Below are positions 1 through 48,330 of a stretch of DNA of 48,330 bases, one piece after another (within the stretch, counting starts at the first letter, position 1; each line of letters opens with the position of its first letter). The DNA is from Myxococcales bacterium (GTDB lineage: Bacteria; Myxococcota; UBA727; GCA-2721815). Below the pieces are notes generated by a model, which saw only the letters and a program-made list of their open reading frames with translations, was not told the DNA's origin and made no database searches. Location of the stretch: positions 1-48,330 of the forward strand of contig PBLQ01000018.1 of the NCBI GenBank assembly GCA_002721815.1, written 5' to 3'. The position numbers and the translations under genes are program-made.

Positions 1-970
1 CGAACCAAGCGATTGGCAGCCCAGCGAATACAATACTTCCTGCGTACAGGACTGTAATGACGATTGGGGCGGCAATGCCATTTTAGACGATTGCAATGTT
101 TGCCATGATGGCCCATCCGATAGCGAACCAAGCGATTGGCAGCCCAGCGAATACAATACGGCCTGCGTACAGGACTGCAATGACGACTGGGGCGGCAATG
201 CCATTTTGGATGATTGCAATGTTTGCCATCAAGGCCCATCCGACAACGAACCAAGCGATTGGCAGCCCAGCGAATACAATATTGCCTGTGCGCAAGATTG
301 TAATGGCGAATGGGGTGGTGACGCCACTGCTGATGATTGTGGCGAATGCGATAACGACGCCACGAATGACAACAGTACATGCTCACAAGATTGCAATGGC
401 GATTGGGGCGGCACAGCCTACCTGGATGATTGCGATCAATGCGTGGGTGGCACCACGGGCCTCGACGCTTGTGAACCAAGCGCTGACAACGATGCGGGTC
501 CGACCCACGCCGATGCCGGCTCGGGCAATACGGGAACTGGAGACATCGATCCTTGTGATGACTACGAATGCGAAGATGGTTACGAATGCGTATTCGAGCC
601 GGGTGAGTGCTACAGCTTACTGGATGCAGGCATCTCAGATGCAGGCGCTCAGGAAATTTGCACCGAAGATGTCATAAGCTGCATCGAGATCATGGATGCG
701 GGGTCAGATGCTCCAGCCGAATCCAGTGATGCGGGCAGCACCACTGAGCCAGAGCCCCCCGTGTCGGCAGACGCAGGAACCACCGGTGGATCGGTAGACA
801 TGCCAACCGGCGATGCTGGCGTGGATGGGGGTGACGATGATGACGGTGTAGATCCACCGCCAAGACCTGGTTGCGCCTGTCATGCCAATGACACGGACAG
901 CACAACCAGCAAATGGTGGCTCATGGGTCTGGCGCTCTTTGGCTTAAGACTGCGAAGACGCCGGCATTAA
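1..970 (+). CDS. Cys-rich tandem-repeat surface protein with MYXO-CTERM tail (5' end outside window)
   Basis: The reading frame is open from base 2, so the N-terminus lies upstream of the window; an internal ATG at 206 is not a credible start because it falls inside a repeat. The visible part starts with copies of a Cys-rich unit of the type C-x3-DC-x3-WGG-x-A-x3-DC-x2-C; the first ones are 41 residues long and nearly identical. It continues into an acidic, DAG-rich low-complexity linker with one short Cys cluster (DPCDDYECEDGYECVF) and ends in CxCHA, a hydrophobic stretch (WWLMGLALFGL) and RLRRRRH. That tail matches the MYXO-CTERM sorting signal, which in myxobacteria is processed by myxosortase and sends proteins to the cell surface. 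Repeat function is unknown; related C/WGG repeats occur in secreted proteins of marine bacteria and myxobacteria. A hairpin terminator follows 30 bases after the stop. Confidence 0.85.
   Translation, partial: EPSDWQPSEYNTSCVQDCNDDWGGNAILDDCNVCHDGPSDSEPSDWQPSEYNTACVQDCNDDWGGNAILDDCNVCHQGPSDNEPSDWQPSEYNIACAQDCNGEWGGDATADDCGECDNDATNDNSTCSQDCNGDWGGTAYLDDCDQCVGGTTGLDACEPSADNDAGPTHADAGSGNTGTGDIDPCDDYECEDGYECVFEPGECYSLLDAGISDAGAQEICTEDVISCIEIMDAGSDAPAESSDAGSTTEPEPPVSADAGTTGGSVDMPTGDAGVDGGDDDDGVDPPPRPGCACHANDTDSTTSKWWLMGLALFGLRLRRRRH
2..247 (+). repeat. 123-bp in-frame tandem repeat
   Basis: The sequence gaaccaagcgattggcagcc recurs at 2, 125 and 248, an exact 123-base (41-codon) period. The units 2-124 and 125-247 differ by only a few bases, and the third unit diverges after about 50 bases. 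This is recent in-frame expansion within the Cys-rich protein; more copies may lie upstream of the window. Confidence 0.9.
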
Positions 971-1000
971 CCAGACAGTCGTCACTCAAAAATGAACACA

Positions 1001-1031
1001 AATACCACACCATTTCGGTGTGGTATTTTTT
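1001..1031 (+). terminator. Rho-independent terminator
   Basis: A perfect 11-bp stem, AATACCACACC (1001-1011) with GGTGTGGTATT (1017-1027), closes a 5-base loop and runs into a T tract at 1026-1031. It lies 30 bases after the stop of the MYXO-CTERM protein. Confidence 0.92.
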
Positions 1032-1111
1032 TGCGTCGCATCTGATGCCGGCTCTTTCTTGCCGTTTTTATGCTTATGTGGCACAACCACCCCACCACCA
1101 AGGGGGCCCCT

Positions 1112-2332
1112 ATGAAACACCTGTTACACGCTTGTATGGCCATCGGCATAATACTTTCTTTATGCGGTTGCCCCGCAGAAGAGCCCGAGGGGCCGTGCGA
1201 AGTTGATTGCGCCAGCTTAGAATACTGTGGGCAGCCCGCTTGCGAAGTATGCCCCAGTCTTTGCAACGAACCTAACCCCTCATCCAGCACCGACGCAGGA
1301 ACCACGCCCCAATCACCATCATCTGATGCAGGTCAACAAGATTCACCCATCACGGATGCTGGTACATCGGCCTCAGTCCCCGCCGAAGATGCGGGCAGCA
1401 CCACCGAACCTGAACCTCCCACTCCCAACGATGCAGGACCTCCCAACCAAGCTTTTAATTGCGACGCCATCAATAACATCCAAAAAAGCTGGGGCGGGAC
1501 CACAGGTCCCTGTGGTCCTCACGACGTGGTCACCATCAACAGCGATGGGACCGTCACCATCTCCGAAGAAGACGCTTATCCGCCCGACGGGGCTGTTGAA
1601 TGTGCCGCGCCGGCGCTCTGCCAATACACGGTCAGTGCTGAAACGGCCACCGACCTCGTCGCTTTGGTATGTACCGATTACAAGACCAACCACGACCCCA
1701 ACACCGATGGATGCGTGGGTGCTTACGAAAATTTTCGCCTGCGCCAAGACGATACGATCGTGGCCACCGCAGATATCAGTTGTGGCAACACCAGCATGAG
1801 CGCCAGTGAAATTGCCTTTATTGATTTCATGGCGGCATTGGCACCATCCTCCAACGATGCCGGAACGATCGCTCCAGACCCCGTAGAAGATGCGGGCAGC
1901 AGTGATGTCATTGACTGCGCCCAAGTGAATCTCCTCAAAAAAGTTTCCGGTGGCAGTTCTGGCCCCTGTGGACCACACACCAGCATCACTGTCAGTTCGA
2001 ACGGCACGGTAGAAAAGTCCGTAGAAGATGCCTATCCACCACAAGGCGAATCCGAATGTGCGTCGCCCGTGATCACCAACTACAACACTGCGGGATCAGA
2101 CGCCCTCGCCCTGATCACCAGTGTTTGCAATGACTACAACGCCAACTATGTGGCCAGCGCCCAATCTTGTGTGGGTGCCTACCAGTGGTTTGGTCTGTAT
2201 GACGATGATGCCGAATTAGGCAAAGCAGTTCTCAGCTGTGGCAACAGCAGCATGAACCCCAGTCAAGAGGCGTTCGACGCCTTCATGAACGCCCTCGAAT
2301 CCACCAATGCGACGGCCGACGCAGGACAATAA
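1112..2332 (+). CDS. Lipoprotein with two copies of an unrecognised domain
   Basis: The start is ATG 1112, preceded by an AAGGGGG Shine-Dalgarno at good spacing and followed by a lipoprotein signal (MKHLLHACMAIGIILSLCG|C). A longer in-frame start at 1070 would bury the signal peptide. After a Cys-rich segment and a linker with repeated DAG motifs come two homologous domains of about 125 residues, one ending before a second DAG spacer. Shared landmarks are a GG-x2-GPCGPH turn, an acidic 'EDAYPP.G..EC' stretch, a 'VC.DY..N' helix, a CVGAY strand and a C-G-N-x-S-M segment near the end. Six conserved Cys suggest disulfide bonds outside the cytoplasm. I do not recognise the family. The next gene, 24 bases on, carries a third copy, so the two are probably co-transcribed. 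Confidence 0.85.
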   Translation: MKHLLHACMAIGIILSLCGCPAEEPEGPCEVDCASLEYCGQPACEVCPSLCNEPNPSSSTDAGTTPQSPSSDAGQQDSPITDAGTSASVPAEDAGSTTEPEPPTPNDAGPPNQAFNCDAINNIQKSWGGTTGPCGPHDVVTINSDGTVTISEEDAYPPDGAVECAAPALCQYTVSAETATDLVALVCTDYKTNHDPNTDGCVGAYENFRLRQDDTIVATADISCGNTSMSASEIAFIDFMAALAPSSNDAGTIAPDPVEDAGSSDVIDCAQVNLLKKVSGGSSGPCGPHTSITVSSNGTVEKSVEDAYPPQGESECASPVITNYNTAGSDALALITSVCNDYNANYVASAQSCVGAYQWFGLYDDDAELGKAVLSCGNSSMNPSQEAFDAFMNALESTNATADAGQ

Positions 2333-2356
2333 AAAACCCAGCCCAAGGTAACCACT

Positions 2357-2965
2357 ATGATCTCTAAAATCTTCACCCCTTTTCTTTTGCTTCCTTTGTT
2401 TTTCTTTATCGGCTGCCCGGAAGAGCCCAAAGCCTGCAGCTACAACCCATGTGCGCCTGGCTGTCCGGTTATCCCCAGCTGTGAAGACGACCCTGTTGAT
2501 GCCGGGCCAAGCCTACAAGTGGATTGTGCGCAGGTGGACAACATCACCAAAAATTTCGGTGGCACCTCAGGTCCTTGTGGCCCCATTAGTTTTATCACCG
2601 TGAACGAAACCGGGTCGGTGGTGGAGTCCATCGGCGCTGCCAACCCCCCCGAAGGTGAAACCGAATGTGCCGAACCCACCGTAACCCATTACTTGGCTTC
2701 GCCCGCCAACGCGCGCGCCCTCATCGATACCGTTTGTGAAGATTACAATACTAATTATGTTCCGCCAGAAGGGGAACTTGAGTTGGGGGGCTACACCCAC
2801 TGGATCCTGCTCCAAGGCACCACCGAGCTGGGCAAAACCGAGATTAATTTAAGCGTCAGCTCAAATGCCCTGGACAGCTTCATGGTTGGGCTCACCCCCA
2901 ATAACCCACCCACCGAATCCAGCGATGCGGGTGTCTCCGTTCAACATGTTGATGCCGGGCAGTAA
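2357..2965 (+). CDS. Lipoprotein with a single copy of the same unrecognised domain
   Basis: A lipoprotein signal (MISKIFTPFLLLPLFFFIG|C) is followed by a Cys-rich stretch (CSYNPCAPGC), a short DAG linker and one domain of about 120 residues. This domain aligns along its length with both domains of the preceding gene: it has the GG-x2-GPCGP turn, a 'PPEGETEC' segment and 'VCEDYNTNY'. It has lost the Cys of the CVGAY strand (here LGGYTHW) and the C-terminal CGN motif, so it has fewer possible disulfides. The C-terminus ends with two more DAG motifs. Function unknown. The 24-base gap after the previous stop, with AAGGTAA before the ATG, suggests one operon. Confidence 0.82.
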   Translation: MISKIFTPFLLLPLFFFIGCPEEPKACSYNPCAPGCPVIPSCEDDPVDAGPSLQVDCAQVDNITKNFGGTSGPCGPISFITVNETGSVVESIGAANPPEGETECAEPTVTHYLASPANARALIDTVCEDYNTNYVPPEGELELGGYTHWILLQGTTELGKTEINLSVSSNALDSFMVGLTPNNPPTESSDAGVSVQHVDAGQ

Positions 2966-3018
2966 GCTCGGGTTCGCATCATGCACGCATAACCTTATTT
3001 TAATTTGGGTGAACGACC

Positions 3019-3321
3019 TTAGCCCTGCGCTTGGCGCGCGAAAACAAAAGGCTGAACGATCACAAAATCATAGATCTGTTCGGGCTGCGACTTCATGGCG
3101 CTCAACTGATCTTGAGAAGGCTTCGATAACCAACCTCGATCCACCCACAGCTCCATCAAGTCAGTGCAGTCTTCGGCCGCGGCAATGGCCACCTCTGTGA
3201 GCTCGAGCATTGGATCCACCAAAATAAGGGCATCGCGTTCCACATGAGGCTCCAATGCGTCCCACGCCACCTTTTGAATTTCACGTTTGATTTTGTCTCG
3301 TAAAGCTTGTGATTGGTTCAT
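3019..3321 (-). CDS. DUF2288 family protein
   Basis: This encodes a 100-residue cytoplasmic protein. The start is ATG 3321 with AGAGGA upstream; the longer in-frame start at 3372 lies upstream of the predicted promoter and is rejected. The pattern matches DUF2288: an N-terminal 'KIKREIQKVAWDALEPH' helix, a 'DALILVDPMLELTEVAIAAAED' core, an 'LWVDRGWL' segment and a C-terminal 'YDFVIVQPFVFAR' strand. The biochemical role of DUF2288 is not known; members occur in proteobacteria and cyanobacteria. It is convergent with the lipoprotein gene before it and divergent from the cyanophycin operon. Confidence 0.8.
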   Translation of the reverse strand: MNQSQALRDKIKREIQKVAWDALEPHVERDALILVDPMLELTEVAIAAAEDCTDLMELWVDRGWLSKPSQDQLSAMKSQPEQIYDFVIVQPFVFARQAQG

Positions 3322-3356
3322 GGTGTGATCCTCTTTTGGGGTGAAAATCCTACACC

Positions 3357-3385
3357 TGTATACAAGTAACATTTGAGCCTATCAA
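3357..3385 (-). promoter_or_regulatory. Sigma70-type promoter of the DUF2288 gene
   Basis: Read on the minus strand, TTGATA (3385-3380) and TATACA (3362-3357) are separated by exactly 17 bases. Transcription would start near 3350, about 28 bases before the ATG, leaving room for the AGAGGA ribosome site. The hexamers match consensus at 5/6 and 4/6 positions. Confidence 0.55.
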
Positions 3386-3676
3386 ACAACAAACCACCAC
3401 CCTTTTGTGACAAATGGTAAAACAACGAAGCTTTTCTTTGAACGCATTCCGCCTCCACCTTCGCCGTGGTCGATGTAAGTGCTTGTATTTAATGGCATTT
3501 AAATATTTCCTGCGCGGATGACCAGCGCCAACCCGTCGCTGACCGACGCAGCGCGAGCACTCAATGCAACAAGTTGAAAAAAAGGGGTTCCTACCTTGCC
3601 TTTTGTGGCATATAGGCGACCTCAGCATCTGTGTTTTTGAGCAAATCCCATCTTTTAATTTTTGAGCCGATACAAA
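3386..3676. other. Noncoding stretch upstream of the cyanophycin operon
   Basis: There is no credible gene between the DUF2288 promoter and iadA. The region should hold the promoter of the four-gene operon, but I see no hexamer pair with good spacing and no clear repressor palindrome. The closest candidate is TATAGG at 3611-3616 without a matching -35, so the promoter may use another sigma factor or an activator. Confidence 0.5.
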
Positions 3677-4861
3677 ATGAGAACGACGAATCCAATGATT
3701 GTTTTGCGCCATGGCGAGGTCTACGATCCGAGTCCCGTGGGTTCGTGCGATCTCCTTTTGGGTGGCGGAAAAATCTTAGCCATGGGACCCAAGCTGCCCA
3801 CGATGCCGAGCGAGCTTTCCGTTGAAGAAGTGGACGTCACAGGTCTGAAAGTCATTCCCGGTCTCATTGATGCGCATGTCCATGTGACCGGTGGCGGGGG
3901 CGAATCGGGATTTTCCACGCGAGTCCCCCGGGCTGCATTGAGCGAATTCACCAGAGCGGGCATTACCTCTGTGGTGGGCTTGCTGGGTGCGGACGGTACC
4001 ACACGTACCATTCGTGACTTGGTGGCCACCACCATGGGTCTTCGCGAAGAAGGTCTGTCCGCTTGGTGTTACACCGGCTCCTATCAAATCCCCGTCCCCA
4101 CCCTCACCGGCTCGGTGAGAGACGATATCGTGTATGTAGACCCAATTATCGGTGTGGGAGAAGTGGCCATCAGCGATCACCGTTCTTCACAGCCTACCCT
4201 TGATGAAATTCTGCGTTTGGCCTCTGAAGCCTATACCGCTGGCATGATCAGCCAAAAAGCCGGCGTGTTGCACTTTCATCTCGGCGATGGAGAGCGCGGT
4301 CTGGAGCTCATTCGCCAAGCACTCAAACAAGCTGAAATCCCCACGCGGGTCTACCACCCCACCCACGTGAACCGGCAGGTGCGATTGTTCGAAGAAGCCA
4401 TGACTTTGGCCGACCAAGGGGTCACTGTAGATGTCACCGCATTCCCCGATGCCGATGAGGGTTTGATGGCCCACGACGCCATCCACCAATGGATCGACAA
4501 TAAACGCCCCATAGAACAGATCACCTGCTCTTCTGATGGCGCGGGATGCCTGCCGACCTTCGACGATCAAGGCAACATGGTCGCCATGGGCGTGGGCGAC
4601 CCCATCAGCCTGACCCACACCCTCCAACAACTCTTGGAGCTGGGCCACGCACTCGAAACCATTTTACCCATCTTTACAACCAATGTTGCACGGGTCATGC
4701 GCCTATCCGGCAAAGGCCAGTTGCAAACGTCTGCCCATGCGGACGTGGTTTGTCTCGATCAAAACAATCAAGTTCACCATGTCTTGTGTAATGGCAAATG
4801 GATGATACGCCATGGCGAACCGGTGCATGTCGGCACCTTTGAAAGGAAAGAACAGTTATGA
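3677..4861 (+). CDS. iadA: Isoaspartyl dipeptidase (beta-aspartyl-peptidase)
   Basis: This is a metal-dependent amidohydrolase-fold enzyme that hydrolyses beta-aspartyl dipeptides; in this operon the expected substrate is beta-Asp-Arg released from cyanophycin. It is close in length and alignment to E. coli IadA: 'GLIDAHVHVTGGGGE' (first metal His pair), 'GITSVVGLLG', 'TGSYQIP', 'AISDHRSS', 'HFHLGDG', 'HPTHVNR' and 'CSSDGAG' (catalytic Asp region). The residue aligned with the carboxylated bridging Lys162 of E. coli IadA is Glu here (Glu162 in GVGEVAISDHR), so the two metals are probably bridged by a glutamate. I use ATG 3677; a TTG at 3662 and an ATG at 3695 are in frame, and none has a strong Shine-Dalgarno. 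Its stop overlaps the cphB start (ATGA), indicating translational coupling. Confidence 0.95.
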   Translation: MRTTNPMIVLRHGEVYDPSPVGSCDLLLGGGKILAMGPKLPTMPSELSVEEVDVTGLKVIPGLIDAHVHVTGGGGESGFSTRVPRAALSEFTRAGITSVVGLLGADGTTRTIRDLVATTMGLREEGLSAWCYTGSYQIPVPTLTGSVRDDIVYVDPIIGVGEVAISDHRSSQPTLDEILRLASEAYTAGMISQKAGVLHFHLGDGERGLELIRQALKQAEIPTRVYHPTHVNRQVRLFEEAMTLADQGVTVDVTAFPDADEGLMAHDAIHQWIDNKRPIEQITCSSDGAGCLPTFDDQGNMVAMGVGDPISLTHTLQQLLELGHALETILPIFTTNVARVMRLSGKGQLQTSAHADVVCLDQNNQVHHVLCNGKWMIRHGEPVHVGTFERKEQL

Positions 4862-5679
4862 GTCCCTCTTTGGTACCTGTAGGCAATGAACGCGGCTGGA
4901 TCGTCCCTGTGGGCGGTGCAGAAGAAAAGATTAGCGATCCTGCCATCCTGCAACGGTTTGTAGACATCTCCGGTGAAAGCAATGCACGCATTGCCATCAT
5001 TCCCACAGCTTCCCAGCTGGAAGACACCGGTCCCCTGTACGAAGAAATTTTTAAAGACCTGGGTGCTGGGTTTGCCCAAGCCCTTCCCTATGTGGAGCGC
5101 GGCGATGCAGACCGAGACGACTGGCACAATGTATTAGAGACGGCCAGCGGCATATTTTTTACCGGTGGAAACCAATTACGGATTTCCACCATCTTAGGCG
5201 GCACGCGCGTGGCCCAAACCATTCGCCGACAAAACGCCAACGGCATCACCGTAGGCGGAACTTCTGCAGGCGCGGCCATCTTACCCGAACACATGATCGC
5301 CTACGGCACCACTGGTGAAACCCCGCAGGCCGGCATGGTTTCGCTGGCCCCCGGCTTGGGACTCACCAACCGATTCGTGATCGATCAACACTTTAGAGAA
5401 AGAGATCGCTTGGGCCGATTACTCACCGCATTGAGCTACAACCCTTTCGCTGTGGGTTTAGGCATCGATGAAAACACGGCTGCCTTTATCTCTCCCGATA
5501 ATGTGATTCACGTGGAAGGCGCTGGCGCAGTGACCATCGTGGACGTGGCTGATGTAGAACACTCCTCTGTGGCCAGCGCCGACGAGGGTGAGAGCCTTTG
5601 CATCACCAACATCAAACTTCATGTTTTACCCCAAAACGCAACTTTCGACTTAACCACCCGGGAGGCCAAGCCGGCCTGA
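4858..5679 (+). CDS. cphB: Cyanophycinase
   Basis: This is a serine exopeptidase of family S51 that cuts cyanophycin into beta-Asp-Arg dipeptides. The 273-residue length is typical. Diagnostic motifs are 'IPTAS' near residue 45, 'FFTGGNQLR' around residue 100, the nucleophile elbow GGTSAGAA with Ser136, 'DQHFRERDRLGRL' and 'GIDENTA'. The ATG sits within the iadA stop (ATGA overlap), and cphA starts 27 bases downstream behind its own GAGGAG site. No signal peptide is visible, so it acts on intracellular granules. Gene order places the depolymerase between the dipeptidase and the synthetase, so one transcript encodes the whole cycle. Confidence 0.96.
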   Translation: MSPSLVPVGNERGWIVPVGGAEEKISDPAILQRFVDISGESNARIAIIPTASQLEDTGPLYEEIFKDLGAGFAQALPYVERGDADRDDWHNVLETASGIFFTGGNQLRISTILGGTRVAQTIRRQNANGITVGGTSAGAAILPEHMIAYGTTGETPQAGMVSLAPGLGLTNRFVIDQHFRERDRLGRLLTALSYNPFAVGLGIDENTAAFISPDNVIHVEGAGAVTIVDVADVEHSSVASADEGESLCITNIKLHVLPQNATFDLTTREAKPA

Positions 5680-5706
5680 TCCCTTTAGCTCCCTGAGGAG
5701 ATCCTC

Positions 5707-8496
5707 ATGAAAATCATTGAACGACGTGTTTACCGAGGACCGAACCTTTACGCCCATTTCCCCGTGATCCGCCTGACCATCGATCTGCAAGAGCTCGAAC
5801 AATGGCCCAGTGCAACCATCCCGAAGTTCAATGACAACTTGGTCGAGTTGTTGCCGTCGCTGTACGAACACACTTGTTCATATGGTGTTGAAGGCGGCTT
5901 TCTCCGACGGCTGCGTGAAGATGAAGGGACGTGGATGGGACACGTTCTCGAGCACATCACCATTGAATTGCAGCAATTGGCTGGGGCCAAAGTCACTTAC
6001 GGTAAAACCCGTGGCACCGGGGAAGAAGGTGTCTATTACATGGTCTATGCCTACGAAGAAGAAAAAGTGGGCATGGCGGCTGCAGAGCTGGGCCTTCAGC
6101 TCATTCAAAAGTTGCTGCCTGATAACCTGCGCAGTGAACACATCACCCTGCCCAAAAATTTCGATTTCAAAGAAGAACTCGATGAACTCATTGGTTTTGC
6201 CCAACGCCGCCAGTTCGGCCCTTCCACTGCCTCTTTGGTAGAAGCCGCCGAGAAAAGAGACATCCCTTGGCTGCGACTGAACGATTACTCTTTGGTGCAG
6301 TTCGGACACGGCAAGCACCAACAACGGGTTCAGGCCACCATCACCTCTCAAACCAAACACATTGCGGTAGAGATTTCTTCAGACAAAGAAGAAACTCACA
6401 AAATCTTGGAAGACCTGGGACTGCCCGTTCCACGTCAAGAATTGGTACGCACCCGAAGCCGTGCGGTGGCCTTGGCCGAACGCATGGGCTATCCCGTGGT
6501 GATCAAGCCTTATAATGGCAACCATGGCCGAGGCGTTTCCCTCAACATTCAAAACGAAGAGCAAGTGGAAGCCGCTTTGAAAAAAGCCCAAGAGCATTCC
6601 CGCACCGCAGTGATTGAAACCATGATCGAAGGTTTCGATCACCGCATGTTGGTGATCAACGGTGAATTGACTGCGGTGGCCAAACGGGTGCCCGGCCACG
6701 TGGTGGGCGATGGCCAACAAACCATTTCCCAACTGGTGGACGAAGTGAACCGCGATCCACGCCGCGGCATTGGGCACGAAAAAGTCCTCACACGCATTGA
6801 GCTGGATTACCAAGCCGAGCGATTGATGGCTGCTGCCAACTACACCCCCGAAACAGTCCTGGAGAAAGATGAAATCTTTTATCTGCGCTCCACTGGTAAT
6901 CTTTCCACCGGCGGTACTGCCATCGATATGACCGATTTGGTCCACCCTGATAACCGCGACATGGCGGAACGCGCAGCCAAGGCCATCGGCCTCGATGTGG
7001 CGGGTGTGGATTTCATCACTCCCGATGTCACCAAGTCTTACAAAGAAATTGGCGGTGCCATTTGCGAAATCAATGCCGCTCCCGGCTTTCGCATGCACGT
7101 GGCCCCCACCGAAGGAACACCTCGAGACGTGGCCGGTCCCGTTATTGATACTTTGTTCCCTCCTGGAACTCCGGCTCGTATTCCCATTGCCTCCATCACG
7201 GGCACCAACGGTAAAACCACCACCACCCGAATGGTGGCACATATCCAAAAGATGACCGGTCGTACCGTGGGACTGTCCACCACCGATGGGGTTTATATCG
7301 ATGGGGTGCGCTCCGTTGAAGGCGATATGACCGGCCCGATGGCTGCAAAAATGATTCTTCGCGATCCCACCGTAGATATGGCGGTACTGGAAACTGCACG
7401 GGGCGGTCTGTTACGCGCCGGCCTGGGCTACCGTTCGTGTAACGTGGGCGCCGTGTTGAACATTGCCAACGACCACTTGGGCCTCAAAGGGGTAAATACC
7501 CTTGAAGATTTGGCCAGTGTCAAACGCGTGGTGGCAGAAGTCGCGCGCGATTGTGCGGTACTCAACGCCGATGACATTCATTGTCTGAAAATGGCAGATC
7601 ACACCAAAGCCGAGCGCATCGCTTACTTCACCATGAACCCTCGCAATGAACTGGTGCGTAAGCACATTCAAGTGGGCGGGCTCGCTGCCGTATTAGAAGA
7701 AGGCATCAACGGACATATGATCACGCTGTACAACGAAGGCCAACACTTGCCGTTGTTGTGGACCCATTTGATTCCGGCGACGCTCGAGGGCAAAGCCCTG
7801 CACAATGTTCAAAACGCCATGGCCGCCGCTTTGGTGGCATACGCCATGGATGTGAGCATGGAAAACATCCGGCAGGGTTTGCGTACATTTGACACGTCTT
7901 ATTTCCAAGCCCCCGGCCGCTTGAATGTATACAACGAGCTGCCATTCAAAGTCATTTTGGATTATGCACACAACCCTGTGGCCATTCAGTGCATGGTGGA
8001 CCTGGCAACGCGCATGGAGCCTGAAGGACGTCAAATCTGCGTTCTTTCTGCACCTGGTGACCGACGTGACGAAGACGTTCAAGACATCGCACGCATTGCT
8101 GCCGAAGGGAACTTCTCTCACATCATCGTTCGTCGCGATGACCACCCACGGGGCCGTGACCTTGATGAAATCCCCAACCTGCTTCGACGCGGATTGGTGG
8201 AGTCCGGATACCCAGAGTCGCAAATCTCTGTGGTTCCCGATGAACAACAAGCCATTCATCACGCTTTAGAAATGTCCAAGCGGGGTGATTTACTGTTGAT
8301 TTTCGGCGACCAAATTTCACGCAGCTGGAAACAAATCGTGAAGTTCAAAGAAAGCCGCGAACTCAACCCGGTGAGCACTTCGCTCGAAGGTAGCCCGGTG
8401 ATGCCACCTTTGGACACGGACGACTTACCTTCCATGGACGGTGAGCTCATTTCCGATGCGCGGGGGGTTCGACTGGCTCGGGAGCTCAACGACTGA
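5707..8496 (+). CDS. cphA: Cyanophycin synthetase
   Basis: This bifunctional ligase of 929 residues makes multi-L-arginyl-poly-L-aspartate without a ribosome. Domains in order: N-domain (about 1-165; begins 'MKIIERRVYRGPNLY'), a connector (IPWLRLNDYSLVQFGHGK, about 186-203), an ATP-grasp domain (about 215-480) with 'VVIKPYNGNHGRGVSL' from residue 264 that adds Asp to the backbone, and a Mur-ligase domain with the P-loop GTNGKTTT at 499-506, 'VLETARGGLLR' and 'IANDHLG' that adds Arg. The C-terminal third contains the 'DYAHNP' and 'SAPGDRRDED' segments of the family. The ATG has a GAGGAG ribosome site. The stop overlaps the ATG of the next gene by one base (TGATG). Full length with both active sites intact, so it should be functional. 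Confidence 0.97.
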   Translation: MKIIERRVYRGPNLYAHFPVIRLTIDLQELEQWPSATIPKFNDNLVELLPSLYEHTCSYGVEGGFLRRLREDEGTWMGHVLEHITIELQQLAGAKVTYGKTRGTGEEGVYYMVYAYEEEKVGMAAAELGLQLIQKLLPDNLRSEHITLPKNFDFKEELDELIGFAQRRQFGPSTASLVEAAEKRDIPWLRLNDYSLVQFGHGKHQQRVQATITSQTKHIAVEISSDKEETHKILEDLGLPVPRQELVRTRSRAVALAERMGYPVVIKPYNGNHGRGVSLNIQNEEQVEAALKKAQEHSRTAVIETMIEGFDHRMLVINGELTAVAKRVPGHVVGDGQQTISQLVDEVNRDPRRGIGHEKVLTRIELDYQAERLMAAANYTPETVLEKDEIFYLRSTGNLSTGGTAIDMTDLVHPDNRDMAERAAKAIGLDVAGVDFITPDVTKSYKEIGGAICEINAAPGFRMHVAPTEGTPRDVAGPVIDTLFPPGTPARIPIASITGTNGKTTTTRMVAHIQKMTGRTVGLSTTDGVYIDGVRSVEGDMTGPMAAKMILRDPTVDMAVLETARGGLLRAGLGYRSCNVGAVLNIANDHLGLKGVNTLEDLASVKRVVAEVARDCAVLNADDIHCLKMADHTKAERIAYFTMNPRNELVRKHIQVGGLAAVLEEGINGHMITLYNEGQHLPLLWTHLIPATLEGKALHNVQNAMAAALVAYAMDVSMENIRQGLRTFDTSYFQAPGRLNVYNELPFKVILDYAHNPVAIQCMVDLATRMEPEGRQICVLSAPGDRRDEDVQDIARIAAEGNFSHIIVRRDDHPRGRDLDEIPNLLRRGLVESGYPESQISVVPDEQQAIHHALEMSKRGDLLLIFGDQISRSWKQIVKFKESRELNPVSTSLEGSPVMPPLDTDDLPSMDGELISDARGVRLARELND

Positions 8497-10208
8497 TGCA
8501 ACTGGTGGACGCACGCAGACTGACCGGCCCCAACCTGCAAACGCGGGTTCCAGGGGCCGTCACGGAAGTCGCCTTTGAACCCGGCGACGATCCTCAAGCC
8601 TGCTACGCCCGCTGGCAACATCACCTTCAATCCATTTGCGAACACCTGCCTTTTTCCGGCGGTCCCACCGTGGCACGGTTTTATGAGGGCGGTGCGGCCT
8701 GGGTTCTTCCCGGTGCCATCGATCGATTGTATGCCGTGATTTTAGCCTGCGAGTACGCGGTGGCCCAAACCATCGCAGAACAAAAAGGCGAAGCCGGTCC
8801 CGATTTGGCAGAAACGTTGGATGCCATTCGCGCCGAATACGAAGAAGAGCAATGCGAAACCCTCTTGGCCATTGAACAAGAAGCGCAAAAGCAAAAAGTT
8901 CCGTTTTTGTGGGACGATGATTTCGTTTCGGTGGGTTACGGTAAAGACTCCATCACTTGGACAGAACGACAACTCCCCCAGCCCCATGACATTCCCTGGA
9001 ACACGCTTTCTTCTATCCCCATTGTCTTCATCACGGGCACCAATGGTAAAACCACCACCTCCAGGCTCTTGGCGCGCATGGTTCGCTGTGCAGGCCTTGC
9101 GCCAGGTAACAGTTCCACCGACGGGGTTTTCATCAATGAACAGTTGGTGGAAGAAGGCGACTGGACCGGTCCCGGTGCTGCACGTACCATTTTACGGCGA
9201 AAAGATGTGGATGTGGCGGTTTTAGAGGCTGCACGTGGCGGTATTTTACGACGGGGCCTTGGGGTGGAATCTTGTGAAGCCGCCCTGGTCACCAATGTGG
9301 CCAACGACCATTTAGGTGACTACGGCATTCACACCGTTCCCCAAATGGCGCAAGCCAAAGGGGTGGTCTATGACGTGGTCAGCCCTGACGGCTTTTGTGT
9401 CTTCAATGGTGATGACGAAAACACCCGACAGCTGGGGCAAACCAAGCCCGGCAATAAAATCTTTTTCAGTGTTCACGGTAAAACAGCATTCCTTGAAGAA
9501 CGACAACAAATGGGAGATGCGCTGCTTTATATTGAACAAGGCAACATCATTTGGGATCACGAAGGAGAACAGCAACTTTTGTGCCCCATCGCAGATTGCC
9601 CCCTGTCCATGCATGGCACCGCGCTTTATAACATCTCAAACATTCTCGGCGCTGTGGGCCTGGGCATGGCCCTCAAGTTGCCCAAGTCCGCCATGCTCGA
9701 AGCACTTCAATCCTTTGGTGCATCCTGGCACGACAACCCGGGCCGAGGACAACTCACACATATCAATGGCGTTCAAATCTTGCTGGATTTTGGACACAAT
9801 CCACATGGTGTCGCTGCTGTTTTGCAAATGGCGCGCGATCTTCTTGCCCAACAAAACCAAGGGGGCCGTTTCAGCGTGAGCATGGGACAAGCGGGCGATC
9901 GCAATGACACGGATTTGATCGAGCTGTGTGAGAGCGTGGCGCCCTTAAAGCCCGACCGAATTTATTTGCGAGACATGAAAGAATACCTTCGGGGTCGGCC
10001 CCAAGGTGAAGTGCCGCAAATCATGAAATCCAATCTCGAAAAAATGAACTACCCCACATCGCAGATCTTTCATTGTGAAACAGAGATCGAATCCTTGCAC
10101 CACGCGCTGAAATGGGCCCAACAGGGAGACATGGTGGTTCATTTGGTCCATACAGAGCGCGAGCCCATTCAGCAATTTCTGAAGGAATCCGGGGCCCAAA
10201 TGAGCTGA
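8496..10208 (+). CDS. CphA paralogue with N-domain and Mur-ligase domain but no ATP-grasp domain
   Basis: This 570-residue protein starts like CphA ('DARRLTGPNL' versus 'ERRVYRGPNL') and keeps the connector that precedes the ATP-grasp domain in CphA (VPFLWDDDFVSVGYGK at 135-150, aligned with IPWLRLNDYSLVQFGHGK). It then goes almost directly into a Mur-ligase domain with an intact P-loop (GTNGKTTT, from residue 181), 'LEAARGGILRRGLG', 'NVANDHLG', 'DFGHNPHG' and 'GQAGDRND'. The roughly 280-residue ATP-grasp domain is absent. By homology it could form only the ATP-dependent bond of the Mur-ligase site, which in CphA adds Arg to Asp side chains. Cyanobacterial CphA2 is, as I recall, the opposite case, with the Mur-ligase site lost. 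It could assist CphA as a subunit, or attach Arg or another amine to the polymer; this is inference. It overlaps cphA by one base. Confidence 0.88.
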   Translation: MQLVDARRLTGPNLQTRVPGAVTEVAFEPGDDPQACYARWQHHLQSICEHLPFSGGPTVARFYEGGAAWVLPGAIDRLYAVILACEYAVAQTIAEQKGEAGPDLAETLDAIRAEYEEEQCETLLAIEQEAQKQKVPFLWDDDFVSVGYGKDSITWTERQLPQPHDIPWNTLSSIPIVFITGTNGKTTTSRLLARMVRCAGLAPGNSSTDGVFINEQLVEEGDWTGPGAARTILRRKDVDVAVLEAARGGILRRGLGVESCEAALVTNVANDHLGDYGIHTVPQMAQAKGVVYDVVSPDGFCVFNGDDENTRQLGQTKPGNKIFFSVHGKTAFLEERQQMGDALLYIEQGNIIWDHEGEQQLLCPIADCPLSMHGTALYNISNILGAVGLGMALKLPKSAMLEALQSFGASWHDNPGRGQLTHINGVQILLDFGHNPHGVAAVLQMARDLLAQQNQGGRFSVSMGQAGDRNDTDLIELCESVAPLKPDRIYLRDMKEYLRGRPQGEVPQIMKSNLEKMNYPTSQIFHCETEIESLHHALKWAQQGDMVVHLVHTEREPIQQFLKESGAQMS

Positions 10209-10278
10209 GCCCTCTGGGGCCCACCACGCTTACCTCTTTTTATTTCAGGTATTTCTAGGCGTTTGGTTTTGCATTGCC

Positions 10279-10284
10279 TATAAT
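10279..10284 (+). promoter_or_regulatory. Putative -10 element
   Basis: A perfect TATAAT lies 26 bases before the start of the Kazal-type lipoprotein gene, with AGGAGG at 10299-10304 in between. No good -35 hexamer is found 16-18 bases upstream, so the promoter call is tentative. It suggests that the lipoprotein gene is transcribed separately from the cyanophycin operon. Confidence 0.4.
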
Positions 10285-10309
10285 CTGGCCTGCGATACAG
10301 GAGGTCATG

Positions 10310-12145
10310 ATGGGTCGCCACCTCACATTATTTGCCGGCTTTTTTCTCATTCTCACCGCGCTGGGCTGCCCCCGTGAAGTGCCAGCGCCTGAGCCCGAAC
10401 AAGAAAGCCCTTGTGACGCCTGTGCCAGCGAGACCACGTGTATTGATGGAGAATGTGTTCCTAAAGAGGTGAACGAACTGCCCGATGCAGGCGTTCCAGA
10501 GCTACCCATACTGAATGATGCTGGGCCCGCAGCACCACAAATCAATGATGCGGGCCAACCTGCGGGTCCGATCTTGGGCGAAGGTGAGTGCCTCACGGGA
10601 TACAATCATTGTGGTGAAGAAGAGTTTTGTTTTGTGAATGGCTGTGGCGATGGACTGCTCGGGGTGTGTACCGAAATTCCTGAAGACTGCGAAAGCGCAA
10701 TGCCCATGGAGGTCTGCGGTTGCAATGGTCTCACTTACTATTCTTTGTGTGAAGCACAACGCTACGCCATGAATGTGGCCGGCCCCCACGCGTGCCCCAC
10801 CCAGCCCGCACCCGATGGCGGCAGCATGCCGATGGACGATTTTGATTGCAGCGTCGAAACCCAATGCAGCGAAGGTGAATTCGATAATGGGCTGGGGCTG
10901 TGTGTCACAGACAAATGCGCCGAGGGCTTTCAAGAAGTAGAGCTGTTCATTGCCAATAGCAACGGCACGGCACTGGGGATTCCTGCCTCTTGCTTTGGCC
11001 CCTGGCCGGAAACCGCTTGTTTCCCCTTGGACGTGCTCGAGGACGACTGCCCCGCCGGGCAGCACAACAACGGAACGGGTGAGTGTGAATATGACTGTCG
11101 CCCCGATTGTGGACACAGCTTTGTCACCAACCCATTTAGCGGGAATCAATACGAGCCCCAATATTGCCACAATGCCTATCGCAAGGTCAGAACCGTCGCG
11201 GCGGATGCCGGTGTCCAGTCTTATTGCATGCCCAAATTTGGGACGGGCTGCAAACCCGAAACCGGTGAGTACTGCATGGGCGGGTGCCAAGGGCGCGGGT
11301 TTTGCACCAAAGCCGAAAACTCCAGCGACTGCCAAGTGAGCAGCAATGACTTGGTGTGCACCTGTAACGGCAACACCAGCACCCGGTGCACCGTATGGAA
11401 GAACAATGTGGACACCTACGGCGGCGCTTGCCCCGATTGGCAACCCACGCCCCAAAGTTGCGGCGGTCCCGATAACGTGGCCTGCCCGGCCGGGCAAAAG
11501 TGCAACATCGTCGGCTGCAACGCCAACACTTGGGGCCAATGCCAAGATACGCCCGATCCCGAAGACCCCTGTAGTGTTGGCTGCATGAGCGGCGGCCTCT
11601 TTGGCAATCCCGAATGCGGTTGCGATGGGGTCACCTATGCCTCAGCCTGTCACCGCCGCGTCGCAGGCGTCGCCAAAGACCCCGCGGGCTCTTGCGGCGA
11701 TAACGACGGACCACAAGAAGGTAATTCCTGCGACCCCACCGATGAAAATGCGTGCGATGACAGCTCACCCACCTACTGCATGGGCGAGGGTGCCGATGGC
11801 GGCTTTGTCTTCGATCAAATGGAGTGCACACCAAGCTTTGTTCAAAGCGCCACCGGCTGCCCGCCGGGTCTTAATTGTTGGCGGCAATACCCACGCACCC
11901 TCTTTTGCAAAAAGCCCATCGGGGACTGTGAGGGCACCAGCGGGATCTGCAGGCATTGGCCTGGGGCTGACATCTTGGGCTGCTCTTTGTTTGGAGAAGT
12001 GGTCAGCTGTGGGTGCAATGGGCAAACCTATTCACACACCTGCTATGCCGATAAAGACATGGTGGGCGTGGATCATTATGGGGCTTGTCCAGCTCTCGAC
12101 GGCGGTACGGGTGATGATGGCTTAACGGATATTATCGACCCTTAA
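10310..12145 (+). CDS. Cys-rich lipoprotein with Kazal-type inhibitor-like modules
   Basis: The start is ATG 10310: AGGAGG (10299-10304) is 5 bases away, whereas it is only 2 bases from ATG 10307. A lipoprotein signal (GRHLTLFAGFFLILTALG|C) is followed by a short Cys module (CDACASETTCIDGECVP), a DAG/DGG linker and about 500 residues of Cys-rich modules. At least three resemble Kazal/follistatin-like domains by the C-G-C-[ND]-G-x-T-Y-x2-x-C core: 'CGCNGLTYYSLCEAQ', 'CGCDGVTYASACHRR' and 'CGCNGQTYSHTCYADK'. Between them are 'CPAGQKCNIVGCNANTWGQC'-type modules. Kazal modules classically inhibit serine proteases, but many bacterial copies are of unknown target. Expected location is the outer membrane or cell surface, where disulfides can form. 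It is the first gene after the cyanophycin operon, with no obvious functional link to it. Confidence 0.85.
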   Translation: MGRHLTLFAGFFLILTALGCPREVPAPEPEQESPCDACASETTCIDGECVPKEVNELPDAGVPELPILNDAGPAAPQINDAGQPAGPILGEGECLTGYNHCGEEEFCFVNGCGDGLLGVCTEIPEDCESAMPMEVCGCNGLTYYSLCEAQRYAMNVAGPHACPTQPAPDGGSMPMDDFDCSVETQCSEGEFDNGLGLCVTDKCAEGFQEVELFIANSNGTALGIPASCFGPWPETACFPLDVLEDDCPAGQHNNGTGECEYDCRPDCGHSFVTNPFSGNQYEPQYCHNAYRKVRTVAADAGVQSYCMPKFGTGCKPETGEYCMGGCQGRGFCTKAENSSDCQVSSNDLVCTCNGNTSTRCTVWKNNVDTYGGACPDWQPTPQSCGGPDNVACPAGQKCNIVGCNANTWGQCQDTPDPEDPCSVGCMSGGLFGNPECGCDGVTYASACHRRVAGVAKDPAGSCGDNDGPQEGNSCDPTDENACDDSSPTYCMGEGADGGFVFDQMECTPSFVQSATGCPPGLNCWRQYPRTLFCKKPIGDCEGTSGICRHWPGADILGCSLFGEVVSCGCNGQTYSHTCYADKDMVGVDHYGACPALDGGTGDDGLTDIIDP

Positions 12146-12181
12146 TCAAAACCAGAACATCACCTCGTTCAGAAACAAGCA

Positions 12182-12679
12182 TTAGGGCGCTACGAGTTCC
12201 CTCAGGCACTCATCCCGGTAATCGTAACTCGTATAATACGCCACCGTACAATCATCCATGCGCCAGGTGTCATTGTTGATGGCCACCAACTGGCCGTTGT
12301 CGGTAATGCCAGGCCTGTCATCATCGCGAAAGGTGTCAAAAACCATATCTTCCACGTGCAGACGGACCGGAGGTGCCCCATGCGCTTTGAGGTGGACGTC
12401 CCACACATAAGCAAGCTTGTTTTGTACGGGCCCCCACGGGGGTCCTTCAGCCTCGAGCCACATGCGAAGCACATTCGGTGCGCTGGTATACAGCGGAACC
12501 GTTGAGGGTAATTCTATTTCTTCCGCAAACATATCTGGCTCGTCATCATCTGAGTCCCCTCCAGACCCGCTGTCCGTTGCGGTCTCCATTTCCGCCACGC
12601 CACCGTCAGCACCGTCCGCGCTCGTGTCTAATGGGTCGCCTTTGTCGTCCACAGTTGGGTTGCAGCCCCACAGGAACAA
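12182..12679 (-). CDS. Small acidic lipoprotein with an unusual start
   Basis: The first canonical start codon is TTG 12679, which would leave only MFLWG before the lipobox Cys. The frame is open further upstream to a stop at 12740-12742 and encodes what is missing: a basic residue and a hydrophobic stretch (SKHLTFSFLLCALFLWG|C). The true start is therefore upstream, but no ATG, GTG or TTG exists there. ACG at 12727-12725, about 5 bases after AAGGGGG, is the best candidate, or an original ATG has mutated. After the Cys comes an acidic Asp/Gly/Ser-rich linker with DGG and DSGSGG motifs, then a globular part of about 110 residues ('LRMWLEAEGPPWGP', 'YVWDVHLKAHG', 'DDCTVAYYTSYDYRDECL'). I do not recognise the family. 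It follows the thioredoxin-like lipoprotein gene on the same strand. Confidence 0.65.
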   Translation of the reverse strand: MFLWGCNPTVDDKGDPLDTSADGADGGVAEMETATDSGSGGDSDDDEPDMFAEEIELPSTVPLYTSAPNVLRMWLEAEGPPWGPVQNKLAYVWDVHLKAHGAPPVRLHVEDMVFDTFRDDDRPGITDNGQLVAINNDTWRMDDCTVAYYTSYDYRDECLRELVAP

Positions 12680-12745
12680 AGCACACAGCAGAAAAGAAAA
12701 AGTCAGATGTTTTGATTGATACCCCGTTTTAGCCCCCTTTTACAC

Positions 12746-13576
12746 TTAAGGAAATAACAGTCTCAGACCATCAAAGGGCCCGCAACTGGTCACATTTAAA
12801 AATTCTAAATTCTCATCGAGGATGTTTAACGTTGGATAACAGGTCACCGGAATATGATTGACCAGCTCGTTGTCCTCGTCGAATAAAACGGGAATGTGCT
12901 CATTGGGATAAGTCTCATCCCATTCTTGGATGTCGCCGATGTCGATGGGCGTCGCTTCGGTAAAAATAATCGTGATCCAATAAATGTCGCCGTCTTGTAC
13001 CATTTGATAAAGATCGCTGTACTCTTCTTTCCACCATGGATAAGGCCCTTCCGGTTGATCGTCGTTGGGGCCTTTCCAGTTTAAATGCGACTCATCGCCG
13101 TCAGACAAATAGGCCGCAATGGCCTTACAGGGTTTGCACCAAGGCGTGCCGGTATCGAGAACGATCTTTTTACCCCGAAAAGCGAAGTCATAGAGGTCAA
13201 CCATTTCTTCGTTTTGGTCCATGGCAATAAAATGAGGCAACACGCTGCCCACCGAAGCTGTGTCGTCCCAGCCCGGATCTTCGATGGTGTCTTTGGTCAT
13301 GTTGTAAGGCCAACCGCCTTGATAAATCACCGAGTCGGCATCATTGGGGTCGGTGCCCGCGTGATCTTCCTCGGCGTTGGTATAGCCATCTCCATCATCA
13401 TCACCGTTAGGGTCCGCCACCCCATCTTCAGTGCCTTCGCCGTCTCCGGGCTGCTCACCTGGTTGTTCGTCATTTGTCGAATCGGTCACGCCACCGCAGC
13501 CGATGAAAGTGGTACCGCCCAACAACAGCAGCGCGCACGCCAATAGATTCGTCAAAGGTGTCTGGAGTTTTGTCAT
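12746..13576 (-). CDS. Thioredoxin-fold lipoprotein with a Ca-binding-type linker
   Basis: The 276-residue product has a lipoprotein signal with lipobox FIG|C27, an acidic Gly/Asp linker (residues 31-80) containing a DPNGDDDGDGYTNAEE segment like the calcium-binding loops of thrombospondin type 3 or EF-hand repeats, and a thioredoxin-like domain with the active-site motif WCKPC (Cys147, Cys150). The redox domain is of the TlpA/AhpC-TSA kind ('LPHFIAMDQNEEMVDLYDFAFRGKKIVLDTGTPWCKPC') but has a long insertion after the motif. A late 'IPVTCYPTLNILDENLEFL' has the cis-Pro-like 'YPT' near the active site. The expected role is disulfide exchange in the envelope, which fits the many Cys-rich exported proteins around it; that link is inference. 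Confidence 0.85.
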   Translation of the reverse strand: MTKLQTPLTNLLACALLLLGGTTFIGCGGVTDSTNDEQPGEQPGDGEGTEDGVADPNGDDDGDGYTNAEEDHAGTDPNDADSVIYQGGWPYNMTKDTIEDPGWDDTASVGSVLPHFIAMDQNEEMVDLYDFAFRGKKIVLDTGTPWCKPCKAIAAYLSDGDESHLNWKGPNDDQPEGPYPWWKEEYSDLYQMVQDGDIYWITIIFTEATPIDIGDIQEWDETYPNEHIPVLFDEDNELVNHIPVTCYPTLNILDENLEFLNVTSCGPFDGLRLLFP

Positions 13577-13750
13577 AAGGCCCTCAAATCAAATGAATGT
13601 TGCCGCAAGCATAGCCAGACCCTGAAAAATCCTCAAACAACCCGTGATTGAGCCCCTCAAAAAAGGCCAAAAAAACGCAGTTCGGCCTCCTTCATCCCAA
13701 AGCCGGACAACTCTGCTCGCATTTAAAAGCCCAAACCCGTGTCTTTCTGC

Positions 13751-13756
13751 TATAAT
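13751..13756 (+). promoter_or_regulatory. Putative -10 element of the phosphatase gene
   Basis: A perfect TATAAT precedes the proposed TTG start at 13785 by 28 bases. No strong -35 is seen. If it is used, transcription starts near 13763, which rules out the upstream in-frame GTG at 13644 as the translation start. Confidence 0.45.
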
Positions 13757-13784
13757 AAAGCTCTTTACCCCAGCGAGGCGCGCT

Positions 13785-16220
13785 TTGAACCAGACCCCTT
13801 TTCACCTTCTTTTCGCCGCGGGCTTACTGTTGCTGGGCGGCTGCCCGCCTGAAGCAGCCCAATTCGAAGAACCCAACCCGTCGGCCGGAAAACAAAATGA
13901 CGCGGGGGTGAGCCTCGAAAGCGAGCCAGACAGCCCCGTAACTGACAGCGGTGGGTTTGATGCCGGTGCCCCCGAAATACAGTTAGGCATTTGGGATTCT
14001 GGTGAATTCCACGAAGGGGACGGAGGCCACGGTGAGACGCTCCCAGAAGATGCGGGTGAACCCTCTTTGTGGGATGCCGGAACACAACTGGATTTTGTAT
14101 CCTGCTTACAGTCCACCGAGTGCGTTGATAACGATGACTGCTGCACACCCGGCTGCACCAATGATGAAGACAACGACTGCGATAACCAAACGGTGATCAG
14201 CATTCAGCCTTATCTGCAATTCCCCACCCCCACCTCCATGTGGATCATGTGGGAAACCGAAGATGCTGCCAGCAGCATGGTGCTGTGGGGAACCACCGTG
14301 GATCTCGTCAATGGCACCGACAGCACGAGTTTTACGCCTTGGCTCAGCGGCCGCCGGGTGCATGAAACCCACCTTGAAAACCTCGAGCCTGACACCCTGT
14401 ATTTTTACCAGGTGCACACCGGCAACACCACCAGCGCCATTTACCACTTCATCACCCCCGACACCGCAGACTCCGAAGCGCCCACCCAGCTGGTGGCCAT
14501 GAGCGACATGCAAAAAGACAACAGCAACCCCGACAAGTTTCGAGAAATCGTTGAAGAGGGCGTGCTCGACTACTTGGCGGCAGAATGGCCAGACTACGAC
14601 CTCACCGAAATCCTCGATCTGGTGCTCATTCCCGGGGACCTGGTGGACTCGGGTCTTTTTTACAGCCAATTTCGAACCCAGTTCTTTAATCCGGCTGAAG
14701 GGCTTTTGTCGTACGTTCCTGTTTTGCCAGTACTCGGCAATCACGAAGCCAACAGTCAATACTATTTCGATTTATTTCACCTGCCCGAACAGGCCTCCGG
14801 CAACAATAAAGAGCATTGGTGGTATTCCGATCACTCTAACCTGCGGGTGATTGGCCTCGATTCCAACTGGCGCCCCTGGCCCTACGACGCAGACGACCAG
14901 CTCGCATGGCTCGAAGAAACCCTGAATGAAGCTTGTGATGCTGACAACATCGACTTTGTTTTTACCGAGCTGCACCACCCCGCCAAATCCGAAGCGTGGC
15001 CCGTGGGCGAATCGGATTTCACCATGGATGTGGTGGAACGCATGGAAAACTTCACCGCCACCTGCGACAAACCCTCCATTCACTTTTTTGGTCACACCCA
15101 TGCATACTCCCGAGGCCAATCCCGCGATCACCGGCACCTGTGGGTCAATGTGGCATCGGCCGGCGGCAACTTAGATTATTGGGGCGAGTACAATCAAACC
15201 GACTACGACGAATTCAACGTGACCCTGGACGAATACGGGTTTGTCCTGGTGGACGTGCAGGCAGGGACCGACCCTTCATTTCTCTTGCAACGCATCAGCC
15301 GTGGCGATGAGAACAATTCGATCAACAATGCCATTAAAGACGAAGTTTTCATTCGGCGGTACAACCAAAGCCCCGTTTCGCCCACCGGGCTTTCGCCTTC
15401 GGGCAACGATCTTTGTCCCTGGGACTTAATTTTAGCCGCCTCCGAATTTTCAGATCCCGACACCGAAGATGAGCACGGGGCGTCCCACTGGCAAATTAGC
15501 GACGATTGTGATGACTTTGCATCCCCGCTTTGGGAGTCTTGGAAGCAACATGAAAACTGGTACCGCGATGAGGACTTACAAGCCGAAGACGATCTGACCG
15601 ACGAAGCAGTGGCCAGTTTGGACAGCGGCGGCTCTTACTGTTGGCGGGTGAGGTATCGAGACCGTGGGCTCACCTGGAGCCCGTGGTCCACCCCCATGGC
15701 TTTTTCCACCGTCAACGGCACCGGCAACCTTTTAGACAACCCAGGTGCCGAAGCGGGAATGGCCGGTTGGACCACCACCGCAGGCCATGCCGAATCCTTG
15801 TTGAACGCCCAATGCAACGGCATCGCCCCCCATTCAGGCTTTCGTTACTTCGCCATCGGTGCCCTGTGCGACAGCGCCAGCTACAGTGAAGCCATGCAAG
15901 AAGTGCATGTCCCCGGCGATCTGTACAGCGCAGTAGACAACGGCAGCGCCACTGCTTCTTTCGGAGGCTACCTGGCCAACTACAGCGGTGACGATCAACC
16001 CGAAATGAAATTGGTCTTCACCAATGGTAACAATGCCGTCTTGGGGCAAAGTGAAGTGCTGGGAACTTTGGCCGATGAATGGACTTGGTTGACGGCCACC
16101 GTTGCTGTGCCCACCGGAACCCGCCACGTGGAAATGGTGCTTATGGGCACACGCAATGCCGGCAGCGATAATGACAGTTACTTCGACGATCTCTTCTTAG
16201 AGCTGGGGGCCTGCCAATGA
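13785..16220 (+). CDS. Purple acid phosphatase-like metallophosphoesterase lipoprotein
   Basis: The start is TTG 13785, with GAGG six bases upstream and a lipoprotein signal immediately after (NQTPFHLLFAAGLLLLGG|C). A longer frame from GTG 13644 would place 47 residues before it. After a DAG-type linker (about 25-110) comes a fibronectin-III-like N-domain of the purple acid phosphatase kind ('PTSMWIMWETEDAASSMVLWG', 'LEPDTLYFYQVHTGN'). The calcineurin-like metallophosphatase core follows, with Asp241 (SDMQ), Asp285 (PGDLVDSG), Asn319/His320 (GNHE), His397/His398 (ELHHPAKSE) and His437/His439 (GHTHAYSRG). The C-terminal 350 residues contain an Fn3-like part ('YCWRVRYRDRG.TWSPWS') and a jelly-roll carbohydrate-binding-like part. 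It likely removes phosphate from esters outside the cell. The stop overlaps the next start (ATGA). Confidence 0.88.
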   Translation: MNQTPFHLLFAAGLLLLGGCPPEAAQFEEPNPSAGKQNDAGVSLESEPDSPVTDSGGFDAGAPEIQLGIWDSGEFHEGDGGHGETLPEDAGEPSLWDAGTQLDFVSCLQSTECVDNDDCCTPGCTNDEDNDCDNQTVISIQPYLQFPTPTSMWIMWETEDAASSMVLWGTTVDLVNGTDSTSFTPWLSGRRVHETHLENLEPDTLYFYQVHTGNTTSAIYHFITPDTADSEAPTQLVAMSDMQKDNSNPDKFREIVEEGVLDYLAAEWPDYDLTEILDLVLIPGDLVDSGLFYSQFRTQFFNPAEGLLSYVPVLPVLGNHEANSQYYFDLFHLPEQASGNNKEHWWYSDHSNLRVIGLDSNWRPWPYDADDQLAWLEETLNEACDADNIDFVFTELHHPAKSEAWPVGESDFTMDVVERMENFTATCDKPSIHFFGHTHAYSRGQSRDHRHLWVNVASAGGNLDYWGEYNQTDYDEFNVTLDEYGFVLVDVQAGTDPSFLLQRISRGDENNSINNAIKDEVFIRRYNQSPVSPTGLSPSGNDLCPWDLILAASEFSDPDTEDEHGASHWQISDDCDDFASPLWESWKQHENWYRDEDLQAEDDLTDEAVASLDSGGSYCWRVRYRDRGLTWSPWSTPMAFSTVNGTGNLLDNPGAEAGMAGWTTTAGHAESLLNAQCNGIAPHSGFRYFAIGALCDSASYSEAMQEVHVPGDLYSAVDNGSATASFGGYLANYSGDDQPEMKLVFTNGNNAVLGQSEVLGTLADEWTWLTATVAVPTGTRHVEMVLMGTRNAGSDNDSYFDDLFLELGACQ

Positions 16221-16897
16221 TTTTACGATGGCTTTTCCTTTGCGGTCTTATCCTGGGCGCGTGCAACACCGAACCGCCGCCAGAAGAAACCGGTCCCGTC
16301 CCTTGCCGTCATGGGGTGTTTTGCGATCCTGGTTTCACCTGCATCAACGGCCTGTGTGAAACCCTCACAAACCCCACAGATGCCGGTACAGCCACCTCAG
16401 CTCCTTCTATACTCGATGCAGGCGAAACCCCGACCATTGATCGCAACGATGCAGGCGCTCAACCCTCAGAGGTTTTTGAGCTGTGTCGTACTTTGGTGGG
16501 CACTTGGAACATTCAAATTGCCAGCGATGGGGAAGCGACTTGTGGACAACAACCCGCCACCCAACCCTACGAGGTTTTTATCAACGACAGCAATGAACTC
16601 GAAGCCAAGTGGGACACCACCGCCGGCGCTGACGAGTACACCTTTGAGTCTGAATTCTTAATCGTGGAGGGTCAATGCGCGCTCAAGAACGACACGGTAT
16701 TTATTATACACGCCCCTGCCATGAATGACATGCCCGCCACCGATATTAAAGTTGAGTACCATTACACCGCGGTGGCCGATGGGCTTTCTTTGTCGGGCGG
16801 CGGCACCATGCACAACAGTACTACCGTCGTAGAAACCGGCGAAGCCCAACAAGATTGTGTACAAGGGATTTTAATCTCAGGCAGCATCGCACCCTGA
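16217..16897 (+). CDS. Lipoprotein with DAG linker and a small beta-rich domain
   Basis: The ATG overlaps the stop of the phosphatase gene by four bases, so the two are translationally coupled. The lipoprotein signal is MILRWLFLCGLILGA|C. After it come a 'PCRHGVFCDPGFTCINGLCE' Cys module, also seen in variant form in the lipoproteins at 16903-20247, a DAG linker and about 130 residues of a beta-rich domain starting 'ELCRTLVGTWNIQI'. The 'GTW' opening is lipocalin-like, but I cannot assign the family. Coupling to the phosphatase suggests a joint role at the surface. Confidence 0.78.
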   Translation: MILRWLFLCGLILGACNTEPPPEETGPVPCRHGVFCDPGFTCINGLCETLTNPTDAGTATSAPSILDAGETPTIDRNDAGAQPSEVFELCRTLVGTWNIQIASDGEATCGQQPATQPYEVFINDSNELEAKWDTTAGADEYTFESEFLIVEGQCALKNDTVFIIHAPAMNDMPATDIKVEYHYTAVADGLSLSGGGTMHNSTTVVETGEAQQDCVQGILISGSIAP

Positions 16898-16902
16898 GTG
16901 CG

Positions 16903-17964
16903 CTATTCTACCACCACCTCATCCACACAAGGCACTGGCGTCCACGGGGCTGCGAGGTTGGTGCAGCGCCCGGGCAACAACCCAAGTTGAGTGGTGGTTC
17001 CATCGGTGGTATTCACTTCATACAGATAGGATAAGCTTGAAGGGTCGGTGCAAAAATACAACTTGTGATCGTCAGGGTGCCATTCAATGCCTACGGCCCC
17101 GACCGCAATGTCCAGCCCCACCGTGACCGTGGCGAAGCCAGTTTGGATGTCAATGTTGTGTAAACTGCTGTTGTTGCTGTTGATCGAGTAGAGACCATTA
17201 ATATCTTCAGCCCAAGTGGTGCCCGAATTCAAAAAGTTACTTCCAAGCGGGCCCACTTCGGTGCCCGCCCCGGTTTCAATGTCTAACGTCACCAGTTTAT
17301 CGGTGCTGGTGCTCAAACCAAACAATGTTTCTATTTTATCCCCATTGGCCGTGATGCCAGGAATCGATCCCCAATTGGTGGGCCCAATTTCTGTGACGTC
17401 GCATGTACAAGGATCGATGATGTCCAAGGTTCGCTGGGTGGCATTAGAACCATACAGGGTGCCGTCAAAACCAAACGTGGTGGAATTGTAAGAGTCCGTG
17501 GTGCTCAATAAACACAGGGGCGTCCAGTTGCCGGTGACGGTGTCTATTTTGATCAAAGTGTCCGAAGCGTTTTCCACGCTTAAGAGCCATGGGATCACTG
17601 GTTCAGGCGGAGGGCCCGCATCGAGGACCTCTTCAACCATTTGCGTTTCTTGGCCTGCATCCAAAAGGGACACCCCCGCATCGGCTTGCGGCGTGCCGGT
17701 TGGTGGGTTCATCGTGCCACCATCGGGATGGACCACAACAGAAGCGCCGGCGTCTACATTGCCGTCGCCACCCAAGGGAACACATGTGTTCTGCTCACAC
17801 ACCAAGCCCAATTCGCACAAGGTGGATGCATCGCAAGGCGCTCCGACCTTGCCCTTTAATGGTGCACCTGAGCCATCCCCCGGAGCAGGTAATCCAGGTT
17901 TAATTTCTGAAGGGCATGCCAGCGATATGAGCGCAAAAGAAAGAGTGGCGGTCAGTCGAAACAC
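16903..17964 (-). CDS. Propeller-like lipoprotein, paralogue 3 of 3
   Basis: The GTG start directly follows the stop of the upstream paralogue (TAG then GTG), with GGAG nine bases before it. The lipoprotein signal is MFRLTATLSFALISLA|C. A Cys module (CDASTLCELGLVCEQNTCVP) and a DAG/DGG linker lead to a C-terminal domain of about 240 residues. This domain has repeating strands of the type 'L-x-K/T-I/L-D-T/I-x-T-G', 'STTFGFDGTLYG', 'DIIDPCTCDV', 'SIPGITANGDK', 'SGTTWAEDINGLY' and 'GIEWHPDDHKLYFCT', and ends 'CTNLAAPWTPVPCVD'. The pattern suggests a seven-bladed beta-propeller of the kind that binds ligands or partners. No catalytic motif is visible. Last gene of a three-paralogue array. Confidence 0.82.
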   Translation of the reverse strand: MFRLTATLSFALISLACPSEIKPGLPAPGDGSGAPLKGKVGAPCDASTLCELGLVCEQNTCVPLGGDGNVDAGASVVVHPDGGTMNPPTGTPQADAGVSLLDAGQETQMVEEVLDAGPPPEPVIPWLLSVENASDTLIKIDTVTGNWTPLCLLSTTDSYNSTTFGFDGTLYGSNATQRTLDIIDPCTCDVTEIGPTNWGSIPGITANGDKIETLFGLSTSTDKLVTLDIETGAGTEVGPLGSNFLNSGTTWAEDINGLYSINSNNSSLHNIDIQTGFATVTVGLDIAVGAVGIEWHPDDHKLYFCTDPSSLSYLYEVNTTDGTTTQLGLLPGRCTNLAAPWTPVPCVDEVVVE

Positions 17965-18972
17965 CTATTCCGACTCCAGATTGTCGATACAGCTCACGGG
18001 CGTCCAAGGGGCGGCCAAATTGTTGCAGCCATAGCCCATGTTCGTGATCAAGCCTGTTTGGCCCGTGTTAACATCTACGCTGTAAAGGTTGGAGTCTCCG
18101 CCATTGGGGTTGGTGCACGTGTAAAGCGTTTGGGTTCCGATGTGGTATTCAATCCCCACCAAATTGACATTGATATCGATATCGGCAATCGCGGTGGCCA
18201 GCCCCGTCTCCGCGTCGAGAACATACAACTTGTCTGTGAGGTTATTGATGGCATACAGCCCCTCCAGTTCCGTGGACCAAGTGGTCCCCGAATAATGAAA
18301 ATCCAAGCCCAAATCGCCCACGGGGCTGACGACGCCCGTCTCGACACTTAATGTCAATAGTTTGTCCTGATCGGTGCTCAATCCAAATAGCGTTTCTTCT
18401 TTGTTGCCGTCCGCAGTGATGCCTGGAATACTGGTGTACGTTAAACCGTTACTGTCAATGCTGGCCCCCACTTCCGTGACTTCACAAGTGCACGGGTCGA
18501 TGATGTCTAAAGATTTATTAAACCCGTTCCACCCATACAGGGTGCCATCCAAACCAAAAGTGGTCGAGGGGTAGCTGACGGCTTCAGCAAAATCGCATAC
18601 GGTGGTCATCTGACCGGTGGCGGTGTCTATTTTTACTAAATTGCCGAGGGCATTGTTCACGCTGAGCAGCCAAGGCAACACGCCAATGGGTGCCGCTCCC
18701 GCATCAATACTGGCACCTGCATCCTCGGCAGATGTTATGAGGCCCGCATCTCCAACGGTGAGCATTCCCGCATCGACCGCACCCGAAGCGGGTTGGGCAG
18801 GAACGCATTGATCGGCAACACATTCAAAACCCAAATCGCATGGTGACAATGGACACCCCAGCTCGGTCGCGCCACCGTCCAACACTGAACCTTGAGGCTC
18901 GTCCATTGCTTTGGGACAGCCCAAATACATCATCAACATCAATGTTATCAAAATGCGTAAACTCAAAATCAT
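17965..18972 (-). CDS. Propeller-like lipoprotein, paralogue 2 of 3
   Basis: I use ATG 18972; a GTG two codons upstream (18978) is also in frame. The signal peptide is MILSLRILITLMLMMYLG|C. The Cys module reads CPLSPCDLGFECVADQCVP, followed by a DAG linker and the same propeller-like domain as its neighbours: 'PWLLSVNNA', 'KIDTATGQ', 'STTFGLDGTLYGWN', 'IIDPCTCEV', 'SIPGITADGNKEE', 'SGTTWSTELEGLYAI', 'GIEYHIGTQTLYTCT' and 'CNNLAAPWTPVSCID'. The gene abuts its downstream paralogue with no gap. Tandem duplication is evident. Function unknown. Confidence 0.82.
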   Translation of the reverse strand: MILSLRILITLMLMMYLGCPKAMDEPQGSVLDGGATELGCPLSPCDLGFECVADQCVPAQPASGAVDAGMLTVGDAGLITSAEDAGASIDAGAAPIGVLPWLLSVNNALGNLVKIDTATGQMTTVCDFAEAVSYPSTTFGLDGTLYGWNGFNKSLDIIDPCTCEVTEVGASIDSNGLTYTSIPGITADGNKEETLFGLSTDQDKLLTLSVETGVVSPVGDLGLDFHYSGTTWSTELEGLYAINNLTDKLYVLDAETGLATAIADIDINVNLVGIEYHIGTQTLYTCTNPNGGDSNLYSVDVNTGQTGLITNMGYGCNNLAAPWTPVSCIDNLESE

Positions 18973-19089
18973 CACCACCTGTATCGGAACGCCATGCGCA
19001 GCCTGTTCGTCTCTGTATATAATGTAACATGACGAATTGGCGTAATTTTTATGTGCCCAGATCGAGCAGTAAACCCCTGAAAGAAAGGG

Positions 19090-20247
19090 CTAATTGTTGA
19101 TGTTCACCGCCCCAGAATGGCCGGCATCGGCGGTTTCGCCCCCAGAAGAGTCGTCAGGCCGAATCACATCAATTACATCAACACAGTGTACCGCGGTCCA
19201 AGGGGCCGCTAGGTTATTACAGGCCCCCGGCAAACTGTTGATAAATTCGGCATGGCCGGTGTCTGGATTTATTTTGTACAATTTGGAAAGTCCTGGTGCC
19301 GGGTCGTCGGCGTGAAAATTATCGGTGGGGGAAGTCCCAAGACCACCAGAGCCATTTGTGCACGCATAGAGGTTGCTGTCGTAAGGGTTCCATTCAATGC
19401 CAACGTAATGAAAATCGGCATCAAGCTGTACCGCTTCGGTGGCGTTACCGTTGAGTAAATCCAGAGTGTACAGCATGTCGTTATCGCCATTTAAAGCGTA
19501 CAGCCCGGCAATGTCATTGGACCACGTGGTTCCAGAGGTGGTGAAATTCAAGCCCAACTCGCCCACTGGCGTGCCGCTTCCCGTTTCGGTGCTCAGCTCC
19601 AACAGCAAATCATTGGTGGTTTCAATGCCGTAAAGCTGGTCTTCTTTAACGCCATTGGCCGTGATGCCCGGAAGTGTTCCGTAGCCTGTCTCACCCAAAG
19701 ACACCAGGTCACAACTGCAAGGGTCGAGAATCTCGATGGTGTGGTCCGTGGAGTTGGATGCATATAAAACCCCATTGATGCCAAAGGTGGTCGAAGTGTA
19801 GAATTTGTTCACACCCAAAAGGCATAAAGAAATGTATTCGCCAGTTTCGGTGTCGATTTTAAAGAGTTCTGCAGAATCGGTACCGCCATTCACCACCGAT
19901 AAGAGCCATGGGCGCACGTCGCTGTCATAAGGGTCTTGGGGTTGGGGCAATCCGGAGCCAGCATCATGCACCGACGTGTCAGTGCTTGGGTTGCCCGCAT
20001 CGGCGACCGTGGTTTGCGTGGTAGAGGCGCCGGCATCATTGACGGAGTTGGCTTGGTCATCGGGCATGTTGGGATCGGCACAAACCTGATCGGTGCATAA
20101 CAAACCCACTTCACAATCGGTATTAACGGTACATGGCTCTCCCAAAGCCGCTCGTTGGCTCTCGGCATCCCCGCGTCCATCAGGATCAGGACAAGAGACC
20201 GCAAAGAGAAGACCCATCACTCCCCAACTTAACCCCAAATAACGCAT
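19090..20247 (-). CDS. Propeller-like lipoprotein, paralogue 1 of 3
   Basis: The lipoprotein signal is MRYLGLSWGVMGLLFAVS|C. A Cys module (CTVNTDCEVGLLCTDQVC) and a DAG linker precede the shared domain: 'PWLLSVVNGG', 'FKIDTETGEY', 'STTFGINGVLYASN', 'ILDPCSCDL', 'TLPGITANGVKED', 'SGTTWSNDIAGLYAL', 'GIEWNPYDSNLYACT' and 'CNNLAAPWTAVHCVD'. It has an extra loop after the last quoted CT strand and a longer C-terminal tail with Ser/Gly and one more DAG motif. It is separated from paralogue 2 by about 110 bases, so it may have its own transcript. The divergent gene at 20383 shares the upstream region. Confidence 0.82.
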   Translation of the reverse strand: MRYLGLSWGVMGLLFAVSCPDPDGRGDAESQRAALGEPCTVNTDCEVGLLCTDQVCADPNMPDDQANSVNDAGASTTQTTVADAGNPSTDTSVHDAGSGLPQPQDPYDSDVRPWLLSVVNGGTDSAELFKIDTETGEYISLCLLGVNKFYTSTTFGINGVLYASNSTDHTIEILDPCSCDLVSLGETGYGTLPGITANGVKEDQLYGIETTNDLLLELSTETGSGTPVGELGLNFTTSGTTWSNDIAGLYALNGDNDMLYTLDLLNGNATEAVQLDADFHYVGIEWNPYDSNLYACTNGSGGLGTSPTDNFHADDPAPGLSKLYKINPDTGHAEFINSLPGACNNLAAPWTAVHCVDVIDVIRPDDSSGGETADAGHSGAVNINN

Positions 20248-20330
20248 CTGCCACCCGCTTTCTGTTTCAGAAGTTTATTTTTTAACGCATCTACTGGTTT
20301 TAAAAAACCCTGCAGCCCCATAGAGGCCCT

Positions 20331-20359
20331 TTGACAGATTCCCCTGACGTATTAAGGAT
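20331..20359 (+). promoter_or_regulatory. Putative promoter of the MYXO-CTERM gene
   Basis: A consensus -35 TTGACA (20331-20336) is followed after 17 bases by AAGGAT (20354-20359), which matches the -10 consensus poorly. Predicted transcription start is near 20366, just upstream of the GGGAGGT ribosome site. Confidence 0.35.
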
Positions 20360-20382
20360 ACGCTTCTTTTTGGGAGGTCGCC

Positions 20383-21972
20383 ATGAATCGTCTGTTTTCC
20401 ACCGGTTTTATTAGTTTTTACGCAATCTTGGGATGTGTCTCGCTGCTCGGCCACGCCCCACAAGCGCATACCTGTAGCCCCATGCCCTCCGGCGTCCATG
20501 GCAGCACCCCCGATTCCGGCAGTGACCTTCCCAGCAATTCCGCCGTGGTGTTTAACGTTCGCAACATGACCGCCCAGGATTTCACCGCAACCCTAGATGG
20601 CGCCTCCATCGATCTCGAAGCCGTCACCACCCTCAATGATAATTTCAATTTCACGACCAACTATTACCTTGCACTTCGCCCCCAAATCGAGCCTGCAGTG
20701 GGACAAGAACTCGTGATTGAAGGTTGTTACCAGGAGATGTGCTCTACTTATACTTTCAACATCACTGCCGCCGATAACGACTTGCCCGTGCTCCCCGGTT
20801 CGTGGTCCTTTTCCATGCACGACTATGAATTTTTTCCTGGCAATGGCGCCGCCTGTCAGGGCAGCTCCAGCTTGGCCTACTTTCTCGACTTCTTTGGTAC
20901 CACCCCTACCGGCACGAGTGAGGCCACCAACTACTACGTGGTCAAGGCATTTCTCGCCACCGACACTGACAGCAGCACCCCACTCTTACAACGCGTTATT
21001 CAGCCCTACGGTGCAACGGCCACCACTTCTTTTCGTATTAATGACGATCAAATCAATAGCGTGGACCCCAGCACTGGGGTGTGTTTCCAAATCCAAGCCA
21101 TCGATGCGGCTGAAAACACCTCAACAGATGTCTCCACCCAATGTTTGCCTTGCTACAGCCTCACCGACATTCCACCCGAAGACAATGGCAATGAAGGGCC
21201 GGGCGGCGGCCCCCACAATTGGATGTCACAACCCAGCGAGCCGCTTTGGACCGACGACCACTTACACCCCGGGGGCACCTGCAGCACAGAAGACCCCTGT
21301 GATTACATTGAATGCTCAGAAGGCTTGCAGTGCAATGCACCCAATCAAACCGTGATGTCGTCCTACAACGCATGCTCAGAACCCCCCGTGGATGGCGGGG
21401 TCGATGCAGATCCCTGCGATCAAATCACTTGTCCCCAAAACACCCACTGCGAAGCGGGCGATGACACCGCGCTCACCGTCCAAGAACACTGCATTGTGGA
21501 CGATCCAGTCATTTGCGATTTGGAGTGCCAAGATGGATATGTTTGTGCACTTCAAGAAGTTCTTTGCTTCACCAACCCCTGTCCACCTGTCGAAATCTGT
21601 GTGCTGGACAACAGTGATGCAGATGGCGGCGCAGCCTGGGAATCCCCTGTCAGCACAGACGCCGGGGCCGAATATGAAAACACCAGCGATGCGGGCCCAG
21701 ATGCGCCAGAACCACAAACGGACATGGATGCTGGCACAACCATTTCAGACGGAGAGGGCTCTTTAGATGCTGGTGTCACAACATCAGAAACAGACCCGAC
21801 CACCGACGCCGGTGTAGCAAGCAACCCCACAGAGGCACCTCCAAGCAATGGTACCGAGGACGAAACAATTAATTGTGCCTGTAAGGCCTCAGAGCAACAC
21901 CGCAGCCCCACCTCTCTCTTCCTCATTGGATTGATCGGTTTGGGCTTAGGCTTGCGGCGACGCTTAAAATAA
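20383..21972 (+). CDS. Exported Cys-rich protein with MYXO-CTERM tail
   Basis: The ATG has a strong GGGAGGT site. The N-terminus (MNRLFSTGFISFYAILGCVSLLGHAPQAH) is a signal peptide; a Cys inside it (LGC) makes lipidation possible but less typical. Residues about 50-250 form two beta-sandwich-like domains ('NSAVVFNVRNMTAQDFTATLDG', 'YYLALRPQIEPAVGQELVIEGCY' and 'TSFRINDDQ...TGVCFQIQAIDAAENTS'). A Cys-rich segment follows with three 'CDxIxC...C' modules, then a DAG linker. The C-terminus is INCACKA, a hydrophobic helix (LFLIGLIGLGLGL) and RRRLK, the MYXO-CTERM pattern. So it should be exported and anchored by myxosortase-type processing. The 3' end overlaps the convergent Rhs gene by nine bases. 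Confidence 0.85.
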   Translation: MNRLFSTGFISFYAILGCVSLLGHAPQAHTCSPMPSGVHGSTPDSGSDLPSNSAVVFNVRNMTAQDFTATLDGASIDLEAVTTLNDNFNFTTNYYLALRPQIEPAVGQELVIEGCYQEMCSTYTFNITAADNDLPVLPGSWSFSMHDYEFFPGNGAACQGSSSLAYFLDFFGTTPTGTSEATNYYVVKAFLATDTDSSTPLLQRVIQPYGATATTSFRINDDQINSVDPSTGVCFQIQAIDAAENTSTDVSTQCLPCYSLTDIPPEDNGNEGPGGGPHNWMSQPSEPLWTDDHLHPGGTCSTEDPCDYIECSEGLQCNAPNQTVMSSYNACSEPPVDGGVDADPCDQITCPQNTHCEAGDDTALTVQEHCIVDDPVICDLECQDGYVCALQEVLCFTNPCPPVEICVLDNSDADGGAAWESPVSTDAGAEYENTSDAGPDAPEPQTDMDAGTTISDGEGSLDAGVTTSETDPTTDAGVASNPTEAPPSNGTEDETINCACKASEQHRSPTSLFLIGLIGLGLGLRRRLK

Positions 21973-24900
21973 CCGGTAAACACTGGTATCGTTATAACTG
22001 ACACCGCCGCCGCCTCCCACACCCACTCCAATAGAGCCGGTGATAACGGGGTCTGCCCCATCAACGGAGTGGCCCACATCAAAGCTCCCGTGGCCAAGCG
22101 CACCGCCACCGCCACCCCAATTCACGGATTGACCACCAACATCACAAATACAATCATTGGTGCTAAAACCAAAATCAAAGGAAGCATCAACATCGCCTCC
22201 AGTGCCAACACCGACCCCTTCAGTCGCGTAGAAGCCAAGCTGCCAATCACCATTGTCGTCCTGCCCAAAGACGATTCCACCACCGAAATTACCCGAAATA
22301 GGCCCCAAAAAGCCGGAAAGAGAAACGCCGATGGAGAAAGTCCATAAGCCCAAAGGATCTTTAAAGGTAATGGGGTTGTTACCAACATAGCGGTAAAGGT
22401 TGACTTCATTGGATGCGTAGAGAAGAGGGTCTCTCATGGTCCACCGACCACTTCTTGGATCGTAATCACGAAAACCAAAACGCACCAGGCCTGTATCAAC
22501 ATCGGATAACCCCCCCGCGAACCCGACGGGCAGCACAAAGTTGGCATTGGTGTCGGACACGATTTCACCGAAGGCGGTATAAGTTATTTCTTTGACCAGC
22601 GTGCCCGCATCATCAAAAACGGCTCTCGGTGTCCCCAGGTGATCGGTTGCAACATAATAAATATTGCCGCCCTGGATTAAACTAATCAAATGGTTGTTAC
22701 CGTCGTAAATCAACTCAACCAAGTCTTCCGCGTCTGATCGATACGCAGTCAGCTGATAGCCTTTGGTGGGGTTCAAATAAAAATACTCTAAGGTATTTGT
22801 GGCGCTGGCTCTTTTTATCAGACGCCCAAAAGCATCGTGCGAATAGTCCACGCTATAAGAGCCGCTATTGGCTGAAAGCAAGGTCCCACGCATACTGTAA
22901 ACAAAACTTTCCGTGGTCGCCCCATCGGTTCGTGAGGTCATGGCACCATCAACATCAAAGGCATAGGTCCAATCTCCAACGCTGGTCACTCGATCTTGGT
23001 TATCATAGGAAGCGTTTTCGGTGTTCGCCACCACACGGTTGCCATGTGAGTCATAAGAGAAATCTTCTTCATCAGCAGAATTTAAATCAACCCCCAACAA
23101 AGCACCTCTGTCTGAATAGGTATAAGCACGGCTTTCCGTTTCGCTGTCTAAGGTTTCGTTCTTTGTTCCAACAAATCCCGCAATATTATAAGATACATCC
23201 ATGTCATAAACCGTGGCGCCATTGAGCTCCAAAGCCTTCCCAGTCAGATGGCCATCTTCATCATAAACATAAACCTGCGTGAAGCTTTCATCTGCATTCA
23301 CGAGGGAAAGCGGCCGCCCAAAGGGTCCTTTACGATCTTGGGTTAAACCATTTTCAGTAATGATCAAGCCATCTGAATCGTACTCGCGCGTTTTGGTGTA
23401 AATATCATCCCCACTGGAAAAAGACTCTGTGACGATTTCACCAAACTCATTGTACGTGTAGCTAACATCAAATTCTGTGGCACCACTTCCAACACTACGG
23501 ACCCATCTGTTGCCATCTTGGGTGATGCTTTGGCTTGCCGATTCACTGCCCCCCGCCTTAGGTACAATGGAGAACGTGTCTTTCTCTCCCTCAACCTCTA
23601 CTTCGCCGAAAGTGAAAGAAGCCACTTCATCCGCGGAATCATAGCCACTCAGGCGGTCCTGATTCCAACTGTAGGCAATTTGTTTTCCGCTGATGGCGGT
23701 GACCGTTTCAATGCGGCGGTCCAAACCATAACTCCATGCGTAACCTTGAGAAGCACCCGGTGGGGTAAAACTTTCAATTTGTCCGTCGAACCCATGCGTC
23801 ACGTCGTTTTCGGGACCAGACGGCATAATCACTTTACTCAACACGCCTTCGTTATCGTGCTCAAATTGAAACGAGGTCGCCTCATCATTCAGGAGCACCG
23901 AAATAAGATTGTTATCATCGTCATAACCGTAGGTTAAAACATTACCGGCCGCATCCGTTCGAGTCTGCACCCTTCCCTTTGCATCGTGGGTGTAGTCAAA
24001 AGAGTTTTGGGCGTTTTCCATCCGGGTCAAGAACCCATTCGTTTCATCGTAAGTTAAATTCAAGGTCTGGTTTACGTCATCGCTAGAAGTAATATCTGAA
24101 TCATGTACGACACTCTCCAACCGGCCTTTGTCATTGAACGTTTTTGTCAGGCGACGGCCCCCAGCAGATTCCAGCACCCATGTTTTATTATCCATCGACT
24201 GAATACGGCTGAAGTCACGCACATCTTCCACCGTGGTGATGTCGGTCCAAGTGGCAACATAAAGCAAATTGGTGACGTCAGGGATATCTAATTCTCTATC
24301 AACCTCTACCGAAAGTATTTCCCCTGAAGGATAAGTCGTTGTCTGTTCAGACACATACGGCAACTGCATTCCAAAACGTGGATCAGGGGCCTGCTCAATG
24401 CTTACCACCGTTCCCGATGGTTTCTCAAAAGAGCGGGAGCCATCATCAAAATAGCGGTAAATATACTGATCGCCATTAGGGTAGGTCACAGTTTTGACCC
24501 CGCTGCTTTCTCCGGTCGCCTGATACTGAAAAACAGTATCCAGACCTTCTGGGCTCGTCTTGGTTACCGTGTAACTTGTTTCAGTCTCTTCACGCTCCAA
24601 AACAATTTCCCCGCCGTTGGGTAACGTATCGCTTACCAAGCGACCCACATCATCATACTCATAAAGATGTGTTTCATTGTTGGCGTTCGCGTAAGATGCC
24701 AATGATGTCTCTCGCACATAAGTAAACGATGAGATTCTCCCCCCCGGTGTTGTTAGTGTACCTACCATTCCGTCCACATTTGTTGTGAGCGTTGTCGTTT
24801 GGCCAAAGTGACTCTGTATCTGGCTGAGGTGTCCATCACCATCGTGACCAAAAGTTGTCGTCAGCCCATACGCATCCGTAATGGTGGTTAAACGGCCATC

Positions 24901-27900
24901 TTCATCATAACCAAAGTCATAAACTTTCGCCTCTGTTAATAAATGATACGTGGAAATGTGAATCCCGTTTTTGTTGAACACATAATAATGGAGACCGTCT
25001 TTTGCCGGAACGACGTATTCACCATTCGTAAATTTTGTTGAGAACTGCCCCAAAAGATAAACACGGTGCCCAAAAAAGCTTCCAGAGCCAGCTCCTGCCA
25101 CCAAAATCTGCGGCACACCGTCGGTATGGTCTGGTCGCAACACAATGTCTGTCAAATTTTGCGTATTCACATTGGTCGCAGAACCGAATTCAGCCCAAAC
25201 TCCGGTCCCCCCCATGATCACTTCTTTTTCGTCCTCGGTGCTCACGCTATAAACATGATCGTCACCGCTAACAATATAAAGAGTTCCAGAATCGCTGACA
25301 GTCACATCTAAGGGCCACCCGATGCCGGATGTTGCCATGACCGTGAACGCGCCGTCAGGTCCCACGCGGTAAATGGCCCTGTTGCCATTATCAGCAATAT
25401 ATATTTCTCCGGAGTCCGTAATGTGCAAGCCACGCGGCGTATCCAAGCGAACATTTCGTGCATCTAAACCGTCCGCAGGCGTTGATGAACCACCTCCGGC
25501 TATTCGCTCAACCGTTCCATCCAGGCCAACCCGCCGGACACAATCACTGCTATAATCAGAAAAGTAAATGCTGCCATCGGGGCCCATTTCAACATCGCCA
25601 AGGTATTTTCCTAATGCAACGTTTTCTGCACTTCCTGTTTCACAGTTTGAAGATGCAGCAAGCTGACCCGCCACATGATGAATCTTGTTGGTATCCAAAT
25701 CAAAACGACATAACAGCCCCCAATTGGATGTATCGATGGTGAAATATAAATTTCGATTCCCGTCGTAGGCCAAGCCTTCTACGTTTCGATAATTATCTGC
25801 ACAAAGGTCGCCGGCATTGTCGACGGGCTCAATGTTTGACATGTAACCGTCCGCATCCACATATTTTAACCGATACGGTGAAGAGGCATTGGTCGCGATG
25901 TAAAAAGACCCATCCTCTAAAATGGCAATCTTACCCGGTGCATTCATGTGTGTTTCGGTGGCCAAGCCCGAACCGGTGGAGCTCGAACTGGAGCTGGAGC
26001 CCGTGCCCGCAGCGGAACGAAGAATCCACTTGAGAGGAACAACCGGACGGTATGTACCATCCCCTTTATGCAAGATACCGGACCCTGGATCATAGATGTG
26101 ATGTGGGGTTACTGACCAGCCTCCAAGACCCACACCATCGTTTCGCCAGTAATCGATATCACCTATTTGAACATTAAACGTATCGACCCATCCCACAGAG
26201 TCTTCGCCGCGATCAACCGTCCAATTGGAACTGTCAGAGCTGGGAAACGAACCAAAGTCCCGAGTGCTCCCCCCGGTTCCCGTGTAAACGGCTTCAAAAA
26301 CATACTCTATCTCGATAATCGCATCTTGAACTCCTTTTAGCTCTCGTCCGAACGAGTCATAACCATCCCAGGTCCATGTGTGTGTAAGGTCTGCAGATGG
26401 GGTATAGGACGCGGCCTCCACCACGCCAGCAACTTCCATTCGAATTTTGATGGTTTTTAATGATTCGGGCACAGAGCTGCCGATCAGCTGGGTGACAACA
26501 GTACGACTGTTGGCGCCTACACCGCGGTCAGATTGGTAACTCAGTTCATAGGGTGTGCCAACAATGGGAATCGACTCTCGCAGGGACTGGGTTTCACATT
26601 GAATAATGGAGCCATCACACTCACAAGGGCCTTCTTTATCGGGTTTGGTTGGATCGTTATTATTTGAGTCTGCGCCAGCTCCCCCTTCACCCGGTGTCAC
26701 TGCGTCACTCGGATACTCCGCCGGGTAATTGCAGTCCCATGGGGTGAAGTGAGGAATGGGCACACGCCATAAAGTTTCGCCCGGCGCATACAGACTGGCT
26801 AACTGTGCTTTTTCTTCGGCGGTTATATTTAAATTGGATTCACTCTCTGCATCTTCTGCAATACCATCCCCATCGGCATCCAAGGTTACCGTTCCATCAG
26901 CCACGGTTAAAATTTCGATCACGAGGCCATTCTCGGAGGCGACCCAATAGCCTTTTTCTTTATCATAATACCCTGAAGGAACGGGCTCACCCACCGGAAC
27001 ACCAATAAAATTTTCGACGTAATGGTAAATCGGCGGATCAAAAGTAATAGAGGTGGCATCAACGGCATCCGCCTCGTCAGCACTTAATTCCATGGCGTAG
27101 GTATAAGCAGAGGTCGGCGGCAGCTGTCCAGGCATCGTGGCGGGTCCATCTTCTCCCACCGTATATTCGGTACTTCGAATAGAGAGCGACCCCACGTCTT
27201 CAACGCTTCCGTCACTGTGAATAATTTGTGCGGTGGTTCCCGTGGGGATGATGACGCGCGACTGTCTTGTTCCGCGTTCATCACTGGTAAGGCTGCCAGA
27301 GGCTACTTGGGCGTCGCTGAGATTCCCCAAGGTAATGGTGGTCACCTCAACATCTAACGCTTTGAGGTTGACGTTTTCGTTGGTTCTACTCTCACGCCAA
27401 TCCACCGTAAATCGCCGACTCGAATCCAGGTAACCCTCTTTTGAGAACCGCACTAAAAAGTCTTTACCTCCATTAATGGCAATATCGTATGCACCATCAG
27501 TTCGAGTGAGTGTCCAGCCAAATTCAGTGTTCTGCGGAAATTCTACTTTAACTCCCTCTAAAGCGGTGCCCGCTTCATCATACACATAACCTTTCATCAC
27601 GCTCATTCGTTCTTCCGAAAACACCTCTGGATTGACCCCTTGCTGGACAGGTGTATCGCTGTTGAACAAAAAGCTGTTCTGGTCATAAAAGGTAGGAATC
27701 CCCTCGCTGGGTAAAGCTTCCACAATATCTGACGGATTCGGTACCTCCGTCACCACCAAATCAGGGTCAAAGCAATAATCCGTATCTGCCCATTGACCGT
27801 TCGTACATTCTTGCCGGTACGTTCCACCGTTTTGTACGCCGCAAACCGTCGGACCCATCTGTGTGGTGCCATTCACGCAAACATCTGAATCGGAACAAAT

Positions 27901-28530
27901 CGTGGTGTCTTGCCATTGGCCCGCCGAGCACAACTGGACATAGGCCCCATCGTTATTAATGCCACAAGCCGTTTCGCCCAGCTGCATGGCCCCATCAGCA
28001 CAAGCGGTCACCGTTGTGCTCCCAGCATCTGCCTGAGGTACTTCCGTTGCGCCAGCGTCTGGCGGCACAGATGGAGAACCCAAACCGGCATCTAAAGTTG
28101 GGTTACTAACGTTCCCGGCATCCAATGGCGAAGCCATCACCCCGGCATCCGGTACTTCAGCGGGAAGAGGGCCGCCATCGGTGGATGCATCAGGGGTCAT
28201 CTGCCCGGCATCTGGAATTGTTACGGGCGTACTACCCGCATCAGAAGAAACAGGCGCCACGGTACCACTGCCGGCATCGACCGTGGGGGATGGAGGAGGC
28301 CCCACTTCGGTGCCAGCATCTGCTGCAGGGGCACCGCCGAGCAAAACACAATTATAGTTTTTGGGATCTTGAGGATCTTCCCAAGTGTATCCCGCTTCGC
28401 AGCGGCCACCGGCCCCTTGGGGCACACAGTGGTTTTCGATTTGACAGGGGTTTTCTTTGGAATCAGGACAGCCGGAGGAAAGGGCAAGGCCGATCAAGCC
28501 AAGGAACAAAAAGTTTTTGGTTGTATGCAT
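21964..28530 (-). CDS. Giant Rhs/YD-repeat lipoprotein
   Basis: The start is ATG 28530, five bases after AGGAG; GTG 28536 would overlap the ribosome site. The 2188-residue product has a lipoprotein signal (MHTTKNFLFLGLIGLALSSG|C), a DAG linker (about 45-175), two 'CADG..Q.G.TACG..N.G.Y.Q.C..GQW.DT..C' modules (about 180-255), a carboxypeptidase-regulatory-like beta-sandwich (about 310-395), the Rhs N-terminal region ('ESIPIVGTPYELSYQSDRG', about 640), NHL-like propeller repeats (about 870-1150), many YD repeats and a standard Rhs core ending 'GFRDYDPRSGRWTMRDPLLY...NLYRYVGNNPITFKDPLGLW'. The C-terminal tip (about 125 residues) is Gly-rich, beta-type and has only one Cys pair. It shows no nuclease or deaminase motif I can recognise. 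No immunity-type gene follows, since the downstream gene is convergent. A Rhs shell normally encapsulates a tip toxin or displays a surface domain. Confidence 0.92.
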   Translation of the reverse strand: MHTTKNFLFLGLIGLALSSGCPDSKENPCQIENHCVPQGAGGRCEAGYTWEDPQDPKNYNCVLLGGAPAADAGTEVGPPPSPTVDAGSGTVAPVSSDAGSTPVTIPDAGQMTPDASTDGGPLPAEVPDAGVMASPLDAGNVSNPTLDAGLGSPSVPPDAGATEVPQADAGSTTVTACADGAMQLGETACGINNDGAYVQLCSAGQWQDTTICSDSDVCVNGTTQMGPTVCGVQNGGTYRQECTNGQWADTDYCFDPDLVVTEVPNPSDIVEALPSEGIPTFYDQNSFLFNSDTPVQQGVNPEVFSEERMSVMKGYVYDEAGTALEGVKVEFPQNTEFGWTLTRTDGAYDIAINGGKDFLVRFSKEGYLDSSRRFTVDWRESRTNENVNLKALDVEVTTITLGNLSDAQVASGSLTSDERGTRQSRVIIPTGTTAQIIHSDGSVEDVGSLSIRSTEYTVGEDGPATMPGQLPPTSAYTYAMELSADEADAVDATSITFDPPIYHYVENFIGVPVGEPVPSGYYDKEKGYWVASENGLVIEILTVADGTVTLDADGDGIAEDAESESNLNITAEEKAQLASLYAPGETLWRVPIPHFTPWDCNYPAEYPSDAVTPGEGGAGADSNNNDPTKPDKEGPCECDGSIIQCETQSLRESIPIVGTPYELSYQSDRGVGANSRTVVTQLIGSSVPESLKTIKIRMEVAGVVEAASYTPSADLTHTWTWDGYDSFGRELKGVQDAIIEIEYVFEAVYTGTGGSTRDFGSFPSSDSSNWTVDRGEDSVGWVDTFNVQIGDIDYWRNDGVGLGGWSVTPHHIYDPGSGILHKGDGTYRPVVPLKWILRSAAGTGSSSSSSSTGSGLATETHMNAPGKIAILEDGSFYIATNASSPYRLKYVDADGYMSNIEPVDNAGDLCADNYRNVEGLAYDGNRNLYFTIDTSNWGLLCRFDLDTNKIHHVAGQLAASSNCETGSAENVALGKYLGDVEMGPDGSIYFSDYSSDCVRRVGLDGTVERIAGGGSSTPADGLDARNVRLDTPRGLHITDSGEIYIADNGNRAIYRVGPDGAFTVMATSGIGWPLDVTVSDSGTLYIVSGDDHVYSVSTEDEKEVIMGGTGVWAEFGSATNVNTQNLTDIVLRPDHTDGVPQILVAGAGSGSFFGHRVYLLGQFSTKFTNGEYVVPAKDGLHYYVFNKNGIHISTYHLLTEAKVYDFGYDEDGRLTTITDAYGLTTTFGHDGDGHLSQIQSHFGQTTTLTTNVDGMVGTLTTPGGRISSFTYVRETSLASYANANNETHLYEYDDVGRLVSDTLPNGGEIVLEREETETSYTVTKTSPEGLDTVFQYQATGESSGVKTVTYPNGDQYIYRYFDDGSRSFEKPSGTVVSIEQAPDPRFGMQLPYVSEQTTTYPSGEILSVEVDRELDIPDVTNLLYVATWTDITTVEDVRDFSRIQSMDNKTWVLESAGGRRLTKTFNDKGRLESVVHDSDITSSDDVNQTLNLTYDETNGFLTRMENAQNSFDYTHDAKGRVQTRTDAAGNVLTYGYDDDNNLISVLLNDEATSFQFEHDNEGVLSKVIMPSGPENDVTHGFDGQIESFTPPGASQGYAWSYGLDRRIETVTAISGKQIAYSWNQDRLSGYDSADEVASFTFGEVEVEGEKDTFSIVPKAGGSESASQSITQDGNRWVRSVGSGATEFDVSYTYNEFGEIVTESFSSGDDIYTKTREYDSDGLIITENGLTQDRKGPFGRPLSLVNADESFTQVYVYDEDGHLTGKALELNGATVYDMDVSYNIAGFVGTKNETLDSETESRAYTYSDRGALLGVDLNSADEEDFSYDSHGNRVVANTENASYDNQDRVTSVGDWTYAFDVDGAMTSRTDGATTESFVYSMRGTLLSANSGSYSVDYSHDAFGRLIKRASATNTLEYFYLNPTKGYQLTAYRSDAEDLVELIYDGNNHLISLIQGGNIYYVATDHLGTPRAVFDDAGTLVKEITYTAFGEIVSDTNANFVLPVGFAGGLSDVDTGLVRFGFRDYDPRSGRWTMRDPLLYASNEVNLYRYVGNNPITFKDPLGLWTFSIGVSLSGFLGPISGNFGGGIVFGQDDNGDWQLGFYATEGVGVGTGGDVDASFDFGFSTNDCICDVGGQSVNWGGGGGALGHGSFDVGHSVDGADPVITGSIGVGVGGGGGVSYNDTSVYRLF

Positions 28531-29034
28531 GGTCACTCCTGTTGGGTTCGAATTTACCCAAAAAGAGTTTCATGCTGCAACGTTCGCGTCGTTTTAAATC
28601 ACGGTGTTTTGGCGAAAACCGAACGGCGCGCCCAGAAAATTTGTACTCACCGACCCAAAGTACATTGGCCTCAAATGCCATTTCACTGGGCCAAAACAAA
28701 CCCTTTTCACCAAGATTCGTACCAAAAACATCTTCATCTGTGGCCTCAAAAAAACATCAGGCACCTCACCAGCCATGGCCCCACCTTTGTCCTGGAGGCA
28801 CCGGTGACCATTTTGAGAGTCCACTTACTCCACGGGCGGGTATCATAAAATCGGCCGTGCCGTGATTCACCTGGACAAAGAGCGGCACAGCCCACAAGGC
28901 TTATGATGCCCATCATCACCGGGCCCAACTTGACGCGTACTCGAATCATGACAGCTTCCCCCAGCGCTTTTCATTCGATGCTTTCTTCTATAACATGAGC
29001 GTCTTCACATCGAAAAAGAGCCTGTTTTTCCACC
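28531..29034. other. Gene-poor stretch containing a decayed gene fragment
   Basis: Apart from the Rhs ribosome site (AGGAG just upstream of 28530) and the fragment at 28817-28906, I find no credible gene. A 67-codon frame at 28604-28807 has no recognisable motif or ribosome site. The promoters of the Rhs gene and the GreA-like gene should lie here, but no clear hexamers were found. Confidence 0.6.
28817..28906 (+). pseudogene. Decayed partial copy of the GreA-like gene
   Basis: In frame from 28817 the sequence reads E-STYSTGGYHKIGRAVIHL-DKERH and hits a stop at 28904. It aligns without gaps to residues of the intact gene 300 bases downstream (E-TKGSAGDKHETGRAMIHL-EKEQH), 13 of 24 identical by eye. 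At DNA level 28844-28888 matches about 38 of 45 bases. A TGA at 28814 ends the frame upstream, and no start or flanking domains are present. This is a remnant of a tandem duplication or of a related gene. Confidence 0.7.
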
Positions 29035-29487
29035 ATGTCTTTAATCAAAGAACAACTATTCAAACACTGCCAAGCCACCGTTCACGAACAAATTGACGGG
29101 GCCAAGCGCGGTATTGATGCCGCCGATGAAGCGGTGAAGAGTGAAACCAAGGGCTCCGCGGGTGATAAACACGAAACCGGCCGTGCCATGATTCACCTGG
29201 AAAAAGAACAGCACATTCGCCGTCTCAACGAGGCGCTGGCCAATGAACGCGTACTGAGCAACATCGATCCAACCCAGCCTTGCCAGGAGGTCACGGAAGG
29301 GGCCGCCGTACATACCTCGACAGGCAATTATTATTTTGCCATCAGCGCAGGACAATTGAATATCAAAGGGCAGACGTACACGACTGTCTCTCTATCTTCA
29401 CCTCTTGGTGAAGAATTGGAAGGTTGTGTAAAGGGAGAAACCATTTCGTTTCGCGGTAAAGAATTCAAAATCATCCGGGTTTTTTGA
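29035..29487 (+). CDS. GreA/GreB-like 150-residue protein
   Basis: The 150-residue product has an N-terminal helical coiled-coil half ('IKEQLFKHCQATVHEQIDGAKRGIDAADEAVKSE') with the family signature 'ETKGSAGDKHETGRAMIHLEKE', and a C-terminal beta domain ('AAVHTSTGNYYFAISAGQLNIKGQTYTTVSLSSPLGEELEGCVKGETISFRGKEFKIIRV') like the C-terminal domain of GreA/GreB. Similar proteins are common in Bacteroidetes, where they are often mislabelled 3-oxoacyl-ACP synthase. They lack catalytic thiolase motifs and are too short for that activity. A role at RNA polymerase is plausible but unproven. A decayed partial copy lies upstream. Confidence 0.82.
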   Translation: MSLIKEQLFKHCQATVHEQIDGAKRGIDAADEAVKSETKGSAGDKHETGRAMIHLEKEQHIRRLNEALANERVLSNIDPTQPCQEVTEGAAVHTSTGNYYFAISAGQLNIKGQTYTTVSLSSPLGEELEGCVKGETISFRGKEFKIIRVF

Positions 29488-29775
29488 TGGGGGAGGTCCC
29501 TTTACCCAATAAGGCGATGCCGGATCAAAATGATCCACCCTCCGCTTGAAAACTGTCTTCGGCGCAGGCTGCCTTATTTGGAATGGTGTGACTGTCGTCT
29601 GGCTTGGGACAATGAATCGTTCGGCTCTATTTCGTCGGTGGCCAACAACAAAGACAGTTAAATCAATTTTAGAATTAGATCACTTGAAAGGGTCATGGTT
29701 TTCCCCGGGTTTTCAGTGACCCCAAAAGTATGATGGGTTTAAGCCCAATTAAAAAATTGATCGGTATAAATTAAC
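29488..29775. other. Noncoding stretch before the tRNA pair
   Basis: No established gene is visible. A 43-codon frame (29530-29661, starting MIHPPLENCL) has no ribosome site and no recognised motif, so I leave it unannotated. Nothing else of note. Confidence 0.5.
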
Positions 29776-29805
29776 GAAAGCCCCTCGCAAAAACGAGAGG
29801 CTTTC
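29776..29805 (-). terminator. Rho-independent terminator of the tRNA pair
   Basis: On the minus strand GAAAGCCTCTCG pairs with CGAGGGGCTTTC (12 bp, one G-T pair) around a short loop and is followed by a T-rich stretch. It sits directly after the tRNA-Arg 3' end. Confidence 0.8.
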
Positions 29806-29882
29806 TGGCGCGCCCGGAATGATTCGAACACTCGACCCCCGGAACCGAAGTCCGGTGCTCTATCCAGCTGAGCTACGGACGC
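29806..29882 (-). tRNA. tRNA-Arg (anticodon TCG)
   Basis: A full cloverleaf is visible on the minus strand: acceptor GCGTCCG with CGGGCGC, D arm AGCTCAGCTGGATAGAGC, anticodon stem CCGGA/TCCGG with loop CTTCGGT (anticodon TCG), T arm with GTTCGAATC, discriminator G and an encoded CCA. It reads Arg CGN codons. Length 77 with CCA. Confidence 0.93.
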
Positions 29883-29891
29883 AAAAACAAA

Positions 29892-29909
29892 CGCCTGTAA
29901 AAACAGGCG
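29892..29909 (-). terminator. Hairpin between the two tRNAs
   Basis: The perfect 6-bp stem CGCCTG/CAGGCG encloses TAAAAA. On the minus strand it lies between tRNA-His and tRNA-Arg and is followed by TTTGTTTTTG. It may be a weak terminator or a processing site. Confidence 0.5.
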
Positions 29910-29918
29910 AAAGTTAAA

Positions 29919-29994
29919 TGGGGTGAGCGACGGGACTCGAACCCGCGACAACCGGTACCACAAACCAGGGCTCTACCAACTGAGCTACGCCCAC
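29919..29994 (-). tRNA. tRNA-His (anticodon GTG)
   Basis: Cloverleaf on the minus strand: acceptor GTGGGCG with CGCTCAC, D arm GCTCAGTTGGTAGAGC, anticodon stem CTGGT/ACCGG with loop TTGTGGT (anticodon GTG), T arm GCGGGTTCGAGTCCCGT, discriminator C and encoded CCA. The base before position 1 is G, which provides the G-1:C73 pair that histidyl-tRNA synthetase needs. Confidence 0.93.
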
Positions 29995-30086
29995 CACACT
30001 CCCGAAGGGTTCTCTATTTGGGCAAATTACCACAAAAAGGCAAGAGCCTTCGGCGAAAAAGGATGGGAATTAGTAATTTGAGGGCC

Positions 30087-30590
30087 TTATTGGGCCAAAT
30101 ACTTTTCGATTTTGGCGACCAAATCGGGGTCGTCGCCCTCAATTTCTGAAGCAAACCGAGCCACAACCTTGCCATCTTGGCGCACCAAGAATTTCTCAAA
30201 GTTCCATTTGATGTCTTTGTGGGCCCCTACAGGGGATTCCGCCAAGTAATCATACAGGCTGGACCGCCCCTCACCATTCACGTCCTGCTTTTCAAGCAAA
30301 GGAAAGGTAACGCCATAATTGACGCTGCAAAACTCGGAAATCTCGGCGGGGCTGCCCGGCTCTTGGCCACCAAACTGGTTGCAGGGGACGCCCAAAACAG
30401 TAAATCCCTTGCCCCCATAAGAGGCTTGCAAGTCCTGTAAGCCGCTGTATTGTTTGGTGAAGCCGCATTTACTGGCCACGTTTACCAACAAAATAAGCTT
30501 ATCGGCCAACGCCTCATTGGGCAAAGGCTCACCGTTTAATCCGTTGAGCTCAAAACTTGAAAGAGGTTTGCGTTCGGTGGCTGCGTTCAT
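30087..30590 (-). CDS. Glutathione peroxidase family thiol peroxidase
   Basis: This encodes a 167-residue cytoplasmic enzyme that reduces hydrogen peroxide and organic peroxides. The catalytic tetrad is in place: Cys42 (NVASKCGFT), Gln76 (NQFGGQEPG), Trp129 and Asn130 (WNFEKFLV). A second Cys (Cys88, EFCSVNYG) is in the position of the resolving Cys of the bacterial and plant-type enzymes that use thioredoxin rather than glutathione. Related enzymes are E. coli BtuE and Bacillus BsaA. No signal peptide. Monocistronic by context: the tRNAs lie downstream on the same strand. Confidence 0.95.
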   Translation of the reverse strand: MNAATERKPLSSFELNGLNGEPLPNEALADKLILLVNVASKCGFTKQYSGLQDLQASYGGKGFTVLGVPCNQFGGQEPGSPAEISEFCSVNYGVTFPLLEKQDVNGEGRSSLYDYLAESPVGAHKDIKWNFEKFLVRQDGKVVARFASEIEGDDPDLVAKIEKYLAQ

Positions 30591-30692
30591 GCGTTTTAAC
30601 TCCCCAAAGCTGTTGAAAGGCGTATCTTACCCTCAAACTTGGGAAGGACCTTAGCGAGCAGATCAGATCTGAAAAGGGGTGTTTTACCGATT

Positions 30693-31478
30693 TTAACGCA
30701 GAGCGCTAATGCTTTGGGCCCCAAAGACCTTCCCGTTGTGCCCATGGCCACTCAAATCGGGCAGCTCTGACGCTTCATCCAATACAAAATCCCAAAAGGC
30801 GATGGAGGTCTCATTGGGCGACAAGTGGGCATCTGGCTCAAAGCTTTCGCGGTAAAGAACCGCGCCATTGAGATGAAGCTCGTCAATGGCACCAGAGAAA
30901 TGGTCGTGAACCCCATGGAACAACAAGACCCGCTCGGCCGCACCAATGAGTAAATCGTCGTCGTGGGCGGGCCCTTTATGAGTGTAATCACATTCTTCCG
31001 TCAGCACCCCATTGAGAAAGAAAGCTTTGTGCCCTTCTTCTGCACCAGAAGATTCAAGGGTCATGGCCACGTGCTGCCATGTGTGCAATTCGGGCAAATC
31101 CGTGACCATCCAAGCGCAAGCGTCTTCGGCAGAGCCGGTGGCCCACACCAAACCTGCCCCGGGCTGCACCCAAAGCATATAATCGGTTTGCGCGGGGTCC
31201 AAAGTCCACCGCTTCGAAATTACCGCGCCCGCAATTTCGGCATCAATGCGAATCCAACCTTCGATGGTCAGTGCCTTGTTGGTCCCAGTCCCCAGCTCTA
31301 AATCAGCCGAAGAAGTCACCTCCACAGCATCCCTTTCGGACGCTACAAACAACAAAGCCCCGGTTTCTCCGGAAGACCCTTCAGCCTGGCGGTCATCGGG
31401 ATCTGGACCCAAAACACAAGCAGCCAAGGCAAACCCAAGGACGCATGTGGTTATGGTTCTAATACTCCAAAGAAACAA
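30693..31478 (-). CDS. Lipoprotein with LamG/concanavalin-like domain
   Basis: The start is TTG 31478 with GAGG five bases upstream; the product begins FLWSIRTITTCVLGFALAA|C, a lipoprotein signal. The mature part is a single jelly-roll domain of the laminin-G/concanavalin superfamily type ('ALTIEGWIRIDAEIAGAVISK', 'WQHVAMTLESSG', 'KAFFLNGVLTEECDYTH', 'LLIGAAERV...HFSGAIDELHLNGAVLYRESF', 'IAFWDFVLDEA'). Such domains bind glycans or proteins at the surface. This one lacks the DAG linker found in most lipoproteins of the window. Confidence 0.85.
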   Translation of the reverse strand: MFLWSIRTITTCVLGFALAACVLGPDPDDRQAEGSSGETGALLFVASERDAVEVTSSADLELGTGTNKALTIEGWIRIDAEIAGAVISKRWTLDPAQTDYMLWVQPGAGLVWATGSAEDACAWMVTDLPELHTWQHVAMTLESSGAEEGHKAFFLNGVLTEECDYTHKGPAHDDDLLIGAAERVLLFHGVHDHFSGAIDELHLNGAVLYRESFEPDAHLSPNETSIAFWDFVLDEASELPDLSGHGHNGKVFGAQSISALR

Positions 31479-31537
31479 TCGGTCCTCAACTCAAAGTGGT
31501 GTCCGTTAAACCGCGCCGACCTCAAGACGTGAAAAGA

Positions 31538-32242
31538 TTAATTGGCATCTTTTTTCTTGAAAACCCAAACCCAGCAATCCGCCCAGGCCAAAGGTGATGT
31601 GACCGCTTTAATGACGTCATACACCAATCGCTTGTACATTTTTTTCGGTCTCGGACCGACATGGAAAATATGGGCAAGCTCGAACCCTTTTGCAGCGGCG
31701 CTCTTTTGTAAAACACGGGTGGCCGACTCTGGATTCACCAACCAAAGGTGTCGGTGACCACCATCCGTGTTTACCATTTGTAATCCATGACAAGGAATGT
31801 CCTTGCCCCGTACAAAACCAGCACGAATTCTAAAATTGAATTCATTCGGAAGGCTCACCACCACGTATTTTTTGGCCCATTCCATGGCGGTCTCGAAATA
31901 GGGAACAAATCCGAGAGTATGCTCCAACACATCGAACAACAATACAGCATCCGCTTCCTCTTTCACAAAATCAAAAGAAGACTGCTCCACCGGGTGGTAG
32001 GTAATGTCAGGGTTATCAGCCTCATCGTAAATGCCAGCATTGGCATCGTAACCCGCATAGTTGATATGGGCGGATAAGTTTTGCTGAACAACGCCATCTG
32101 CACACCCAATATCGATCACGGAATCAATATCTAATTTTTGAACAATGTTTTGGGCGTAGAAAGCAGCCAATCGAAAAGATGGCCCACCCTCAAAAAAGAG
32201 CCGATGGCACTCGTGATCTTGGGAGGTATGCTGAGCTTTCAT
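31538..32242 (-). CDS. Class I SAM-dependent methyltransferase
   Basis: The start is ATG 32242 behind GGAAAGG; the TTG at 32257 overlaps that site. A Rossmann-type methyltransferase domain has motif I VIDIGCADG, 'YAGYDANA' (acidic end of strand 2), 'ADAVLLFDVLEHT' (motif IV region) and 'KYVVVSLPNEFNFRIRAGF'. The C-terminal part ('GGHRHLWLVNPES', 'KKMYKRLVYDVIKA') resembles the methyltransferase_11/23 type seen with glycan or lipid modification genes. The substrate is unknown. No neighbour points to a pathway. Confidence 0.82.
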   Translation of the reverse strand: MKAQHTSQDHECHRLFFEGGPSFRLAAFYAQNIVQKLDIDSVIDIGCADGVVQQNLSAHINYAGYDANAGIYDEADNPDITYHPVEQSSFDFVKEEADAVLLFDVLEHTLGFVPYFETAMEWAKKYVVVSLPNEFNFRIRAGFVRGKDIPCHGLQMVNTDGGHRHLWLVNPESATRVLQKSAAAKGFELAHIFHVGPRPKKMYKRLVYDVIKAVTSPLAWADCWVWVFKKKDAN

Positions 32243-32414
32243 GTTGGGCCTTTCCAAAAAAGTGTTCTGGCAAAGCCTATAGAGAAAAACAGGCCAACCG
32301 TAAAGGCAGGTTCTTGGGCCAGACCCTCAATTACGGCTGATAAAGAGCCCTCTAAACGCCTAATTGGGCATAAAAATTCAACGCCTTAAAAATACGGCCG
32401 TCACGCAGCGCTGT

Positions 32415-33830
32415 TTACAGGGGGGTTCGCGTTCCGTACATCACCAAAACACACATCTCGTCGTTGGTCCCTTCCCCAAAATAGATGGGAGACGTGTCTG
32501 CAGATGTGTTGTAGACACACGTAATTTTGAGTTCCTCACCGGGTAACAGCGGCACACTCTCGGAATAAAAATAGAACCATTGCCAATTGAAATCCCAATA
32601 AGGCACATCGTTAATGCAGGTGGTGGTTCCGTCTGCCGCAACGATCTCCGTTCTCATGGTGACGCCGCGCTGGTGCATGTGTGGCACCAAACCCCAAAAA
32701 TTTACTTGGTGGGTGCCCGAGGTCATAAATTCTGTATCCACAGTATACGAGTGACTCACCTCACTCTGTCCCGGCGCAAGATTGAGTTCGCTATCACTCA
32801 CCAGTCGCATGTAACCTTCATTGCTGACCGTGTTTTCAAGTTTTAATTTCAAGGCCGTCTTATCGCTTTGGTCGTCGTCGACAAAGTTATAATGGAGTTG
32901 CATCACCATTTTATGATTGGGCTCTATTTGGATCCCTGAATTATCAGGAAACACCACCGCCCCTGTTCCAGGCGCCCAACCACCCACAAGCTCGTAATCC
33001 TCTTCGGGAAGACCGGGGCCGCCAAAGCAAGTATAGCCCTCACCCGCTTCCGCGGCGGCCTTTTGAGCTGCCAATGTATCGCCAGCGACGGTTGTCATAC
33101 GGTAAAGCAGCACATGGTGGACGATATTGATGTTGCCTGGCACCACTTCAAAACCGGTCAAATATTTCGTGGTCGCAATCTCAGGATCGACCACAAAGCA
33201 CCGATAATCGTCTCGCTCGAAATCATCACTCCCTGAGGGAAAATAATCATTGGTCATCGAAACAGTGGTGGTTGGTTCTTCTAAAGAGGCCAAACTCGGT
33301 GGCTCATGACTTTCTTCCGTGGGAATGCCCTCAGGCGCGCCGTCGTCCGCCCAGGTACCCAACAGCTCGATTTCTTCTTCAGTGAGCCAAAGCGCATCAC
33401 GGTACGAACCACAAGAACCCGAATTGTCTGCATACCAAGGTGGCATGAGTCGGTTCTCTGTATAAAACTTGATGGTGGAAGCGAGCGGCGCCGCTGCCGC
33501 AAAAGTATCGAGCGGCGTCTCGGAGCGCACCCCGCCTTGCCGGTGACAAGTGACACAATTCTGCGCCAAAATGGGTGCGATTTGAGCATTATAAGTCACT
33601 GTGGTCGGCAAAGCGCTGCCCCCATCAGTGGGGGACGAAGTGGGCGGATTTGTATTGCCACCGTCTGCGGGCGGAGACGGGGGCTCAGACGGAGGCGATT
33701 CCGATCCGCCATCGACTGCCAAAGGCTGACTGGGGGGCTCCGGTGGCGATGGCTCGGAGGGCGTGTCGTTTTCAGGGCAAGCCGCCAACACGAAGAAGCA
33801 AATAAAGGAAAATAGGTACTTGGTACGCAT
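32415..33830 (-). CDS. Cytochrome c / copper type II monooxygenase-like lipoprotein
   Basis: The start is ATG 33830 (GAGGA upstream). The 471-residue product has a lipoprotein signal with lipobox Cys18 (FFVLAA|C) and a Pro/Ser/DGG-rich linker to about residue 75. It then has a c-type haem motif CVTCH (Cys92, Cys95, His96) and a domain like peptidylglycine alpha-hydroxylating or dopamine beta-monooxygenase. Copper ligands are conserved in position and spacing: His238/His239 and His313 for one copper, His384/His386 (PHMHQRG) and Met459 for the other. The spacing (75, 71, 2, 73) resembles that of mammalian PHM. It likely oxidises a substrate outside the cell with electrons from the haem; the substrate is unknown. 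Confidence 0.85.
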   Translation of the reverse strand: MRTKYLFSFICFFVLAACPENDTPSEPSPPEPPSQPLAVDGGSESPPSEPPSPPADGGNTNPPTSSPTDGGSALPTTVTYNAQIAPILAQNCVTCHRQGGVRSETPLDTFAAAAPLASTIKFYTENRLMPPWYADNSGSCGSYRDALWLTEEEIELLGTWADDGAPEGIPTEESHEPPSLASLEEPTTTVSMTNDYFPSGSDDFERDDYRCFVVDPEIATTKYLTGFEVVPGNINIVHHVLLYRMTTVAGDTLAAQKAAAEAGEGYTCFGGPGLPEEDYELVGGWAPGTGAVVFPDNSGIQIEPNHKMVMQLHYNFVDDDQSDKTALKLKLENTVSNEGYMRLVSDSELNLAPGQSEVSHSYTVDTEFMTSGTHQVNFWGLVPHMHQRGVTMRTEIVAADGTTTCINDVPYWDFNWQWFYFYSESVPLLPGEELKITCVYNTSADTSPIYFGEGTNDEMCVLVMYGTRTPL

Positions 33831-34003
33831 AAAAAGTGTCCTCGAAACAGCAAAAAATGAGGCCCATCCAACAAACACCGCGGGGCTCTCAGGACAGTAC
33901 CGTTAAATCATGCACCGAGATGCTGAAAAGTTCCAGGGGTGTGCCTTGTGCAGCTTTATTCAGTGTGCCACATGAAGGGTCGATCTTTCAAGGAGTTGGC
34001 AGC

Positions 34004-34909
34004 ATGGCCCCGAGAACCGAAGTAGAAAACTGGCAAGGACACGTGGTCAGTACCGAAAAAAACCAACGATACCGAAAACTCGTTCGCACCATGATGCGAA
34101 CCATCAACGATTATGATCTGATTTTACCGGGCGACAAAATCCTGGTGGCCATTTCAGGTGGTAAAGACAGTTACACCCTTTTGGATATCTTATGGCGTGC
34201 CCAACAAAGAGCGCCTTTTGACTTTGAAATCGTGGCTGTTCATCTCGACCAAGTACAGCCCGGTTACGACGGCAAAAGCTTACAAGGCTGGCTCGAAAAT
34301 TTTGGTGCCCCTTTCGAGATTATTCGCGAAGACACCTACAAAGTGGTCACCCAACACGTGGAAGCGGGCAAGACCTATTGCTCTTTGTGTTCCCGGTTGC
34401 GCCGCGGCATCTTGTACTCCACCGCCGCCCGTCTCAATTGCAATAAAATCGCACTGGGGCACCACTTGGATGACAGCCTCGAAACCCTCATGCTCAACCT
34501 GTTTTTTGGAGGCAAGCTCCAAGCCATGCCAGCCAAGTACACCACCGACGATGGGCAATTTGAGGTGATCCGCCCCCTGATCGAAGCCAAGGAAGCCGAT
34601 ATTGCCGCCCACGCTCAAAAAGCCGGCTATCCCATTATTCCTTGTAACCTGTGTGGCAGCCAAGACGGGCTCAAACGGCAAAAAATGAAGGAAATGCTGA
34701 ACGATCTCCAGGATTTAAACCCCAACATCAAGTCGGTCATGCGAAATGCACTCAAAAATGTCCGGCCGTCACACCTGCTAGACAAAGAAGTCATGTCGGT
34801 CTGGCAAGAGCGGCCTGAAGGCCTCCGCCCCAACCTTCCCTCAGGGCGTACCAGCTGGGAAAATCAGCCTGAAATTGTGGCCCGCAACACCCTGCCTATC
34901 TTACCGTAA
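34004..34909 (+). CDS. ttcA: tRNA 2-thiocytidine biosynthesis protein TtcA
   Basis: I start at ATG 34004, eight bases after AAGGAG; the frame is open upstream to 33836 but that part is not family-like. The protein (301 residues) adds sulfur to C32 of tRNA. PP-loop ATPase motif SGGKDSY is at 51-57. The 'C-SLC-SRLRRG' and 'CNLCGSQ' Cys pairs bind the 4Fe-4S cluster of the TtcA family. 'LGHHLDDSLETLMLNLFFGG' is the signature after strand 4. The C-terminal extension after 'LLDKEV' is short. Divergent from the cytochrome/copper lipoprotein gene. Confidence 0.93.
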   Translation: MAPRTEVENWQGHVVSTEKNQRYRKLVRTMMRTINDYDLILPGDKILVAISGGKDSYTLLDILWRAQQRAPFDFEIVAVHLDQVQPGYDGKSLQGWLENFGAPFEIIREDTYKVVTQHVEAGKTYCSLCSRLRRGILYSTAARLNCNKIALGHHLDDSLETLMLNLFFGGKLQAMPAKYTTDDGQFEVIRPLIEAKEADIAAHAQKAGYPIIPCNLCGSQDGLKRQKMKEMLNDLQDLNPNIKSVMRNALKNVRPSHLLDKEVMSVWQERPEGLRPNLPSGRTSWENQPEIVARNTLPILP

Positions 34910-34989
34910 AAACAGCAAAACGCTTTCGCATCCCAATGCGATTTCGGCTAAGCTTGGAGGGTGAAAACCGTCCTGCCCTTTGAGTGGCC

Positions 34990-36363
34990 ATGATTAAGAA
35001 TTGTTCCATTTATTGCACCTTCCTGGTCTTGCAGGCGTGCCTTTTAGTCGCTGGGTGTCCCCCAGAAGAAACCGCCAACAATCTGGGGGTGGATCAAACG
35101 GGTGCCTACCTGGGCCCCTGCCTGCCAGACAACAGCTGTAACAATGATCTGCATTGTGTGGATGAGGTCTGTCGCAACAAAGCACATCAAAACAATGAAA
35201 CACAGCCATTGGCACCGCGACCCATGTCCGCCTACGATGGAGGCCTCCCGAGCCTTGTTTCATCCGATGCCGGCACCGATTCTTCCCCTACCGATGAAGA
35301 CGGGGGCGTCAGTCCCAATGGCACAATCGAGCAACCTTCCCTAGATGCCGGAGCCCCGCTGTCTGACGCTGGTCCACCACTGGACGGGTGTGACCCCGAA
35401 CAAAACGAATGTGACGACGGCAACCCATGCAACGGACTCGAAACATGCCATGGGGGTCTCCGACAATGTATTTCCGGCACCCCCGTGCAATGTGACGATG
35501 GCAACCCATGCAACGGGCTTGAAACATGCAATTTTATTTCAGGAAGCTGTGAAGCGGGAGAGCCGGTTGTTTGCGCACAAGAAGAACCCGACGGCTTTTA
35601 TGCCTGCCAACCCGATACCGGCACCTGCATGCGCATAGGGTCCTGTCTCAGACAAGAGCCCACTTTCACCGGATACGATGTGGGGCATCCCTGTGACGAC
35701 GGCAACCCATGTAATGGGCAAGAAAGTTGTGACCCTGTAACCGGCTTGTGCCAACGCGGGCAACCCATCGTGTGCGACGACCAAAACGGCTGCAACGGCG
35801 AAGAAATCTGCAATATTTTCACCGGAGCGTGTGAGGCCGGGATCGAATTAATTTGTGATGATGGGAACCCATGCAACGGAAACGAGATTTGTGACCCACA
35901 AACCGGGGCTTGTGTTCAAGGGCCCACGCCGCAATGTGATGACGGTAACGCGTGTAATGGGGTTGAAATTTGCGACGAAATTACGGGCAGCTGCTTATCG
36001 GGGGCAACCGTGATTTGTGACGATGGTGATATTTGCAACGGTGAAGAAATTTGTGACGCTCAAACCAGTCAATGTCTTCCAACCAGTCCGTTTCAATGCT
36101 CAGACACCAATGCCTGTAATGGCGTAGAAATGTGTGACCGAGGCACTGGGACCTGCGCGGTCGGTCATGCGCCTTCTTGTGATGACAATGATCTGTGTAC
36201 CATCGATCTGTGTGACGCCCTCACCGGGGGCTGCTCCCATCAGCCATTGGACTGTGCCGATGGTGATCCGTGTACCATCGACAGTTGTGTTGACGGCACT
36301 TGCAGCCACCAAAACAATGATGACGATCCCGGCTGCCCATCGAACGGTGGGGACAACCCATGA
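34990..36363 (+). CDS. Lipoprotein with CDDGNxCNGxExC repeats
   Basis: I use ATG 34990; GTG 34984 is also in frame. The signal is MIKNCSIYCTFLVLQACLLVAG|C. A Cys module and a DAG linker (to about residue 130) precede a run of repeats with the core CDDGN-x-CNG-x-E-x-C, about eight units, each followed by a '..G.C..G....C' turn. The last two units change to 'CTIDLCD' and 'CTIDSCVDG.CSH', similar to slime-mould (Dictyostelium) Cys-rich repeats. Acidic DDGN motifs suggest Ca2+ or other metal binding, but no function is proven. Its stop overlaps the next start (ATGA), so the two large Cys-rich proteins are made together. Confidence 0.87.
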   Translation: MIKNCSIYCTFLVLQACLLVAGCPPEETANNLGVDQTGAYLGPCLPDNSCNNDLHCVDEVCRNKAHQNNETQPLAPRPMSAYDGGLPSLVSSDAGTDSSPTDEDGGVSPNGTIEQPSLDAGAPLSDAGPPLDGCDPEQNECDDGNPCNGLETCHGGLRQCISGTPVQCDDGNPCNGLETCNFISGSCEAGEPVVCAQEEPDGFYACQPDTGTCMRIGSCLRQEPTFTGYDVGHPCDDGNPCNGQESCDPVTGLCQRGQPIVCDDQNGCNGEEICNIFTGACEAGIELICDDGNPCNGNEICDPQTGACVQGPTPQCDDGNACNGVEICDEITGSCLSGATVICDDGDICNGEEICDAQTSQCLPTSPFQCSDTNACNGVEMCDRGTGTCAVGHAPSCDDNDLCTIDLCDALTGGCSHQPLDCADGDPCTIDSCVDGTCSHQNNDDDPGCPSNGGDNP

Positions 36364-39300
36364 GAAGGACTTTCATCCAGCTCAACTGGGTTTTTGCCTT
36401 TTGGGTGACACTCCTAAGCCCCCATGTCGTGGCCGAAGAGCCCGCCTGTGGAGATGGGTTTTTAGCATCGGACGAAGAATGTGATGATGGGAACACTCAG
36501 CTAGAATTGTGCCCATACGGGGTCTCTTCTTGTGAAGTGTGTACCCCCGAGTGTGCCATTGAAGACGGCGTTACCCGCAAATGTGGCGACGGTGCCGTCC
36601 AAGATGCGTTTGAAAATTGCGACCACAATGGCCAACTGGAGCTGGATTGCGACTACGGACAAACCAGCTGTGAAGTGTGCCTGCCCCACTGCACACTCGG
36701 CGCTGGACGAACATCATTTTGCGGGGATGGGTTGATCGATAACGCGCATGATGAAGTTTGCGATCCGGAGCACCCCCGATACAAGCAATGTCCATACGGT
36801 GAAGTCCGGTGCCTCTCATGTAACGACCAATGCGCCTTTGAGATTATCACGGGTCCGGTTTGTGGCGACGGGATTGTTCAAGAGGAACACGAAGGGTGCG
36901 ACGATGGAAACCAGATCACAGAGCGCTGCTCTGCTGATCTCACCACCTGTATGGTGTGTAACGAACAATGTCAGTGGGAAGAAGGGGAATCCACCTTTTG
37001 TGGTGATGGACAAGTGGATACGGAATGGGGTGAAGAATGTGATGATGGCAATTCAGGCGGTATCACCTGCCCTTATGGTGAAGTGTGCGACTTCTGTAAC
37101 GATGCATGTCAATGGGCTGAAGCCCAAGGCCCCTACTGCGGTGACGCTGTCATTCAAACCCCAATGGGTGAAAACTGTGACGATGGCAATGGTGTCACGG
37201 AGAGCTGTCCTTATGGAACAAGCGCCTGCTTGGTTTGCTCCGAAAACTGTCAGACCCAAGCAGGACAAACCGCTTTCTGTGGTGACTTTTTACTTCAACC
37301 CCAACACGATGAAAAATGTGACCAAGGCATCAACAATGGCGCGCCGTGCGCCTACGGCACGCGCAACTGTATTGCTTGCAACGAGTCTTGTCAGTGGGCA
37401 GAGACGCAGGGCCCTTACTGCGGCGACGGTGAGGTGGCCGATGAAGAGGAATGTGATGATGGCAACGCCATCACCGAACGTTGTGATTATGCCAGCGGTC
37501 CATGCCAAGTTTGCAATGCGTCCTGCCAATGGGAAACGCTCCCCGGTACCGCTTGCGGCGATGGCAACGTTGATGTGCTGGAAGGTGAAACGTGCGATGA
37601 TGGAAACAGCATTACCGAAGATTGCCCCTATGGTCATGTCTCTTGCACGGTATGCACCGAGACGTGTCAATGGGGCGAAGGCAATGCTTCCTTTTGTGGC
37701 GATGGGGTACACCAAGCCTTAGAGGGTGAATCCTGTGATGAAAGCACCCAAGGAATTGAAAGCTGTATTTACGGTGATCCCAGCTGTGTGGTCTGTGCCC
37801 AAAATTGCCGCTACCGTTTGATTCAAGGTCCTTTTTGCGGAGATGGCATCACCCAAACGAGTCAAGGCGAGCAATGCGATCTGGGGCCTGAACCGCCCAC
37901 TGAATGCCCCTATGGTACGCCTAATTGCGAGCGCTGTCTCGATGATTGCAAACGAGACCAAACCACGGGTCCCTACTGTGGAGACGGGATTCACCAAGAA
38001 GCGTACGAAACGTGTGACCACGGAATTCGTGCCGCCAAAGATTGTGCCTACAACGCTGCAAATGATCCAACCAGCACCTGCACCATTTGTAACGCTTTTT
38101 GCGAGCATGAAACAGTCACCCCGCCCGCTTGTGGTGATGGCTATTTAGACAGCCAGCACGGGGAGGAATGCGACGACGGAAACAACGCTCTCGAAACCTG
38201 CCTTTACAGCCAAACTTCTTGCGCCGTTTGCAATGCGTCCTGCCTGTGGGAAAATGGTGCCACCTCTTTTTGCGGCGATGGACTGATTTCCGACGAAGAA
38301 AACTGTGAAGATGGCAACAACATCACCGAAACCTGTGAAAATGGCATCAATGATTGCCAAACTTGCACCACGTATTGCCAAACCGGGGCCGGTCGTATTC
38401 CCGAATGCGGCGATGGCGTGATTGATGAGCCCAATGAAAGCTGCGATCTCGCATCGGAAAATGGGTACGCTCAATGTGCTTATGGGCTTGTTGCCTGCGA
38501 GGTGTGCAACGAACTGTGTGAAATTCAAGCGGGCGTTGCCACCTATTGTGGCGATGGCATCGTTCAAGACACCGAAGAAACGTGCGAAGACGGAATTGAT
38601 GGATTGCCGCCCAATAGCCATTGCGCCCAGTGTGAATACGCCTGCCATGCAGATCCCGATTGGCGCTTTTATTTGAACCAGAACGATGACTGGAGCGACG
38701 GCTGTGAACGCTCCTTATGGGCACAAAGCCTAAACAGCACTGCAGAATCGTTTTATGTCGATGCACAGAGCTTGCCATCAGGTGAAACTCTTTTACTCAC
38801 GCAAAGCAACGATGAAGGTCTCCTCAGCCGCATCGATCTCTCAGGTGAGATGGTCCAAGAAGTCTTCTTTCGTTCATCCTTTCCCAACGGTACCGCCACT
38901 ACGACGATGGCCGCCCTTCAACCCCACCAAGGGGGTACGCCAATTTTTCTTGGACACGCTTGTCAAACCGATAACGATCAGACGGGCCTGCCCTGCACCT
39001 TCACGATCTCTGATACATCGGGGGGCAATGACACGCTCGCCACCGCCTACTTTGAAACCCATGCCAACGGCACACCCTTTAGTGCCTACCAGGACGTCAA
39101 TGGCACTTGGAATATCTCATTTTTATTTCCAACCAACGCCACTGATAACTTGAACTGGGTAGAAGGCCCCACTCAAAATTACGGCGAGACCGCCGCACTC
39201 ATGCTGGACTGCCAGGGAACTTTCGCTATCAGCGCTTCCGCACAAATTGATTGCGATGATGTTTCGGGGCAATTGCGAGACCCCGCCCATGGGTTCGCAC

Positions 39301-40085
39301 CGCTCGCTGGTTCAACTGCTTTTGAGAATGGCCCGAACAACAGCCTCATGATCCTCACCGACTCGCGCTGGGTCCAAGACGCCTCCGGCCCCAATGATGC
39401 CATCTGGCACGTCTATGAATCAGACCAGAATGACTTTAATCCAACGGAAACTTGGCGTCTCCATGGCGACAACCTCACTTTTTCATTTCAAGACGGGCTG
39501 ACCAACACCAACGCAGACCATTGGCGCACTTATTTCGTACATAACGATGGCGACTCTGCCTCAACGATCCAAATTGAGTCTTGTGAAACAGACAGCGATG
39601 CCGGCTCCAATTGCCAAGCGGTTGTTCAACCTTGCTTCACGTGGACACTTGAAGCCGGCGCATCGGCCATGGTGGGCCTGGCCCTTCACCAGCTCGAGCA
39701 GTGTGAGGGCCACTTCTTTCAGGCTTTCGCCGATGGCACCCCAAATTCAGCCCTTCTGTTCCACCTTCCCGATGAGGAGAGTTTTGGCTTACTGGCGCAG
39801 TACAACACTGGCGGAGACACATGGATTCATGAAATCAAAACGCATGCTCCCGAAAACAGCATCGTGACCACCACTTTACAAACCACTGGGCTACAAAATA
39901 TCTCCGCTCTCAATGCAGTCGAGGGTGGCATCCTCTTTCTCCGAGGCCCTATTTCCAATGATGCGGTCCTTTTCGCTCTCGATTATTTCGATACTTCAGG
40001 TGCCTCGTCTCAGTTGGAAACCTGTGATCAGTGCACAGAGCGAGATGGCCTATTCAAGATTCGATTGCCCGCCAATACCGATTAA
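36360..40085 (+). CDS. Giant exported protein of Myxococcus Cys-rich repeats
   Basis: The 1241-residue product has a plain signal peptide (MRRTFIQLNWVFAFWVTLLSPHVVA|EE), not a lipobox. About 15 repeats of roughly 45 residues follow to about residue 770, with the pattern CGDG-x7-ECDDGN-x3-E-x-CPYG-x3-C-x-VC-x2-C. This corresponds to the Myxococcus Cys-rich repeat (DUF4215-type). Each unit likely forms several disulfides and may bind calcium. The C-terminal 470 residues (from about 'HADPDWRFYLNQNDDW') are not repetitive and look like beta-strand-rich propeller or sandwich material with a few Cys. No MYXO-CTERM tail is present. It is coupled to the previous gene and followed by a bidirectional-type hairpin. 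Role unknown; a surface adhesin or sheath component is possible. Confidence 0.87.
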   Translation: MRRTFIQLNWVFAFWVTLLSPHVVAEEPACGDGFLASDEECDDGNTQLELCPYGVSSCEVCTPECAIEDGVTRKCGDGAVQDAFENCDHNGQLELDCDYGQTSCEVCLPHCTLGAGRTSFCGDGLIDNAHDEVCDPEHPRYKQCPYGEVRCLSCNDQCAFEIITGPVCGDGIVQEEHEGCDDGNQITERCSADLTTCMVCNEQCQWEEGESTFCGDGQVDTEWGEECDDGNSGGITCPYGEVCDFCNDACQWAEAQGPYCGDAVIQTPMGENCDDGNGVTESCPYGTSACLVCSENCQTQAGQTAFCGDFLLQPQHDEKCDQGINNGAPCAYGTRNCIACNESCQWAETQGPYCGDGEVADEEECDDGNAITERCDYASGPCQVCNASCQWETLPGTACGDGNVDVLEGETCDDGNSITEDCPYGHVSCTVCTETCQWGEGNASFCGDGVHQALEGESCDESTQGIESCIYGDPSCVVCAQNCRYRLIQGPFCGDGITQTSQGEQCDLGPEPPTECPYGTPNCERCLDDCKRDQTTGPYCGDGIHQEAYETCDHGIRAAKDCAYNAANDPTSTCTICNAFCEHETVTPPACGDGYLDSQHGEECDDGNNALETCLYSQTSCAVCNASCLWENGATSFCGDGLISDEENCEDGNNITETCENGINDCQTCTTYCQTGAGRIPECGDGVIDEPNESCDLASENGYAQCAYGLVACEVCNELCEIQAGVATYCGDGIVQDTEETCEDGIDGLPPNSHCAQCEYACHADPDWRFYLNQNDDWSDGCERSLWAQSLNSTAESFYVDAQSLPSGETLLLTQSNDEGLLSRIDLSGEMVQEVFFRSSFPNGTATTTMAALQPHQGGTPIFLGHACQTDNDQTGLPCTFTISDTSGGNDTLATAYFETHANGTPFSAYQDVNGTWNISFLFPTNATDNLNWVEGPTQNYGETAALMLDCQGTFAISASAQIDCDDVSGQLRDPAHGFAPLAGSTAFENGPNNSLMILTDSRWVQDASGPNDAIWHVYESDQNDFNPTETWRLHGDNLTFSFQDGLTNTNADHWRTYFVHNDGDSASTIQIESCETDSDAGSNCQAVVQPCFTWTLEAGASAMVGLALHQLEQCEGHFFQAFADGTPNSALLFHLPDEESFGLLAQYNTGGDTWIHEIKTHAPENSIVTTTLQTTGLQNISALNAVEGGILFLRGPISNDAVLFALDYFDTSGASSQLETCDQCTERDGLFKIRLPANTD

Positions 40086-40105
40086 TAGACCGCCCAAAAA
40101 CAAAA

Positions 40106-40128
40106 AAGCCCCCTACAGGAGGGAGCTT
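40106..40128 (-). terminator. Rho-independent terminator (shared by convergent genes)
   Basis: On the minus strand AAGCTCCC pairs with GGGGGCTT around a 7-base loop and is followed by TTTTTTG. It ends the small Ala/Glu-rich lipoprotein gene, and its position 20 bases after the stop of the giant Cys-rich gene means it may also serve that strand. Confidence 0.75.
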
Positions 40129-40159
40129 CTTTGAATTGGCCAAGCCAATGCGAAGGGGC

Positions 40160-40441
40160 TTATTCGCCGCCTTCACCGCCTTCGCCGCCTTCGCCGCCTT
40201 CAGGTGCAGCGGGTGCAGCTTCTGCTTCAGCAGCAGCAGGTGCTTCTTCAGCAGCGGCCTCTGCGGCAGGTGCTTCAGCAGCAGGTGCTTCAGCAGGTGC
40301 TTCAGCAGCAGGTGCTTCTTCAGCGGCTGGTTCTGGAGTAGCGGCTTGAACGTCGGCTTTCTCAGCGCCATCGTTAGAGGCACAGGCAACCAGCATCATT
40401 GCAGCGAAAAGAGCTGCGAATACAGATGTAATCTTTTTCAT
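40160..40441 (-). CDS. Small Ala/Glu/Pro-rich lipoprotein
   Basis: This 93-residue product is a lipoprotein (MKKITSVFAALFAAMMLVA|C). The mature part has no hydrophobic core: it is a run of A/E/P tri- to pentapeptides (APAEE, AEAPA) ending in four GGE units. The ribosome site is AAAGGAC before the ATG. Such short charged linker lipoproteins occur as abundant outer-membrane spacers, but no function can be given. The repetitive codons (gcagcaggtgct type) mean that slippage could change its length. Confidence 0.85.
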   Translation of the reverse strand: MKKITSVFAALFAAMMLVACASNDGAEKADVQAATPEPAAEEAPAAEAPAEAPAAEAPAAEAAAEEAPAAAEAEAAPAAPEGGEGGEGGEGGE

Positions 40442-40543
40442 TGAAATGTCCTTTCAAAAGGGTGGAGATCCATTCGCGCAAATGCGCAAAGCAGGCTCCT
40501 GTTATCCAAGTGTGGGTTGAATAACAAGGACCAAAGTAACAAG

Positions 40544-40575
40544 CAAAAAAAATGGCGGCCCAAAAGAGCCGCCAT
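40544..40575 (-). terminator. Rho-independent terminator of ahcY
   Basis: The minus strand folds ATGGCGGC (40575-40568) with GCCGCCAT (40559-40552) around an 8-base loop, followed by eight T. It lies about 24 bases after the ahcY stop. Confidence 0.92.
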
Positions 40576-40598
40576 GATCTTAAAATGAGCGAAAAAGC

Positions 40599-41939
40599 CT
40601 AGTAACGGTACATTTTCGGCTTGAAAGGCCCTTGTGCAGGAATTCCCAAATAATCGGCCTGCGCCTGGGTCAAGGTGGTGAGCTTGGCATTCACTTTACC
40701 CAAGTGAAGCAGAGCCACCTTTTCATCCAAGTGTTTCGGTAACACATAAACGTCACCGGTCTTGTAGTTGTCTTCGCCTTTTTGCTTGGCCTCCCAAAGT
40801 GCCAACTGAGCCAAGGTTTGGTTGGTGAAAGAGTTGGACATCACGAAGGATGGATGGCCAGTGGCACAACCCAAGTTCACCAAACGGCCACGGGCCAAGA
40901 CGGTGATTCGCTTGCCGTCAGGGAAAATGAACTGATCCACCTGCGGCTTGATGTTTTCTTCCCCGATTTCAGGGTTGTTTTCGAGCCAGCTGATTTGGAT
41001 CTCACTGTCAAAATGACCAATGTTGCAGATAATGGATTCGTGCTTCATCACCTTCATGTGCTCGCTGTTCACCACATCGCAACAACCAGTGGCAGTCACA
41101 ATGATATCGGCTACAGGTGCAGCCTCTTCCATGGTCACCACTTCAAAACCTTCCATTGCGGCCTGCAAGGCACAGATGGGATCGATTTCAGTGATCATCA
41201 CACGCGCGCCCAGGCCTCGTGCACTCTGAGCACAACCTTTACCCACGTCACCGTAACCAGCGACCACAACCACTTTACCAGCGATCATCACATCTGTGGC
41301 ACGCTTAATACCGTCCATCAGCGACTCGCGACAACCGTACAAGTTATCGAACTTGCTCTTGGTCACAGAGTCATTCACGTTGATGGCAGGACACTTCAAA
41401 GTGCCTTCTTTAGACATTTCATACAAACGATGTACACCGGTGGTGGTTTCTTCAGAGAGACCACAAATGCCGTCTTCGCCATCAAACAACTCAGGATAGT
41501 GCTTGTGGATATAGATGGTTAAGTCGCCACCATCATCCAAAATGAGGTTGGGGCCTTTGCCACCTTCAAAACCAAAAATTTGTTGCTCCAAGCACCAGTC
41601 GTATTCTTCTTCGGTCTCACCTTTCCATGCGAAAACAGGGATATCAGCGGCAGCCATGGCGGCAGCAGCGTGATCTTGCGTGGAGTAGATGTTGCAAGAC
41701 GTCCAGGTGATTTCCGCACCCAAGTCTTTGAGGGTTTCGATCAAAACGGCGGTTTGGATGGTCATGTGCAAACAACCGGCAATGCGAGCGCCTTTGAGCG
41801 GCTTGTCATTCCCGTACTCTTTGCGTAAGGCCATCAAGCCAGGCATTTCAGTTTCAGCGATACGAATTTCTTTTCGGCCCCAATCGGCCAAAGAAAGATC
41901 TGCCACTTTATAAGCGGGAAATTCTGTTTTGTGTTCCAT
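40599..41939 (-). CDS. ahcY: S-adenosylhomocysteinase
   Basis: The enzyme hydrolyses S-adenosylhomocysteine to adenosine and homocysteine, removing the inhibitor formed by methyltransferases and feeding the methionine cycle. The 446-residue product has the substrate domain ('[16 protein letters not shown]', '[14 protein letters not shown]', '[11 protein letters not shown]', '[13 protein letters not shown]') and the NAD+-binding site [17 protein letters not shown]. The C-terminal 'KPKMYRY' carries the Lys and Tyr that close the NAD site. An AGGAGAA ribosome site precedes the ATG. It follows the ArsR-methyltransferase regulator gene by only 10 bases, so the two form an operon, and a strong terminator follows. 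Confidence 0.97.
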
Positions 41940-41949
41940 GTTATTCTCC

Positions 41950-42942
41950 TTAGGGTTTCTGTGCGGTTAAAACTTGCATGGGCAAATGCCCATCGTGACG
42001 GTCCCGAAAAAATCGAGCCGACAAAGTCGTTTGATTCATAATTTTTAGGCCAACATCCTCGACCATTTGACGCAGCTGGGATTTATCAAACCCCATCCAA
42101 ACATCACCTCGGCGCTCTTGGATCGATGTGTCTTCATGCGGCAAGTAGTCTGCCAATAATAAAAAACCACCTGGCTTCACCATGCGGGCCATCTGCGAAA
42201 CAGCTTTGGACGGGCTGGCCATGTGACGCAAGAGCCTTGCTGCCGTGACAACATCTGCGCCTCCTTTTTGGTCGACGCGGTGAAGCACATCGCTGGATTC
42301 AAACCGGGACATGCAGGTTCGTACATTCAGCAAACCTTCTTGTTCGATGCGCTTTTGGCATTGAGCCATTTGGGCCGGACTCTTCTCGATGGCCAAGACT
42401 TGCTCAAAGACCGGTGATAACACCGAAAGCAACTCGCCATCTCCGCTGCCAACGTCCACGGCAAAAGCGCGGTGGGGCAACAATGCAGCAAACAGATGGA
42501 GGGCGGCAAACCACTCTTGGTTATTTGTTTCGATTTCTTTACTGGGGGGTGCTTCAAAAAAAGCGCTCGTCTTCGCTTCGCGTTTGTCCATCACTTTATT
42601 GATTTGGGACAAAACACCCGCCTCAGTCAGCATGCGCTCGCCTTCTTCGATGGCAGCCATCAAAATCGGATTGGTGTTTTCATGCTTCTGCCATACCGAG
42701 CGTTGATAGACACGCGTCCCCTCTTTTTGGGTACTCAACAAGCCGGCCTTTTTAAGTGCCGCGGTTTTTTTGGATACTTGTGGCTGGCTTTCGTCCAAAA
42801 GATACGAAAGCTCGGAAATGGTGAAATCCTCATGCTGAACCAAAGCCAAGATTTTCAGTCGGCCTGAATCCGCCAACAAGCGAAATAACGGCACGGTAGC
42901 GCCGTCTGGCATGGATTTATTATTTTCGTAAGTTCCGAGCAT
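41950..42942 (-). CDS. ArsR-family regulator fused to a methyltransferase-like domain (SahR-like)
   Basis: The 330-residue product has an N-terminal winged-helix ArsR domain ('[51 protein letters not shown]') and, after a helical linker, a SAM-type Rossmann domain with motif I 'VDVGSGDGE'. This architecture and its position directly before ahcY match SahR, the proteobacterial repressor of methionine-cycle genes that senses S-adenosylhomocysteine. So the methyltransferase domain is probably a sensor rather than an enzyme; this is inference from the family. The start ATG 42942 has no ribosome site; its promoter -10 ends only 6 bases upstream, so the mRNA is probably leaderless. An ATG at 42912 is an alternative. 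Confidence 0.88.
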
Positions 42943-42947
42943 ATTTA

Positions 42948-42976
42948 AATATATTCATTCATTCGAATATATGCAA
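42948..42976 (-). promoter_or_regulatory. Promoter and palindromic operator of the ahcY regulator operon
   Basis: On the minus strand TTGCAT (42976-42971) and TATATT (42953-42948) are spaced by exactly 17 bases. An inverted repeat ATATATTC/GAATATAT with an 8-base spacer covers 42949-42972, so it spans the entire promoter between -35 and -10. Binding there would block RNA polymerase, which fits autorepression by the ArsR-methyltransferase protein encoded immediately downstream. Predicted transcription start falls on or within a base or two of the ATG at 42942. Confidence 0.7.
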
Positions 42977-43032
42977 CATTAGAATACGCTTTTTCATCTT
43001 TTTTGTTCCTCTAATCCCACAAAGTATTGTTT

Positions 43033-43205
43033 TATAATGAATTTTTAGCGACCAAGCGGTTCATGCAAAGAACCTGATCTCGGGGGTGGGTCCCCGCATA
43101 GGCATCCAGAAGTCTCTGTCGGTTTACCAGTATTAACTTCGACGACTTCATCAGAGTTACAGTCCACCGAAAAGTTTTGCTGATCATTGCTCTTTAAAGA
43201 GCGAA
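43033..43205 (+). other. Candidate structured RNA locus with several inverted repeats
   Basis: This noncoding stretch holds a perfect TATAAT (43033-43038) on the plus strand, without a clear -35. It is followed by four inverted repeats within 150 bases: GGTTC/GAACC (43058-43074), CGGGG/CCCCG (43081-43096), a long stem GAAGTC-GTCG-GTT with AAC-CGAC-GACTTC (43109-43149) and the perfect palindrome GCTCTTTAAAGAGC (43189-43202). A 64-codon frame on the minus strand (43045-43239) has no ribosome site or recognisable motif. I do not recognise a known RNA family (6S, SRP, tmRNA and SAH riboswitch were considered), and the strand is not certain. Confidence 0.4.
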
Positions 43206-43255
43206 ACTTGAGGGCTTTGTGCACTGAATATTGGCCCAAATGCCTGTTTTAATGG

Positions 43256-44218
43256 CTATAACAACGCATCATTCCACACCGAATCCAAGAAGCGAAAAGT
43301 ATCACCCCAACATTTTTGGGCGTTCTGACGCCAAACAAAGGCATGAAAAGCATGAGGCTCGTTGCCATAAACGGGCGCGTCACAATAAACGCCTTGTCGG
43401 GCCAAAGCGGTCTTCAAACGAAGACAATCGGCCTCTAGGAAATCGCCGCCCCCAACGGGTGCAAAGAAGGGCGGCAAAGGTTTATCGCTTTGCTGGTTTT
43501 CAAAAATGACCAGTGGATCTGACAATTCACGCAAGGCTTCACCCCGGAATGAAATGCCTTCCAAATATTCAGTCACCACCGTTTCTAGACGATCTTGGAA
43601 CAGAAAAGGGACTTTGGGGTGGCCAATATAGCGCTCCCAATTTTGGACTTCTAAAATTCCGCAGAAAGGCATCACTGCCTTAGGCACGACGCCAGTGTCC
43701 CAAACGTTCTTGCAAAAATAGTCCTCGCGCTCGTAGGTGGCCCCAATGGTCACCACGCAGGATAAGTTGGCCCCGGCGCTCTCCCCCGTCACCACCAATC
43801 GAGAGACATCACCACCGTATTTGTGAGCGTTTTCGACCACCCAACAATAAGCGGCGCAAGCATCTTCAACCGCTGCTGGGAATGGGTGCTTGGGGGCCAG
43901 ACGGTAGTTGATGGTGAACACGGTGTACCCGGCCTGGGCCAGCTTCATGGCCATAATCCAATGGGTGTCCTTGCTCAAAATTCGAAAGCCCCCGCCATGG
44001 ATAAATAAGACGGCGGGAAGATCGCCATAGGAATTGGCGGGGCGGTAGACATCGAGCAAATGGGCGTCTTGGCCCGAATCGGTGTAGGGAATATTGCGTA
44101 AAACCTCCACCCCGAACTTCTCTGGCCTTGCAAAGGGCATTTTACTCGACAGAAAAGCGCTGCTTTCAAAAAAACCGGTGAGCAGGGCGCTGCCCACTTT
44201 CTGACGCACAATCTTCAT
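43256..44218 (-). CDS. Alpha/beta hydrolase, hormone-sensitive-lipase-like esterase
   Basis: The 320-residue enzyme has an oxyanion-hole motif HGGGF, the nucleophile elbow GESAGAN with the catalytic Ser, a 'GGGDFL' Asp and a late 'EPHAFHAF' His, the catalytic triad of the HSL (family IV) esterases. The core before it ('YTVFTINYRLAPKHPFPAAVEDACAAYCWV') is typical of the family. It hydrolyses carboxylic esters or short acylglycerols; the physiological substrate is unknown. No signal peptide is evident, although the N-terminus has a moderately hydrophobic helix. I use ATG 44218; a GTG one codon upstream is in frame. Confidence 0.87.
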   Translation of the reverse strand: MKIVRQKVGSALLTGFFESSAFLSSKMPFARPEKFGVEVLRNIPYTDSGQDAHLLDVYRPANSYGDLPAVLFIHGGGFRILSKDTHWIMAMKLAQAGYTVFTINYRLAPKHPFPAAVEDACAAYCWVVENAHKYGGDVSRLVVTGESAGANLSCVVTIGATYEREDYFCKNVWDTGVVPKAVMPFCGILEVQNWERYIGHPKVPFLFQDRLETVVTEYLEGISFRGEALRELSDPLVIFENQQSDKPLPPFFAPVGGGDFLEADCLRLKTALARQGVYCDAPVYGNEPHAFHAFVWRQNAQKCWGDTFRFLDSVWNDALL

Positions 44219-44356
44219 CACAGGACGGTCTCCACAAATTCATGAATATTACATGAGCTTAAGCCCCCAAGCCCCCTTAAATCAAGCCTGTGGCCGTAGC
44301 GTGTAAAACCCCTTGACCAGGAAGGGTTTGTTCGGCATGTTTTCGCCTCCAGGTGG

Positions 44357-44432
44357 GCCCAGATAGCTCAGTTGGTAGAGCAGGGGACTGAAAATCCCCG
44401 TGTCCGTGGTTCAAATCCGCGTCTGGGCACCA
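44357..44432 (+). tRNA. tRNA-Phe (anticodon GAA)
   Basis: Full cloverleaf: acceptor GCCCAGA with TCTGGGC, D arm AGCTCAGTTGGTAGAGC, anticodon stem GGGGA/TCCCC with loop CTGAAAA (anticodon GAA), T arm with GTTCAAATC, discriminator A and encoded CCA. Confidence 0.94.
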
Positions 44433-44450
44433 CGTCAAGTGGACTGAGAA

Positions 44451-44478
44451 ACCCCCGAGCAATCGGGGGTTTTTTTTA
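44451..44478 (+). terminator. Rho-independent terminator of tRNA-Phe
   Basis: The perfect 8-bp stem ACCCCCGA (44451-44458) with TCGGGGGT (44463-44470) closes a GCAA tetraloop and runs into eight T. The T tract overlaps the stop codon of the convergent gene at 44476. Confidence 0.93.
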
Positions 44479-44940
44479 ACTCGCTTTTCGAAATGTTTCG
44501 GTTTGTAGGGCGCTCTCTTTTTGGTTGAGCGCACGCTTGAGCACCGTTATCCAGCCTTCGATGTACATTAAAACATGGTCTTTGTCGTTGCGGGACAAGT
44601 AAACCCCAGGCGCCACCAGCTCGGCCAAAACTTCGGGATCAGAAAGATCTTCGAAATGTTCAATATCGCTGGCACTCAATCCCAAATCGAACATCTCCGA
44701 AAGGACATGATCCACCGGCAAGCCACTTTGTGGACAATAATCGATGGCCACCTCTCCCCAATCGCCGGCCCTGCGCACGGCCAAACGATGTATTTCCGCC
44801 GCAGACTTGCGCGTGACCACCTGAGCCAAGTGCCCGCAATTGCAAGCACCCAAATGGCCCCAAGCGTACAAGGGACTGGTTTTAAGCTTCGCGTGGGTGG
44901 CCTCTAACGCCAAAATCAGAGCCCGGTTGGGATACGCCAT
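44476..44940 (-). CDS. Conserved protein of unknown function with CNCGH motif
   Basis: The start is ATG 44940 after GGAGGTG; the frame extends to 44970 but lacks a site there. The 154-residue cytoplasmic protein has a helical N-terminus ('ALILALEATHAKLK'), the motif 'WGHLGACNCGHLAQVVT', 'AGDWGEVAIDYCPQSGLP' and a C-terminal helical part ('HVLMYIEGWITVLKRALNQ'). The CNCGH and YCPQSG segments are the strongest conserved-looking points and could bind a metal. I recall similar short proteins in Bacteroidetes and myxobacteria but no known function. Confidence 0.75.
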   Translation of the reverse strand: MAYPNRALILALEATHAKLKTSPLYAWGHLGACNCGHLAQVVTRKSAAEIHRLAVRRAGDWGEVAIDYCPQSGLPVDHVLSEMFDLGLSASDIEHFEDLSDPEVLAELVAPGVYLSRNDKDHVLMYIEGWITVLKRALNQKESALQTETFRKAS

Positions 44941-45090
44941 GTGCACCTCCAGATGTAAACACTGTAACATTTCTCACCCAAATCATCATTCCAAAAGATT
45001 CATTCATTTGAACCCGGCAAATTCAAAGACCAATCATTGAAAATACCCCTCTTTGACCCTAAAATGGTTCAAACCTGGTGTAAGGAAAAA

Positions 45091-45384
45091 ATGAAAGACC
45101 AACTGACCCAACTGCGAACCGACCTCAAAAACACAGACACCGAACTGCGTGATATCGTAAAGATACGAAAACACCTTTATTGGTTTTTGGTGCTGGGGGT
45201 GTTGGCCTCCCCCTTAGGGTTCTTGTGGCATTGGATCATGTGCTTTGTGGTCTTTGGGCTCTTTGGCGTGCTCTACGCCACGGCCTACTATATTTCTTAC
45301 GGGCACACCAAAGGCCTTAATCGCCGACGCGATCTGATTACCGAACAACTCACCAGCTTGGGGCACCCACCTGAACTTAATTAA
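45091..45384 (+). CDS. Small membrane protein with coiled-coil N-terminus
   Basis: The start ATG 45091 has AAGGA five bases upstream, better than the longer frame from 45037. The 97-residue product has a charged N-terminal helix ('LTQLRTDLKNTDTELRDIVKIRKHL'), then two transmembrane helices (about residues 31-50 and 52-70), and a basic C-terminal tail. No recognisable family. The LRR gene starts 9 bases after its stop, so the two probably share a transcript. Confidence 0.75.
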   Translation: MKDQLTQLRTDLKNTDTELRDIVKIRKHLYWFLVLGVLASPLGFLWHWIMCFVVFGLFGVLYATAYYISYGHTKGLNRRRDLITEQLTSLGHPPELN

Positions 45385-45393
45385 AGGCGGCCA

Positions 45394-46149
45394 ATGGAAA
45401 CCTTTGATCCCTATCTCGCCTACGGCATTGTTTTTGGCGACCAACATTTGGCGCGATGTGTGCGCGAGACAGCCAAGACCCAAATCAGCACCATTACACA
45501 TCTGAGTTGTTTTCAACGAGAGATTAAAAATCTCGTGGGCATTGAGTATTGCACCAACCTTTTCGAACTCGATCTTCACATGAACGAGGTGCGCGATATC
45601 GGCCCGCTGTCCGAGCTTCAACATTTGGCAGAGTTGAATGTGGGTATGAACCCCATCGCCTCACTGAACCCGCTGTCCGCCGCAAAACAACTCAAAAGCC
45701 TCACGCTTTTGGACAATGATATTGATGACCTCACGCCCCTGTCCTCCCTCGACAACCTTGAAACGCTGCACTTGCGTTTCAATCTCATCGACGATCTCGA
45801 GCCATTAAACGCCCTCACACAACTGAAAAATCTGTCCTTCAGCGATAACTTGGTGAAAAGCATTGCCCCTTTGGCACACTTAACCCACCTCAGCCAACTC
45901 AACCTGTATAAAAACAGCGTGAGTGATTTGAGTCCCCTCAAAGGCCTTCTTTCACTTGAAGAAATTTACTTGGGTCAAAACCCCGTTGATGACCTCAGCC
46001 CGCTTTTAGAATTGCCCAATTTAATTTTAGTACGCATGGATCACATCAATGCACCGCAGGCACAAAAAGATGCCGTTTTGCGCCATTGCGATCTCAACCA
46101 ACAGCGACGCTCACAAACCCTATCCAATGACGACGTTCTTTTTGAATAG
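45394..46149 (+). CDS. Leucine-rich repeat protein (internalin/SDS22 type)
   Basis: The 251-residue protein has about seven 22-residue leucine-rich repeats between residues 45 and 215, of the form L-x2-L-x-L-x-x-N-x-[IV]-x-D-[LI]-x-P-L (for example 'LELDLHMNEVRDIGPL', 'LTLLDNDIDDLTPL', 'LYKNSVSDLSPL'). This is the bacterial SDS22-like class of protein-binding repeats. No signal peptide or membrane segment, so it is cytoplasmic, possibly working with the membrane protein made from the gene just upstream. An AAGGCGG site precedes the ATG. Confidence 0.88.
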   Translation: METFDPYLAYGIVFGDQHLARCVRETAKTQISTITHLSCFQREIKNLVGIEYCTNLFELDLHMNEVRDIGPLSELQHLAELNVGMNPIASLNPLSAAKQLKSLTLLDNDIDDLTPLSSLDNLETLHLRFNLIDDLEPLNALTQLKNLSFSDNLVKSIAPLAHLTHLSQLNLYKNSVSDLSPLKGLLSLEEIYLGQNPVDDLSPLLELPNLILVRMDHINAPQAQKDAVLRHCDLNQQRRSQTLSNDDVLFE

Positions 46150-46169
46150 TGGGTCTCGCACCAACAAAA

Positions 46170-46194
46170 AAACCGCGGTCTGAGACCACGGTTT
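46170..46194 (-). terminator. Rho-independent terminator between convergent LRR and rpsN genes
   Basis: On the minus strand AAACCGTGGT (46194-46185) pairs with ACCGCGGTTT (46179-46170) with one G-T pair around a 5-base loop, followed by a T run. It terminates rpsN and may also serve the LRR gene on the plus strand. Confidence 0.85.
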
Positions 46195-46220
46195 CTTTCG
46201 TTCGATTGTACGCGTACGTG

Positions 46221-46526
46221 TTACCAGCTGGACTTGGTCACGCCGGGGAGCAAACCCTCAAGCGCCATTTTACGGAAAGTGATTCGGTTGACTTGAAACT
46301 TTCGATAAACGGCACGAGACACGCCTGTCATCTGACAGCGCCGGCTCAAACGCGTGGGAGAAGAGTCCCGTGGAAGCTTGGCCAATTTGAAACGCAATTC
46401 CTGGCGCTCATCTTCGGTCAGGTTGGGATCGATCATTGCTTTGCGCAATTCATTACGGCGCGCACGGTGGTGTGCCACCAGTTTTTCTCTTTTGCGCTCA
46501 CGCGCGATAATTGATTTCTTGGCCAT
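46221..46526 (-). CDS. rpsN: 30S ribosomal protein S14, long zinc-free type
   Basis: The 101-residue protein ([16 protein letters not shown]...) is an S14 of the long C-minus class: it has the core '[27 protein letters not shown]' and the '[17 protein letters not shown]' segment but no CxxC zinc-binding pairs. It binds 16S rRNA in the small-subunit head. Here it is a single gene outside an spc-type ribosomal operon. In other bacteria such stand-alone copies are often zinc-independent substitutes under Zur control, but no Zur box was evident here. If the genome has no second copy, this is the sole S14. Confidence 0.95.
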
Positions 46527-46653
46527 TTGCCTATGCCTCTTTCAAAGTTGTCTCAACAAAGTTCGGGATCTGTTTGTGCACAAAACCCGTGTACAAGCGG
46601 GCATCTAAACCACTGTTGGCGATTTTGCAACCGTTTCACCCAGCCCAAAGCGC

Positions 46654-47310
46654 TCATTCAAAGCCGTAAATGGGCCCAACTGAAGTCGGAAGCTTTTGGA
46701 GCGCCCCCAACCCCAGGGCACGTTTTGTTCTAACCACCCGTTTTTTAATCGATTTGTAGGACTCATCCCCCAGGCTACAGGCCTCCAAAAGCTGGGCTTT
46801 GGCTTGGACCAAAATCTCTCGGATTTGCTGGCTTTCTTGCAAAGCACACCGCTGAGCGTGCTGAAATTCACCCGCAGCCCTCAAAAAATCGTCCACCGCC
46901 CCATCGTAGGCAGCCAAAAACCGCTGATGATCCGCCGCTAAAACAGCGCTGGCATCCCCGGGCTGTTGAATCTTGGCCAAGGCCCTACCACGGTAGCGAA
47001 GGCGGTTGATCACATTGAGATGTCGCCCCGTGCACAGAGGGATACACTGAGCCTCACTCAGAACATACGGCAGCTGAAAGCCAACATGACTGTAAAAATC
47101 GCTCGCTTTTTTTTCCAGCGCCTTTAAACGAAATCGCGCCTGGGCCCTTTTCTCACCCCAATCGTGCGCCTCAGTCAGTAACTTGGACAACCTATTTTCG
47201 TGTTCCAACAAACAAGAATGTAAAGCTGGTAAATTTAACTGGTGTGCGTGATGCCCAAAGGCTTCGAGGTGATCTAAAACATTTTCCGCATGAACGATAT
47301 CTTTCATCAT
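46654..47310 (-). CDS. Helical protein of unknown function
   Basis: I use ATG 47310 (AAGGAG five bases upstream) rather than the longer frame from 47382. The 218-residue product is largely alpha-helical with heptad-like stretches ('HENRLSKLLTEAHDWGEKRAQARFRLKALEKKASDFYS', 'DFLRAAGEFQHAQRCALQESQQIREILVQAKAQLLEA') and a basic C-terminal part ('KSIKKRVVRTKRAL'). No signal peptide, no membrane helix, no family recognised. Confidence 0.68.
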   Translation of the reverse strand: MMKDIVHAENVLDHLEAFGHHAHQLNLPALHSCLLEHENRLSKLLTEAHDWGEKRAQARFRLKALEKKASDFYSHVGFQLPYVLSEAQCIPLCTGRHLNVINRLRYRGRALAKIQQPGDASAVLAADHQRFLAAYDGAVDDFLRAAGEFQHAQRCALQESQQIREILVQAKAQLLEACSLGDESYKSIKKRVVRTKRALGLGALQKLPTSVGPIYGFE

Positions 47311-47442
47311 TTTGACTCCTTGCCGGCAAAATGAAGAAAGCAAAAACCGTGCAAAAGATGAGAGGGGCTCAAATAGACGCAAAGACGTCCTTTTCCTCCC
47401 TTATGTTTCAAATAGAAACTTTAGGGTTTCAATGAAACGGTT

Positions 47443-48105
47443 CTAATCTTTTTTGTGTCGACGGGCTTTGACGCGAATTTCTTGGTCTGCTTCATCGTCA
47501 AGCAGAGTTTGAGCCACTCCCATGGCCCCTGTTTCTACGGCGCCCACCGTGGCACCTGCAGCAGACACCACATCTTTCACTGCAGATGGCAGTTGCACAC
47601 CTTGAATGGATTGGCTGGCGGCGGTGGTGACCATGCCTGCAACCATACCAACGCCCTGCATAACTTGGGCCGCATTAAGATCATTGTCATCTGATACCGG
47701 ACGCGTGTTTTGTCGGGTGTCTGCAGATGAAACTTTGCCGTACATGGGGGCCTTACTGGCCTCCTGTCTTTTTTGAATTTGTTTGGCTTCCATGCGGTGT
47801 TCCTGACTGGCCACCACATTACCTATTTTGTGGGTGAGCTGCTCGCGGTGCCCCTCCAAGAATGCTTTGCCTGCCAGACCGCGCTCCATTTGTTGGGCGG
47901 CCACATCATAAATGATTTCTTGCTTTTTGTAGGGATCTGCATCGCCCTCAGGCTTTTGATGCATTTCGGAGGGCAAGGGCATTTCTTCCAGGCCCTTGTG
48001 CACCACCGGCACATCGAACCGTTTTTCCGGCACATAATCCACATCGTGCCAGAGACTGCTCATCCCGTACACATTGGACGTATTCATGGCGGATCGAATT
48101 TGCAA
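47443..48105 (-). CDS. Protein of unknown function with Ala/Gly/Val-rich C-terminus
   Basis: The frame is open to GTG 48153, with an ATG at 48087. I prefer TTG 48105 because AGGAG lies six bases upstream. The first two-thirds are polar and charged ('EKRFDVPVVHKGLEEMPLPSEMHQKPEGDADPYKKQEI'), with helical stretches ('AAQQMERGLAGKAFLEGHREQL'). The last third has an Ala/Gly/Val-rich segment ('AAQVMQGVGMVAGMVTTAASQSIQGVQLPSAVKDVVSAAGATVGAVET') that could be amphipathic or membrane-active, then a basic KARRHKKD tail. No family recognised. Divergent from murI. Confidence 0.65.
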   Translation of the reverse strand: MQIRSAMNTSNVYGMSSLWHDVDYVPEKRFDVPVVHKGLEEMPLPSEMHQKPEGDADPYKKQEIIYDVAAQQMERGLAGKAFLEGHREQLTHKIGNVVASQEHRMEAKQIQKRQEASKAPMYGKVSSADTRQNTRPVSDDNDLNAAQVMQGVGMVAGMVTTAASQSIQGVQLPSAVKDVVSAAGATVGAVETGAMGVAQTLLDDEADQEIRVKARRHKKD

Positions 48106-48205
48106 AAAAAGCTCCTGGAATGGGGTCTCTCCAATTATCGTATCATTCCCCACCCAGTTGCGGGAGGAATTTGGCTATTATAAATAAGAATTTAGGAGGC
48201 TTCTT

Positions 48206-48330
48206 TTGGATCCCAATGCTGCCATCGGACTTTTTGACTCAGGGGTGGGCGGTTTAACCGTCTTTTCCGCCCTGGCCGAACAGTGCCCCAATGAACGATT
48301 TGTTTATCTGGGCGACACCGCACGGGTCCC
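48206..48330 (+). CDS. murI: Glutamate racemase (5' part, 3' end outside window)
   Basis: The visible 41 codons start at TTG 48206, six bases after AGGAGG (48194-48199). The sequence contains the racemase signature [10 protein letters not shown] (with the Asp and Ser of the first catalytic half) and GDTARV. The enzyme makes D-glutamate for peptidoglycan. The rest, including both catalytic Cys, lies beyond the window. Confidence 0.93.

Follow-up and report, generated by a model that had tools for sequence, protein, structure and literature searches.

Cyanophycin synthesis is usually attributed to a single self-sufficient enzyme, the cyanophycin synthetase CphA, and the start of cyanophycin chains is a long-standing question in the field. 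In cyanobacteria a specialised paralogue, CphA2, has lost its M site: it has a three-domain layout and polymerises beta-Asp-Arg dipeptides via the G site. CphA1 extends chains at their C-terminus, its M domain putting arginine on the side chain of the terminal aspartate (PMC9262961; PMC9427784). Two CphA-type genes may also stand side by side, as in the tandem cphA1/cphA2 pair of Sideroxydans (PMC5178258). Here we describe a locus in which an intact cphA is followed by the gene of a short relative. Like CphA2, the short protein is a specialised CphA paralogue minus one ligase activity, but it has the M site only and no G domain; in this sense its architecture is the reverse of CphA2, as the initial annotation of this DNA had recognised.

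The window, by which we mean the whole stretch of 48,330 nucleotides that was analysed, comes from a Myxococcales bacterium. It carries an operon in the order iadA-cphB-cphA-short ligase. The gene iadA (3662..4861, +) encodes an isoaspartyl dipeptidase (TIGR01975, 404 bits; start codon uncertain), cphB (4858..5679, +) a cyanophycinase (TIGR02069, 257 bits), and cphA (5707..8496, +) a full cyanophycin synthetase of 929 aa (TIGR02068, 1180 bits). In the latter, N domain, ATP-grasp and Mur domains are all matched by Pfam, the G and M domains are intact and the zinc motif of the N domain is in place. The last gene (8496..10208, +) begins with ATG and encodes 570 aa; its start codon (8496-8498) overlaps the cphA stop codon TGA (8494-8496) at base 8496, giving TGATG. 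Both this reading frame and its coupling to an intact cphA directly upstream had been called correctly from the letters.

Other genes of the window are listed here for completeness. They encode a lipoprotein-like purple acid phosphatase of 858 aa (13644-16220, +), a tandem of three related lipoprotein-like ORFs of 353, 337 and 385 aa (16903-20247, -) with the common layout PWLLSV...DTxTG...LAAPWTxVxC, a 2190-aa protein with a teneurin-like YD-shell, RHS repeats and a teneurin TTR-like domain (21964-28536, -), and, in this bacterial host, a copper type II ascorbate-dependent monooxygenase, PHM/DBM-like (32415-33878, -).

According to Pfam, TIGRFAM, AlphaFold and Foldseek, the short protein is a CphA-lineage ligase composed of an N domain, a stub of the G domain and a Mur-ligase domain, without the ATP-grasp module. 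Residues ~1-100 (8496..8795, +) form a diverged CphA-type N domain, identified from the AlphaFold model, Foldseek and an alignment with 114 CphAs; it is too diverged for a sequence-level match to the Pfam N-domain model PF18921. Residues ~118-155 (8847..8960, +) align with CphA ~169-206, the beginning of the G domain, and include the connector motif VPFLWDDDFVSVGYGK exactly at residues 135-150, where it had first been placed. The alignment then jumps to the Mur-ligase domain, residues ~172-565 (9009..10190, +; Pfam and alignment), with its P-loop TGTNGKTT (180-187), E244, D271-H272, K288, H434-N435 and R499-G500-R501. The only Pfam matches are Mur_ligase_M (179-389) and Mur_ligase_C (416-548), with none to ATP-grasp even at E<=1.

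With this absence of a match and ~16 residues between the stub and the Mur domain, a hidden degenerate ATP-grasp is ruled out; a degenerate but complete one was seen neither in Pfam nor in the alignment. The initial claim that only the ATP-grasp domain is missing holds for that module, but ~40 residues from the start of the G domain are kept, and the HxxEH zinc-protease helix of the CphA N domain is also absent, from all of the 59 short proteins aligned (0/59). The protease motif Cx19HxxEH, present in 83% of CphA1s (PMC9262961), is equally found in 0/59. The retained stub argues for a three-domain ancestor and a later loss of ATP-grasp, rather than for a module not yet gained.

The AlphaFold model of the short protein, built from ten Myxococcota relatives, has a mean pLDDT of 91.9 and no segment below 50. 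Its top Foldseek matches in the PDB are the CphA1 structures 7wae, 7lgj and 7lg5 (E about 1e-40; TM 0.83-0.84 by query length), the alignments spanning 882-890 columns although the query has 570 residues; MurE ranks after them, at E about 1e-20. Since the model aligns along full CphA1 chains and skips the G domain, its N and M domains have the same placement as those of CphA1.

The short protein thus shares with CphA1 the N and M folds and their arrangement (TMq 0.84), the M-domain catalytic residues and the gene neighbourhood. Unlike CphA1, it has neither the ATP-grasp module nor the N-domain zinc motif, its amine loop is remodelled, R[ASE]GL is replaced by RRGL, and identity in the M domain is about 35%. 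Against TIGR02068 it scores 358 bits, over the last 390 model positions only, and stays far under the curated cut-off of 850 bits. With MurE and other Mur ligases it has in common the Mur_ligase_M/C folds, the P-loop, the carbamylated-Lys position and a DNPR-equivalent loop; in contrast, the UDP-sugar-binding N domain of MurE is replaced by that of CphA, and the protein falls far below all MurE cut-offs (101 bits vs 373 for the MurE equivalog).

Residues T180, G181, N183, G184, K185, E244, D271, H272, K288, N382, R417, D431, H434, N435 and R469 are invariant in 59/59 short proteins. K185, T186, T208 and E244 correspond to K499/T500/T522/E558 of TeCphA1, which matter in its Mur domain (PMC9427784), and D271 and H272 to D585/H586 of SuCphA1, whose mutation inactivates the M domain (PMC9262961). 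The Mur-ligase site is therefore intact, as initially annotated: every residue with a demonstrated role in the Mur domains of CphA1 is kept, T186 being Ser in 22/59 and T208 in 6/59. Catalytic residues that never vary in 59 relatives from several phyla indicate a family under selection as an enzyme, and on this sequence evidence the short ORF is in all probability an active CphA-lineage ligase that performs a single step, not a relic. A non-catalytic role, whether as a regulatory or scaffolding subunit or as a degenerate relic, would be in keeping with the loss of the protease site from the N domain and with the faster evolution of the short family relative to CphA, visible in branch lengths. 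The same invariance speaks against it, and so do two genomes (G1204 and G1618, described below) that have no short gene altogether, as opposed to an inactive version; we consider such a role very unlikely indeed.

Two arginines distinguish the short proteins from CphA. R253 (9252..9254, +) is Arg in all 59 and A/S/E in most CphAs, and lies in the segment ARGGxLRRGL; R230, an additional Arg compared with CphA, is found in 58/59. In the alignment with MurE, these segments match those that line its acceptor side. The acceptor site of the short enzyme may be more basic than that of CphA.

The amine-recognition loop is remodelled to LRDMKEYLRGR (9966..9998, +; alignment), against VRRDDHPRGR in CphA and TSDNPR in MurE. 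CphA D811, present in 67/67 partner CphAs and 35/47 others, becomes Leu, Met, Ile or Val in 56/59 short proteins; the loop has also gained a residue, aromatic or His (Tyr in 49, His in 5 and Phe in 4 of 59). Such changes could point to an enzyme that loads the polymer, as the initial annotation had suggested, or the partner's tail with a non-Arg amino acid, altering its composition or capping chains. However, both RGR and the acidic residue one position before it are retained, leaving Arg binding possible, and no consistent extra amino-acid pathway gene was seen beside the pair, in a search that covered cphB, iadA, iaaA and two dehydrogenases. The loop by itself neither proves nor excludes a different amine, and we judge this explanation improbable. 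On a plasmid of Ruegeria sp. THAF33 (L137), saccharopine-dehydrogenase-like and aldehyde-dehydrogenase genes (1055-3676), as for lysine catabolism, lie just upstream of cphB-cphA-short. This is possibly a hint about the amine, or chance; the dehydrogenase pair was not seen in the other clusters tested.

Within the phylum, the short protein was found in 12 of 195 genomes. A scan of public genome contigs with the window protein as single query returned nothing; with an alignment of a family-specific stretch it returned many relatives, whose records bear the labels Alpha- and Gammaproteobacteria, Gemmatimonadota, Acidobacteriota, Neomarinimicrobia, Planctomycetota and Myxococcota. The signatures of the family are all present in the window pair: the N+M architecture, GDxxGPxxAR, ARGGxLRRGL and a partner CphA with an Asp-ending RGVR tail. 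Ruegeria and Roseateles plasmids carry the short gene next to cphA and cyanophycinase, under the annotation 'Mur ligase family protein'. The two-domain architecture next to cphA is widespread: in every locus showing upstream sequence the short gene is directly 3' of a full CphA, with one unlinked exception. Partner CphAs are about 56-76% identical to the window CphA.

In the tree, short proteins form one clade (95/100) and partner CphAs another (99/95). Their inner branching is very similar, the pattern of two genes passed on jointly by inheritance or transfer. The two clades are not sisters, so the short gene is no duplicate of its neighbour, and a recent duplication of cphA is ruled out as its origin. 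The word paralogue, used from the start, thus stands for descent from the CphA lineage and falls for a copy of the adjacent gene: the short family branches deeply, as a clade of its own. Three gammaproteobacterial genomes of about 2 Mb (L144, L146, L147) carry a diverged pair, with a short protein 27-28% identical and CphA tails with a DESG[VI]RV motif and an END or DND end; neither cphB nor iadA was found beside these pairs.

Proteins with CphA N and M parts and most or all of ATP-grasp missing are also found in Legionella adelaidensis (622 aa) and on Deinococcus deserti plasmid 3 (724 aa). Their position inside other CphA clades of the tree indicates independent losses, and in the stretches examined no tail CphA lies beside them. 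The Legionella gene (L138, 7542-9410; plasmid NZ_LR134428.1) has its N-domain HxxEH and Mur P-loop intact, is neighboured by cyanophycinase and isoaspartyl peptidase genes, and has no full cphA in the 17 kb examined. In the Deinococcus protein (L163, 4047-6221; NC_012528.1) the Mur P-loop GTNGKST is intact and the N-domain zinc motif is lost. Tandem cphA pairs, in Sideroxydans and in two of our genomes (G412 and G423), resemble the short-ligase loci in having two CphA-type genes side by side. In the latter two (L152, L153), however, both long genes are CphA-matched across the ATP-grasp region, the member examined has no Asp tail, and there is no short ligase.

The strongest clue to the function of the pair, absent from the initial annotation, is a conserved Asp-ending tail on the partner CphA. 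Beyond the Mur domain, partner CphAs continue for ~50 aa, with an unalignable linker and then a conserved end like LVRDERGVRLAREEDD. In the window CphA the tail covers residues ~885-929 (8359..8493, +; alignment), starting with the variable linker and ending in ELISDARGVRLARELND. Its conserved motif ISDARGVRLARELND (8449..8493, +; tail alignment) finishes with the codon GAC (8491-8493), the invariant C-terminal Asp. The consensus reads ...DERGVRLARExxD; 7-11 residues separate the RGV-type motif from the terminal Asp, which is always flush with the stop codon. The last 8 residues of the tail contain on average 3.7 acidic ones, vs 0.8 in other CphAs. No second carrier of the strict pattern DxRGVRxAR was found in this genome.

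In a first survey, all 67 partner CphAs (67/67) end in Asp after an RGV-type motif, whereas among CphAs without the short gene the motif occurs in 0/47 and an Asp end in 3/47. A second survey, which covered Gemmatimonadota, Acidobacteriota and one gammaproteobacterial family, gave 28 linked cases and 1 unlinked, all Asp-ending, and 9 CphAs with neither feature. Over both surveys, 96/96 tail CphAs end in Asp and the motif is missing from 56 CphAs without the short gene, the absence of that gene being established genome-wide for some of the unpartnered CphAs and a few loci being close relatives.

The exceptions are few. The one unlinked case in total (L186; G1002) has the tail but no adjacent short gene, and the short gene is found elsewhere in the genome (G1002:C1:109926-111608). 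Another locus (L098), the single apparent tail without partner in the first survey, was rejected when the short gene was found just downstream. Conversely, two genomes, which may be incomplete, have lost the short gene. In G1204, a CphA of the partner clade has no RGVR motif and still ends in ...ETED; in G1618 the tail breaks off after RDKRGVRLRRG and has no acidic Asp end. As partner CphAs make up one clade, the association of tail and short gene largely reflects one gain, two losses and long joint retention, not 96 independent events. Co-loss of the tail with the short gene adds to their conserved pairing, and a functional link between the short protein and the CphA tail is very likely.

The link could be one of docking. 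The tail would then recruit the short enzyme, which would add Arg to unmodified Asp at the growing end of the polymer and raise the rate or completeness of its modification; this comes close to the proposal of the initial annotation and is the main rival to the reading we prefer. It has in its favour catalytic residues identical to those of CphA M domains, an obligate pairing and tail co-loss that fit a docking peptide, and an acidic tail whose conserved RGVR motif resembles a linear motif. Yet the M domain of the partner CphA is fully intact, and docking accounts for pairing and co-loss but not for an Asp flush with the stop at a variable distance from the motif. Moreover, an AlphaFold model of the read-through fusion of tail and short protein, based on the in-frame locus L060, gave a tail pLDDT of 30-43, a weak hairpin and no docking, a result that is weak though negative, since the fusion is a single chain that hides the free C-terminus. 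Altogether, we find the accessory role rather unlikely.

We tentatively favour a two-part system, in which an active short ligase is coupled via the tail to CphA and, by the mechanism that we rank first, would charge the tail Asp as a primer. With ATP-grasp lost and the N and Mur domains kept, amidation of an Asp side chain is possible and backbone lengthening is not. Since the CphA Mur domain normally modifies a C-terminal Asp, we propose that the short ligase charges the terminal Asp of the tail: an Asp-ending protein tail is what an M-type domain would accept, and a Mur-only enzyme would suit that single step. The extra arginines on the acceptor side and the acidic end of the tail are in line with this. 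Judged from sequence conservation, this Asp is a candidate acceptor in which our confidence is equally tentative, if not slightly lower.

In the proposed mechanism, the flexible tail of CphA would offer its invariant C-terminal Asp as acceptor; using ATP, the short enzyme would then link the beta-carboxylate of this Asp to an amino acid, by default Arg. The charged tail would be a protein-borne first unit, which CphA could extend at the C-terminus, comparable to glycogenin starting glycogen, and the N-domain protease of CphA could release the chain later. A more doubtful step is that CphA would elongate the polymer on its own C-terminus, storage granule chains being covalently bound to the synthase from the outset. 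Several points weigh against priming. With its remodelled amine loop, the short enzyme may use an amine different from Arg, and 66/67 partner CphAs keep the N-domain protease, which already makes primers, so that the need for another priming route is not obvious. The undocked tail of the fusion model, the single-clade origin of the partner CphAs and the ...ETED end of G1204 also count against it.

A primer might also be soluble, the short enzyme joining free Asp and Arg into a diffusible beta-Asp-Arg. The first ligations are indeed the slow steps of primer-free synthesis (PMC9262961), and an enzyme without G domain would be capable of the side-chain step only. On the other hand, this would leave the CphA tail unexplained, and iadA of the same operon would hydrolyse the dipeptide; we hold it to be very unlikely.

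In the literature that we searched, with partial coverage, we found no published description of the short family or of the tail, and a prior mention is possible. A large CphA clade across several phyla has a conserved partner ligase and a matching Asp-ending tail. Their co-occurrence hints at an unrecognised two-enzyme cyanophycin system, in which chains may even begin on the synthetase. Tail priming, if correct, would represent a new mode of initiation for a non-ribosomal polyamide. The pair could possibly serve as a handle for higher yield or altered polymer composition in biotechnology hosts.
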